A stretch of 38,308 nucleotides of DNA from Acidimicrobiia bacterium (GTDB taxonomy: Bacteria > Actinomycetota > Acidimicrobiia > Spongiisociales > ZC4RG35). Where the stretch lies: positions 1 through 38,308 of the forward strand of contig WFOA01000028.1 in NCBI GenBank assembly GCA_015488325.1. The letters are read 5' to 3'. Under the pieces are notes generated by a model. It worked only from the letters and a program-made list of their open reading frames with translations. It was not told the DNA's origin and did not search any database. The translations under genes and the position numbers were made by a program. Positions 1 through 38,308 of this stretch are shown here, one piece after another (position 1 is the stretch's first letter; the number at the start of each line of letters is the position of its first letter).

Positions 1-94
1 CCCCGTGGGCGAGCACCACGACGACCCTTCCGTCGCCGACGACGTCCACGCCGACCCGGGCGCCGGGCGCCCACTCCACCGTCGCCGAGCTCAC
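1..94 (-). CDS. Partial CDS, N-terminus of a possible alpha/beta hydrolase
   Basis: This gene is cut by the left edge, so only about 31 codons are visible. A GTG start overlaps the stop of the upstream acyl-CoA ligase in a GTGA arrangement, which indicates translational coupling. The visible peptide starts SSATVEWAPGARVGVDVV and reaches a VVVLAHG segment. A run of beta-type residues ending in HG is typical of the oxyanion-hole strand of alpha/beta hydrolases, but too little is present for a firm call. The frame is open to the edge. Confidence 0.45.
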   Translation of the reverse strand, partial: MSSATVEWAPGARVGVDVVGDGRVVVVLAHG

Positions 95-1791
95 AGCGCC
101 GAGTCGTAGTCGTCGCCGACGGGGGACACCCGACCTTGGCGCAGCGCAGTCTTCAGCACCTTCCCCGACGGGTTGCGGGGCAGAGGTTCGGAACGGAGCT
201 CCCAATGGGTCGGGACCTTGAAGGAGGCGAGCACCCGACCGGCATGGGCTGCCAGCTCGTCCGGCGTCACCGCGGAGTCGACCACCACCACCGCTTTCAC
301 TTCTTCACCCCATTCGGGATGGGGCACCCCCACCACCGCCACTTCTCGTACCGCGGGATGCGACTCGATGACGGCTTCCACTTCGACGCAGTACACGTTC
401 TCGCCGCCGCGAATGACCATGTCCTTCGCGCGGTCGGTGATGTAGAGGAACCCGTCCTCGTCGACGTAGCCGATGTCTCCGGTCCGGAGGTAGCCATCGG
501 AGAAGGCCTCGGCGTCGGCGTCGGGACGGTTCCAGTAGCCGCGGATGACGTTCGGTCCCCAGATCAGGATCTCCCCGGGGGTCCCCGGCGGCAGGTCATC
601 CCCGTCGGGTCCGACGATCCGCAGGTCGCAGACCGGAGCGGGAGGGCCGACCGAGTCGGGTCGCTCGCGGTAGTCCGGCCCCACGTTGACGGTGGTGATC
701 GCCGACGTCTCCGTCAGCCCGTACCCCTGGGCGACGCGGTCACGCAGGCCGGGGAAGGCTTCGGTGACCCGCTCCAGGAGGCGGGGCGATGCCGGGGCAC
801 CGCCGTAGGAGATGGTGCGTACGCTGGAGAGGTCGTGGTTCCGGTACACCTCGGCGTCGAGCATCCGCGCCACCACCGTCGGCACCCCTCCGAAGGTGGT
901 GACCCGTTCCCGTTCGATGATGGTGGCCGCCACCTCCGGGTCGAACCTTCCGGGAGGGAGGAACACCAGGGTCGACCCGGTGAACACGTAGGGCACGAGG
1001 TAGGTGAAATTGGCGGTGGCGTGGAACAGCGGGATGACGCAGAGGTTGACGTCGGGTTCGCCGGTCTCCGTCCAGGTCTCGTCCATCAGCTTGGCGGCGG
1101 TGGTGAAGATGCCTGCGTTGAGGAGGTTGGTGATGATGTTGCGATGGCTGTTGGCCGAACCTTTGGGCCGCCCGGTGGTGCCCGAGGTGTAGAAGATCGC
1201 GGCGACGTCGTCTTCGTGGACGCGAGGAATCTCCCCGTCGGCCAACGGCGGCCCATCGGTGAGGTCGCTCAACCGCCGTGTCCCCTCGGGTGCTTCGCCG
1301 GAACCCCAGACGGCGACACGGTCCGGATCGAAACCCGCCTCCACCACCCGGTGCGCCCGGCGGTCGTCGGCGAAGACGAACTCGGCACCCGAATCTTCGA
1401 GCCCGTAGGCGACCTCATCCGGCGTCCACCAGGCGTTGAGGGGCACGACGATGCCTTGGAGCGCCACCGTCGCCCAGTACCCGATGACCCATTCGGGGGC
1501 GTTGGCGCCGACCACGACGACACGGTCGCCCGGGCCGAGACCGAAGCGGTGGTGGAGGTGGCCGGCCACCGCCAGGGCCTGGTCGAAGACCTGGGAGAAG
1601 GTGAGTCGTTGCTCCCCCCGGATGACGTAGGGGCGGTCGCCGTGGGCGAAGCGAAACCCGAACAGTTCGGCCAGGTTGCGGGGCCGGTTGACGTAGGTGC
1701 GTACCGATCGACCGTACATGGTGTCTTCGGTCACCGCGAAGAGCTGGCCGGGGGCGCTGAGCTGGGCGAGGAGATCGGGGAGACGCGGCAT
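91..1791 (-). CDS. AMP-dependent acyl-CoA synthetase (fatty acid-CoA ligase family)
   Basis: This 566-residue member of the ANL superfamily activates a carboxylic acid to acyl-AMP and then to acyl-CoA. The phosphate-binding motif YTSGTTGRPKG is at residues 201-211. Further along are YGLTETSA, the YLRTGDIGY hinge region, a GGENVYCVEVE segment, and the C-terminal catalytic lysine in PSGKVLK (Lys544). Length and motif order match medium/long-chain fatty acid-CoA ligases; the substrate cannot be read from the sequence. The reading frame stays open upstream, but the start is placed at ATG 1791 because the N-terminal homology begins there and a -10 TAGGCT sits 8 nt ahead of it, overlapping the stop codon of the upstream gene. 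It ends in a GTGA overlap with the next gene downstream. Confidence 0.9.
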   Translation of the reverse strand: MPRLPDLLAQLSAPGQLFAVTEDTMYGRSVRTYVNRPRNLAELFGFRFAHGDRPYVIRGEQRLTFSQVFDQALAVAGHLHHRFGLGPGDRVVVVGANAPEWVIGYWATVALQGIVVPLNAWWTPDEVAYGLEDSGAEFVFADDRRAHRVVEAGFDPDRVAVWGSGEAPEGTRRLSDLTDGPPLADGEIPRVHEDDVAAIFYTSGTTGRPKGSANSHRNIITNLLNAGIFTTAAKLMDETWTETGEPDVNLCVIPLFHATANFTYLVPYVFTGSTLVFLPPGRFDPEVAATIIERERVTTFGGVPTVVARMLDAEVYRNHDLSSVRTISYGGAPASPRLLERVTEAFPGLRDRVAQGYGLTETSAITTVNVGPDYRERPDSVGPPAPVCDLRIVGPDGDDLPPGTPGEILIWGPNVIRGYWNRPDADAEAFSDGYLRTGDIGYVDEDGFLYITDRAKDMVIRGGENVYCVEVEAVIESHPAVREVAVVGVPHPEWGEEVKAVVVVDSAVTPDELAAHAGRVLASFKVPTHWELRSEPLPRNPSGKVLKTALRQGRVSPVGDDYDSAL

Positions 1792-1799
1792 CGGGGACG

Positions 1800-1805
1800 A
1801 GCCTA
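1800..1805 (-). promoter_or_regulatory. -10 element of a probable leaderless promoter (acyl-CoA ligase)
   Basis: TAGGCT on the minus strand is followed by 8 nt and then the ATG at 1791. No Shine-Dalgarno sequence fits between them. The hexamer overlaps the TAG stop of the upstream EEP gene, giving the ligase its own start of transcription inside a tandem gene pair. Confidence 0.5.
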
Positions 1806-2492
1806 TCCCCTCTTGGGCACACCCGTCGTTCGATCTGCGATGAGATCGACGACGACGGCCCGGTGGTCGGTGCCCCGGACCCGCCGCACGTCGACCCCGA
1901 CGGCGACGAAGCCGGTGGCGAGCACGTGGTCGATCCTCAACACCGCCGGCCACCAGGGGCGATGTCCCCAGGTACGCGGCGCACGAACCCCCGTCTCCTG
2001 TGCCCACCGGGCGACGACGTCGTCGAGATGGGCGGTGAGACGCCGGTAGGCAGGCCACGCAGGGGTCGAGTTCAGATCGCCCATCAGGATCCGGGGACGC
2101 CGCCGCCTCAACCACCTCTCGAGCGCCTCGATCTGGCGACGCCGCTCGGGGAGACGTCCCCGGGGCGGGGCGACCGGGTTGGCGAGGTGGACCGAGAGGA
2201 TCTCCGTCTCCATCCCGTCGACATCGAGGAATCCACGAAGGCCGGGCCGGTAGGGCAGCTCGAGGTCCGTCACCCGGAACGGGCGGGTGGCGACGAGCGC
2301 TCGTCCCATGTGATCTTCACCCGGGTCGACGATCCCGAAAGAGAACCGCTCGGTCACCACCTCGGCAGCGTTGGGCCCCAGCTCCTGCGCGGCCACCACG
2401 TCGGGGCGGACCTCGTCGACCAGCGCGGCGAACGACGCCGGGTCGGCCCGGCCGTTGAGGAGGTTGACGGTCATCACCCGGATGGCGGCCAA
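1803..2492 (-). CDS. Endonuclease/exonuclease/phosphatase (EEP) family hydrolase
   Basis: This 229-residue protein has the EEP fold signature in order: MTVNLLNG (metal-binding Asn near residue 10), AAQEL (catalytic Glu37), GDLNSTP in the centre, RIDHVLA, and GTDHRAVVVDL with the C-terminal Asp-His pair. Family members are metal-dependent phosphodiesterases acting on DNA, phospholipids or inositol phosphates; the substrate here is unknown. There is no signal peptide, so it is probably cytoplasmic. The start is uncertain. TTG 2492 has a GGGGAGG about 10 nt upstream, while ATG 2474 lies directly at the conserved first strand. It is followed 11 nt later by the acyl-CoA ligase. Confidence 0.82.
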   Translation of the reverse strand: MAAIRVMTVNLLNGRADPASFAALVDEVRPDVVAAQELGPNAAEVVTERFSFGIVDPGEDHMGRALVATRPFRVTDLELPYRPGLRGFLDVDGMETEILSVHLANPVAPPRGRLPERRRQIEALERWLRRRRPRILMGDLNSTPAWPAYRRLTAHLDDVVARWAQETGVRAPRTWGHRPWWPAVLRIDHVLATGFVAVGVDVRRVRGTDHRAVVVDLIADRTTGVPKRG

Positions 2493-2541
2493 GACGTCAT
2501 TGCCTCCCCATGGCCGCCATGGTACCGGCCGCCGGGGTAGC

Positions 2542-2547
2542 TAGCCT
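2542..2547 (+). promoter_or_regulatory. -10 element of a probable leaderless promoter (pgl)
   Basis: TAGCCT is followed by 8 nt and the ATG at 2556. There is no Shine-Dalgarno sequence and I see no convincing -35 hexamer. It lies in the 63-bp gap between the divergent EEP and pgl genes. Confidence 0.5.
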
Positions 2548-2555
2548 CACCGCCG

Positions 2556-3269
2556 ATGGGTGTCCTCGTCTACCCCGACCCCCAGGCGCTGGCCAGGGGG
2601 GCGTCCGTCCGTATCGTCGGTGCGCTGGCGTCGCGGGGCGACACCCGACTCACCTTGGGTCTCGCCGGCGGTGAGACACCGCGTGCCACCTACGCCGAGC
2701 TGGCCCGCGCCACCTTCGACTGGCGACGGGTCGACCTGTGGCTGTCGGACGAACGGTGGGTTCCGCCCCAGGACGACCGGTCCAACGGCGCGATGGTGGA
2801 GTCGCTGCTCGCGTCCCGCGTCGACGCCCCACTGCACCGCCCCGACTTCGACGCGGGCCGTGGCCCCCACTGGTCGGCGGCCGCCTATGAGGAGACCCTG
2901 CGCCGCGTCTTCGCCGGGCGACGTCCCGACGTGGTCGTACTCGGGATGGGAGCCGACGGGCACACGGCTTCGCTGTTCCCGGGGACGCCGGCCCTGGAGG
3001 TCCGGGATCGCTGGTATGTGGCGAACCAGATCCCGGAGACCGGAGAGTGGCGACTCACCGCCACCTTCCCCCTCCTCTTGGCGGCCGAACGCATCTTCGT
3101 CCTCGTCACCGGGGTGGCCAAGGCGTCGACCCTGCGAGCGGTGCTGGAAGGACCCCCGGACGTCCTCCCCTGCCAGCGACTCCTCGCCGCCGGGGACCGA
3201 CTCGAATGGCTCGTCGACGCCGACGCCGCAGCCGAGCTCCGCTCCCTGCGGCCCGACCGGCCCGTCTAG
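2556..3269 (+). CDS. pgl: 6-phosphogluconolactonase
   Basis: Pgl hydrolyses 6-phospho-D-glucono-1,5-lactone to 6-phosphogluconate, the second step of the oxidative pentose phosphate pathway, in the cytoplasm. The 237-residue length is normal for the DevB/SOL-type enzyme. The diagnostic motifs are LGLAGGETPR near residue 35, WLSDERWVP near residue 62 and GMGADGHTASLFPG near residue 130; the last two carry the phosphate-binding and catalytic residues. ATG 2556 is 8 nt after a -10 element. The usual partners zwf, opcA, tal and tkt are not in the window, so the gene is detached from the typical actinobacterial cluster. A secreted esterase follows 28 nt downstream. Confidence 0.92.
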   Translation: MGVLVYPDPQALARGASVRIVGALASRGDTRLTLGLAGGETPRATYAELARATFDWRRVDLWLSDERWVPPQDDRSNGAMVESLLASRVDAPLHRPDFDAGRGPHWSAAAYEETLRRVFAGRRPDVVVLGMGADGHTASLFPGTPALEVRDRWYVANQIPETGEWRLTATFPLLLAAERIFVLVTGVAKASTLRAVLEGPPDVLPCQRLLAAGDRLEWLVDADAAAELRSLRPDRPV

Positions 3270-3284
3270 GTCACGCGCCGCCCA

Positions 3285-3290
3285 TACACT
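3285..3290 (+). promoter_or_regulatory. -10 element of a probable leaderless promoter (secreted esterase)
   Basis: TACACT is followed by 7 nt and the ATG at 3298. No Shine-Dalgarno sequence is present, so the esterase probably has its own leaderless transcript. Confidence 0.5.
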
Positions 3291-3297
3291 GACGGCG

Positions 3298-4305
3298 ATG
3301 CGTCGCCTCCTCGCCGTCCTGGCGGTCGTCGTCGTCGCCTGTGCTCCGGCGGTTCCCGCCGAGGTCACCACCTCGAAGGCGGTGCCCTCGACGGCACCGG
3401 AGACGACGCGCCCCATGGTCGGGGCGGCGTCCTCCTCCACCACCTCCGCCGCCCCTGTCCCCTCCGTGTCGACCACCGCTGCTCCTCCCTCTCCGACCAC
3501 CTCCCCGACGACCTCCGCCCCGACGACCTCCACCACCACCGCCCGGACGTTCCCCGACGGCCGGTACCGGGGAACGGTCGGATTCGGCGACGACCTGGCG
3601 GCGGATGTCTTCGCCCCCGAGGGACCCGGCGCCTACCCGGTCGCCGTCCTCGTCCACGGTGGCGGATGGGTGGCGGGTGATCGGCGGTCGCTGTGGCCCC
3701 TCGCCGAAGGCCTCGCCGCCCGCGGTTTCGTCGCCTACACCCCCGAGTATCGGACGCTGGCCCGGGGAGGCCGCTTCCCCGTCACCGTCGACGACGTGGC
3801 CTGTGCCGTCCGCCTGGCACGCCGCGACGCCGCCCGGTTCACCTCCACCCCGGATCGGGTGGTCCTGATCGGCCATTCCGCCGGCGCCCACCTCGGCGCC
3901 CTCGTCGCCTTCGGCGGCGACGAGTTCGGCACGTCGTGTCCCGACCCGGGGGCTCAGGACGTGGTCGGCTTCGTCGGGCTCGCCGGCCCCTACGACATCG
4001 ACCGGCTGGAGCTCGTGCTCGTCCCCTTCTTCGGGACACGCCTCGCCGACGATCCCGAACCGTGGCGACGGGGGAACCCGTTCACCTACGTCACCGACGA
4101 CCTCGGGGTCCCCACCCTGTTGGTCCACGGCGAAGCCGACCCGGTGGTGCCACCGTTCTTCTCAGAGGAGCTGGCCGGAGCACTCGACGAGGCGGGGACT
4201 CCGGTCACCCTACGTCTCTTGGCCGGGGTCGACCACTCGACGGTGACCGACCCGGCCGTCGTCGGCGACCTCATCGCCGACTGGGTGGCGAGCCTCGGGC
4301 CCTGA
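3298..4305 (+). CDS. Secreted lipoprotein alpha/beta hydrolase (esterase/lipase-like)
   Basis: The first 20 residues form a lipoprotein signal (MRR, a hydrophobic core, then VVAC as lipobox), so the protein is probably anchored outside the membrane. It is followed by about 60 residues almost entirely Ser, Thr, Pro and Ala, a flexible surface linker. The catalytic domain carries LVHGGGWVAGD (oxyanion hole), IGHSAGAH (nucleophile Ser), HGEADPVVP (acid) and VDHSTV (His), a complete triad of the carboxylesterase/BD-FAE type. Total length is 335 residues. ATG 3298 is chosen because the signal peptide begins there, although the frame is open upstream through pgl. The natural substrate is unknown. 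Confidence 0.85.
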   Translation: MRRLLAVLAVVVVACAPAVPAEVTTSKAVPSTAPETTRPMVGAASSSTTSAAPVPSVSTTAAPPSPTTSPTTSAPTTSTTTARTFPDGRYRGTVGFGDDLAADVFAPEGPGAYPVAVLVHGGGWVAGDRRSLWPLAEGLAARGFVAYTPEYRTLARGGRFPVTVDDVACAVRLARRDAARFTSTPDRVVLIGHSAGAHLGALVAFGGDEFGTSCPDPGAQDVVGFVGLAGPYDIDRLELVLVPFFGTRLADDPEPWRRGNPFTYVTDDLGVPTLLVHGEADPVVPPFFSEELAGALDEAGTPVTLRLLAGVDHSTVTDPAVVGDLIADWVASLGP

Positions 4306-4330
4306 TCGGGGTTCGGACCGGGTCGGAAGC

Positions 4331-4903
4331 TCAGAACAGGTACAGGGTCGGGTAGATGATGACCCACGCCAGGTCGACGAAGTGCCAGTACTTGACCACC
4401 CCTTCGACGCCCCAATAGTCGTCGGGTTCGAAATGGCCTTTCTTGCCCAGTCCCAACGCCACCGCCAAGGCGACGATGCCGGTGAAGACGTGGAAGCCGT
4501 GGAGTCCGATGAGTGCCACGAAGTTGGAGCCGTAGATCGTCCCCGGCGGGAAGTACTCCATGGCTTCCCGGAACTCGAAGACCACGCCGACGAGGAACAC
4601 CAGACCCAGGAGGATGGTGATCGACAGGTACCGGATGAGGCCTTTGCGGTCACCGTGGGCGATGGAAGTTTCCGCCAGGTAGGCGCTGATGCTGGAGGCC
4701 AGCAGCACCACCGTGATCCCGAGGGCGAGGGGCTGGTTGAGGGTGTCGGGCTTGTCGGTACCCGAGGTGACGAACCGGGCCGAGATGAAGGCGGCGAACA
4801 GGAACGCCTCGGAGGCGAAGAACAGCCACAGCCCCAGCCGGTTCGCCCGTGGCCGCCACATGGCCTCCGCCCGCTCGTGGGCGGCGCCGGCACTCAGAGC
4901 CAT
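4331..4903 (-). CDS. ctaE: Cytochrome c oxidase subunit III
   Basis: This is the 190-residue subunit III of the aa3-type terminal oxidase, an integral membrane protein with about five transmembrane helices. Typical segments are LGLWLFFASEAFLFAAFIS near the N-terminus, FEFREAMEY in the middle, and LIGLHGFHVFTGI and KYWHFVDLAWVIIYPTLY at the end, which match the COX3 signature. It carries no metal centre itself and is thought to stabilise subunit I. It is the last gene of the oxidase operon and ends 25 nt from the convergent esterase stop. Confidence 0.95.
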   Translation of the reverse strand: MALSAGAAHERAEAMWRPRANRLGLWLFFASEAFLFAAFISARFVTSGTDKPDTLNQPLALGITVVLLASSISAYLAETSIAHGDRKGLIRYLSITILLGLVFLVGVVFEFREAMEYFPPGTIYGSNFVALIGLHGFHVFTGIVALAVALGLGKKGHFEPDDYWGVEGVVKYWHFVDLAWVIIYPTLYLF

Positions 4904-4904
4904 G

Positions 4905-5116
4905 TCAGTGACCTCCTTCGAAGACCTCGTTGACGTGCATGAAGTAGCGCATGATCAGCCAGCCTTTGGCGGCGGCCAGGGGGAGCAGCCACACCAGGGG
5001 GCTGTCCAGTCCGACGGCGACGAAGTACTCGACCACCGTGAGGACGGCCAGCCATCCGGCGACCCGGATTCCGAGCCGTGCCTTCGAGCGAAGCCCGACC
5101 GCGTCTACCTGCATCG

Positions 5117-5120
<4 letters not shown>
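4905..5120 (-). CDS. Small cytochrome c oxidase subunit (prokaryotic COX4-like)
   Basis: This 71-residue protein has two predicted transmembrane segments (about residues 18-35 and 40-58) and the terminal sequence IMRYFMHVNEVFEGGH. The size, the two helices, the MHV motif and the position between ctaD and ctaE fit the prokaryotic cytochrome c oxidase subunit IV family. ATG 5120 overlaps the ctaD stop as ATGA, so translation is coupled. One base separates it from ctaE. Confidence 0.8.
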
Positions 5121-6925
<1,805 letters not shown>

Positions 6926-6929
6926 GGAA

Positions 6930-7700
6930 TCATCCCCTCCCTTCTGCCGCCGGGGCCTCGGCGGTGAGCTGCTCTGCCATCCAGGACTCGAACTCCGCCT
7001 TCTCCACCACCCGTACCGGCATCACCATGCGGGCGTGCCCGATGCCGCACAGCTCGGCGCATTGGAGGCGGAGGTTGACGTCGTCGGTGAACGTCCCGAG
7101 TTCGGTGGGGGTGACGTACACCGACGTGACCAGGCCCGGAACGGCGTCGATCTTGGTGCGGAACCCGGGGACCCAGAACGAGTGCAAAACGTCGACCGAC
7201 GTCACGTCGAAGCGGATCCGGGTGTCGACGGGCAACACGAGCTCGTCGCGGACCTCGGCCCCGTTCGGGTAGGTCACCACCCACTGCCAGCGCTGTCCTT
7301 CGACCTCGAGCACGAGGTCGGCTTCAGGGTTGGCGCGCAGTTCGGCGAGGCCCACGAGCCCCGGGTTGATGAGGATCGCCAGGGCGAGGGCGCTGGTCAC
7401 CACCAGCCAGGTGACGACCACCGGTTTCGACGTCTTGATGGGCGGTCCGTCTTCGGAGGCGTCGTTGCGACTCCTGAACCGGAAGGCGGAGTAGATCAAC
7501 ATCGCCACTACGAAGGAGAACACGGGGATGCCCAGGATGGTCAGGAGGTTGAAGGCATCGTCGATGATCTTCGCCTCTTCGGCGTACTGTCGAGGCAGGA
7601 TCTCGGTTGCGAACCAGACGGCCTCGAGGACCACCACCAGCCCCAACCAGAGCAACCCGACCCGGATCGCATCTTGCTTGTAGCCACCGCGCTCGTTCAT
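6930..7700 (-). CDS. ctaC: Cytochrome c oxidase subunit II
   Basis: This 256-residue subunit has two transmembrane helices (about residues 12-32 and 48-70; a third hydrophobic stretch at 95-115 is possible) and an extracytoplasmic cupredoxin domain. The CuA site is visible as VLHSFWVPGF and CAELCGIGHARM, giving the His, two Cys, Glu, His and Met ligands. It receives electrons from cytochrome c or a fused donor. There is no fused cytochrome c domain at the C-terminus. It is the first gene of ctaC-ctaD-COX4-ctaE. The start codon follows a promoter so closely that the mRNA is probably leaderless. Confidence 0.95.
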   Translation of the reverse strand: MNERGGYKQDAIRVGLLWLGLVVVLEAVWFATEILPRQYAEEAKIIDDAFNLLTILGIPVFSFVVAMLIYSAFRFRSRNDASEDGPPIKTSKPVVVTWLVVTSALALAILINPGLVGLAELRANPEADLVLEVEGQRWQWVVTYPNGAEVRDELVLPVDTRIRFDVTSVDVLHSFWVPGFRTKIDAVPGLVTSVYVTPTELGTFTDDVNLRLQCAELCGIGHARMVMPVRVVEKAEFESWMAEQLTAEAPAAEGRG

Positions 7701-7708
7701 GGGCCGGT

Positions 7709-7739
7709 ATTGTATAGTTCTCTCCTAACAGATATGCAA
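7709..7739 (-). promoter_or_regulatory. Promoter of the cytochrome oxidase operon, probably leaderless
   Basis: On the minus strand TTGCAT (7739-7734) is followed after 17 nt by TATACA (7716-7711), or after 19 nt by TACAAT (7714-7709). Only 8 nt separate the latter from the ctaC ATG, and no Shine-Dalgarno sequence exists. The hexamers overlap those of the oppositely directed Rrf2 promoter, so one bound regulator could control both. Confidence 0.6.
7710..7738 (+). promoter_or_regulatory. Promoter of the Rrf2-family regulator, overlapping the cta promoter
   Basis: TTGTAT (7710-7715), 17 nt, then TATGCA (7733-7738) on the plus strand. Each -35 overlaps the -10 of the opposite promoter, and together they form an imperfect inverted repeat (TTGTATA ... 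TATGCAA). A Rrf2 protein bound here would act on its own gene and on the oxidase operon. Confidence 0.45.
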
Positions 7740-7790
7740 GTTCTTAGGGACCTGGCAGCGATATCGTGCCGGAACCCACCGAGGAGCAGC

Positions 7791-8297
7791 GTGAAGATCC
7801 TTCCCACCGCCCGAACGGACTACGCGATCAGAGCGCTGATCTACCTGGCCGCGCATCCTGAGGATCGGGTGAAGGCGAGCGAGATCGCCCACGAGATGGA
7901 GATCGCCGAACCCATCCTGCGCCAGGTCATGGGCGAGCTCCAGCGGGCCAACCTGGTGGCCTCCCGCTCGGGACCCCACGGCGGCTACCGGCTGGCCCGG
8001 AACCCGGCCGACGTGACCCTCCTCGAGATCATCGAGGCGATGGAAGGCCCCACCAGCCTCCACGAATGCGCCCTTCGGGGAGGACCGTGCCACTGGGAAG
8101 ACGTCTGTGCCGTCCACAGCATCTGGTCCGAGGCCCGAGCCGCCTTCACCGAAGTGCTCGCCGCCCACACCCTCGCCGAGGTCGCCGAAGCCGACCAGCT
8201 CCTCCGCCGAGGCCTGCTCGAGATCCCGCCCGACAGTCATCGGCGACCCCGCACCGCCGAGATGACACCCCCGACGGGAACCGACGACGCACCGTAG
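7791..8297 (+). CDS. Rrf2-family transcriptional regulator with three cysteines
   Basis: This 168-residue protein has the Rrf2 winged helix at residues 1-80 (TDYAIRALIYLA, then a GPHGGYRLAR wing) followed by C-x6-C-x5-C within HECALRGGPCHWEDVC. Three cysteines in this position bind a [2Fe-2S] or [4Fe-4S] cluster in IscR, NsrR and RsrR, so it is likely a redox or nitric-oxide sensor. The divergent position relative to ctaC suggests it controls the terminal oxidase; this is an inference. The start is GTG 7791, which has GAGGAG at 7781. The C-terminal 30 residues are Pro/Arg-rich and probably disordered. It ends 2 nt from the convergent BMC-operon terminus. Confidence 0.88.
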   Translation: MKILPTARTDYAIRALIYLAAHPEDRVKASEIAHEMEIAEPILRQVMGELQRANLVASRSGPHGGYRLARNPADVTLLEIIEAMEGPTSLHECALRGGPCHWEDVCAVHSIWSEARAAFTEVLAAHTLAEVAEADQLLRRGLLEIPPDSHRRPRTAEMTPPTGTDDAP

Positions 8298-8299
8298 GT

Positions 8300-9412
8300 T
8301 CAGCGACCCGTGATCCGCTCCATCACCTTCCGGGTGAGCTCTTCGACCTCCTCGGGGTCCGCCGACCCCCGCTCCCACAGCACCTGGGTGACGGCCCTGC
8401 GGATCCGCGACTCGGTCCGCAGTGCTTCGAGGGGGTCGGGCTCGGCGGCGTTCCCGGCGGGCTCGTCGCCAGACCGCGCATCCCCGACGAGCTCGTCGAG
8501 GAGGGCCGTTCGAGCACGCACCGTCTCGGCCGCCCGATGGAGAAGCGCCATCTCCTCGGAGGTCAGTCCCAGGTCAACGATCTCCACCACACCACGCCGA
8601 CCGAGCCGTACGGGGACGCCCAGGTAGACACCCGACACCCCGTATTCGCCCTGGAGATAGGCGCAGGCGGGGACGACCCTCCCCTCGTCGCGAACGATGG
8701 CGGCCACCATGTCGGCGATCGACGCGGACGGCGCCATCCAGGCCGAACCTCGAGGTAAGAGCTGGACGATCTCGGCCCCACCGTTACGGGTCCGCTCCAC
8801 GATCTCCCCGATCCGCTCGGCGGTCAGGATCTCGGACAGCGGACGCCCCCGCACGGTCGTCAGCCGAGGGAGGGGCACCATCGTCTCCCCGTGGGATCCC
8901 AAGACGATGGCGTCCACCTCGGTGGGATGCACCCCCGTCGCCTCGGCGACGAAGTACCGGTAGCGGGACGTGTCGAGCTCCCCCGCCATGCCCACCACCC
9001 GTTCGGCAGGGAACCCGGTCACCTTCCACGTGAGGGTGGTCATCTCGTCGAGGGGGTTCGAGACGACGATGACGACGGCCGACGGAGACCGGCGGGCGAC
9101 CTGTTCGGCGACGCCGGCCACGATCTCGGCGTTCGTTCCCAGCAGGTCGGCCCGAGACTGGCCGGGTTTGCGGGGAACCCCGGCGGTGATGACAACGAGG
9201 TCGGAACCTTCGGTCGGTCCGTAGTCGGAGCCTCCGGTGATCTCGATGGTGTGGCCTCGCAGCGGCGCCGACTGGCATAGGTCGAGGGCGACCGCCCTGG
9301 CCAGACCTTCGACGACGTCCACGAGCACCAGGGACGAGGCGGTCCGGTCCTCGAGGAGGCGGAGCGCGGTGGTGGATCCCACCATCCCGGACCCGACGAT
9401 CGAGATCTTCAT
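8300..9412 (-). CDS. Malate/lactate dehydrogenase homolog with C-terminal BMC-targeting extension
   Basis: Residues 1-310 are an NAD-dependent 2-hydroxyacid dehydrogenase of the LDH/MDH superfamily: IVGSGMVGSTTA Rossmann loop, catalytic His174 in LGSHGETM, Asp147-Arg150 in LDTSR, and Arg87. Arg81 in RKPGQSR occupies the position that is Arg in malate and Gln in lactate dehydrogenases, pointing to a dicarboxylic substrate such as oxaloacetate. Unlike the family, it has about 60 extra residues. These are an acidic, Gly/Ala/Pro linker (about 315-335) and two helices, the last being VEELTRKVMERITG (356-369), which matches the motif shared by the other cargo proteins here. It is the last gene of the BMC operon, with an ATGA overlap. 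The likely role is internal NAD+ recycling inside the shell, replacing the alcohol dehydrogenase of other metabolosomes (inference). Confidence 0.85.
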   Translation of the reverse strand: MKISIVGSGMVGSTTALRLLEDRTASSLVLVDVVEGLARAVALDLCQSAPLRGHTIEITGGSDYGPTEGSDLVVITAGVPRKPGQSRADLLGTNAEIVAGVAEQVARRSPSAVVIVVSNPLDEMTTLTWKVTGFPAERVVGMAGELDTSRYRYFVAEATGVHPTEVDAIVLGSHGETMVPLPRLTTVRGRPLSEILTAERIGEIVERTRNGGAEIVQLLPRGSAWMAPSASIADMVAAIVRDEGRVVPACAYLQGEYGVSGVYLGVPVRLGRRGVVEIVDLGLTSEEMALLHRAAETVRARTALLDELVGDARSGDEPAGNAAEPDPLEALRTESRIRRAVTQVLWERGSADPEEVEELTRKVMERITGR

Positions 9413-9765
9413 GCGCCTCCTCCGTGCTCACAGCCACAACCGCATCCGAGGCGGGCCATCACCGCGGCCACCAGCTCCTCCAACCCGCCGAGACCTTCGC
9501 CCCGGGCCAGCAGCATCCTCCTGGCGACGATCCGCACCCGGGACTCCAGGGCGAGCCGCCGCACGTCGCCGCCGCCCGCCCCCGACGGGGCCGCCCGCTG
9601 CGATTCCGCCATCCCCGCCGACGTCGAGGCACCACCCAGCGACACCCCGAGGACTGCGGCCCGGTCCCGGGCGAGGGGTGTGACGATCGTCTGGTCGTCG
9701 ACGACCAGCGACGAGCCCGCCTCGGCCGCCGCCTCGACGTCGGCGACGGTGACGACCCGTCTCAC
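9409..9765 (-). CDS. Small BMC-associated protein with encapsulation-type helix and CxCxC tail
   Basis: This 118-residue protein starts at GTG 9765, which overlaps the BMC-T stop (GTGA) and has GGGAGG upstream. Residues 1-40 (VVTVADVEAAAEAG ... IVTPLARDRA) resemble a short N-terminal segment I associate with several BMC-locus proteins; I cannot confirm this by search. A Ser/Gly/Ala-rich linker follows, then a basic helix (about 65-90) and finally LEELVAAVMARLGC (95-108), the same amphipathic motif as in the other cargo proteins. It ends with Cys108, Cys110, Cys112 and His114. I do not recognise an enzymatic domain. Possible roles are cargo scaffold/assembly factor or metal/redox binding. It overlaps the malate DH homolog by ATGA. 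Confidence 0.72.
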   Translation of the reverse strand: MRRVVTVADVEAAAEAGSSLVVDDQTIVTPLARDRAAVLGVSLGGASTSAGMAESQRAAPSGAGGGDVRRLALESRVRIVARRMLLARGEGLGGLEELVAAVMARLGCGCGCEHGGGA

Positions 9766-10379
9766 GGCTCCCTCCCGGCAAGTGCCCCGAGCGCCGCGGT
9801 GGCGGCGTCCCGGGCGGTGAGGACGTCGGCTTCGCTGCCCGACACGAACAGCCGACCGTACCGACCGGCGTTGGCGACGTACACGATGTCGATGTCGGCA
9901 TGTTTCTCGGCTTCGTTGGCCGCCAGCCCCGCGTAGGCGGCCGGATACACCTCCATCACGCACAGGGTCTTGCCCGGAACGAGCAGCGAACCCTTCCTGA
10001 ACTTGTTGATGAGCTGCGCCTGGTAGGGATCGACGTTGGTGATCACCTGGCTCGAAGCCACCACCGGTCTCAGCCGATCCTCCTCGGCCACCCCCAGGTA
10101 GGCGAGGATGGCGGCGCCGGCCGCCTGCACGGCGGAGGTGTCGAACGAGTGGATCTCCAACAGCCCGAACTCCCGCTCGATGAACTGGGTCGCCGGGCGC
10201 ACCGACGCCGCCTTCAGGGCGGCGTCGGCCACCGGGAAGATCTCGTTGGACGGCGCCATCTCGACGAACAGCTCCGCCATCCCGGCGACCGGGACGTCCC
10301 CCTGGACGGTGGCACCCACGTAGGCCGCGTACTGCGGCTGCATCCGGTCGATGAACGCGTAGGCCCGGAGCTCACTCAT
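9762..10379 (-). CDS. BMC-T shell protein, double-stacking type (CcmP/CsoS1D-like)
   Basis: This 205-residue shell protein has two tandem BMC domains and forms pseudohexameric trimers. The sequence follows CcmP/CsoS1D closely: LRAYAFIDRMQPQYAAYVG at the start, ADAALKAASVRP, FIEREFGLLEIHS, SSQVITNVDPYQAQLINK and PAAYAGLAANEAEKHADI. Glu68-Arg69 corresponds to the Glu-Arg pair that gates the large central pore in CsoS1D. Such proteins stack face to face and are proposed to pass larger metabolites, which would suit a bulky N-substituted glutamate or cofactors. ATG 10379 overlaps the end of the aldehyde dehydrogenase gene by 8 nt. It is the only BMC-T in the window. Confidence 0.93.
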   Translation of the reverse strand: MSELRAYAFIDRMQPQYAAYVGATVQGDVPVAGMAELFVEMAPSNEIFPVADAALKAASVRPATQFIEREFGLLEIHSFDTSAVQAAGAAILAYLGVAEEDRLRPVVASSQVITNVDPYQAQLINKFRKGSLLVPGKTLCVMEVYPAAYAGLAANEAEKHADIDIVYVANAGRYGRLFVSGSEADVLTARDAATAALGALAGREP

Positions 10380-11856
10380 GTCGTCGTCCTCCCAACCGTT
10401 CGAGAACCCGGTGGACGAGGTCTTCCGCCATCTCGGTGCCTGTCCGTGTCGACGTGGCCATCCCCGACGGATGCTGGGATGACGACCCGAGGTCCGTCAT
10501 CTCCCGCCAGTCCCTGATCCCCCGCGCCACCCGTTTGCGGTTGATCAGATGCAACGGCCCGATGTTGTCGGCGGTGATGGTCCCGCCCCACGTGCCGGTT
10601 CCCAGCATGAACGAGGGAGGAATCCCCGCCGTCGCCCCCATGGCTCCGAACGCCGACGGAGTGTTGACCAGCACCCGGAAGGCACGCACCGCCGCCGCGT
10701 ACCGGGCCGCCACCCGTGCGTCTTCGGCCCAGATCGCCGCCGTGTGGCCATCGCCCCCGTACCGCAGCAGCTCCTGGGCTCGGGCGATCCCCTGGTCGGT
10801 CCCCTCCACCTCGTACCACTTCAGCATCGACGTGAGGATCTCCATCGACAGGGGATGGGCCCGACCGACCCCGCCGGGCCGCACGACCAGCACCTTCGTC
10901 TCCGGATCGACCCGGAACCCCGCCCGCTCGGCCAGCACCTGGGGGAACTGACCCACCGCCTCCGGTTCGATCCCCCCCTGGGGGGTGAGCACCACCGCCG
11001 CGAGCGCCTCGGTCTCGTCTTCGGTGAGGAAGCGAGCTCCCCGATCCTCGAACTCCCGCCTGAGCCGCGCCGCCATCGACCGTTCCACGATGACGGCCTG
11101 CTCGGAGGCGCAGGGGGTCCCGTTGTCGAAGGTCGAACTGGCGATCGTCCCCGAGACGCAGTCGTCGACGTCGGCGACGGACGGGTGGATGAACGACGGC
11201 ACGTTGCCCGGCCCCACCGCGTACGTGGGCTTCCCCGAGGCGTAGGCGGCCTTCACCATCGCCAGCGACCCGGTGGCCAGGACCAGATCGACCGCCCAGT
11301 GCGACCACAACTCCCGGGTCCCCGGCAGCGACACCTCGGTCATGCACTGGACCAGGTCGGCGGGCGCCCCGACCGACGCCAAGGCACCCCGCAGCACCTC
11401 GGCGGCAGCCGCCGAAGCCTCCGCGGCCCGGGGATGGGGGGCCATGACGACGGCGTTGCGGGCCTTCACCGAGATCAAGCCCTTGAAGAACACCGTCGAG
11501 ACCGGGTTGGTGGTGGGCACCAGCGCGGCGATCACCCCCATCGGCTCGGCGATCTCCACGAGGCCCGCCTCCCTGCCGGCCGCGATCACCCCCACCGTCC
11601 GCAACGGGGCGATCGCCTCGTAGACCTCGACGGCGTTGAAGAGGTCTTTGATGAGCTTGTGGTCGGCACGGCCGTATCCGGTGACGGCGACCGCCAGCTC
11701 GCTGAGTCGAGGCGCGGCATCTCGGGCGGCCTGCGACATGGCGGCCACCGCCCGATCCACATCCTCCTGGGACGCGCCCGCCCAGGCGCGCGACACCTCC
11801 CGCGCCCGGCGGGCCAGCTCCCGGGCCTGGTGGATCGAACGGAGATCCTGATCCAT
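10372..11856 (-). CDS. CoA-acylating aldehyde dehydrogenase, BMC cargo (EutE/PduP-like)
   Basis: This enzyme (494 residues) converts an aldehyde, CoA and NAD+ to acyl-CoA and NADH. The active-site Cys249 lies in TFDNGTPCASEQAV, typical of EutE, PduP and the AdhE aldehyde domain. PTTNPVST near residue 114 and GPGNVPSFI near 215 are further family motifs. Most BMC aldehyde dehydrogenases carry an encapsulation peptide; here it is at the C-terminus, after a Ser/Thr/Gly linker, as AEDLVHRVLERLGG (477-490). The frame is open far upstream, but homology begins at MDQDLRSI; ATG 11856 is 2 nt after the opine DH stop, with a GTG at 11862 as alternative. This makes the compartment a metabolosome that handles an aldehyde. 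Confidence 0.93.
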   Translation of the reverse strand: MDQDLRSIHQARELARRAREVSRAWAGASQEDVDRAVAAMSQAARDAAPRLSELAVAVTGYGRADHKLIKDLFNAVEVYEAIAPLRTVGVIAAGREAGLVEIAEPMGVIAALVPTTNPVSTVFFKGLISVKARNAVVMAPHPRAAEASAAAAEVLRGALASVGAPADLVQCMTEVSLPGTRELWSHWAVDLVLATGSLAMVKAAYASGKPTYAVGPGNVPSFIHPSVADVDDCVSGTIASSTFDNGTPCASEQAVIVERSMAARLRREFEDRGARFLTEDETEALAAVVLTPQGGIEPEAVGQFPQVLAERAGFRVDPETKVLVVRPGGVGRAHPLSMEILTSMLKWYEVEGTDQGIARAQELLRYGGDGHTAAIWAEDARVAARYAAAVRAFRVLVNTPSAFGAMGATAGIPPSFMLGTGTWGGTITADNIGPLHLINRKRVARGIRDWREMTDLGSSSQHPSGMATSTRTGTEMAEDLVHRVLERLGGRRHE

Positions 11857-11858
11857 GT

Positions 11859-13184
11859 TCACCGGTAGAAACCGAACATCCGGCACACCCCCGACTCGGC
11901 GCACTTTCCGCCCAGGGCATCCCACTCCACGTGGCGGATCATCTCCTCGGGGCTCATGCCGCCGAGGCCGAGGCTGTCGACGGTGCGACCCTCGGACCAC
12001 CAGTCGATGCCGCACATGGCGCTCGCCAGATGCACCATCGAGTCGATCGTCGGCGTCTCCACTCCGAGGGCACGACCCAGGCTCGCGATCGGCACCAGGG
12101 AGTTCGGGACGTCGTCGAGGATGTGGTTCTGGGCGAGGAAATGGCTGGGCGCGGTGAACCCCTGGTAGTAGGGGTTGCGCATGAGGGCGTCGTAGATGTC
12201 TTCGCCGACGACGTGGTAGCTCTCCCGATACCAGTCGAGCAGCGACCACACCTCCCGCAGCCCCAGCGCCCGGGCGACGGCCTGTTTCTCCCGGTCGATC
12301 TTCTCCATCACGAGACTGGCGATGGTGCGGGTCACCTGGTGCTTGTAGAACTTGAGGTCCTCGCCGGCCGCGGTGCGCTCGATCACCTGCGTGTTGAGCA
12401 TCACCGTGCCCGGATGCACCACCGGCGCCACGTTGTTCAGGCTCGTCTCCAAGACGTTCTGGGCGGGCTCGATCTGCGGGTAGAGGTCCCGCACGTACTC
12501 CATCAAGGCGTCGTTGTCGGTGGCCGGCAGCGCCGCCGCCCGCATCCGGAACTTCTCCTTCAGGATCTCGACCTTGTTCGGCCCCCGCCGTTCGGCCGCG
12601 TAGATGAACGTCTGGGTCTCCCCGAGGACGATGTTGGCCGAGCAGGCGAACCGGGTGAGGGTGCGGGCGAACTCCAGCGCCCCTCCCGTCCGACCCGGGT
12701 TGAGCAGCACCCGCTGGCCGTCTCGGAGCATCGGCGCCAGCAACGAGGCGTAGGGCCGATGGGACAGGGCGGGAGCGACCACCATGATCAGGTCCGCCCC
12801 CTTCACCGCCTCGTCGAGGCTTCGGGTGACCTTCGCCACCTTCCCGAAACCCTGCACTTCGGGTCCGATCACCTCGATCCCACCGGTCTCTTCGACCGGT
12901 GCCAGCTCCCACGAGAAGGGCGACCACAGGGTGACCTGGTACCCGAGGATGGACATGTGTCCCGCCATGGCGAGACCGCCGTTGCCACCCCCGAGCACCG
13001 ACACCTTGAGGGTGCCCGCCTTGTGGGCTCGCCGGGAGGGGTCGACCGCCCGTTCGAAAGGAACGGAGTTCGACGGCGGGGACGGCACCGAAGGAGACGG
13101 CGCCGGCTCCCGGGGAGCGGCGGTCACCCCCTGAGAGCGGAGCTCGGCGACGATCGCCTCGACGAGGTCGTCGTTGGCTGCCAT
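11859..13184 (-). CDS. Opine (octopine/nopaline) dehydrogenase-family protein with N-terminal BMC-targeting peptide
   Basis: This 441-residue protein contains a Rossmann NAD(P) domain (VSVLGGGNGGLAMAGHM from about residue 47) and an octopine-DH C-terminal domain with NNVAPVVHPG, the family's catalytic His region. Opine dehydrogenases interconvert N-(carboxyalkyl) amino acids with an amino acid plus a 2-oxo acid. The first 18 residues (NDDLVEAIVAELRS at 4-17) form an amphipathic helix followed by a Pro/Ser-rich linker to residue 46, a classical encapsulation peptide layout. It follows BMC-H by 10 nt with GGAGG upstream. It lies next to an N-alkylglutamate-type biosynthetic module, so it probably cleaves an N-substituted glutamate inside the shell to aldehyde and glutamate; this is inference, and cleavage to amine plus 2-oxoglutarate is the alternative. 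Confidence 0.88.
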   Translation of the reverse strand: MAANDDLVEAIVAELRSQGVTAAPREPAPSPSVPSPPSNSVPFERAVDPSRRAHKAGTLKVSVLGGGNGGLAMAGHMSILGYQVTLWSPFSWELAPVEETGGIEVIGPEVQGFGKVAKVTRSLDEAVKGADLIMVVAPALSHRPYASLLAPMLRDGQRVLLNPGRTGGALEFARTLTRFACSANIVLGETQTFIYAAERRGPNKVEILKEKFRMRAAALPATDNDALMEYVRDLYPQIEPAQNVLETSLNNVAPVVHPGTVMLNTQVIERTAAGEDLKFYKHQVTRTIASLVMEKIDREKQAVARALGLREVWSLLDWYRESYHVVGEDIYDALMRNPYYQGFTAPSHFLAQNHILDDVPNSLVPIASLGRALGVETPTIDSMVHLASAMCGIDWWSEGRTVDSLGLGGMSPEEMIRHVEWDALGGKCAESGVCRMFGFYR

Positions 13185-13194
13185 GCCGCCTCCG

Positions 13195-13485
13195 TTACTT
13201 CGTCTTGCCGAGGATGCTCTCGGTGTCCTGGTGCGGGCGTGGGATCACATGGACGCTGATGAGCTCTCCGACCTTGGCCGCTGCCGCCGCCCCGGCGTCG
13301 GTGGCCGCCTTGACGGCACCCACGTCGCCTCGGACCATGACGGTGACCAGCCCGCCACCGATCTGCTCTTTGCCCACGAGGGTGACGTTGGCGGCTTTCA
13401 CCATCGCGTCGGCGGCTTCGATGGCCCCGACCAGGCCCCTCGTCTCGATCATTCCCAGGGCGCTGTACCCCTGTGCTTCAGCCAT
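13195..13485 (-). CDS. BMC-H hexameric shell protein
   Basis: This 96-residue single BMC-domain protein forms the hexagonal facets of the shell. It has the usual [20 protein letters not shown] start, [15 protein letters not shown] in the middle and the HVIPRPH edge motif. The pore loop reads I42-G43-G44-G45, without the Ser found at this place in PduA (IGSG), so the hexamer pore may be wider or less polar. The ATG is preceded by AGGAGGAG at ideal distance, the strongest ribosome binding site in the operon, as expected for the most abundant shell component. It is the only BMC-H seen here. Confidence 0.97.
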
Positions 13486-13607
13486 GTTCGCTCTCCTCCT
13501 CGTGTGGGGTTCTCTCCTCTGCGGCCGGTCGGACCGCAGCTCTCCGTCGTGGTCTCTGCCGCCGAGGCGGCGGGTTCTCGCGTCGTGTGCTGTGGCGTCT
13601 CACCCCC
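13486..13607 (-). other. 122-nt intercistronic region with two hairpins before BMC-H
   Basis: This is the only sizeable gap in an otherwise tightly packed operon. It can form a 5-bp stem with a CGAG loop (GCCGC at 13558-13562, GCGGC at 13567-13571) and a second weaker structure from CTGCGG (13519-13524) and CCGCAG (13534-13539). There is no T-run, so a simple terminator is unlikely. An mRNA processing or stabilising site that raises BMC-H over upstream genes is a reasonable inference. I see no ORF in it. Confidence 0.4.
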
Positions 13608-13910
13608 TCACCGGCGGGCCTTGCTGTAGGTCGTACGGCCGTCGCGCTGCACCGAGTCGACGATCCCGACGACCGAGGCGTCGGTGGGGACCGATCCCAT
13701 CCCGGCCGCCTCCCGGGCCGCCGACCCGGTCGCCACGAGGACCACCTCTCCCTCCCCGGCGCCGACGGTGTCGGCGGCCACGAAGGGCTCCCCTCCCGCC
13801 TGGGGTTCCCCGTCGGTGTCGCAGGGAACGCACAGGAGCAGGGTGCTGCCCGTGAGCTGGGGGTCCTTCGCCGTCGCCACGGTGGTCCCGATCACCTTCG
13901 CCAACCTCAT
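13608..13910 (-). CDS. BMC-P pentameric vertex protein (EutN/CcmL family)
   Basis: This 100-residue protein caps the vertices of the polyhedral shell as a pentamer. It starts MRLAKVIGTTVATAKDPQLTG, the typical EutN/CcmL first strand. It contains FVAADTVGAGEGEVVLVATGSAAR and ends with a DASVVGIVDSV segment, all standard for the family. AAGGAG, overlapping the stop of the upstream glutamine synthetase-like gene, serves as ribosome binding site. With one BMC-P, one BMC-H and one BMC-T the locus has the minimal full set for a closed shell. Confidence 0.95.
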   Translation of the reverse strand: MRLAKVIGTTVATAKDPQLTGSTLLLCVPCDTDGEPQAGGEPFVAADTVGAGEGEVVLVATGSAAREAAGMGSVPTDASVVGIVDSVQRDGRTTYSKARR

Positions 13911-13923
13911 CTCGTCATCTCCT

Positions 13924-15240
13924 TCAGAAGGCTCCCAGGTACCGGTCCACCTCGACCTGGGTGACGGTGTTGTCCGGATCGTCCTCGCCGGAGTTCATGA
14001 CGAACTCGTGCTCCCGTCGGGCTTGTCCGACCAGGGTCTCGACGAGCATCGGATGCAGCAGGTCCCGAACGAGCTCCGAGGCCTCGAAACGTTCGATCGC
14101 CTCGGGGATCGTCGTCGGGAGCGGCTCCGCGTCGGTGACCTCGTACCCGTTGCCTTCGGTCAGCGGACCCGGATCCAGGCCATGGACGATGCCGTCGAGC
14201 CCGGCGGCGATCTGTCCGCCGATCAGCAGATACGGGTTGGCGTCGGCCGACCCGTCCCGCTGTTCGATCCTCACCGCGCTCGGCTCGCCTTCGATCACCC
14301 GGATCCCGACGGTGCGGTTGTCCATGCCCCAGGTGTTGTTCGTGGGACAGAACGTGTAGGGCTGGCGGCGCCGCATCGCGTTGGGATTGGGTGCCGACAG
14401 CAACGCCAGATCGGCCATGTGCCGCCGGAGGCCACCCAGGTATCGCCGACCCACCTCCGACAGCCGTCCGCCGTCGGAGAACACGTTCTCGCCGCCCTTC
14501 CAGAGGGACTGGTGGACGTGAAAACCGGAACCCGACTCCTCGGTGAAGGGTTTGGCCATGAAGGTGGCCAACATGCCGTGTTCTGCGGCGATCTCCTTCA
14601 CCGCATGGCGGAACAACAGCGCGTTGTCGGCGGCGGTGACGGCGTCGGTGTAACGGAGGTTCACCTCGAACTGACCCGGGGCGTACTCGGGGTTGGAGAC
14701 CTCCACCAGGATCCCGAACTCGGTGCAGAGGTTGCGGATGGGCCCGACGACGAACTCGAACTGTTTCGCCCGCGCCAGCCCGTAGACGTCGATGCCGACG
14801 TCGCGGGGACGCCTGGTCTCGGGGTCGAGCAGGTAGAACTCGAGCTCGGTCCCCACCATCACGTCGTATCCGAGGTCGGCGGCGCGTTCCACGGCCGTCA
14901 GCAGCGCGTTCCGGGGATCGACCGGTACCGGGGCGTGGTCGATCACCTCCTCGGAGCGGCATATCGTCAGCACCACCCCCTCCTCCCAGGGAACCTTCCG
15001 CAGCTTCCCCGGGATGGGGACGATGTGGACGTCGGGGTACCCGTTGTCGAAGTTCCCGTACGGGGTGTCCCAGATGTCACAGGTCATGTCCATCTGGAAG
15101 AGCGCGTTGGCGAGAGCCACGCCGTGGTGGGCGGTCCGCTCCCACATGTTCGCCTGCAGACGTTTGCCCCGGGCGATCCCGTTGAGATCGCCGATCGCCA
15201 GCACCACGGTGTGGGTGCCTTCGGGAAGTGTGTCGATCAC
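13924..15240 (-). CDS. Glutamine synthetase-family gamma-glutamyl-amide ligase (GmaS/GlnT/PuuA-like)
   Basis: This 438-residue protein has the GS beta-grasp start (VVLAIGDLNGIARGKRL), the catalytic core (GTELEFYLLD, FEVNLRYTDA, GSGFHVHQSLW) and the NNTWGMDNRTVGIRV and RIEQRDGSADANPYL segments. It lacks the adenylylation-site region of standard GlnA and is shorter, as in enzymes that ligate glutamate to an amine using ATP (gamma-glutamylmethylamide, -ethanolamide or -polyamine synthetases). GTG 15240 is chosen because GAGGAGGAGG lies just upstream; an in-frame ATG at 15276 lacks such a site. It follows the three glutamate-synthase-like genes, the same partnership as gmaS with mgsABC. No targeting helix is seen at either end, so it is probably cytosolic. 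Confidence 0.85.
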   Translation of the reverse strand: MIDTLPEGTHTVVLAIGDLNGIARGKRLQANMWERTAHHGVALANALFQMDMTCDIWDTPYGNFDNGYPDVHIVPIPGKLRKVPWEEGVVLTICRSEEVIDHAPVPVDPRNALLTAVERAADLGYDVMVGTELEFYLLDPETRRPRDVGIDVYGLARAKQFEFVVGPIRNLCTEFGILVEVSNPEYAPGQFEVNLRYTDAVTAADNALLFRHAVKEIAAEHGMLATFMAKPFTEESGSGFHVHQSLWKGGENVFSDGGRLSEVGRRYLGGLRRHMADLALLSAPNPNAMRRRQPYTFCPTNNTWGMDNRTVGIRVIEGEPSAVRIEQRDGSADANPYLLIGGQIAAGLDGIVHGLDPGPLTEGNGYEVTDAEPLPTTIPEAIERFEASELVRDLLHPMLVETLVGQARREHEFVMNSGEDDPDNTVTQVEVDRYLGAF

Positions 15241-15269
15241 AGCCCGTCCTCCTCCTCTCCGATCACCGG

Positions 15270-16688
15270 TCACCATGTGTACGGCCGGTCGATGCCTGCC
15301 AAGGGCACCCCGGTGAAGGCCGAAGCCTCCAGACTCAGCGCCCGCAGGTCCTCTTTCTCCAGGTTGTGGACGCTCGACTTTCCGCAGGCCTTGGCCAGCA
15401 GGCTGATCTCCATGGTCCAGGCGGTGAGCAGGCGTGCCACCCGCTCGGCCCCGGCCGCCACGTCCATCCGCTGTTCGAGCTCGGGATCCTGGGTGGTGAT
15501 CCCGACCGGGCAGCGGCCCGTGTGGCAGTGATGGCAGCGGCCCGGCGACGTGCCGAGGGCCTCGTAGTCGTCCAGGTATCGGGGTGAGTTACACCCCAAC
15601 GCCATGAGGGCGGCGAAACCGATCATCACGCAGTCGGCACCGAGGGCCAGGCATTTGGCGGCGTCGGCACCCGACCTGATCCCCCCAGCGGCGACGAGCT
15701 TCACCTCGTCGGCGAGGCCCGCCTCCTCCAAGGCTTCGCGTGCCGCCGGGATGGCCGACATGGTGGGGATCCCGGTGTGGTCCAACAGCAGTTCGGGCGA
15801 CGCCCCGGTGCCGCCCTCGGCGCCGTCGAGGACGATCACGTCGGCGCCCGCTTTGGCGGCGATCGCCACGTCCCACCGGGGCCGTGTCGCCCCCATCTTC
15901 ACGAAGATGGGAACCTGGTATCCGGTGGCCTCCCGCAACTCTTCGATCTTCACCTTGAGGTCGTCGGCACCGAGGAAGTCCGGATGGCGCACCGTGGAAC
16001 GCTGGTCCACCCCCACGGGGAGGGTCCGCATGCTCGCCACCCGTTCGGGGATCTTCATGCCCAACAGCACGCCACCCGTCCCCGGCTTGGCTCCCTGGCC
16101 GACGACGATCTCGATCCCGTCGGCCATGCGGAGATGCTCCAGGTCGAGCATGTAGCGGCTCGGCGTCATCTGGTAGACGAGGATCTTCGACGCCTCCCGC
16201 TCGTCCTCCAGCATGCCCCCCTCGCCGGTGCAGGTCATGGTGCCCACCTTGGTTGCGCCGTAGCCGAGCGCAGCCTTCGCCGAAGCGGAGAGCGCGCCGA
16301 ACGACATCGACGCGATGTAGATGGGGATGTCGAGCTCGATCGGTTGTTCCACCAGACCGGGTCGGTCACCCAGCACCGTCTTGGTGTCACAGCTCTCCCG
16401 ATATCCCTCCAGGGGCAGCCGGGTCATGGTGGCCGGAACGAACACCAGGTCGTCGAGGGTCGGGAACCGGGTGTTGAACGTGGAGAACCCCCGAATCTGG
16501 TAGCGGCCGAGCTGGGCGACGGCGTGGGCATCGGCGATGGCCTCGGGGGTCCACCGCGGCGATTTGCCTCGGTCGTAGGAGGAAGGAACCCCGGCGGGGC
16601 GACCGGGGACCGCCCCGTCGCCGAACGCCACCACGTCTTCGTCGGGCGGCCCAAAAGGGTATTCGCGGTCGTTCAGATCATCAGCCAT
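15270..16688 (-). CDS. FMN/Fe-S glutamate-synthase-like subunit (MgsC/GlxD type)
   Basis: This 472-residue protein corresponds to the FMN-binding synthase domain of GltB as a stand-alone subunit. MSFGALSASAKAALGYGA, GEGGM, GQGAKPGTGG and DGAEGGTGASP form the (beta/alpha)8 FMN and 2-oxoglutarate site. CHHCHTGRCPVGI supplies the cysteines of a [3Fe-4S]-type cluster. In N-methylglutamate synthase the homologous subunit (MgsC) works with separate amidotransferase-like and GXGXG subunits, exactly the set encoded here. The gene overlaps its upstream neighbour by 16 nt. There is no encapsulation peptide. Its electron donor (ferredoxin or NADPH) cannot be told from the sequence. Confidence 0.9.
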   Translation of the reverse strand: MADDLNDREYPFGPPDEDVVAFGDGAVPGRPAGVPSSYDRGKSPRWTPEAIADAHAVAQLGRYQIRGFSTFNTRFPTLDDLVFVPATMTRLPLEGYRESCDTKTVLGDRPGLVEQPIELDIPIYIASMSFGALSASAKAALGYGATKVGTMTCTGEGGMLEDEREASKILVYQMTPSRYMLDLEHLRMADGIEIVVGQGAKPGTGGVLLGMKIPERVASMRTLPVGVDQRSTVRHPDFLGADDLKVKIEELREATGYQVPIFVKMGATRPRWDVAIAAKAGADVIVLDGAEGGTGASPELLLDHTGIPTMSAIPAAREALEEAGLADEVKLVAAGGIRSGADAAKCLALGADCVMIGFAALMALGCNSPRYLDDYEALGTSPGRCHHCHTGRCPVGITTQDPELEQRMDVAAGAERVARLLTAWTMEISLLAKACGKSSVHNLEKEDLRALSLEASAFTGVPLAGIDRPYTW

Positions 16689-17368
16689 GCGCGTGAGTCC
16701 CTACTGTCGAAGTACCAGAGCTTCTGGGCGGACACGATCTTCTTCCAGTCCCGACCGGCGTCGTCGAGCCCCCGGCTCGCCAGCAGCTTCTCGACCGCTT
16801 CGACCTCGGCCGGTTCGGGTTCGACCACCTTGGTGTCGACGCCGAGGGAGGCGATCGGGCCCGCCACCCACACCTCGCCACCCCACAGAGAGTCGGCGCA
16901 GGCGTCCCCGGCCCCGCCGAGGGCGATGATCCTCCCGGCGTGGGCCATGAAGCCGCTCAGGTAGCCGATCCGGCCCTCGACGATGATGTCGCCGCCTTTC
17001 ATGGCGACGCCGCAACGGGGCCCGGCGTCACCCCGGACGTGGATCAGCCCTCCCCGCATCGAGGCTCCGGCGCTCATCCCGACGTAGCCTTCGACGAGGA
17101 TCTCGCCCGCCGCCATCGCCTCTCCGAGACCCCAGCCGGCGTCTCGGGTGATCTCGATGTGGGCCCCGTTGTTGAGCCCTCCGCAGTAGTAACCGACGCT
17201 GCCTTCGAACCGCACCTTCGCCCCGTCGGGCAGGCCGATCCCGAGGTTGTGACGGGAGAGGGTGTTGGTGACCACGACCTCGTTCCCGGCGGCGATGGCC
17301 GCTCGGATGTCGTCGTTGATCGCCTTGATCGGCCGGTCGCCCACCTCGACGTACGCCACCGCGGTCAT
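16673..17368 (-). CDS. GXGXG-motif glutamate-synthase-like subunit (MgsB/GlxC type)
   Basis: This 231-residue protein is equivalent to the C-terminal right-handed beta-helix of GltB. Repeated Gly motifs are visible: VGYYCGGLNNGAHIEI, GYVGMSAGASMRGG, DAGPRCGVAMKGGDIIVEG and GYLSGFMAHAGRI. It is not catalytic in GltB but has a structural role between the glutaminase and synthase domains. ATG 17368 overlaps the amidotransferase stop as ATGA. About 40 residues beyond the beta-helix (from PEPAEVEAVEK on) form a helical C-terminal tail. Confidence 0.9.
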   Translation of the reverse strand: MTAVAYVEVGDRPIKAINDDIRAAIAAGNEVVVTNTLSRHNLGIGLPDGAKVRFEGSVGYYCGGLNNGAHIEITRDAGWGLGEAMAAGEILVEGYVGMSAGASMRGGLIHVRGDAGPRCGVAMKGGDIIVEGRIGYLSGFMAHAGRIIALGGAGDACADSLWGGEVWVAGPIASLGVDTKVVEPEPAEVEAVEKLLASRGLDDAGRDWKKIVSAQKLWYFDSRDSRAWLMI

Positions 17369-18309
17369 CGCATCACCTCCACCATCCCGACGGCCCAGGT
17401 GGCCGTCTGGTCGGGACCGTCGAAGGTCCGCACCGCGACCTCCCCCGGGTAGACCTTCCGCACCGCCTGTTCTTCGGTGGCGATCGCCAGGTCGGGGCCG
17501 TCCTCCACCGCGGCGAGGGGTTTGATGGCCCAACGGTCCTTCGCCATCCCCAACCGGTCGGCGGTGGTGATGAGGTAGGTGAAGACCCCGTCGAGGGCTC
17601 GGAGGCTCCGTTCGAGGGCGGACTCCAGGTCGTGGCCTTTCGCCATCTGGTCGGAGATCCACACGGCGATGAGCTCGGAGTCGTTCTCGGTGAGGAATCG
17701 ATATCCCTTGCGGGTGAGTCGGTCTTTCAGCAGGAAGTAGTTGGTGAGCTGGCCGTTGTGGACGATCGCCACGTCGGGGAAGGGGCGCGCCCAGAACGGA
17801 TGGCTGGCGGTCGGTGACACCTTCGACTCGGTGGCCATCCGGGCGTTGGCGATGCCGTGGGTTCCGACGAAGGTGGCGACCCGGTGCTTGGCCGCCACCT
17901 CCTGGGCGGTCCCCACGTCTTTGACGATCTCCAGGGACCGACCCACCGACTGGATCTGGAATCCGCCGATGGCGTCGGCTCGGGCCACCCAGTCGGCCAG
18001 GTCGACCCGGGGTGGGGAGACGATCATCCTCACCGAGACGTGACGCTGTCCGGTGTCGTCCCACGTCGGGTCTTCCAGGAAGTCTCCGCCGCAGTCCCGC
18101 AGCACCCCGAGGAAGGTCTCCAGATCCGCCGAGAGTCGCCGGCGGTCGTCTCCGACCACCCGCACGATGTATCCGTCGTCTCGGCGCTCCCCGTAGAGGG
18201 CGAAACCCGTGGAGTCACCTCCGCGGTGGACCATCGCCTCCATCATGGCGACGAGGTCGGCACCGACGGTGCCCGGCCGCCCGAGGATCCTGCCCGCTAT
18301 CCCGCACAT
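17365..18309 (-). CDS. Class II glutamine amidotransferase-like subunit (MgsA/GlxB type)
   Basis: This is a 314-residue Ntn-hydrolase of the GATase type 2 fold, as in the N-terminal domain of GltB and in MgsA. The protein begins Met-Cys-Gly-Ile-Ala-Gly, and Cys2 becomes the N-terminal nucleophile after Met removal. This decides the start at ATG 18309, although the frame is open to 18345. GTHGIANARMATES, HNGQLTNYFLLKDRL and TENDSELIAVWI provide the glutamine-site residues. In the N-alkylglutamate setting it may act on a gamma-glutamylamide rather than glutamine. It is the first gene of the BMC operon, behind an 88-bp region with the candidate GntR operator. Confidence 0.9.
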   Translation of the reverse strand: MCGIAGRILGRPGTVGADLVAMMEAMVHRGGDSTGFALYGERRDDGYIVRVVGDDRRRLSADLETFLGVLRDCGGDFLEDPTWDDTGQRHVSVRMIVSPPRVDLADWVARADAIGGFQIQSVGRSLEIVKDVGTAQEVAAKHRVATFVGTHGIANARMATESKVSPTASHPFWARPFPDVAIVHNGQLTNYFLLKDRLTRKGYRFLTENDSELIAVWISDQMAKGHDLESALERSLRALDGVFTYLITTADRLGMAKDRWAIKPLAAVEDGPDLAIATEEQAVRKVYPGEVAVRTFDGPDQTATWAVGMVEVMR

Positions 18310-18353
18310 CGTCTCTGGGTCCCTGTCCACGAGATCGAATACCACTGAGGTTT

Positions 18354-18375
18354 TGAATACTGAATACAGTGTACG
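18354..18375 (-). promoter_or_regulatory. Candidate operator of the BMC operon
   Basis: TGAATACAGTGTACG lies at 18361-18375, 52 bp before the first gene of the BMC operon. It contains the palindrome TACA-G-TGTA, and a second TGAATAC directly precedes it (18354-18360). The same 15-bp element, with three purine transitions, lies upstream of the permease (20424-20438), so a common regulator, probably the local GntR protein, is inferred. TACACT within it may be part of the -10 region; no good -35 is visible. Confidence 0.6.
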
Positions 18376-18397
18376 CAGTCGACCATAGCACCTCGTC

Positions 18398-18973
18398 TCA
18401 GTCGAGGTCGACCAGATGCAGGAGGAGCGAGAGCTGGTCGTCGGCTTCCTCCGGTCGGATCGGCACCGTGTAGGGCGGAAGCGGCGGGAAGTACATGGCG
18501 GTGATCGTCCCCGGCAGCGGCACGATCGTCACCAACCTCCCCTCGGGTGTGTCGACCACCTCGATCTTCTTCAACTCGGCCTTCGTCGCCAACGAGGTCG
18601 TCCGACGGTCACCGAGCCGACGGGCGAGGTCGCTCCCCGACCCTCTCTTCGTCACGAAGGCTCCCTTGTCGAACCGGTATTCGAGCTCGGTGGCTCCCCC
18701 GCCGTCCACGGGGGAGCCACGTTTCGCCACCCACTGGGTGTCGATCAGGGCACCGAACATCCTGAAGATCCCGGAGAACCCGACCTCGACCGTCAGATCC
18801 GCTCGCACCCGGACCCGGGCGTAGCGGGCGTCGGCCTCGTCGACTTCCACCCGTCCGGCACCGAAGCGCCGCACCAGGGCGCCGGTCGGAACCTCCAACA
18901 GCCGTCGGCGTCTCGACCGGTAGAGACGTTTCGCCCGACTCCTGGGCCCGAGGGGGCGCCGCGAGCCGGTCAC
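18398..18973 (-). CDS. Conserved-looking protein of unknown function, co-transcribed with the permease
   Basis: This 191-residue protein starts at GTG 18973, overlapping the permease stop (GTGA), with AGGAG close upstream. The N-terminal 25 residues are strongly basic (RSRAKRLYRSRRRRLLE). The rest alternates beta-type segments, e.g. ARVRVRADLTVEVGFSGIF, IDTQWVAKRGSP and TELEYRFDKGAFVTKRG, and ends with a Pro-rich LPPYTVPIRPEEADDQ stretch and an acidic C-terminus. There is no signal peptide, transmembrane helix or cofactor motif. I do not recognise the family. Its place between the importer and the BMC operon suggests a role in the same pathway, but nothing more can be said. Confidence 0.65.
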   Translation of the reverse strand: MTGSRRPLGPRSRAKRLYRSRRRRLLEVPTGALVRRFGAGRVEVDEADARYARVRVRADLTVEVGFSGIFRMFGALIDTQWVAKRGSPVDGGGATELEYRFDKGAFVTKRGSGSDLARRLGDRRTTSLATKAELKKIEVVDTPEGRLVTIVPLPGTITAMYFPPLPPYTVPIRPEEADDQLSLLLHLVDLD

Positions 18974-20379
18974 AGCTCCTGGTGCACCTCCTCCTCGAGA
19001 CGCGACACCACCCCAGAGGTCTTCTCGAGGGCGACGCCGACGATCGCCACGACCGCCGCCGCCCCGATCATCCACAGGGCGCGTGGCCCGAAGAAGGCAT
19101 GCCCGATGGGGCCCCCTTCTTCGATCGGATCGGCGAACGCCGCGTACCACAGGTACACGGTGACGATCAGGCCGAGGGTGGGGACCCAGAGCGGCAGCCG
19201 GAAGGGCCGCTCGACGTCGGGGTTCACGAACCGGCTCACCAGCACGATCACGTGGTAGACGACGTAGAGCAGCAACCACGTGTAGGCGGCGGTGAAGATC
19301 AGCTCGACCACGCCACCGAAGGCGATCGCCGACCACGTGTAGGCGACGGCGGTGACGAGGATCGCCACCCACGGGGTCCGGAACCGGGGATGGACCGACC
19401 CGAACCACCGGCTGAGGGGCCCGAAGAAGTGGCCGTTGCGCGAGATGCCGTAAAGGATCCGGGGCATCGAGGCGTATACGATCGTCATCGACGAGTACGT
19501 CGCCAGCACCGAGGCGATGGCCATCAGCACCTTGCCGGGCGAACCCAGCATCGCCTCACCCACGAAGAGCTGTGGGGCGTTCGGATCCACCTTGTCGATC
19601 CAGCCGGGGTCGAGGCCCCCGACGCCGATGCCCATGAGCAGCGACGTGCCGAGGATCGTGAGGAGCCCGTAGACGATGCCCTTGGGCAGGGCCCGCGCCG
19701 GGTCCCTCGTCTCTTCGGCCAGCGGAGCCACGAACTCGATACCCACGAAGCTCCAGAACGCGAAGGCCCCTCCCAGGGCGATGATCCCGCCGAAGGTCAG
19801 ATCTCCTGGGGTGAGGTTGCCCCACGACCAGCCGCCGACGTTGTTGAGCCCGAAGAAACCGAGGAGGCCGAACAGCCACCGGATGCTAAGCATGGCCAGC
19901 ACCGTGTACAGCTCGACTTTGGCCAACAGCTCGATGCCCAACAGGTTGGGGACGACGGCGAGGATCCCCAGGATGATGATCCACATCGTCAGCGAGCCGC
20001 CGCCGAACAGGCCTTGGGCGCCCGAAGCACCCGCGACCGTCTCGCCGGCGCCGGCGAACATGAACATGATGTAGAACAGGGCTCCCAGGAAGACCCCGAC
20101 GAGCGCCTTCGTCCGTTCACTGCCCGGTGTCGCCGCCGCACCGAAGTCGTAGATGGCCCCGGCCTTCGGGTAGGTCGTGGCGAGCTCGCCGGCCGACAGC
20201 CCGAGCAACAGGTTGGCGAAGAACATCGCCACCAGAGCCACCGCGAAGGCCTGGCCGGCGCTGAACCATCCCAGGAAGTCGGACACCAGGGTGCTGGCGG
20301 CCACCACCAACCCCACCCCGGCGATGAAGATGTCCCGGGTGTTCAACGCCTTGACGAGACCTTGGTCGCTCGTCGTCAT
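18970..20379 (-). CDS. APC-superfamily amino acid/amine permease
   Basis: This 469-residue membrane protein has about 12 transmembrane helices, a normal length for the APC family of proton-coupled amino acid, polyamine and ethanolamine transporters. AFWSFVGIEFVAPLAEETRDPARALPKG is the loop after helix 6 typical of the family (SF.G.E..A....E...P.R..P). ATG 20379 is used because GAGGAGGGAGG lies 5-15 nt upstream; the frame is open further upstream without support. It is probably the importer of the amine processed by the BMC pathway, because it shares the candidate operator and lies directly upstream of the operon. The substrate is not deducible from sequence alone. Confidence 0.88.
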   Translation of the reverse strand: MTTSDQGLVKALNTRDIFIAGVGLVVAASTLVSDFLGWFSAGQAFAVALVAMFFANLLLGLSAGELATTYPKAGAIYDFGAAATPGSERTKALVGVFLGALFYIMFMFAGAGETVAGASGAQGLFGGGSLTMWIIILGILAVVPNLLGIELLAKVELYTVLAMLSIRWLFGLLGFFGLNNVGGWSWGNLTPGDLTFGGIIALGGAFAFWSFVGIEFVAPLAEETRDPARALPKGIVYGLLTILGTSLLMGIGVGGLDPGWIDKVDPNAPQLFVGEAMLGSPGKVLMAIASVLATYSSMTIVYASMPRILYGISRNGHFFGPLSRWFGSVHPRFRTPWVAILVTAVAYTWSAIAFGGVVELIFTAAYTWLLLYVVYHVIVLVSRFVNPDVERPFRLPLWVPTLGLIVTVYLWYAAFADPIEEGGPIGHAFFGPRALWMIGAAAVVAIVGVALEKTSGVVSRLEEEVHQEL

Positions 20380-20423
20380 CGCTACCTCCCTCCTCGCTCT
20401 CGACCGCCCATGCGAGCGATCTT

Positions 20424-20457
20424 TGGATACAGTATGCGTCGTACAACCGCCCTGCAA
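20424..20457 (-). promoter_or_regulatory. Promoter and candidate operator of the permease
   Basis: On the minus strand TTGCAG (20457-20452), 17 nt, TACTGT (20434-20429). The -10 hexamer lies inside TGGATACAGTATGCG (20424-20438, plus-strand reading), which matches the BMC operon element at 12 of 15 positions, with all differences A/G. A repressor bound here would block the -10 directly. Confidence 0.6.
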
Positions 20458-20551
20458 CCGATCCTGGGGTTTTTCTTCGGGGAATCTCCACCGATCCGAC
20501 GGGTCGGAATCGGCCGTCGCTTGCGGATTTCCGGTGCCTCCGGACCGGCCC

Positions 20552-20557
20552 TACGAT
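20552..20557 (+). promoter_or_regulatory. -10 element of the GntR-family regulator
   Basis: TACGAT overlaps the ATG at 20556, so that ATG would lie upstream of the transcription start. Transcription from here would begin near 20564 and leave a short leader with AAGGGAGAG before GTG 20586. This supports the GTG as the true start. Confidence 0.45.
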
Positions 20558-20585
20558 GCATCCCGGATACGAAGGGAGAGGGTTC

Positions 20586-21284
20586 GTGCCCAAGCTCAGG
20601 AAGATCAGTACCAGACCCTCCCGCCTCGCCGATCAGGTCTACGGACGTCTGATGGCGGCGATCCTCGACGGAACGATCGGCCAGGGGGACCGACTCATCC
20701 AGGAGAAACTGGCCGAGGACCTGGCGGTCAGCAGGACCCCGGTACGAGAAGCGCTGCTGCGCCTCGAACGGGAAGGGGTCATCGAGCAGGCGGGACGGAA
20801 GGGTTTCGTCGTGAAGACCGTGTCCGAGGAGATGATCCGCTCCATCTACCAGGCCCGCGAAGCGGTCGAAGGGTACGCCGCCCGTGTCGTGGCGGAACGG
20901 TCCGATCCGGAGACGATCGACCGCCTGGCCCAGCGGATCGCCGGCCTCGGCCCCGCCGCCAACATCGAATCATCCTACGAGGCGAACCGTCTCGCCCACC
21001 GGGCGATCGTCGAAGCGACCGGCAACGAGTACCTCGTCGAGCTGTTCGACGCCATCTGGGGCAAGACCATCGCCGTGAAGATCTTCGCCGACCTGTGGAT
21101 GGCGGAGGCGATCCACCGTCCCGTCACCGACCTCCACGCCGAAGTCCTCGAGGCGCTGCGTTCGGGCGACGGCGACCGGGCGGCCAAGGTGATGGTCGAG
21201 CACATCCGGGAAGGCCTCGACCAACAGCTCGACGTCTTGGAGCGACGGGAGCCGAAGCCCCAGGGTCAGTCGATGACCCGGTAA
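20586..21284 (+). CDS. GntR-family (FCD subgroup) transcriptional regulator
   Basis: This 232-residue regulator has the GntR winged helix at residues 10-75 (LADQVYGRLMAAILDGTI, EKLAEDLAVSRTPVREALLRLE, GFVVKTV) and an FCD ligand-binding domain (YEANRLAHRAIVEATGNEYL, HRPVTDLHAEVLEALRSGD). The FCD metal-site His residues are visible. Proteins of this type are mostly repressors released by a carboxylic acid or amine-pathway metabolite. It is divergent to the permease and is the only local regulator near the BMC operon. GTG 20586 has GGGAGAG upstream; ATG 20556 is less likely. Its 3' end overlaps the convergent flavin reductase gene by 19 nt. Confidence 0.9.
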   Translation: MPKLRKISTRPSRLADQVYGRLMAAILDGTIGQGDRLIQEKLAEDLAVSRTPVREALLRLEREGVIEQAGRKGFVVKTVSEEMIRSIYQAREAVEGYAARVVAERSDPETIDRLAQRIAGLGPAANIESSYEANRLAHRAIVEATGNEYLVELFDAIWGKTIAVKIFADLWMAEAIHRPVTDLHAEVLEALRSGDGDRAAKVMVEHIREGLDQQLDVLERREPKPQGQSMTR

Positions 21285-21745
21285 CCGCCCCGGAAGAACC
21301 CGAGGGCGGGGCGGTCGGCGTCGTCGGCCAGGTCCATGGCGACCACCCGCCCCACGAAGATCGTGTGGTCTCCACCCTCGTAGGCGTGCTCCGGCGCGCA
21401 TTCGAAGCGGGCCAACGCCCCCGACAGCAACGGCACGCCGAGGGTCCCCGCCGTCCACTCCAGGCCCTCGAACCGGTCGATGTCGCGGGTGGCGAACCGT
21501 TGAGCCAGGTCCTTCGAGTCGGCGGCGAGCACGTGAACGGCGAATCCCGGACCTTCGGAGAACGCCCGGTGGGTCCCCGCCGTCTTCGCCACCGACACCA
21601 GCACGAGCGGCGGGTCGAGGGAGACCGACGTGAACGAGTTGGCGGTGAGGCCGACCGGACCGCGCTCGGGGTCGAGGGCGGTGACGACCGTCACCCCGGT
21701 CGCGAACTGGCCACAGGCCTGGCGGAATTCCATCGGGTCGATCAA
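21266..21745 (-). CDS. Flavin reductase-like protein (HpaC type)
   Basis: This 159-residue protein has the split-barrel flavin reductase domain: FRQACGQFATGVTVVTA, GLTANSFTSVSLDPPLVLVSV and FAVHVLAADSKDLAQRFA. Such proteins reduce free FMN/FAD with NAD(P)H to feed a two-component monooxygenase, or act as flavin carriers. No monooxygenase is found in the window, so its partner is unknown. The start is probably TTG 21745 (GAGGGAG upstream); ATG 21733 is an alternative. It overlaps the GntR gene tail to tail. A weaker copy of the BMC/permease operator lies just upstream, so it may belong to the same regulon. Confidence 0.85.
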   Translation of the reverse strand: MIDPMEFRQACGQFATGVTVVTALDPERGPVGLTANSFTSVSLDPPLVLVSVAKTAGTHRAFSEGPGFAVHVLAADSKDLAQRFATRDIDRFEGLEWTAGTLGVPLLSGALARFECAPEHAYEGGDHTIFVGRVVAMDLADDADRPALGFFRGGYRVID

Positions 21746-21765
21746 CTCGGCTCCCTCGTCTCGGG

Positions 21766-21780
21766 TGACGCCAGTGTACG
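21766..21780 (-). promoter_or_regulatory. Weaker candidate operator upstream of the flavin reductase
   Basis: TGACGCCAGTGTACG matches the BMC operon element at 12 of 15 positions, including an identical CAGTGTACG, and lies about 20 bp upstream of the flavin reductase start. A chance match cannot be excluded in so short an element. Confidence 0.35.
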
Positions 21781-21812
21781 ACCGGCCGCCGACAGAGGCC
21801 GCCCCTGCGACC

Positions 21813-22682
21813 TCACAGACCCTTCGGATGCCACACCGTCTTGATCTCGGTGAAGTCGGCGATCATGTAGGGGGATTGGGCGACCCGATCGTTGTTCCAG
21901 TCCACCCTCCCAGGAGGCCGCACCACCCGGGTGACCGACTCGGCGGCGGCGGCTTCGATCTCGGCGAGACCCTCCCAGCCGTGACCCCAGGCATCGATGG
22001 CGTTGCAGTCGCGGTGGGACGCCAGGTAGGGGATGAGCCTGTCCTTGGGTCCGGTGAGGATGTTCACCACCCCGGCAGGTACGTCGGCGGTGGCCAGCGC
22101 CTCACCGAAGGTGATCGCCGGCAGCGGAAGCCGCTCCGAGGCGAGCACCACGGCGGCGTTTCCCGAGATGATGACGGGCGCCACCCGGGAGACGAGGCCG
22201 AGGAGCGCCGGTTCCTCGGGGGCGACGATCCCGACGACGCCCGTCGGCTCCGGCGTCGAGATGTTGAAGAAGTCACCCTGTACCGGGTTCATGTTCCCGA
22301 CGACCTGGACGAACTTGTCGCCCCATCCGGCATACCAGACGAGGCGATCGACCGACCGCTCCACCTCACGGCGGGCCTGGGCTCGGCTCCGGCCGCCGAC
22401 CCGGAGCTGGTCGACGAACGTGTCGGCCCGGTCCTCCACCATCTCGGCGACCCGGTAGAGGATCTGCCCGCGGTTGTACCCGGTTCGTGACGCCCAGCCG
22501 GCCTGGGCGTCACGTGCCGCCCGCATCGCGTCCCGGAGGTCCTTGCGGCTGGCGGCGGCGGCGCGAGCGACGACCGTGCCCGACGAGTCGACCACCGGGT
22601 ACGAACGCCCCGACTCCGACCGAGGGAACGCCCCGCCGATGAAGAGCTTGTACGTCTTACGAACGTCCACTCGGGAACTCAT
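21813..22682 (-). CDS. Truncated aldehyde dehydrogenase-family protein (C-terminal half of a split ALDH16)
   Basis: This 289-residue protein has the ALDH N-terminal NAD-domain pattern (YKLFIGGAFPRSESGRSYPV, ILYRVAEMVEDRADTFV, TPEPTGVVGIVAPEEPALLG, LPAITFGEALATADVPAGVVNIL) but stops before the catalytic domain, so it has no active-site Cys. This is not random decay: the frame is clean, and the gene overlaps a complete ALDH as ATGA. The arrangement matches ALDH16, in which a full ALDH domain is followed by a truncated, non-catalytic one in a single chain. The likely role is a structural partner of the neighbouring enzyme. Confidence 0.78.
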   Translation of the reverse strand: MSSRVDVRKTYKLFIGGAFPRSESGRSYPVVDSSGTVVARAAAASRKDLRDAMRAARDAQAGWASRTGYNRGQILYRVAEMVEDRADTFVDQLRVGGRSRAQARREVERSVDRLVWYAGWGDKFVQVVGNMNPVQGDFFNISTPEPTGVVGIVAPEEPALLGLVSRVAPVIISGNAAVVLASERLPLPAITFGEALATADVPAGVVNILTGPKDRLIPYLASHRDCNAIDAWGHGWEGLAEIEAAAAESVTRVVRPPGRVDWNNDRVAQSPYMIADFTEIKTVWHPKGL

Positions 22683-24145
22683 CGGGGAACTCCCTCCAGG
22701 TACGGCAACAGCCCGTGACGGCCGCCTTCCCGGCCGAACCCGGACTCCTGGTATCCGCCGAACGGCGACGCCGGATCGAACTTGTTGTAGGTGTTCGCCC
22801 ACACCACCCCGGCCTTGAGGCGATCGGCCATCCACAGGATGCGGGACCCTTTGGTGGTCCACACCCCGGCAGAGAGGCCGTAGGGGGTGTTGTTGGCCTT
22901 CTCCACGGCCTCGTCGGGGGTTCGGAAGGTCATGATCGACAGCACCGGGCCGAAGATCTCCTCCTGGGCGATCCGGTGGCTCTGGGACACCCCGGTGAAG
23001 AGGGTGGGAGCGAAGAAGTATCCCCGGTCGGGGAGCCTGCACGCCGGCTGGTAGATCTCGGCGCCCTCCTCGATCCCCGACTCGACCAGCTCCGTGATCT
23101 TGTCGAGCTGTTCCGGACTGTTGATCGCCCCGATGTCGGTGTTCTTGTCGAGGGGGTCACCCACCCGCAGGGTGGACAGTCGACGCTTCAGCTTGTCGAC
23201 GAACCGGTCGGCGATCGACTCCTGGACGAACAGCCTGCTGCCCGCACAGCACACATGCCCCTGGTTGAAGAAGATCCCGTTGATCACCCCCTCGATCGCC
23301 TGGTCGACCGGGGCGTCCTCGAAGATGACGTGCGGGGCCTTCCCGCCCAGTTCCAAGGTGAGCCGCTTGGGGGTGCCCGCCACCGCCTTCTGGATGAGCT
23401 TGCCGACCGCGGTCGATCCGGTGAAGGCGATCTTGTCGACCCCCGGATGGCGGACGAGGGCGGCACCGGTCTCCCCCGCCCCGGTGACGATGTTGACGAC
23501 CCCCGGCGGCAGGTCGGCTTCGGCGGTGAGCTGGGCGAACGCGAGGGCGGTGAGGGGCGTCGTCTCCGCCGGTTTGAGCACCACCGTGTTCCCGGCGGCC
23601 AGGGCAGGAGCCACCTTCCAGGCCAGCATGAGCATCGGGAAGTTCCATGGAATGATCTGACCGGCCACCCCGAGGGGGGCGGGGCGAACCCCGGGGAACG
23701 CGTACTCCAACTTGTCGGCCCATCCGGCGTAGTAGAAGAAGTGGGCGGCGACGAGGGGAAGGTCGACGTCGCGGGCCTCTTTGATCGGCTTCCCGCCGTC
23801 GAGGGTCTCCAACACGGCGAACTCCCGGGCCCGCTCCTGCAGCATCCGGGCGATCCGGTACAGGTACTTGGCCCGCTCCTTGCCCGGCAGCCGACCCCAC
23901 GTCTCGAAGGCTCGACGGGCAGCCCGGACCGCCCGGTCGACGTCCCGCTCCCCCCCCTCCGCCACCTCGGCGAGGGGCTCCTCGGTGGCGGGGTTCACCG
24001 TCGTCAGGAAGCGTTTCGACGCAGGCGCCCGGAACTTCCCGTCGATCCAGAGGCCGTAGCGGTCCCGCAACGACACGAGGTCGGTGGCCTCCCGCGAAGG
24101 GACATAGGTGAATTCGACCGGTTCGACGGGGTGAGCATCGGCCAT
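22679..24145 (-). CDS. Aldehyde dehydrogenase (catalytic half of a split ALDH16)
   Basis: This 488-residue NAD(P)-dependent aldehyde dehydrogenase oxidises an aldehyde to its acid. Family motifs are present: PWNFPMLMLAWKVAPALAAG (coenzyme and Asn site), FTGSTAVGKLI, LELGGKAPHV with the general-base Glu, FNQGHVCCAGSRLFVQ with the catalytic Cys, and EEIFGPVL. It follows deoC after 3 nt and precedes the truncated ALDH with ATGA overlap, so the three genes form one operon. DeoC releases acetaldehyde, which is a plausible substrate. Lengths and context fit ALDH16 divided into two genes. Confidence 0.9.
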   Translation of the reverse strand: MADAHPVEPVEFTYVPSREATDLVSLRDRYGLWIDGKFRAPASKRFLTTVNPATEEPLAEVAEGGERDVDRAVRAARRAFETWGRLPGKERAKYLYRIARMLQERAREFAVLETLDGGKPIKEARDVDLPLVAAHFFYYAGWADKLEYAFPGVRPAPLGVAGQIIPWNFPMLMLAWKVAPALAAGNTVVLKPAETTPLTALAFAQLTAEADLPPGVVNIVTGAGETGAALVRHPGVDKIAFTGSTAVGKLIQKAVAGTPKRLTLELGGKAPHVIFEDAPVDQAIEGVINGIFFNQGHVCCAGSRLFVQESIADRFVDKLKRRLSTLRVGDPLDKNTDIGAINSPEQLDKITELVESGIEEGAEIYQPACRLPDRGYFFAPTLFTGVSQSHRIAQEEIFGPVLSIMTFRTPDEAVEKANNTPYGLSAGVWTTKGSRILWMADRLKAGVVWANTYNKFDPASPFGGYQESGFGREGGRHGLLPYLEGVPR

Positions 24146-24148
24146 GGG

Positions 24149-25105
24149 TCAGTCCTTCGTGAAGTAGTCGGGTGACTGGTACGCCCCGGTGCGAACCCAC
24201 CGGATCTGCATGAGCAGGTCGTTGAGGAGGCTCGACGCCCCGAACCGGAACCGGTCGGGGGTCATCCAGGCGGTCCCCAGGGTCTCGTACACCAGCACCA
24301 GGTAACGGATGGCATCCTTGGCGGTGCGGATCCCCCCCGCCGGTTTCATGCCGACGCCGATGCCCGTCAGCTCGGCGAAATCCCTGATCGCCTCCAGCAT
24401 CACCAGGGTGACCGGACGGGTGGCGGCGGGGCCGACCTTGCCGGTCGACGTCTTGATGAAGTCGGCTCCGGCTGCCATCGCCAGCATCGACGCCTTCCGG
24501 ACGTTGTCGAAGGTGACGAGCTCGCCGGTCTCCAAGATCACCTTCAGGTGGGCCGACCCACATGCCTCCCGCACGGCGACGATCTCTTCGTACACCTTCA
24601 TGTAGTCGCCGGCGAGGAAGGCTCCCCGGTCGATCACCATGTCGATCTCGTCGGCGCCGGCGGCGAGAGCGGCCCGGGTGTCGGCCAGCTTCACCTCCAG
24701 GGGAGCCTGTCCCGACGGGAAGTAGGTGGCGACGGCGGCGACGGCGACCCCGCTCCCCCGGAGGGCTTCGGCGGCGACGGGGACCATCGCCGGGTAGATG
24801 CACAGGGCCGCCACCGGGGGGATCGACGGGTCGGTGGGGTCGGGTCGACGTGCCTTGGAGGCGAGCTGGCGCACCTTCCCGGGCGTGTCCTTGCCTTCGA
24901 GGGTGGTGAGGTCGGTCATCCGGACGGCGAGTTCGAGGGCGTGGAGTTTCGATTCCCGTTTGATGGAGCGGGTGGCGAGGGAGGCGACCCGTTCGTGGAC
25001 GGCGACTTCGTCGACGGGGGGTGTCGCCTCCAGGTAGGCGTTGAGGGCCTGAGGGGTGACGTGGGTCCCCAGGACGGGCAGGGTGAGGGGTGCAGGCGTG
25101 CTCAT
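24149..25105 (-). CDS. deoC: Deoxyribose-phosphate aldolase
   Basis: DeoC cleaves 2-deoxyribose 5-phosphate to acetaldehyde and glyceraldehyde 3-phosphate. The (beta/alpha)8 enzyme has the Schiff-base lysine at Lys218 in DFIKTSTGK, the second active-site Lys in GVGMKPAGGIRT, and VDEIDMVI-type strands before them. At 318 residues it is longer than E. coli DeoC because of an N-terminal extension of about 50 residues; actinobacterial and eukaryotic-type DeoC share this. Being upstream of two ALDH genes suggests oxidation of the acetaldehyde produced. DeoC also occurs in some BMC loci, but here no encapsulation helix is visible and it is outside the BMC operon. Confidence 0.93.
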   Translation of the reverse strand: MSTPAPLTLPVLGTHVTPQALNAYLEATPPVDEVAVHERVASLATRSIKRESKLHALELAVRMTDLTTLEGKDTPGKVRQLASKARRPDPTDPSIPPVAALCIYPAMVPVAAEALRGSGVAVAAVATYFPSGQAPLEVKLADTRAALAAGADEIDMVIDRGAFLAGDYMKVYEEIVAVREACGSAHLKVILETGELVTFDNVRKASMLAMAAGADFIKTSTGKVGPAATRPVTLVMLEAIRDFAELTGIGVGMKPAGGIRTAKDAIRYLVLVYETLGTAWMTPDRFRFGASSLLNDLLMQIRWVRTGAYQSPDYFTKD

Positions 25106-25114
25106 CGCGGGGCC

Positions 25115-25120
25115 ATGCTA
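25115..25120 (-). promoter_or_regulatory. -10 element of a probable leaderless promoter (deoC)
   Basis: TAGCAT on the minus strand is followed by 9 nt and the deoC ATG at 25105, with no Shine-Dalgarno sequence. The rest of the 154-bp gap to metG shows only GC-rich sequence. Confidence 0.45.
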
Positions 25121-25246
25121 TCGGCGTCGGCGCCCCATGCATCCCGTGCGCACCGGCTCGCGGAATCCGCCCGCTCCTGCCCACGGCCCGGTCGGTCGGG
25201 GCACGGCCCGGGAACCCACGGGTCCGGATGCCGACGGCGACCCCAC

Positions 25247-25252
25247 TACCCT
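25247..25252 (+). promoter_or_regulatory. -10 element of a probable leaderless promoter (metG)
   Basis: TACCCT is followed by 7 nt and the metG ATG at 25260. No ribosome binding site and no T-box or other riboswitch is visible upstream. Confidence 0.5.
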
Positions 25253-25259
25253 GCCCGCC

Positions 25260-26906
25260 ATGTCCGGGAAACACATCCTCGTCGCCGTGGCCTGGCCCTA
25301 CGCCAGCGGCTCCCGCCACCTCGGGCATCTGGCCGGGGCGTACCTGCCCGCCGACATCTTCGCCCGCTACCACCGCCTCGCCGGGAACCGAGTGCTGATG
25401 GTGTCGGGCAGCGACGTCCACGGCACCCCGATCACCGTCCGGGCCGACCAAGAGGGCGTCGAACCGCAGGTCATCGTCGACCGCTACCACAACGAGTTCC
25501 TCCGCAACTGGGAGGAGCTGGGGATCTCCTGGGACCTGTACACGTCCACCGGAACCGACAACCACCGCGAAGTCACCTGGGACGTGTTCCGGACGCTGCA
25601 CGAACACGGGTACATCGTCCCGAAGACCACCCAGCAGTTCTACGACCCCGAGGCGGAGCGGTTCCTCCCCGACCGGTACGTCGAAGGCACCTGCCCCCAC
25701 TGCGGGTACGAGAGCGCCCGGGGCGACCAGTGTGACCATTGCGGCCGCCAACTCGACCCCGAGGACCTCGTCGACCCCCGCAGTCGCATCACCGGCGCCA
25801 CCCCGGTGATGCGTCCCACCGAGCACTATTTCCTCCGGCTCTCGGCGTTCGAGGACCGTCTCCTCGACTGGTTGCAGTCCCGCACCGGCTGGAGACGGCA
25901 CGTCCTCAACATGGCCATCGGGTTCACCCGGGAAGGACTCCAGGACCGTGCGATCACCCGGGATCTGACCTGGGGGATCCCCCTTCCCCCCGAGTTCACC
26001 GAGATCGGGGAGGGCAAACGGATCTACGTGTGGTTCGAGGCGGTGATCGGGTACCTGTCGGCCAGCAAAGAGTGGGCCCAGCGGCGGGGAGAGCCCGACG
26101 CCTGGCAGGCCTGGTGGACCGACCCGGACGCCGAGTCCTACTACTTCATCGGCAAAGACAACATCGTCTTCCACGCCGTCATCTGGCCCTGCCAGCTCAT
26201 GGGGTATGGGGGCCTCAACCTCCCCACCGACGTCCCCGCCAACCAGTACGTCACCTTCAAAGGTGAGAAGGGTTCGGCGAGCAGAGGGGTGGGACGGTCG
26301 ATCTCGTGGTACACCGAACGTCTCCAACCCGACGCCCTCCGCTACGCCCTCGCCGCCAACCTCCCCGAGCAGAACGACACCGACCTCTCCGACGGCGACA
26401 TCGTGCGGCGGGTCAACGAGGAGCTCGTGGCGACCTGGGGCAACCTGGTGAACCGAGTGCTCTCGATGACGGCGAAGAACTTCGACGGCGCCGTCCCCGA
26501 GCCGGGAGAGCTCACCGACGTCGACCGTTCGCTCCTCGAACGGGTCGACCGCGGCCTCGAAGACGAGGCCCGGATGATCGAGAAGGTGGAGCTGCGGGCC
26601 GGGCTCCGGACGGCGATGGAGGTCGCCCAGGCCGTCAACGCCTACCTCAACGCCACCGAACCCTGGAAGACGGCCAAGTCGGACCGGGCCCGAACGGGGA
26701 CGGTCCTGTGGACGGCCATCCAGTCCTTGGCTGCGCTGTCCGTCGGTTTCGAGCCCTACCTGCCGTTCTCGTCGGCGCGCCTGCGCGGCATGCTCGGCCT
26801 CGACGAACCGCTCCGGTGGGGCCGCCTCGACGTGGCACCGGGGACCCGCCTCGGGAGCATCGAACCCCTCTTCGGCAAACTCGACGAGGACGTCCTCACC
26901 GACTGA
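25260..26906 (+). CDS. metG: Methionyl-tRNA synthetase
   Basis: This class I synthetase (548 residues) charges tRNA-Met. The HIGH signature is HLGH (residues 20-23) after AWPYASGSR. The zinc knuckle CPHCGYESARGDQCDHCGR (about 144-162) has four cysteines, and YVWFEAVIGYLSA and FIGKDNIVFH are typical MetG segments. The anticodon-binding helical domain follows (GNLVNRVLSM, NAYLNATEPWK). The C-terminal tRNA-binding appendage of longer MetG forms is absent. The KMSKS loop is atypical: K337-G-S-A-S, lacking the second lysine; many actinobacterial MetG have KFSSS here, so loss of that Lys is tolerated. Confidence 0.95.
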   Translation: MSGKHILVAVAWPYASGSRHLGHLAGAYLPADIFARYHRLAGNRVLMVSGSDVHGTPITVRADQEGVEPQVIVDRYHNEFLRNWEELGISWDLYTSTGTDNHREVTWDVFRTLHEHGYIVPKTTQQFYDPEAERFLPDRYVEGTCPHCGYESARGDQCDHCGRQLDPEDLVDPRSRITGATPVMRPTEHYFLRLSAFEDRLLDWLQSRTGWRRHVLNMAIGFTREGLQDRAITRDLTWGIPLPPEFTEIGEGKRIYVWFEAVIGYLSASKEWAQRRGEPDAWQAWWTDPDAESYYFIGKDNIVFHAVIWPCQLMGYGGLNLPTDVPANQYVTFKGEKGSASRGVGRSISWYTERLQPDALRYALAANLPEQNDTDLSDGDIVRRVNEELVATWGNLVNRVLSMTAKNFDGAVPEPGELTDVDRSLLERVDRGLEDEARMIEKVELRAGLRTAMEVAQAVNAYLNATEPWKTAKSDRARTGTVLWTAIQSLAALSVGFEPYLPFSSARLRGMLGLDEPLRWGRLDVAPGTRLGSIEPLFGKLDEDVLTD

Positions 26907-26938
26907 AAGACCCTCTTCTCGTAATCCCGGGCTTCGCG

Positions 26939-26944
26939 TAGGGT
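26939..26944 (+). promoter_or_regulatory. -10 element of a probable leaderless promoter (PGPGW protein)
   Basis: TAGGGT is followed by 6 nt and the ATG at 26951, with no Shine-Dalgarno sequence. Confidence 0.4.
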
Positions 26945-26950
26945 TTCGGC

Positions 26951-27226
26951 ATGGAACCTGCGAGGTCGATCCTCGTCCGTGCGGCGGTGGCGATCTTCGG
27001 CGCCGTGCTGCTACTCCTCGGAGTCGCCGGGCTGGCCCTCCCGTTCCTGCCCGGATGGGTGCTCATCTTCGCCGGCCTGGCCGTGCTCGCCGGTGAGTTC
27101 GTCTGGGCACGCCGCCTCCTCGACGGGGTCCGAGAGCGGGTCGACCGGGTGCGTCGCCCCCAGGAGCGTCGCGACGACGACCCCTCCGAGGAGGGGCCGT
27201 CGGAGTCCCGTTCGAAGGCGTCTTGA
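26951..27226 (+). CDS. Small PGPGW-type transmembrane protein
   Basis: This 91-residue protein has two hydrophobic helices (about 8-30 and 36-52) joined by LPFLPGWVLIFAGLAVLAGEF, the region that defines the putative transmembrane PGPGW family (here FLPGW). The C-terminal 40 residues are charged, RVRRPQERRDDD and similar, and face the cytoplasm by the positive-inside rule. The function is unknown. It follows metG by 44 nt and converges on sodN with one base between the stops. Confidence 0.72.
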   Translation: MEPARSILVRAAVAIFGAVLLLLGVAGLALPFLPGWVLIFAGLAVLAGEFVWARRLLDGVRERVDRVRRPQERRDDDPSEEGPSESRSKAS

Positions 27227-27227
27227 G

Positions 27228-27644
27228 TCAGGCGGGCGGGTACACCCCCATCCCCTTCGCCTTCTCGGTCTGCCAGAAGATGTCGGCGATCTCGTCGATC
27301 AGCTCGATCAGCTTCTCCGCGGCTGCGGGATCCATCGTCTTCTTGGCGACACCGGCCTGATGGATGGCCCGCCAGAACAGGTCGTCGAGGTTCGGGAACT
27401 GGCTGCGATGTTCCTCGGTGAAGAAATCCGCCCACAGCACCATCAGGTGGTGCTTCACCTCTTCGGCCCGCTGCTCTTTGATGAAGATGGCACGGTCACG
27501 GAAGACGGGGTCGTCGGACGCCTCGTATTTCTGGGCGATCTTCAGCACCGACATCGCTTCGATCTTCGCCTGGGCGGGGTCGTACACCCCGCAGTACAGG
27601 TCGCAGTGGGCGTGGGCGATGGTGGGTGCTCCGAACAGTCGCAT
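27228..27644 (-). CDS. sodN: Nickel superoxide dismutase
   Basis: Ni-SOD converts superoxide to oxygen and hydrogen peroxide as a homohexamer of four-helix bundles. The 138-residue precursor has a 12-residue leader (MRLFGAPTIAHA) that must be removed to expose His13 as the N-terminal nickel ligand. The hook reads HCDLYCGVYDPAQ, with the His, two Cys and Tyr ligand/active-site residues of the HCxxPCGxY consensus, but Tyr replaces the usual Pro at hook position 5. AAAGGGAGG precedes the ATG. The divergent gene encodes the matching protease. Confidence 0.94.
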   Translation of the reverse strand: MRLFGAPTIAHAHCDLYCGVYDPAQAKIEAMSVLKIAQKYEASDDPVFRDRAIFIKEQRAEEVKHHLMVLWADFFTEEHRSQFPNLDDLFWRAIHQAGVAKKTMDPAAAEKLIELIDEIADIFWQTEKAKGMGVYPPA

Positions 27645-27678
27645 GCGTGAACCTCCCTTTCGTCTCCGTTGCCCCGAC

Positions 27679-27684
27679 CATACT
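27679..27684 (+). promoter_or_regulatory. -10 element of a probable leaderless promoter (sodX)
   Basis: CATACT is followed by 7 nt and GTG 27692. This and the missing ribosome binding site before ATG 27701 argue for GTG as start. Confidence 0.4.
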
Positions 27685-27691
27685 CGCACCG

Positions 27692-28129
27692 GTGTCGAGG
27701 ATGTTCCGTCGCTTCGAGGTGGCCGAGACGTCGATGGCCCCCGCCCTGCGGCCCGGTGACCGTCTCCTCTGTGTCCGAGTCCGCCGCCCACCCCGGAGAG
27801 CGTCGATCGTCGTGTTCCCCCACCCCCGGCGCGCCGACTTCTGGCTGGTGAAACGGGTCGTGGGCCTCCCCGGCGAGACGGTGGAGATCGACGGGGTCGT
27901 CCGGATCGACGGGGTCGTCTTCCCCGAACCGTGGGCCGCCTCGGGGACCCCCGGTTCGGGGAGGTGGGAGCTCGGCCCCGGGGAGATGTTCGTCCTCTCC
28001 GACGCCCGGGGGCGCACCCGGGCGGACTCCCGCACCTTCGGGCCCGTCCCCGTCGACGGGTCGTACCGGCCTCTCCTTCGCTACCGGCGCGGTCCGGCGC
28101 CGTCGTCCGAGGACGGCGGAGCCCGATGA
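27692..28129 (+). CDS. sodX: Nickel-type superoxide dismutase maturation protease
   Basis: This 145-residue protein of the S26 signal peptidase family removes the N-terminal leader of pro-SodN. The catalytic Ser is in ETSMAPALRPGD and the general-base Lys in FWLVKRVVGLPGE; box E is FVLSDARGRTRADSRTFGPVP. It lacks the transmembrane anchor of true signal peptidases, as expected for a cytoplasmic substrate. The divergent location next to sodN is the standard sodN-sodX pairing. Start: GTG 27692 (leaderless) or ATG 27701. Confidence 0.88.
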   Translation: MSRMFRRFEVAETSMAPALRPGDRLLCVRVRRPPRRASIVVFPHPRRADFWLVKRVVGLPGETVEIDGVVRIDGVVFPEPWAASGTPGSGRWELGPGEMFVLSDARGRTRADSRTFGPVPVDGSYRPLLRYRRGPAPSSEDGGAR

Positions 28130-28136
28130 AAGCCGG

Positions 28137-29462
28137 TCATCGGTCGAACAGCTCCCGCACCCTGGTCCGGTCGACCTTCCCGAGGGGGAGCCGGGGGAGG
28201 CGGTCGAGACGTCGCCAACGTTTGGGGACTTCGAAACTCGCCAACCGTTCCCGGGCGAAGGCTTCCACCGTCTCGGGTCGAGCATCACCTTCGTAGGCGA
28301 CGGCGACGGCGACACCCCATTCTCCATCGGGTACGCCCACCACGGCCGCCTCCCGCACCCCGGGACAGGCCGCGATCACCGCCTCCACCCGTCCGGGCAT
28401 CACGTTCTCCCCGCCGGTGATGATCACGTCGTCGGCCCGACCATGGACCTCCAGCCCGGTGTCGGCGTCGAAACTGCCGAGGTCGCCGGTGTCGAACCAG
28501 TCGTCCGGCTCCCGGTCGGGCCCGTCGAGGTAGCCGGGCGACACCATCGGACCGCGCACCTGGATCCGACCTCCGACGGTCCGCAGCTCCGCTCCGGGAA
28601 CGGCCAGCACCGGCCCACCCGGCTCCCGGGCCGTCGCCACCTGGGAGGCCGTCTCGGTCATCCCGTAGGTGCGCAGCACCGGAAGGCCCGCCGTGGCCGC
28701 CGCCTCCACCATGCCCGCCGGGATCGGACCTCCACCGACCAGCACGGCCCGTACCCGGGGGAAGGGACCCCGGTCGAGGATCCTCTGCACCTGGGTCGCT
28801 ACGAACGAGCTCAGCGTGGCGGCGGTGCGGAGCAGCGCCGCCACCCGCTGGGGATGGAACCCCGGTTCGAGGAGGACGGTGGTGGCCTCCCGGGCCGATC
28901 GGACCAGGATCATCAACCCGGCGACATGGGCGAGGGGCAGGACGTGGAGCCAGATGTCGTCCGGTCGATGACCCAACACCTCCGCCGACGCCGCCGCCGA
29001 CGCCTCCAGGTTGGCCCAGGTGAGCCGGACCCCCTTCGGGGTCCCCGACGAGCCGGAGGTGAACAGCACCCAGTGGAGGTGGTCGGGCCGAGGAGAGAGC
29101 CACCGGGGCGGCCCTTCGACGGGGAGGAGCCGTCGCAGCCCCAGGTCGGGCCCGTCGCCCATCACCGACGTCACCTCTGCGACCTCGACGCGCCGGCGGG
29201 CCGCCGCCCTGTCCCAGCGCGGGTCGAGGGGCACGACCGTGGCGCCGGTACGGGGGATGGCGAACAGGGTCCGCACCGTGGCCGGGTCCTGCCCTACCCA
29301 GAGGCCGACCCGATCGCCGGGGCCGACCCCGGCGGCGGCGAGCCCTCCCGCCAGACGGGCGGCGGCCTGGTCCATCTCTTCGAAGCTGACCGAGATCCCC
29401 GGTGCGATCACGAAGGGATGCCGGGGTCGGCGGCGAGCCGCGGCGGCGAGCCAGTCGTCCAC
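28137..29462 (-). CDS. menE: o-Succinylbenzoate-CoA ligase
   Basis: This ANL-superfamily ligase (441 residues) activates o-succinylbenzoate to its CoA ester in menaquinone synthesis. FTSGSSGTPKGVRLTW is the phosphate loop, then TYGMTETASQVA, FDTGDLGSFD, GGENVMPGRVEAVI and the C-terminal lysine in LPLGKVDRTRV. It is shorter than fatty acyl-CoA ligases, as MenE is. The assignment rests on length and on the nearby menB and menA. The start is uncertain: GTG 29462 fits the family best, but in-frame GTG 29501 would place it 13 nt after the upstream gene. Confidence 0.87.
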   Translation of the reverse strand: MDDWLAAAARRRPRHPFVIAPGISVSFEEMDQAAARLAGGLAAAGVGPGDRVGLWVGQDPATVRTLFAIPRTGATVVPLDPRWDRAAARRRVEVAEVTSVMGDGPDLGLRRLLPVEGPPRWLSPRPDHLHWVLFTSGSSGTPKGVRLTWANLEASAAASAEVLGHRPDDIWLHVLPLAHVAGLMILVRSAREATTVLLEPGFHPQRVAALLRTAATLSSFVATQVQRILDRGPFPRVRAVLVGGGPIPAGMVEAAATAGLPVLRTYGMTETASQVATAREPGGPVLAVPGAELRTVGGRIQVRGPMVSPGYLDGPDREPDDWFDTGDLGSFDADTGLEVHGRADDVIITGGENVMPGRVEAVIAACPGVREAAVVGVPDGEWGVAVAVAYEGDARPETVEAFARERLASFEVPKRWRRLDRLPRLPLGKVDRTRVRELFDR

Positions 29463-29514
29463 GCCTCCATTGTGGCCGGGCCGGCGCCCGCCCGTCGTCA
29501 CCGTGGTGACGGTC

Positions 29515-29877
29515 TCAGCCCTCCAGGGCGGGGAGGTGTCGGATCCGGATCAGCGTGCGGGTGCCGTCGGCGTCTTCGACGAGGACGAAGCGGGGCAGCA
29601 CCCCTTCTTCTTCGTCGACCCACAACCGGCGGGGCCGATGGACGAGATGGCGGAGCACCACCGGGTATTCGGGGTCTCGCCCACCCACCGCCACCTCGAA
29701 CACGTCGTCCCGAGGGTCGTACGAGAGGAACCGGAGGGGCAGCCAGGCCGCTTCCACCTGGTCGCCGATGTCCTCGCCGATCACCTCGATCACCACCTCC
29801 GAGGCGGGGAGGTTCTTCGAGATGTCCTCCAGGTAGGAAGCCCAGCTCTCTTTCGGAAGCTCGATGTCGAGATGCAC
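29515..29877 (-). CDS. Small protein resembling the DUF5335 family
   Basis: This 120-residue protein starts at GTG 29877 behind an excellent ribosome binding site (AGGAGGTGA). It begins LDIELPKESWASYLEDISK and has alternating beta strands (EVVIEVIGEDIG, DDVFEVAVGG, LRIRHLP-like end), a pattern I associate with DUF5335; this could not be checked by search. No signal peptide or membrane helix. It precedes menE in the same direction and is divergent from menB. No function can be assigned. Confidence 0.6.
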   Translation of the reverse strand: MHLDIELPKESWASYLEDISKNLPASEVVIEVIGEDIGDQVEAAWLPLRFLSYDPRDDVFEVAVGGRDPEYPVVLRHLVHRPRRLWVDEEEGVLPRFVLVEDADGTRTLIRIRHLPALEG

Positions 29878-29967
29878 GATCTCACCTCCTCTCGGAGCCT
29901 TTCCCCTTGAAACGCTATGGCGCCCTCTTCGTTTCCCGCCAGGGCCGAAGGACCGGCCGCTCCCGGG

Positions 29968-29973
29968 TACCCT
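29968..29973 (+). promoter_or_regulatory. -10 element of a probable leaderless promoter (menB-menA)
   Basis: TACCCT is followed by 8 nt and the menB ATG at 29982; no Shine-Dalgarno sequence. Confidence 0.5.
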
Positions 29974-29981
29974 CGGGGCCC

Positions 29982-30881
29982 ATGATCTCCGAGCATTTCG
30001 ACCCGTCCGCCTGGGATCCGGTCCCCGGCTTCGCATTCACCGACATCACCTACCACCGGGCCCGGGAGGTGGGGGCGGTGCGGATCGCCTTCGACCGTCC
30101 CGAGGTCCGCAACGCCTTCCGCCCCCACACCGTCGACGAGCTGTACACCGCCTTGGACCACGCCCGACAGACCTCCGACGTCGGCTGCGTGCTCCTCACC
30201 GGCAACGGCCCGTCGCCGAAGGACGGCGGCTGGGCGTTCTGTTCGGGAGGCGACCAGCGGATCCGGGGGGCGGAAGGCTACCGGTACGCCGAAGGGGAGA
30301 CGGCGGAGACGGCGGACCCGGCGAGGCTGGGACGGCTCCACATCCTCGAGGTGCAGCGGCTCATCCGGTTCATGCCGAAGGTGGTGGTGGCGGTGGTGCC
30401 GGGATGGGCGGTGGGGGGTGGCCACAGCCTCCACGTCGTCTGCGACCTGACGATCGCCTGTGCCGAACACGGCCTCTTCAAACAGACCGACGCCGACGTC
30501 GCCTCCTTCGACGCCGGCTACGGATCCGCCTACCTGGCCCGGATGGTCGGCCAGAAGCGGGCCCGGGAGATCTTCTTCCTCGGTCGCACCTACACCGCCG
30601 AGGAGGCCACCCAGATGGGGATGTGCAACGCCGCCGTCCCCCACGACGACCTGGAGGCTGTCGCCTTGGAGTGGGCGCGGGACATCACCGCCAAGTCGCC
30701 GATGGCACAACGGATGCTGAAGTACGCCTTCAACCTGGTCGACGACGGCCTGGTCGGCCAGCAGCTCTTCGCCGGGGAGGCGACCCGGCTGGGCTACATG
30801 ACCGAGGAGGCCACCGAGGGCCGGGACGCCTTCTTGGAGAAGCGCCCGCCAGACTTCTCCCGGTTCCCCTGGTATTTCTGA
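29982..30881 (+). CDS. menB: 1,4-Dihydroxy-2-naphthoyl-CoA synthase
   Basis: MenB closes the naphthoquinone ring, converting o-succinylbenzoyl-CoA to dihydroxynaphthoyl-CoA. The 299-residue crotonase-fold protein has the oxyanion loops FCSGGDQRIRG and VPGWAVGGGHSLHVVCDLTIA, then DADVASFDAGYGSAYLARMVGQKRA, which is nearly diagnostic for MenB with its active-site Asp/Tyr, and ends in RPPDFSRFPW, the typical MenB C-terminus. It is followed after 5 nt by menA. Confidence 0.95.
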   Translation: MISEHFDPSAWDPVPGFAFTDITYHRAREVGAVRIAFDRPEVRNAFRPHTVDELYTALDHARQTSDVGCVLLTGNGPSPKDGGWAFCSGGDQRIRGAEGYRYAEGETAETADPARLGRLHILEVQRLIRFMPKVVVAVVPGWAVGGGHSLHVVCDLTIACAEHGLFKQTDADVASFDAGYGSAYLARMVGQKRAREIFFLGRTYTAEEATQMGMCNAAVPHDDLEAVALEWARDITAKSPMAQRMLKYAFNLVDDGLVGQQLFAGEATRLGYMTEEATEGRDAFLEKRPPDFSRFPWYF

Positions 30882-30886
30882 GGACG

Positions 30887-31774
30887 ATGACCACCTTCTC
30901 GCCCCGCCGGGCCTGGTGGATCGCCGGCCGTCCCCACACCCTCCCCGCCGCCGTCGCCCCGGTGCTGGTCGGTTCGGGGCTGGCAGCCGGAGACGGTGTG
31001 TTCCGGATCGGTCCCTTCGTGGCCGCCCTGGTGGGGGCGGTCGCCATCCAGGTGGCCGCCAACTTCGCCAACGACGCCTCCGACGCCGCCCGCGGTGCCG
31101 ACCCCGCCGACCGGGTGGGCCCACCGCGGATGGTGTCCCTCGGGGTGATCTCGCCGAAACGGATGTGGGCGGCGACGGCCGGGGTGATCGGGGTGGCGGT
31201 CGTCGCCGGTCTCTACCTGATCGCCGTCGCCGGGCCGTGGATCCTGGTGATCGGGGTGGCGTCGATCGTCGCCCTGCTCACCTACGTGGGCGGGCCGGTG
31301 CCCTACGGCTACCGGGGCTTGGGGGAGGTCTTCGTGTTCGTCTTCTTCGGGCTGGCGGCCACCGTCGGCTCCCGCTTCGTCCACGACCGCACCGCCCCCC
31401 TCGATTCCTGGGTGCTGGCGGTGCCGATGGGGATGCTGGCGGCGGCGATCCTCGTCGCCAACAACCTGCGGGACCTCGACACCGACGCCGCCGTCGACAA
31501 ACGGACCTTGGCGGTGATCTTGGGACGGCGACGGACCCGCCGCCTCTACGCCGTGCTGGTCTGGGGTGCCTTCGCCGTCGTCGGGGTGGCGTCGGTGGCG
31601 GGTTGGAGCCCCGCCCCCACCGGTCTCGCCGTCGTCTTCGCCCCGTGGGCGGTGCCGCTGGTCCGCACCGTCTCCCACACCGCCGACCCCCGGCGGCTCA
31701 TCGGAGTGTTGAAGGGCACCGCCCGCCTCCAGCTCCTCGTCGGCCTCGCCTTGGCCGCCGGGGCGGCGATCTGA
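30887..31774 (+). CDS. menA: 1,4-Dihydroxy-2-naphthoate polyprenyltransferase
   Basis: This 295-residue UbiA-family membrane enzyme attaches the polyprenyl chain to dihydroxynaphthoate, giving demethylmenaquinone. The first Asp-rich motif is NDASDAARGAD (NDxxDxxxGxD) and the second is NNLRDLDTDAAVDKRT; both bind Mg2+-diphosphate. About eight to nine transmembrane helices are predicted. WIAGRPHTLPAAVAPVLVG is the usual MenA start. The short gap to menB indicates one transcript. The other men genes are outside the window. Confidence 0.94.
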   Translation: MTTFSPRRAWWIAGRPHTLPAAVAPVLVGSGLAAGDGVFRIGPFVAALVGAVAIQVAANFANDASDAARGADPADRVGPPRMVSLGVISPKRMWAATAGVIGVAVVAGLYLIAVAGPWILVIGVASIVALLTYVGGPVPYGYRGLGEVFVFVFFGLAATVGSRFVHDRTAPLDSWVLAVPMGMLAAAILVANNLRDLDTDAAVDKRTLAVILGRRRTRRLYAVLVWGAFAVVGVASVAGWSPAPTGLAVVFAPWAVPLVRTVSHTADPRRLIGVLKGTARLQLLVGLALAAGAAI

Positions 31775-31778
31775 CCGG

Positions 31779-32297
31779 TCACGCCTCCCGAGCCTGCCGG
31801 GACACCCGACGTTCGGGGTCGAGGGCCCGCAAACCCAGGACGAACCAGATGAACGGTACGGCGAACGGCACGAACCCCCGTCCCGGCTCCCACCCCGCCG
31901 CCGTCGCCACCACCGCCGTCGCCACCACACCGCCGGCGAGGGCCCACAGCACGGCGTCGAACCGTTCGGCGAGCCGTGCCGCCGCGACCGAGAACTCCAC
32001 CGAGCCGACCACCAGCGCCACCCCTGCGAACCATCCCGCCCACGACCTCCACGCCGCGACGTCGGCGGAAGGCCACAGGGAGGCGACGACCGCGGCCAGC
32101 CCTGCAACATGGGCGACCTTGCCGACCGTCCCCGCGTGCCGGTAGGCCAGCAGGGGGAACAGGGCGAAGGCGGCGGCGGCCAGGCCCACCGGGACGATCT
32201 GGACCTCCTCGGTGAACACCGTGAACACGAACGCGGCGCCGAACAGGATGAACCCTGCGCAGCCGACGGCCCCGACGACCCAGGTGGGCTCTCTCAC
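31779..32297 (-). CDS. Membrane protein of unknown function
   Basis: This 172-residue protein has about six hydrophobic helices in three pairs (for instance VVGAVGCAGFILFGAAFVF, VAHVAGLAAVVASLWP and VVATAVVATAAGW) and a short basic cytoplasmic tail. I do not recognise a family. The start is taken as GTG 32297, directly after the stop of the upstream secreted protein; a TTG at 32324 is less likely. It converges on menA with a gap of 4 nt. Confidence 0.6.
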   Translation of the reverse strand: MREPTWVVGAVGCAGFILFGAAFVFTVFTEEVQIVPVGLAAAAFALFPLLAYRHAGTVGKVAHVAGLAAVVASLWPSADVAAWRSWAGWFAGVALVVGSVEFSVAAARLAERFDAVLWALAGGVVATAVVATAAGWEPGRGFVPFAVPFIWFVLGLRALDPERRVSRQAREA

Positions 32298-32301
32298 CCC
32301 T

Positions 32302-33375
32302 TCAGGATGCCACAGAGGCGACAACCGCGGCGACGAGGCGTTCTGTGTCCATCCGGCCGAAGAACCGGTCGTCGACGCTCACCGACACGAACCCGTCCGC
32401 CGCGACGAACTCGAGCCTCGTCCGGCCGTCGCCGTCGGGTGAAATCCTCACCTCGACTCCGGCCAGGGTCGACCACGTCGAACCGGGCAGTTCATCGTCC
32501 AAGTAGGTCCGATAGTCGTCGTCCATCGTGTTGACGACGAGAGATAGCACCGGAAAGCCCGAGGTGTCGATCCCGCCGTACGCCGCCTTCAAGGTCTCGT
32601 AGGTACCCGTACCGTCGAAGATCGACGTGAGCGCCCGATACCGGAGGGAGAGGCCCTGGTACTCAGCACCCAAGGTGTATCGGGAGAGCGGTGAGCCTGG
32701 AATCGTCTCGGTCGGGGCGAGCTCTCGGTGGTACTCGCCGGGAAGCATCGCCAACTCTGAGTCCGGTATACCGGTGAGGACCGTCAGATCCGACGGCGCT
32801 GAGCCTCGTCGGACGACGAGATCTCCGTACCGAGCCGACCGCGCGAGAAGCCCGTCGGACCCGATCACCGTAACCGACCGTGGCAACCCGGTCTCGGAGT
32901 CGACCATGGCGACGATCGTGCCGCCATCGAAGGGGATTCGGAGCTCGGTGACCTCTCCGGTGGTGAGTGTCTCCGCGTCGTCGGGCAGCGTCTCGTACGG
33001 GAACATCTCCCGTCGCACCTCGGCGAGGATCTCGGCGTCTGGTGATCGCATCGAGTACCTCGTCATCCAGCCGTCGATCAGCTCGGTGTAGGTGGTCCCC
33101 GAAATGACGACCGCCCGAACGACGTCTCCACCGGCCGTCTCGATCGACGCAGCGTCCCCTCGCCCGTCGACCCAGGCCTCGACCCTCGTCGCCTCACCGG
33201 TTGCGGGATCGAGCATCTCCCAGCTCAGAGACATCACGTCACCGACAGCAACCGTCGGGGCCGTGAAACCTTGGGCATTTCCCACCCCTCGCGCCTGGGT
33301 GGCGACGAGGGCGGCGACGAGCACTACCACCAGGGCGATCAGGGCCTGTCGACTGAGCGGAGCAGGTTTCACCAT
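32302..33375 (-). CDS. Exported protein of unknown function
   Basis: This 357-residue protein has an N-terminal hydrophobic helix (about 9-26, LIALVVVLVAALVATQA) serving as signal or anchor. The mature part is rich in beta strands and has few cysteines. A segment like SWEMLDPATGEATRVEAWVDG and later FDGGTIVAMVDSETGLPRSVTV is reminiscent of LolA/MucB-like outer-face folds, but I cannot support an assignment. ATG 33375 overlaps the upstream gene by 7 nt, so the two secreted proteins are co-translated and probably work together. Base usage is slightly less GC-biased than neighbours. Confidence 0.65.
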   Translation of the reverse strand: MVKPAPLSRQALIALVVVLVAALVATQARGVGNAQGFTAPTVAVGDVMSLSWEMLDPATGEATRVEAWVDGRGDAASIETAGGDVVRAVVISGTTYTELIDGWMTRYSMRSPDAEILAEVRREMFPYETLPDDAETLTTGEVTELRIPFDGGTIVAMVDSETGLPRSVTVIGSDGLLARSARYGDLVVRRGSAPSDLTVLTGIPDSELAMLPGEYHRELAPTETIPGSPLSRYTLGAEYQGLSLRYRALTSIFDGTGTYETLKAAYGGIDTSGFPVLSLVVNTMDDDYRTYLDDELPGSTWSTLAGVEVRISPDGDGRTRLEFVAADGFVSVSVDDRFFGRMDTERLVAAVVASVAS

Positions 33376-33950
33376 GACGACACCGACGCCTTCCCATCGG
33401 AGTTACCGATCCACCGATCACACTTCCACTGAACCGCCGAGTTTCCTTCGACGACGAGGAACCACGGTTTGCCCATGTCGTTGCGTACGCGAACCTCGCC
33501 ACCGTCGAATGTGTGGACGTGGTGGATGGAGGAATCGCACCAATGCCAATGGTCATAGTGGGCTCCACCCTGGGATGCCGCAGCTCCACCATGCGAACTG
33601 AACGTCCGATAGCGTGCGTGATAGCGGGAGAAGAACCCGGTACCCCTCTGCCCGTTCATCTTCACACACGAACCGTGATCCTTGAACCACATCGTGCTAC
33701 CAGTACTGTCGCTCCATCCAGCAGCCAGAAGCTCGGCCAGCGCCGACGCTCCCGATGCGTTCTGAGACCCGACGTTCACCGGATCCTTCGTACTGCTGCA
33801 GGAGCTGTTGTACAGCCAATCCCCATTCGAGCCCCAATGCGCTACCGCGGCTACCGTCCAGAAAGGAAGCGCCGTTAGCACCACCACGACCTGGACGAGG
33901 CCCAGGCGAAGGCGCCTCGACCACCTGAAGCCCGAGATGCTCCTCACCAT
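33369..33950 (-). CDS. Secreted Cys/His-containing protein of unknown function
   Basis: This 193-residue protein has a signal peptide (MVRSISGFRWSRRLRLG, hydrophobic core, cleavage probably after AVA near residue 36). The mature part contains four cysteines (SSCSS, GSCVK, HWCDS, WKCDR), likely two disulfides, and a His cluster HYDHWHWCDSSIHHVH that could bind a metal. AAGGGGAC precedes ATG 33950. The family is not recognised. It overlaps the next secreted protein gene. Lower GC than the surroundings (many AT-rich codons) suggests a different history, for example recent acquisition. Confidence 0.65.
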   Translation of the reverse strand: MVRSISGFRWSRRLRLGLVQVVVVLTALPFWTVAAVAHWGSNGDWLYNSSCSSTKDPVNVGSQNASGASALAELLAAGWSDSTGSTMWFKDHGSCVKMNGQRGTGFFSRYHARYRTFSSHGGAAASQGGAHYDHWHWCDSSIHHVHTFDGGEVRVRNDMGKPWFLVVEGNSAVQWKCDRWIGNSDGKASVSSW

Positions 33951-33997
33951 GTTCCGTCCCCTTTCTCGGAGCCATCCCAACGTACATCTCGGGTGAA

Positions 33998-34034
33998 GGG
34001 ACGTGTGTCCCGAATTCCGGGCGATCGTCCCGAA
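33998..34034. repeat. Inverted and direct repeats with TCCCGAA half-sites
   Basis: GGGAC-gtgt-GTCCC (33998-34011) is a perfect inverted repeat. TCCCGAA occurs at 34008-34014 and again at 34028-34034, exactly 20 bp apart, i.e. on the same face of the helix. This looks like a double regulator site upstream of the secreted-protein operon. Confidence 0.45.
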
Positions 34035-34229
34035 CAGCACGATTGAACACCACGCGTCCAGGCCCGTCCTCGGTTGGGCCATCCGTCTCTCGGGGCCCTA
34101 CACGCATTCGGGTCCTCGATCTCGACTGCTTCGCCGAAGATGGGATCGAGCCTACCGGGCCAATCTCATCCCGTTGCTCCGCCGAGACGTGTCGACAGAC
34201 GCCTCCGACCACACCAGTCTGCTTCCGAA

Positions 34230-34248
34230 GTCGGGACGGATTCCCGAC
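34230..34248. repeat. Inverted repeat GTCGGGA-N5-TCCCGAC
   Basis: This is a perfect 7-bp inverted repeat around a 5-nt centre, about 34 bp upstream of the -10 of the LuxR-like gene. Its arm resembles the TCCCGAA half-sites on the other side of the same intergenic region, so one regulator may control both genes. Confidence 0.45.
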
Positions 34249-34281
34249 AAGTTCCGGAGCCATCATGGCGCTTCGCGGGGG

Positions 34282-34287
34282 TAGCCT
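34282..34287 (+). promoter_or_regulatory. -10 element of a probable leaderless promoter (LuxR-like gene)
   Basis: TAGCCT is followed by 7 nt and ATG 34295; no Shine-Dalgarno sequence is present. Confidence 0.45.
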
Positions 34288-34294
34288 CTGACGC

Positions 34295-34861
34295 ATGTCC
34301 AAGGGGGTTCCCGGCACCGTACAGGTCGCGGCGACGCCGTTCGCCGACACCAACCTCACGGGCCTCATACATCGGGCGGGACTGTCCATCCAGATCGTTT
34401 CAGATCCCACTCGATGGCTGGCGCGTCACCGCGGGTCGGTGCTGCTGACCGACCAGACCGAGCATGTTGGGAAGCTCACCCCGGCAGGAAAAGTCATCGT
34501 CTTCGTCGACGACCCCATCACCGCCGCCTGGGCCCGGAGCCACGGTGCTTCGACTCTCCCCACCCGAGTCAGCCACCACGAACTCACCGACGCCGTCGTC
34601 GCCGCGAGTGCCGGACACCGGATCATCCACCCCTCCCTTCTCGGCATCCCGACGACCTTGAGCCTCGAACACACCGAGCTGTACCGGGCCCTTGTCACGC
34701 TGCGTCACGTCACCGACATCGCCGAACACATCGGCTATTCGCGCACCGAGACCTACCGCCGACTCAAAGATCTCTACCACGCCCTCGGAGTCACCAACCG
34801 GGAGCAGGCGCTCTACCTAGCCGGACTACTCCACATCGAATCCGGATCCGAACGCCGATAG
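34295..34861 (+). CDS. LuxR-type HTH regulator with a degenerate receiver domain
   Basis: In this 188-residue protein, residues 125-185 (LRHVTDIAEHIGYSRTETYRRLKDLYHALGVTNREQALYLAG) form a LuxR/FixJ-type helix-turn-helix. Residues 10-115 look like a receiver domain (beta strands VLLTD and VIVFVDD; GASTLPTRVSHHELTDAVVAASAGHRII like the alpha4-alpha5 region of response regulators), but the acidic pocket and the conserved Lys are missing. It is thus probably phosphorylation-independent. No kinase is adjacent. It is divergent to the secreted-protein operon, its likely target. Confidence 0.75.
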   Translation: MSKGVPGTVQVAATPFADTNLTGLIHRAGLSIQIVSDPTRWLARHRGSVLLTDQTEHVGKLTPAGKVIVFVDDPITAAWARSHGASTLPTRVSHHELTDAVVAASAGHRIIHPSLLGIPTTLSLEHTELYRALVTLRHVTDIAEHIGYSRTETYRRLKDLYHALGVTNREQALYLAGLLHIESGSERR

Positions 34862-34879
34862 AGCGGGCCGCCCCACCAA

Positions 34880-34895
34880 CCCCGAGGCCCCGGGG
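34880..34895. terminator. Possible bidirectional hairpin between convergent genes
   Basis: CCCCG-AGGCCC-CGGGG can form a 5-bp GC stem in the 44-bp gap between the LuxR-like gene and fhs, which converge. No T-tract follows on either side, so this is only a weak candidate. Confidence 0.25.
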
Positions 34896-34905
34896 ATGTC
34901 CGGCT

Positions 34906-36603
34906 TCAGAACAGGCCGACGACGTTGCCGTCTTCGTCGAGGTCGATCCGTTCCGCCGCCGGATGGGCCGACAGCCCCGGCATGGTGCGGATGTCACCGG
35001 CGAGGGCGTAGGCGAATCCGGCACCCACCGACGGGCGGACCTCGCGGATCGGCAGCGTCCAGCCGGTGGGCGCCCCCTTCAGGTTCGGGTCCGAGGAGAT
35101 CGACAGGTGGGTTTTGGCGATGCACACCGCCATCCGCCCCCATCCCGCGTTCTCCAGCCTCGCCAGGTCCCGTTCGGCGGCGTGGTCGAAACTCACCTTC
35201 CCCGCCCCGTACACCTTCGTGGCGATCCGTTCGATCTTGCCCCGCAACGACATCTCGTCCGGGTAGAGATGGTGGAACACCGACGGTTCGGCCGCCGCCT
35301 CCATCACCGCCCGGGCCAGGTCGGTGGCTCCCGCCCCCCCGTCGGCGTGGTGGGTGCTGACCGCCGCCCGCACCCCCTCCTCGGCGGCCACGTCGAGGAT
35401 CACCTGCTGTTCGGAGGGGTGGTCGGTGGGGAAGGAGTTGACCGCCACCACCGGGGTGACGCCGTGCATCTTCACGATGTCCAGGTGTTTGCGGAGGTTG
35501 GCGGCGCCGGCCAACACGTCGTCGGGGTTCTCCTCGAGCATCTCGGGAGGGAGCGGCTTGCCCGGACTGACGCGGTACTTCCCCGAATGCACCTTGAGGG
35601 CACGCACCGTCGCCACCACCACCGCCGCATCCGGAACCAGACCCGACGCCCGGCATTTGATGTTGAAGAACCGCTCCGCCCCCATGTCGGCGCCGAACCC
35701 GGCTTCGGTCACCAGATAGTCGGCGGTGCGGATGCCGATGAGATCGGCGACGACGGACGAGTTTCCGTGGGCGATGTTCCCGAAGGGGCCGGTGTGGACG
35801 AGGGCCGGAGTGTGTTCGAGGGTCTGCAGCAGGTTCGGCTGCAAGGCGTCTTTCAGCAGGACCGACATCGCCCCCGTCCCTTTGACGTCTTCGGCGGTGA
35901 CCGCGGTCCCGTCCCGGCGCCAGCCCACCACCATCCTCCCCAGCCGCGCCCGAAGGTCGGCGAGGCCGTCGGCCAGCGCCAGGACGGCCATCACTTCGGA
36001 GGCGGCGGTGATGTCGAACCCCGACTCCCGGGGGACGCCGTCGGAGGGGCCTCCCAGACCGACCACCACATGCCGCAGCGCCCGGTCGTTCACGTCCAAC
36101 ACCCGCCGCCACGTCACCCGGTTCTGGTCGAGACCGACGTCGGTCTGGCGGAACAGATGGTTGTCGACCAGGGCGGCGAGGAGGTTGTGGGCGGCAGTGA
36201 CGGCGTGCATGTCGCCAGTGAGGTGGAGGTTGAGTTTCTCCATCGGGATGACCTGGGAGTAGCCGCCGCCCGCCGCCCCGCCTTTGATCCCGAAGGTGGG
36301 TCCCATCGACGGCTGCCGGATGGCGATGGTGGCGGTCTTGCCCACGTGCTGGAAAGCCTGGCCGAGACCGACGGTGGTGGTGGTCTTGCCTTCACCGAGG
36401 GGGGTCGGTGTGACGGCGGTGACGAGGATGTATCTCGCCCGGGGACGGCCGGCGAGCCCATCGATCGCCTCGAGGGGGATCTTGGCGACGTCGCGTCCGT
36501 AGAGCTCCAACGTACCCGGGTCGATACCTGCCTTCTCGGCGATGTCTTCGATGGGGAGCGGAGCGACGGAGCGGGCGATGTCGAGGTCGGAGGGGATGCT
36601 CAT
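34906..36603 (-). CDS. fhs: Formate-tetrahydrofolate ligase
   Basis: Fhs makes 10-formyl-THF from formate, THF and ATP in cytoplasmic one-carbon metabolism. The 565-residue protein has the P-loop TPTPLGEGKTTTTVG (about residue 55), RQPSMGPTFGIKGGAAGGGYSQVIPMEKLNLHLTGD, and TEAGFGADMGAERFFNIKCR, all strongly conserved in the family. The start is ATG 36603; the frame is open 42 nt further without support. A -10 lies 8 nt upstream. It would capture formate released by any formyl-CoA or formaldehyde route, but no link with the BMC operon 16 kb away is evident. Confidence 0.96.
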   Translation of the reverse strand: MSIPSDLDIARSVAPLPIEDIAEKAGIDPGTLELYGRDVAKIPLEAIDGLAGRPRARYILVTAVTPTPLGEGKTTTTVGLGQAFQHVGKTATIAIRQPSMGPTFGIKGGAAGGGYSQVIPMEKLNLHLTGDMHAVTAAHNLLAALVDNHLFRQTDVGLDQNRVTWRRVLDVNDRALRHVVVGLGGPSDGVPRESGFDITAASEVMAVLALADGLADLRARLGRMVVGWRRDGTAVTAEDVKGTGAMSVLLKDALQPNLLQTLEHTPALVHTGPFGNIAHGNSSVVADLIGIRTADYLVTEAGFGADMGAERFFNIKCRASGLVPDAAVVVATVRALKVHSGKYRVSPGKPLPPEMLEENPDDVLAGAANLRKHLDIVKMHGVTPVVAVNSFPTDHPSEQQVILDVAAEEGVRAAVSTHHADGGAGATDLARAVMEAAAEPSVFHHLYPDEMSLRGKIERIATKVYGAGKVSFDHAAERDLARLENAGWGRMAVCIAKTHLSISSDPNLKGAPTGWTLPIREVRPSVGAGFAYALAGDIRTMPGLSAHPAAERIDLDEDGNVVGLF

Positions 36604-36611
36604 GGCGGCCG

Positions 36612-36617
36612 AGCCTA
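36612..36617 (-). promoter_or_regulatory. -10 element of a probable leaderless promoter (fhs)
   Basis: TAGGCT on the minus strand, 8 nt, then ATG 36603; no Shine-Dalgarno sequence. Confidence 0.45.
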
Positions 36618-36648
36618 CCCCTGCTCCGGCTTCACACCCGCCCACCCC

Positions 36649-37314
36649 TCAGAACTGCCACTCCTCCGGCGGGTAGTCCTCGGCCTTCTTCGCCTCCAGG
36701 CGGGCCATGTAGGCGGCGGCTTCGCTGCGGCGGCTCATCCCCATCTTGGCCAACAGGTTCGAGACGTAGTTCTTCACCGTCTTCTCGGCGAGGAACATCT
36801 CTTCGGCGATCTGGCGGTTCGTCTTGCCTTCGGCGATGTGGCCGAGGATCGTCCGCTCCTGAGGCGACAGCCGGGCCAGCAGGGGATCTTCGGGTTCGCC
36901 GCCCCGGAGCCGTTTGAAGAGCTTGTCGGTCATCTCCGGGTCGAGCAGCGACTCCCCCCGTCCGACCCGCCGGATGCTCTCCACCAGCTCGGCGCTGTTG
37001 ATCCGTTTCAACACGTACCCGCTCGCCCCGGCCATGATCGCCGCCATCAGGGCTTCCTCGTCGGCGAAGGAGGTGAGCATCAGCACCTTCACGTCGGGGA
37101 ACCGGCTGCGGATCTCCCGGCAGGCCTCCACGCCGCTGCCGTCGGGGAGGCGGACGTCGAGGACGACGACGTCCGGGTCGTCGTAGCCGACCCGGCGCAC
37201 CGCCTCCGCCACCGTCCCCGCCTCGCCGACCACCTCCATGTCGTCTTGAGAGTCGACCAGCGCGCGGAGACCCTGGCGGACCACTTCGTGGTCGTCGACG
37301 AGGAGTACACGCAT
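36649..37314 (-). CDS. DevR/DosR-like response regulator (NarL family)
   Basis: This 221-residue response regulator has a receiver domain with phosphoacceptor Asp53 (VVVLDVRLPDGSG), Thr81 and Lys103, and a LuxR-type HTH near the C-terminus. LSPQERTILGHIAEGKTNRQ and EEMFLAEKTVKNYVSNLL are very similar to DevR (DosR) of mycobacteria, which controls hypoxia and nitric-oxide responses. The adjacent divergent kinase is of the DevS type, supporting a cognate pair. The targets here are unknown. ATG 37314 is 7 nt after a -10 element. Confidence 0.92.
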   Translation of the reverse strand: MRVLLVDDHEVVRQGLRALVDSQDDMEVVGEAGTVAEAVRRVGYDDPDVVVLDVRLPDGSGVEACREIRSRFPDVKVLMLTSFADEEALMAAIMAGASGYVLKRINSAELVESIRRVGRGESLLDPEMTDKLFKRLRGGEPEDPLLARLSPQERTILGHIAEGKTNRQIAEEMFLAEKTVKNYVSNLLAKMGMSRRSEAAAYMARLEAKKAEDYPPEEWQF

Positions 37315-37321
37315 CGTCGAG

Positions 37322-37327
37322 ATGTTA
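37322..37327 (-). promoter_or_regulatory. -10 element of a probable leaderless promoter (response regulator)
   Basis: TAACAT on the minus strand, 7 nt, then ATG 37314. The region overlaps the divergent kinase promoter within 44 bp, so both promoters are likely co-regulated. Confidence 0.5.
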
Positions 37328-37346
37328 GAGCCCCATCCGCCGGGGT

Positions 37347-37352
37347 TACGCT
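37347..37352 (+). promoter_or_regulatory. -10 element of a probable leaderless promoter (histidine kinase)
   Basis: TACGCT, 6 nt, then ATG 37359; no Shine-Dalgarno sequence. It faces the response-regulator promoter. Confidence 0.45.
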
Positions 37353-37358
37353 TCGGTC

Positions 37359-38308
37359 ATGTCGCCCATCCTCTCCGAACGGGTCGCCGCCCTCGTCAAG
37401 GCAGCGTCGGCCGTGGTGGGACGGCTCGACCTCCGGGCGGTCCTCGAACACACCGTGTTGTTGGCCCGCGACCTCACCGGGGCACACTACGCGGCGTTGG
37501 GCGTCATCGGCGAGCACGGATCTCTGGTCGATTTCGTCTACGTCGGCGTGGACGACGACCGGGCCCGGGCCATCGGGACGCCCCCCACCGGCAAAGGCGT
37601 GCTCGGGCTCCTCATGAACCGTGGCGAGACCGTTCGGGTCGACGACATCCACACCCACCCCGAGTTCGCCGGCTACCCCCGGCACCACCCCGAGATGTCG
37701 TCGTTCCTCGGCGTCCCCGTCCGGGCGGGAGACCACATCTTCGGCAACCTCTACCTGGCCGACAAGCCGGGGGGCTTCACCGACGAAGACCAGATCCTCG
37801 TCGAAGCCCTCGCCGCCATCGCCGGCGGGGCGGTCTCCACGGCGCGCCTGCACCGACAGCTCACCCGCCTGGCCCTCGTCGAAGACCGGGAACGGATCGC
37901 TCGTGACCTCCACGACGCCGTGATCCAGGACCTGTTCGCCGTTGGATTGGAACTGCAGGGCCTCTCCCTCACCGTGGAGGACCCCAACGTCGCCGCCAAA
38001 CTCGCCGACGCCGTCGAACGCCTCGACGAGGCGATCGGCTCGCTCCGGTCGTTCATCTTCGACCTTCGCACCCTCGCCAACGCCCTGTTGGACCCGGCCC
38101 GAACCATCAAGGACCTGGTCGACCGTCTCGTCCAGCCCGCCGGGATGACCGCAGAGGTCGCCGTCGCCGACCTGGGGGAGGTGTCACCGTCCCGGTTCGA
38201 CGATCTCGTCCAGATGATCCGGGAGGCGGTGTCGAACGCGGTCCGCCACGCCGACACCGACCGCATCGAGGTCGGCGTCCGCCGGGTCGACGACCACATC
38301 GTCGCCGA
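37359..38308 (+). CDS. DevS-like sensor histidine kinase, partial (right edge)
   Basis: The open frame runs off the window after 316 codons. Residues 20-165 form one GAF domain (VLLARDLTGAHYAALGVIG, GKGVLGLLMNRGETVRVDD, SFLGVPVRAGDHIFGNLYLADK, FTDEDQILVEALAAIAGGAV). Then comes a HisKA_3 dimerisation helix with phosphoacceptor His185 in ERIARDLHDAVIQDLFAVG, and the start of the ATPase domain (MIREAVSNAVRHADTD, the N box). DevS and DosT have two GAF domains; here only one is present, so the sensor is a shortened variant and haem binding is not assured. It is divergent from its probable cognate response regulator. Confidence 0.92.
   Translation, partial: MSPILSERVAALVKAASAVVGRLDLRAVLEHTVLLARDLTGAHYAALGVIGEHGSLVDFVYVGVDDDRARAIGTPPTGKGVLGLLMNRGETVRVDDIHTHPEFAGYPRHHPEMSSFLGVPVRAGDHIFGNLYLADKPGGFTDEDQILVEALAAIAGGAVSTARLHRQLTRLALVEDRERIARDLHDAVIQDLFAVGLELQGLSLTVEDPNVAAKLADAVERLDEAIGSLRSFIFDLRTLANALLDPARTIKDLVDRLVQPAGMTAEVAVADLGEVSPSRFDDLVQMIREAVSNAVRHADTDRIEVGVRRVDDHIVA

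Follow-up and report, generated by a model that had tools for sequence, protein, structure and literature searches.

An operon in an Acidimicrobiia bacterium (assembly GCA_015488325.1) joins bacterial microcompartment (BMC) shell genes to genes for an opine dehydrogenase family protein, a CoA-acylating aldehyde dehydrogenase, a glutamine synthetase-like ligase and a three-subunit glutamate synthase-like enzyme, and it may specify a metabolosome that handles a small primary amine. The amine would be glutamylated, rearranged to an N-alkylglutamate and released by the opine dehydrogenase homologue as an aldehyde that becomes an acyl-CoA; we give this reading an even chance. The whole stretch analysed, 38,308 nt of contig WFOA01000028.1, is referred to here as the window.

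Organization of the operon and its upstream region

Eleven open, co-directional genes occupy positions 8300-18309 of the window, with families assigned from Pfam and NCBIfam models:

17365..18309, minus strand: MgsA/GlxB-like class II glutamine amidotransferase subunit; begins MCGIAG; PF13537/PF13522 over cut-off
16673..17368, minus strand: MgsB/GlxC-like GXGXG subunit; PF01493, 56.6 bits
15270..16688, minus strand: MgsC/GlxD-like FMN glutamate synthase-domain subunit; PF01645, 313.9 bits
13924..15276, minus strand: GlnT, divergent GlnT/GmaS-like, glutamine synthetase-like gamma-glutamyl-amide ligase; PF00120, 295 bits
13608..13910, minus strand: BMC-P shell pentamer (EutN/CcmL); PF03319, 105.4 bits
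13195..13485, minus strand: BMC-H shell hexamer; PF00936, 104.6 bits; EutM model 134.9 bits, cut-off 133
11859..13184, minus strand: OpDH, opine dehydrogenase family, with encapsulation-peptide-like N-terminal helix and Pro-rich linker; PF02317, 126.9 bits
10372..11862, minus strand: ALDH, CoA-acylating aldehyde dehydrogenase, with encapsulation-peptide-like C-terminal helix; PF00171; tail EMAEDLVHRVLERL
9762..10379, minus strand: BMC-T shell trimer, CcmP-like; PF00936, 32.7 bits; CcmP model 246 bits, cut-off 340
9409..9765, minus strand: small protein; no Pfam or NCBIfam match; homologues in L003 and L004
8300..9412, minus strand: MDH, malate dehydrogenase homologue, with encapsulation-peptide-like C-terminal extension; TIGR01763, 375.5 bits, cut-off 351.85; tail EEVEELTRKVMERITG

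The shared direction, order and families are those of the original prediction, and the overlaps of 4-16 nt or short gaps that it described at nearly every junction can be read from the sequence, with one exception of 122 nt. Overlaps join MgsA to MgsB (4 nt), MgsB to MgsC (16 nt) and MgsC to GlnT (7 nt); gaps separate GlnT from BMC-P (13 nt), BMC-P from BMC-H (122 nt) and BMC-H from OpDH (10 nt); and OpDH overlaps ALDH by 4 nt, provided that a GTG start is used, followed by overlaps of ALDH with BMC-T (8 nt), BMC-T with the small protein (4 nt) and the small protein with MDH (4 nt). The operon is real. Shell hexamer, trimer and pentamer genes are all found in this one locus, and together with the CoA-acylating ALDH (PF00171 over cut-off) they bear out its description as metabolosome-type. 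The best model for ALDH is TIGR02518, acetaldehyde dehydrogenase (acetylating), at 469.6 bits and below the cut-off of 620.1. The best PDB matches of MDH are malate dehydrogenases, and the modelled small protein has a small N-terminal domain and a helical tail (helices 65-87 and 92-107) resembling that of MDH.

The candidate encapsulation peptides on OpDH, ALDH and MDH look right in sequence and in structure models. In the OpDH model a helix spans residues 2-18 and pLDDT is below 50 at residues 19-46; a helix-like N-terminal extension with a linker is present on OpDH in all six BMC loci described below, and three sister OpDH proteins start no more than about 13 residues before the Rossmann strand. 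MDH has a cargo-type tail in the window, L005 and L073, and the ALDH proteins of L003 and L004 are without a C-terminal tail. The hydrophobic moment is non-discriminating, the tail-less ALDH ends (89th percentile in L003, 99th in L004) equalling the tailed ones, and OpDH N-termini range from the 53rd to the 99th percentile; MgsA and the MDH of L003 were left out of this comparison of termini.

Upstream of the operon lie the following features:

18398..18973, minus strand: unknown 191-aa protein adjoining the permease; no family match; 43% identical in L003, also beside the permease there
18970..20379, minus strand: APC-family amino acid/amine permease; PF13520; likely ATG, with the frame open from a TTG at 20457
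20556..21284, plus strand: divergent GntR/FCD regulator; PF07729, PF00392
18361..18370, minus strand: motif ACTGTATNCA upstream of mgsA; sequence scan
20424..20433, minus strand: motif ACTGTATNCA upstream of the permease's likely ATG; sequence scan

The permease and the 191-aa gene probably belong with the operon, because the motif is common to the regions upstream of the permease and of mgsA; it has two matches in 38 kb against 0.01 expected, for a pattern picked after looking, and the form ACTGKATNCA also precedes the permease gene in L003 and mgsA in L004. The L003 locus also has the permease, and a GntR/FCD homologue adjoins mgsA in all five other BMC loci. The NCBIfam scores of the permease are all below cut-off (TIGR00909, 112 bits; ethanolamine permease model, 72.7 bits). 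A formate-tetrahydrofolate ligase is encoded elsewhere in the window, at 34906-36645.

Conservation and relatives of the component enzymes

MgsABC, GlnT, BMC-P, BMC-H, BMC-T, OpDH and ALDH occur together in five other Actinomycetota genomes, and because this core recurs with its order shuffled the gene set is not a product of chance. MDH is present in four of these five loci (there is none nearby in L051) and the small protein in two. The original prediction had named absence of the opine dehydrogenase and GOGAT-like genes from related BMC loci as a result that would count against it; OpDH and MgsABC with the ligase are present in 6/6 loci. The six OpDH proteins form one clade (99/95) within a nine-row clade (100/100), in a tree that left out two partial matches (G616 and G663), and the MgsA and MgsC trees each likewise contain one BMC clade. 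Sister proteins of the BMC-locus OpDH are on contigs without shell genes. A search for further sister proteins at E 1e-80 found a match only in the genome on which the search was centred (1/247 and 1/297, the listed no-match genomes being identical in both); in a plasmid collection, OpDH matches reach at most 33.5% identity among the matches listed (10 of 13), and the OpDH of L072 has no match at E 1e-60. In L005, genes for an acyl-CoA dehydrogenase and a crotonyl-CoA carboxylase/reductase (Ccr) follow the operon on the same strand, and Ccr is over cut-off in all three Thermoleophilia-side genomes and in none of the three from Acidimicrobiia.

By both sequence and fold the best PDB match of OpDH is 1bg6. 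With the opine dehydrogenases CENDH (1bg6) and octopine dehydrogenase (3c7a) it has in common the Octopine_DH helical domain, the Rossmann domain, the fold and the conserved histidine, that of VVHP/VMHP; it differs from them in its cargo-type N-terminus and in genetic partners that point to an aldehyde product. The nine-row clade departs at 23 positions from 38 other relatives. In L051 and L073 the loop GGGNGG has become GDEGVA, with loss of the NAD-binding glycines, and a gene of N-methyl-tryptophan-oxidase/soxA_mon type adjoins the GntR gene; these flavoenzymes, from two related loci, are 71% identical, they score under the cut-offs of the models, and they have no match in the examined stretches of the other four BMC loci. 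The shell-less operon of L072 consists of GlnT, OpDH and an aldehyde:ferredoxin oxidoreductase (AFOR); its two junctions are a gap of 30 nt and an overlap of 8 nt, and MgsA/MgsB are divergent. It is represented by one contig, which may be foreign, of a genome 76% complete with about 5% contamination; the 6-8 kb contigs of L006 and L007 contain nothing that matches the AORs or the GlnT of L072.

The MgsA of the window shares 30-34% identity with five GlxB-type proteins encoded on plasmids and 38-41% with those of L072, L077 and L078. MgsC is 51-57% identical to plasmid proteins of the N-methylglutamate synthase type, among the matches listed (30 of 242), and 38-39% identical to two proteins of L077 and L078; in its tree the window type sides with plasmid GlxD/MgsC-type proteins (100/100 against L077 and L078). 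Six neighbourhoods of plasmid MgsC relatives were taken, of which five are annotated; all five contain glnT, and two of these also have sarcosine-oxidase-type subunits and folD. The window GlnT scores 223 bits with TIGR03105 (cut-off 469.6), compared with 671 and 640 for two GlxBCD-linked GlnT proteins, and it shares 29-31% identity with five plasmid GlnT proteins. The L072 set may be an ordinary GOGAT, since in the tree its MgsA falls together with L077 and L078, and a GltD-like subunit follows the trio in L077. Plasmid-type genes of this kind are reported to serve methylamine (PMC6237917). The amine handled by the window operon is probably not methylamine, because its ligase is only about 30% identical to theirs even though MgsC reaches 51-57%.

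A candidate amine pathway and its alternatives

In the proposed pathway the APC permease would import the amine, and GlnT, judged by its family, would use ATP to join it to glutamate as a gamma-glutamyl amide. MgsABC would then shift the amine to the alpha position, giving an N-alkylglutamate, in the same manner as MgsABC of the methylamine pathway does. Inside the shell, OpDH would use NAD+ to oxidise the N-alkylglutamate at the alkyl carbon, yielding glutamate and an aldehyde. Glutamate-forming saccharopine dehydrogenase likewise releases glutamate and an aldehyde from an N-substituted glutamate, a likeness to OpDH by proposed logic alone; this is an unusual side for opine dehydrogenases, the known members acting on the carboxylate-bearing carbon, and we find nothing in the OpDH residues that indicates a changed side of cleavage. 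The acylating ALDH would turn the aldehyde into an acyl-CoA, where our favoured guess is a C2 amine resembling ethylamine, giving acetyl-CoA, and MDH would reoxidise NADH in converting oxaloacetate to malate.

Gene content, conservation and co-inheritance are established at the level of sequence, as are termini that look cargo-type. OpDH, with its candidate N-terminal peptide in all six loci, is the likely signature enzyme. The aldehyde product originally predicted fits the acylating ALDH and also the aldehyde oxidoreductase beside the shell-less relative. An N-substituted glutamate cleaved to an aldehyde is the reading we prefer, because the shell-less operon is composed of ligase, OpDH and AFOR, and because in L051 and L073 the NAD glycines are lost where an N-alkyl-amino-acid-oxidase-type gene lies beside the locus. 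The acyl-CoA dehydrogenase and Ccr genes after the L005 operon also speak for the pathway. Speaking against it are the low GlnT scores, the doubtful origin of the L072 contig, the ALDH proteins without a tail in L003 and L004, the lack of a nearby MDH in L051, the missing PTAC, and the three Acidimicrobiia genomes in which Ccr is not over cut-off. Slightly short of an even chance, we speculate that the locus represents a new class of metabolosome, in which a signature enzyme of opine dehydrogenase fold has changed sides and frees an aldehyde within the shell, the NAD step having passed to a flavin oxidase in L051 and L073 and the OpDH-like protein there keeping another role.

If OpDH instead follows usual opine chemistry, its substrate would be an opine derived from an amino acid, and cleavage at the carbon that bears the carboxylate would yield a 2-oxo acid together with an amino acid; the aldehyde would be made elsewhere, and the GS/GOGAT-like module would recycle nitrogen. 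OpDH is indeed closest to N-(1-D-carboxyethyl)-L-norvaline dehydrogenase, keeping its histidine, and the permease obtains its highest score from a model of general amino acid transporters; we nevertheless consider this unlikely, as it does not explain the acylating ALDH as shell partner, the AFOR of the shell-less operon or the oxidase-type gene where the NAD loop is changed, and the 23 differing positions of the nine-row clade may also count against it. It is less probable again that MgsABC and GlnT form a GS/GOGAT variant of the ordinary kind, which would assimilate ammonia, supply the pathway with glutamate and handle no amine. The failure of GlnT in the type III model that plasmid GlnT proteins pass would agree with this, as would the position of MgsA in its tree, closer to a group of proteins in which the L077 set lies next to a GltD-like gene, but the eleven genes include no GltD-like gene, MgsC falls on the plasmid side of its tree, and the block accompanies OpDH and shell genes in six loci.

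Opine dehydrogenases run in the reducing direction as an NADH sink in some invertebrates, and OpDH could similarly reduce inside the shell on behalf of ALDH, the signature enzyme being elsewhere. This we regard as improbable, slightly more so than the ammonia variant: OpDH with its cargo-type N-terminus adjoins the NADH-producing ALDH and no alcohol dehydrogenase is found among the eleven genes, but an MDH with a cargo-type tail is already available in the window, L005 and L073, the changed NAD loop counts against such a role in two loci, and the shell-less OpDH accompanies GlnT and AFOR. Least probable of all is that the shell houses a relocated N-methylglutamate pathway, with methylamine as substrate and formaldehyde as product. 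Plasmid MgsC relatives do lie near sarcosine-oxidase-type subunits and folD, genes described as serving methylamine (PMC6237917), and the window has its formate-tetrahydrofolate ligase; against this, GlnT is divergent, a CoA-acylating acetaldehyde-type ALDH is an unlikely outlet for formaldehyde, and neither FolD nor PurU is among the eleven genes.

Relationship to known pathways and microcompartments

The N-methylglutamate pathway (gmaS, mgsABC, mgdABCD) similarly has a ligase and a three-subunit glutamate-synthase-like enzyme in one operon; mgdABCD is absent among the genes of the window operon, which has OpDH, the acylating ALDH and the shell instead. With metabolosomes of the EUT, PDU, SPU and MIC types the locus has in common BMC-H, BMC-T, BMC-P, an acylating ALDH and terminal helices that look cargo-type, but its eleven genes include OpDH and MgsABC-GlnT in place of PTAC and the usual signature enzymes, and PTAC (PduL, PF06130) has no match in the source genome. 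Loci with ALDH and an incomplete core have been named MIC, and a lactate/malate dehydrogenase-type gene is reported for MIC1 and PVM (PMC4207490).

Our literature search returned no paper linking a bacterial microcompartment with opine or saccharopine dehydrogenase, and none linking aldehyde ferredoxin oxidoreductase with opine dehydrogenase; the main texts of two BMC censuses (PMC8217296, PMC4207490) do not mention this locus type, although it may correspond to an unnamed type in their catalogues, and in PMC12263773 the word 'microcompartment' occurs in a reference. The proposed conversion of an amine through a glutamate adduct and an aldehyde to acyl-CoA is a chemistry that the literature searched does not describe for BMCs. 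In many BMC loci that encode an aldehyde dehydrogenase, no enzyme stands out as the one that makes the aldehyde (PMC8217296). The OpDH locus offers a concrete candidate source with a testable reaction, the reactive aldehyde being a rationale for the shell. The shell-less operon with its aldehyde oxidoreductase and the two loci with the flavoenzyme gene are natural comparison cases. If the proposal is correct, primary amines would be catabolised in saccharopine fashion inside a shell, extending opine dehydrogenase chemistry and providing new parts for amine conversion.

Within the operon, the statement that none of the known signature enzymes is present is correct. The gene for a DeoC aldolase (24149-25105) lies outside it, about 4 kb upstream of the permease, and has no match in the examined stretches of the other five loci. 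The SPU-type BMC is defined by DeoC-type pfam01791 and RpiB-type pfam02502 in the locus (PMC8217296); assignment to it was rejected, as neither is among the eleven genes and the nearby DeoC is not conserved. Nor is this a common Acidimicrobiia BMC, five other BMC regions having no MgsABC, GlnT or OpDH match within the stretch. Four of these, in G022, G001 and the second loci of G007 and G101, look SPU-like because they have DeoC, three BMC-P and an ALDH 27-28% identical to that of the window, with an RpiB-like frame read by eye in G022; the fifth, in G140, is different again.

Organization and distribution of the operon

The operon runs along the minus strand from 18309 to 8300 and contains 11 genes transcribed in one direction: mgsA, mgsB, mgsC (a glutamate synthase-like trio), glnT (a GmaS-like ligase), BMC-P, BMC-H, an opine dehydrogenase-family gene (OpDH), a CoA-acylating aldehyde dehydrogenase gene (ALDH), BMC-T, a gene for a 118-aa protein, and a malate dehydrogenase homologue (MDH). 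The family assignments bear out those named for the operon in the original prediction. Adjacent genes overlap by 4–16 nt at seven of the ten junctions and are separated by 13, 122 and 10 nt at the other three. Upstream are genes for a permease and a 191-aa protein, and the motif ACTGTATNCA precedes both the operon and the permease unit, with two matches in the window against 0.01 expected for this pattern, which was picked post hoc. Other genes in the window include:

21266-25105, near the GntR gene: flavin reductase-domain gene, ordinary aldehyde dehydrogenase, DeoC aldolase
27228-27791 and 34906-36645: nickel superoxide dismutase and formate-tetrahydrofolate ligase, with no link to the operon seen

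Neither the DeoC nor the flavin reductase is matched in the examined stretches of the other five BMC loci, and the ordinary aldehyde dehydrogenase has only weak matches there, to the BMC ALDH.

A scan of genome contigs for OpDH relatives yielded five loci, L003 to L007. L003, L004 and L005 each contain MgsABC, GlnT, all three shell types, OpDH, ALDH and MDH; among these three, only L003 and L004 have a separate gene for the small protein, and only in L003 was the permease found. The L006 (6.1 kb) and L007 (8.0 kb) contigs carry OpDH, with the other window genes unmatched. At E 1e-60 the window OpDH matched 15 of 395 genomes of its class and 31 of 396 of its phylum, G000 (the window's own genome) and G007 being in both sets, and the L005 OpDH matched 4 of 349 genomes in the class of G585, with G585 again among them. 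The core set is present in six genomes, G000 (window), G007 (L003/L066), G101 (L004/L067), G881 (L005), G585 (L051) and G895 (L073), so that the co-occurrence of opine dehydrogenase and GmaS/MgsABC homologues with shell genes, proposed earlier as a check, is indeed seen. Record titles place L003 and L004 in the Acidimicrobiia and L005 in the Thermoleophilia; G881 and G895 share the class of G585. The L051 stretch has no MDH, and the small protein and permease have no match in L051 or L073. OpDH follows BMC-H in the window, L005, L051 and L073, and follows MDH in L003/L004.

Regions were examined around 9 of 12 further OpDH matches from the class search, 5 of 28 from the phylum search, and the single one from the search with the L005 OpDH (G818). 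The 14 class and phylum regions have no shell, GlnT or MgsABC match, save 29-residue MgsC matches in two, and the 14-kb stretch of G818 has GlnT and MgsA/B matches and no shell match. BMC genes as such (PF00936, E 1e-10) occur in 74 of 296 genomes of the class, three of the 74 being known carriers of the OpDH-type locus. This locus is real, conserved and rare, and is of metabolosome type.

We note that an SPU-like BMC locus (DeoC, three BMC-P) is present in four of the Acidimicrobiia-class genomes examined (L106–L109), two of which, G007 and G101, have it in addition to the OpDH type. Among L003, L004 and L005, the window OpDH, MgsABC and GlnT are nearest to L003/L004, and its ALDH, MDH, BMC-P, BMC-H and BMC-T are nearer to L005; it is as if shell, ALDH and MDH genes had been exchanged between loci as one block.

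A candidate signature enzyme and its termini

The OpDH tree has 48 rows: six from BMC loci, three sisters (L006, L007 and L072, loci with no shell genes seen), 38 others, and the N-(1-D-carboxyethyl)-L-norvaline dehydrogenase structure 1bg6. All six BMC rows fall in a single clade (99/95) whose sister group is L006, L007 and L072, and the nine group together at 100/100; 23 positions set them apart from the 38 others, which are relatives at 36–43% identity. The MgsA and MgsC trees each contain a BMC clade, and the GlnT tree does not separate the BMC rows from L072 into a clear branching. In 7 of the 8 neighbourhoods listed for these more distant relatives (about 40% identity; Acidimicrobiia, family f64), the adjoining gene encodes a protein about 540 aa long, the partners being one family by eye, with a B12-binding domain in both of those checked (L053 and L061). 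These opine dehydrogenase-like/B12 gene pairs are:

L053 6563-9369
L061 6823-9827
also in L055, L060, L062, L063 and L065 (partial in L065)

In all six BMC loci OpDH begins with a short helix-like stretch, after which comes a linker rich in Pro, Gly, Ser and Ala, and L073 apparently has two such stretches in tandem (by eye). The structure model of the window OpDH has a helix at 2–18 (pLDDT only about 60), low confidence at 19–46, and the enzyme thereafter. A C-terminal tail extends the ALDH of the window, L005, L051 and L073 and is absent from that of L003 and L004; the MDH is tailed at its C-terminus in the window, L005 and L073, and carries an N-terminal extension in L004 and, as judged by eye, L003. 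The OpDH N-termini lie between the 53rd and 99th percentile of their own proteins in hydrophobic moment and tailless ALDH ends score as high as tailed ones; because this measure fails to separate them, we infer encapsulation of the cargo from the position of these stretches, the linker and what is usual for such families.

The main text of the 2021 BMC census (PMC8217296) contains no occurrence of opine, glutamine or glutamate, and that of the 2014 census (PMC4207490) none of opine, octopine, glutamine synthetase or glutamate synthase. PMC8217296 does list many types of metabolosome that lack an obvious signature enzyme, and the OpDH-type locus could be among those in its supplement. OpDH is likely a new signature enzyme.

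Predicted chemistry

The proposed mechanism, in which GlnT and MgsABC would convert an amine to an N-alkylglutamate, OpDH would release an aldehyde and glutamate, and ALDH would form acyl-CoA, is half supported. In the N-methylglutamate pathway, as outlined in PMC6237917, mgsABC-gmaS act with mgdABCD; according to that paper it is not known which redox cofactors the synthase uses. On plasmids MgsC has 242 matches at E 1e-60, and the 30 that were listed share 51–57% identity with it. Six plasmid regions around such relatives were fetched and five were annotated; all five have an amidotransferase-GXGXG-FMN trio with glnT, two (L083, L085) also have sarcosine oxidase-type subunits and folD, and one (L082) an FAD oxidoreductase. 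However, the operon ligase is far from the ligase type of that pathway and of the plasmids, scoring 223 bits against TIGR03105, where two GlnT proteins from plasmids reach 671 and 640. With MgsC near the plasmid type but the ligase far off, the synthase step has probably been kept and the amine changed.

An aldehyde product is argued for by one case, L072 of G818 (76% complete, about 5% contamination), where a second kind of aldehyde-oxidising enzyme, of the AFOR family, adjoins OpDH. GlnT, OpDH and the AFOR-family gene are in a row with MgsA/MgsB divergent, and the contig also carries a second AFOR-family gene, a fragment of a third, and genes for a Transp_cyt_pur permease and an EutQ-like cupin. 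The contig is perhaps foreign to G818, since its OpDH shares 64–70% identity with the L007 and L006 proteins. In L007, from a MAG labelled Deltaproteobacteria, pylD, pylC, a C-terminal-type pylS and pylB lie near OpDH on the opposite strand (2100-6283); pyrrolysine is used in methylamine enzymes, and these genes thus fit an amine-using host.

Two of the BMC OpDH proteins, both with a cargo-type N-terminus, have an altered NAD-binding loop:

L051 10055-11377
L073 9315-10577

In both, GGGNGG is replaced by GDEGVA with the conserved histidine retained, and both loci have an extra gene beside the GntR gene, the two proteins being 71% identical. The L073 copy matches two models at scores below their cut-offs, N-methyl-L-tryptophan oxidase and soxA_mon, and this flavoenzyme-type gene has no match in the examined stretches of the window, L003, L004 and L005. 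The altered loop and the adjoining oxidase-type gene suggest that a flavin oxidase has replaced the NAD-linked step in oxidising an N-alkyl amino acid, judged from two related loci.

The phosphotransacylase model PF06130 has no match in the window's own genome. Of three ALDH proteins scored, two have acetaldehyde dehydrogenase (acetylating) as their best model and one has bifunctional acetaldehyde-CoA/alcohol dehydrogenase, every score being below the model's cut-off. Downstream of MDH in L005, in the same orientation, lie genes for an acyl-CoA dehydrogenase and a crotonyl-CoA carboxylase/reductase (Ccr), the latter at 515.9 bits (cut-off 378.55); Ccr is above cut-off in G585, G895 and G881, and in none of G000, G007 and G101. 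The ALDH scores, together with Ccr downstream in L005 and in these three genomes, weakly suggest acetyl-CoA as the pathway product.

Follow-up and report, generated by a model that had tools for sequence, protein, structure and literature searches.

Which proteins enter a compartment whose shell is encoded by only three genes, and by what means are they loaded? This question is raised by a locus within a 38,308-nucleotide stretch of contig WFOA01000028.1 (hereafter the window), which encodes a microcompartment (BMC) of an apparently undescribed kind, centred on an opine dehydrogenase (opine DH), in an uncultured actinobacterium. The locus also carries a GS-like ligase, GlxB, GlxC and GlxD proteins, an aldehyde dehydrogenase (AldDH), a malate dehydrogenase (MDH) and three shell proteins (Table 1). 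Loci of this type were found in eight genomes (the window and L035, L036, L037, L038, L039, L089 and L124). No phosphotransacylase was seen among the annotated operon genes, so that the canonical metabolosome core (AldDH, AlcDH and PTAC) lacks PTAC there. The true start of GlxB is probably the internal MCGIAG.

Table 1. Features of the opine DH locus, with positions in the window (EP, encapsulation peptide).
Feature	Position	Strand	Basis
MDH	8300..9412	-	TIGR01763, 375.5 bits, above the 351.85 cut-off
MDH C-terminal H3/H4-type hairpin, residues 327-347 and 353-368	8309..8434	-	hhalign, AF2
MDH helix of the original prediction, VEELTRKVMERITG, residues 356-369 of 370	8306-8347	-	overlaps the hairpin
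Small protein, stand-alone EutQ(1-99)-like putative shell-cargo adaptor, no cupin domain	9409..9753	-	hhalign, AF2
Small-protein helices H1/H2, residues 3-12 and 26-35, predicted shell-binding part	9649..9747	-	AF2; EutQ homology (PMC12487888)
Small-protein helices H3/H4, residues 61-84 and 88-104, predicted EP-binding hairpin	9442..9573	-	AF2; EutQ alignment
Small-protein helix of the original prediction, LEELVAAVMARLGC, inside H3/H4	9442-9483	-	sequence
BMC-T shell protein, CcmP-like, double-stacking type	9762..10379	-	domain/profile matches
Acylating AldDH, EutE/AdhE-type relative	10372..11856	-	TIGR02518, 470 bits, below the 620 cut-off
AldDH C-terminal EP AEDLVHRVLERLGG, residues 477-490 of 494	10387..10428	-	matrix 0/554
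Opine DH (PF02317), closest solved relative 1bg6 (CENDH)	11859..13184	-	Pfam, profile alignment
Opine DH Pro/Ser-rich linker, residues 18-57, reaching the Rossmann core	13014..13133	-	sequence; Pfam/PDB matches from residues 55-60
Opine DH N-terminal EP NDDLVEAIVAELRS, residues 4-17 of 441	13134..13175	-	matrix 16.3 bits, 0/554
BMC-H shell protein	13195..13485	-	PF00936, 104.6 bits
BMC-P (EutN/CcmL) vertex protein	13608..13910	-	PF03319, 105.4 bits
GS-like ligase (GS type III / gamma-glutamylputrescine synthetase-like), no EP	13924..15276	-	domain/profile matches; matrix
GlxD/MgsC-like FMN glutamate-synthase domain protein, no EP	15270..16688	-	PF01645; matrix
GlxC/MgsB-like GXGXG protein, no EP	16673..17368	-	PF01493; matrix
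GlxB/MgsA-like class II glutamine amidotransferase	17365..18345	-	PF13537/PF13522
APC amino-acid permease	18970..20457	-	PF13520

The original prediction had placed one shared amphipathic motif on four cargo proteins, namely opine DH, AldDH, MDH and a small protein. The four peptides were found where they had been placed and all fitted the proposed pattern, the numbering in the small protein shifting with the start codon chosen (LEELVAAVMARLGC covers residues 91-104 with the start at 9753; the earlier 95-108 would hold for a start lying four codons further upstream). As background we used the 554 ORF proteins of the fetched loci (219,870 residues), none of which matched the pattern when it was applied as a regular expression. 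Because the pattern had been fitted post hoc, a scoring matrix was trained solely on ortholog peptides of other genomes and then applied to the termini of the window proteins. The opine DH N-terminus (16.3), the small-protein C-terminus (13.0) and the AldDH C-terminus (11.5) scored above all 554 background proteins. The MDH C-terminus reached 2.2, a score equalled by 113 of the 554, and MDH therefore lacks the shared encapsulation-peptide (EP) profile. No EP was detected by the matrix in the GS-like protein, GlxB, GlxC or GlxD (243, 102, 31 and 467 of the 554 background proteins being as good, respectively); together with a reading of the termini of the sibling proteins, this bears out the claim that these four have no such helix. 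Hydrophobic moment was rejected as a discriminator, as the small-protein helix lay at the 59th percentile despite its high matrix score; the opine DH peptide of the window lay at the 81st, and four of the seven peptides from orthologs ranked between the 94th and the 98th.

By every computational test applied, the N-terminal helix of opine DH is a classical encapsulation peptide. It is a terminal amphipathic helix on a flexible linker, and helix and linker are kept in all eight BMC loci (weakly in L036) at opine DH identities of about 43-79%. Only opine DHs from a BMC context have the peptide: homologues outside such loci begin near residue 58, the core being preceded by no more than about 25 residues in 72 of the 98, and the other 26, which were read, showed no EP plus linker. 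The core itself matched N-(1-D-carboxyethyl)-L-norvaline dehydrogenase (CENDH, 1bg6) over its whole length (profile E 1.6e-80), and His257 and Asp358 aligned with His202 and Asp297, which are catalytic in CENDH. In contrast to opine DH, no extension at the N-terminus of the solved 1bg6 chain corresponds to the peptide, and CENDH is not known as a compartmented enzyme. The peptides of PduP, PduD, EutC and EutE are likewise terminal amphipathic helices of ~15 residues, N- or C-terminal, on a disordered linker; the difference lies in the cargo, as an opine DH was not found named in the BMC literature searched.

The same tests also classify the C-terminal helix of AldDH, again amphipathic, terminal and on a flexible linker, as a classical encapsulation peptide. 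Type I BMC AldDHs (IPR013357, EUT2-like; PMC8217296) are known to carry an EP at the C-terminus, and the window enzyme is likewise acylating and has TIGR02518 as its best NCBIfam match, but it falls below the cut-off of that model. The helix is present in the window, L037, L089 and L124 and absent in L035, L036, L038 and L039. The expectation that orthologues retain the helices thus held for opine DH; for AldDH it broke down in four of the eight.

The tail of MDH proved to be of another nature. BLASTP between MDH and the small protein gave nothing significant (hairpin E 1.2) and was blind to their likeness, so that profiles were needed. By profile hhalign, the MDH tail matched the hairpins of the small protein and mini-proteins with an E of 2.8e-11, and none of 200 shuffles scored as well. 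The AF2 model of MDH has C-terminal hairpin helices following a disordered segment (311-324). The tails of MDH and of the small protein are one shared two-helix hairpin, and the MDH C-terminus is not a single-helix EP; with this, the idea of one motif shared by four cargo proteins falls. The Pro/Ser/Gly-rich linker described for all four was confirmed for opine DH and AldDH only; in the other two proteins a further, upstream helix of the module had been missed (small protein 61-84, MDH 327-347), and low-confidence linkers precede it, not the last one. It remains reasonable to divide the pathway into an encapsulated and a cytosolic part, because opine DH and AldDH carry EPs and GS/GlxBCD show none, but the list of four cargo proteins is not supported; GS/GlxBCD may still enter by piggy-backing, even with no peptide of their own. 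Like the PVM and MIC1 metabolosomes (PMC4207490), the locus combines an LDH/MDH-family enzyme, there a putative core alcohol dehydrogenase, with an AldDH in a BMC; unlike in those systems, this MDH scores above the cut-off of a malate dehydrogenase model and has an adaptor hairpin fused to it, and the operon has no sugar aldolase. MDH is not the only candidate of its kind in the genome, a second LDH/MDH-family gene being present on contig 83.

The small protein (114 aa) had no match in Pfam/NCBIfam searches and no C-terminal cupin PF06249. Three of its orthologues gave sub-threshold matches to E3_binding only. Among 580 hhalign targets, E. coli EutQ ranked first (E 5.4e-8, spanning EutQ 3-100; score 51.9 vs 28.2 for the next target). 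The AF2 model comprises four helices, H1 to H4, with a disordered linker at 42-61 (mean pLDDT 66.8), and this layout equals the published one of EutQ(1-99) (PMC12487888). In EutQ, H1/H2 bind the shell and H3/H4 bind encapsulation peptides, and Ala mutants of L89 and V93 lose EP binding (PMC12487888). Leu94 and Val98 of the small protein align with these residues, and the MDH hairpin retains equivalents of the two as well; the helix of the original prediction is H4. The isolated H3/H4 hairpin matched EutQ H3/H4 weakly (E 0.003, probability 11%), so that the link to EutQ comes from the full small protein; for the MDH hairpin alone, 39 of 200 shuffles matched EutQ as well. Judged from these profiles, the small protein is homologous over H1-H4 to the shell-cargo adaptor that forms the N-terminal part of EutQ, and it stands alone. 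It differs from EutQ in having no cupin/acetate-kinase domain and in its setting, an opine DH locus and not eut or GRM; here the hairpin alone, or an H1/H2-like half, is also fused to MDH.

This architecture varies among the sibling loci. A separate hairpin protein is encoded in all seven complete loci, but the stand-alone hairpin proteins of L037, L089 and L124 have no H1/H2, which leaves the binding of the shell to some other part in those three. In two sibling loci, MDH has an H1/H2-like adaptor half at its N-terminus instead, and in L038 and L039 RnfC/SLBB-type proteins take the place of MDH. Genome G631 encodes no BMC domain protein at all; GlxB, GlxC, GS and opine DH are present, its opine DH begins MAQKKSTKRSGDK and runs straight into the core, and an aldehyde:ferredoxin oxidoreductase (AFOR) replaces AldDH.

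Taken as a whole, these data are probably best explained by a two-part loading system coupled to a putative amine pathway. Computation yielded the helices, showed them to be conserved and tied to the presence of a shell, and gave the homology between the hairpins as well as that of the small protein to EutQ(1-99); the binding roles of H1/H2 and H3/H4 we infer from EutQ. Opine DH, by its N-terminus, and AldDH, by its C-terminus, would be lumenal cargo, and the small adaptor would bridge cargo and shell, with H1/H2 on the BMC-H/BMC-T facet and the H3/H4 hairpin gripping the EPs. As MDH carries a copy of this presumed peptide-gripping hairpin, it would join the cargo core by binding EPs and not as ordinary tagged cargo. 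The small protein and MDH are thus best read as adaptors that grip peptides. It is unlikely, by comparison, that all four helices are equivalent shell-binding EPs and the small protein just another cargo: EPs are known at either terminus, one expression absent from the background fits all four, and the last helix of the small protein surpasses the entire background on the EP matrix, but MDH fails on that matrix, what it has in common with the small protein is a module of two helices and not a single helix, and the small protein itself, which is without an enzyme domain, matches a known adaptor, EutQ(1-99).

A hairpin serving self-association only, through core condensation or MDH oligomer contacts and with neither specific peptide binding nor shell bridging, seems quite improbable. 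EPs do self-associate into bundles and drive condensation (PMC12339742), and the match of the isolated hairpin to EutQ is weak; yet the full-length match takes in the shell-binding H1/H2, and the L89/V93 equivalents are kept. As for ordinary unconserved tails produced by chance or lineage, the missing AldDH helices and the single weak opine DH helix point that way, but the out-of-sample matrix, the conservation across divergent opine DHs and the absence of the helix from shell-less homologues make this account very remote, and for opine DH the matrix and the comparison with non-BMC homologues refute it. Look-alike helices can be either tags or tag-receptors, and mixing them up would mislead the engineering of cargo loading.

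The metabolic role of the compartment can be proposed from its gene content. In the N-methylglutamate pathway (GMAS + NMGS = mgsABC), a GS-type ligase acts with GlxB/GlxC/GlxD-type subunits, a likeness of composition only; that pathway has an N-methylglutamate dehydrogenase, but none is found in the locus and an NAD-type opine DH is present in the BMC instead. By analogy with GMAS/NMGS, whose product is N-methylglutamate, the GS-like protein and GlxBCD would turn an imported amine into an N-alkylglutamate in the cytosol. In the lumen, opine DH would oxidise it to glutamate and an aldehyde, AldDH would convert the aldehyde to an acyl-CoA, and NADH would be re-oxidised by MDH or, in the L038 and L039 loci, by the RnfC-like protein. 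Release of an aldehyde by opine DH is suggested by the pairing of the same enzymes with AFOR in the shell-less G631. Known opine DHs, including the 1bg6 relative, join an amino acid and a keto acid. The enzyme may accordingly run in reverse, or cleave its substrate to an amine and 2-oxoglutarate (or oxaloacetate), in which case the compartment would handle a keto acid and the aldehyde used by AldDH would come from elsewhere. The lumenal MDH, which keeps the malate-type substrate arginine (PRKPGQSR), fits such a role, but the same opine DH/GS/GlxBC set is accompanied now by AldDH, now by AFOR; this exchange speaks for an aldehyde as the product and makes the keto-acid role rather doubtful.

Loci combining opine DH with GS/GlxBCD do not appear in the main texts of the 2014 and 2021 BMC catalogues, and none of the papers listed for an opine DH BMC, or for pfam02317 with microcompartment, was relevant. 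Amine catabolism through N-substituted glutamates was found described for no BMC. We tentatively propose a new metabolosome type, in which an NAD-dependent opine DH would be the signature enzyme, yielding an aldehyde from cytosol-made N-alkylglutamate, and in which loading would rely on peptide and receptor, the EutQ-type hairpin being separated from its cupin enzyme and fused to the core NADH-recycling dehydrogenase. EutQ-type peptide receptors may be portable, serving as a module in BMC assembly outside Eut and GRM loci as well, and the locus offers a compact compartment of three shell proteins with a clear cargo list. Permeases similar to that of the window flank L035 and L038, and all three are of the TIGR00909 type.

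The BMC operon of the window is transcribed in the order GlxB-like, GlxC-like, GlxD-like, glutamine synthetase-like ligase (GS), BMC-P, BMC-H, opine dehydrogenase (DH), acylating aldehyde dehydrogenase (AldDH), CcmP-like BMC-T, a small protein of 114 residues and a malate dehydrogenase (MDH); within the genome of the window, this operon holds the only BMC-domain (PF00936) genes that were found. Searches with the opine DH combined with synteny checks identified seven sibling loci that share these enzymes and shell genes; their taxon names are the labels of the MAG records. Five of the eight loci encode MDH.

Loci, features and their coordinates
Locus	Feature	Coordinates	Strand	Genome	MAG label
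Window	BMC operon	18345 down to 8300	minus		
Window	Small protein	9409..9753	minus		
Window	Cys-rich tail of small protein (residues 103-109)	9427-9447			
Window	Rrf2-type regulator gene	7725-8297	plus		
Window	Second aldehyde dehydrogenase and DeoC-family aldolase	22679-25105	minus		
L034	DAO-type amine oxidase	1220-2584			
L035	Sibling locus			G057	Acidimicrobiia
L036	Sibling locus			G490	Acidimicrobiia
L037	Sibling locus				Thermoleophilia
L089	Sibling locus				Actinomycetes
L124	Sibling locus			G708	
L124	DAO-type amine oxidase	2981-4126			
L124	Opine DH N-terminus	about 9815-9968			
L038	Sibling locus				Desulfovibrio sp.
L038	RnfC/SLBB protein	13328-14695			
L038	GlxD (with N-terminal ferredoxin-like stretch)	about 7590-9128			
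L039	Sibling locus (contig ends early)				Bacillota
L039	RnfC/SLBB protein	8500-9106			
L039	GlxD (with N-terminal ferredoxin-like stretch)	about 2786-4174			

Four amphipathic helices, at the C-termini of AldDH, the small protein and MDH and at the N-terminus of opine DH, had been proposed to be encapsulation peptides (EPs). All four lie where predicted, the numbering in the small protein being off by four owing to start codon choice, and none of 554 background proteins contains the common pattern. Because this pattern had been fitted to the same data, we used a scoring matrix whose training set held only the equivalent peptides from other genomes. The termini of opine DH, the small protein and AldDH each outscored all 554 background proteins, whereas 113 of them scored as well as the MDH terminus; the EP assignment is upheld for opine DH and AldDH but not for MDH. 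The same matrix revealed nothing EP-like at the termini of GS, GlxB, GlxC or GlxD of the window, as the original prediction had stated. Across orthologous loci, the opine DH helix and its linker are present in 8/8 (weak in L036, doubled in L124). The AldDH helix is present in 4/8 (window, L037, L089, L124) and absent from L035, L036, L038 and L039. In L124, the two EP-like helices lie in tandem at the N-terminus of the opine DH and read DLAAAIAAEVGG and DPLAAAIEREIGG.

Homologues outside BMC loci were used as a natural control. Among 98 such opine DHs, the core is preceded by no more than about 25 residues in 72, and reading the remaining 26 sequences revealed no EP followed by a linker. The clearest case is genome G631, which encodes no PF00936 protein: the genes for GlxB, GlxC, GS and opine DH lie together, the opine DH sequence opens with the core itself, and genes for aldehyde:ferredoxin oxidoreductase (AFOR) are found next, in place of AldDH. 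Some non-BMC homologues (L053, L061, L067, L080) carry a different fused N-terminal domain, e.g. ...LGRINGxxLQLKILxRLxHL...

A profile of four small-protein orthologues aligns with residues 3-100 of E. coli EutQ (E 5.4e-8), which ranks first of 580 targets (51.9 versus 28.2 for the runner-up). EutQ(1-99) binds the shell through helices H1/H2 and the EPs of EutC and EutE through H3/H4; either of the mutations L89A and V93A abolishes EP binding (PMC12487888). The AlphaFold2 model of the small protein (helices 3-12 and 26-35, disordered 42-61, helices 61-84 and 88-104) has the published EutQ layout (PMC12487888). With the EutQ numbering checked (all five named contact residues matched in the E. 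coli protein), the positions that align with L89 and V93 are Leu94 and Val98 in the small protein and Leu359 and Val363 in MDH, all within the predicted motif. The hairpin of the small and mini-proteins recurs as the MDH tail (E 2.8e-11, 0/200 shuffles as good), where AlphaFold2 places it after a disordered stretch. The hairpin alone matches EutQ H3/H4 weakly and that of MDH gave no match to EutQ; the link to EutQ comes from the full small protein and reaches MDH via hairpin homology. The MDHs of L035 and L036 have no tail and carry instead an N-terminal H1/H2-like piece and one more helix-like stretch. L037, L089 and L124 encode mini-proteins made of the hairpin alone so that, together with the small proteins, at least one separate hairpin protein is found in 7/7 complete loci. 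Most likely, opine DH and AldDH would carry the tags, the small protein would bridge these tags to the shell, and MDH would be recruited to the core by a tag-binding hairpin of its own.

After H4, the small protein ends in a Cys-rich tail (CGCGC), possibly metal-binding or disulfide-forming; orthologues in L035, L036 and L037 have GGRCGC, GNCACG and LCCGDCACD. The H1/H2 region of the L035, L036 and L038 proteins gave sub-threshold hits to Pfam E3_binding (PF02817; E 0.03-0.09) and could be similar to the peripheral subunit-binding domain found in 2-oxoacid dehydrogenase complexes.

The closest solved relative of the opine DH is 1bg6, and the catalytic His and Asp are kept. GS and GlxBCD have the same composition as GMAS and NMGS, which make N-methylglutamate (PMC6237917). 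In a possible, still tentative pathway, opine DH would oxidize an N-alkylglutamate, yielding glutamate and an aldehyde that AldDH would convert to acyl-CoA. This pathway fits with the replacement of AldDH by AFOR where the shell is absent (G631) and of MDH by an RnfC/SLBB-type (PduS-like) protein adjoining BMC-T in L038 and L039. In these two loci an N-terminal ferredoxin-like stretch of GlxD (CxxCxxCxxxCP) suggests an electron donor for GlxD. FAD-dependent DAO-type amine oxidases (N-methyltryptophan oxidase/sarcosine oxidase-like) beside L034 and L124 also hint at N-alkyl amino acid chemistry.

A C-terminal EP, as on AldDH here, is already known for type I BMC AldDHs (PMC8217296), and LDH/MDH-family enzymes are known from PVM and MIC1 loci (PMC4207490). 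No mention of an opine DH was found in the BMC papers and catalogue main texts searched, so that an opine-DH BMC is only provisionally called undescribed.

Second BMC gene clusters exist elsewhere in sibling genomes (G057:C63, G490:C17, G527:C20, G529:C160, G708:C77), and shells or adaptors might be shared with the opine DH loci. Similar amino-acid permeases adjoin the locus in the window, L035 and L038, and GntR/FCD regulators lie near several of the eight loci. The Rrf2-type regulator gene, convergent with the operon end, may encode a sensor of redox or Fe-S status. The region past the permease, outside the operon, encodes another aldehyde dehydrogenase together with a DeoC-family aldolase.
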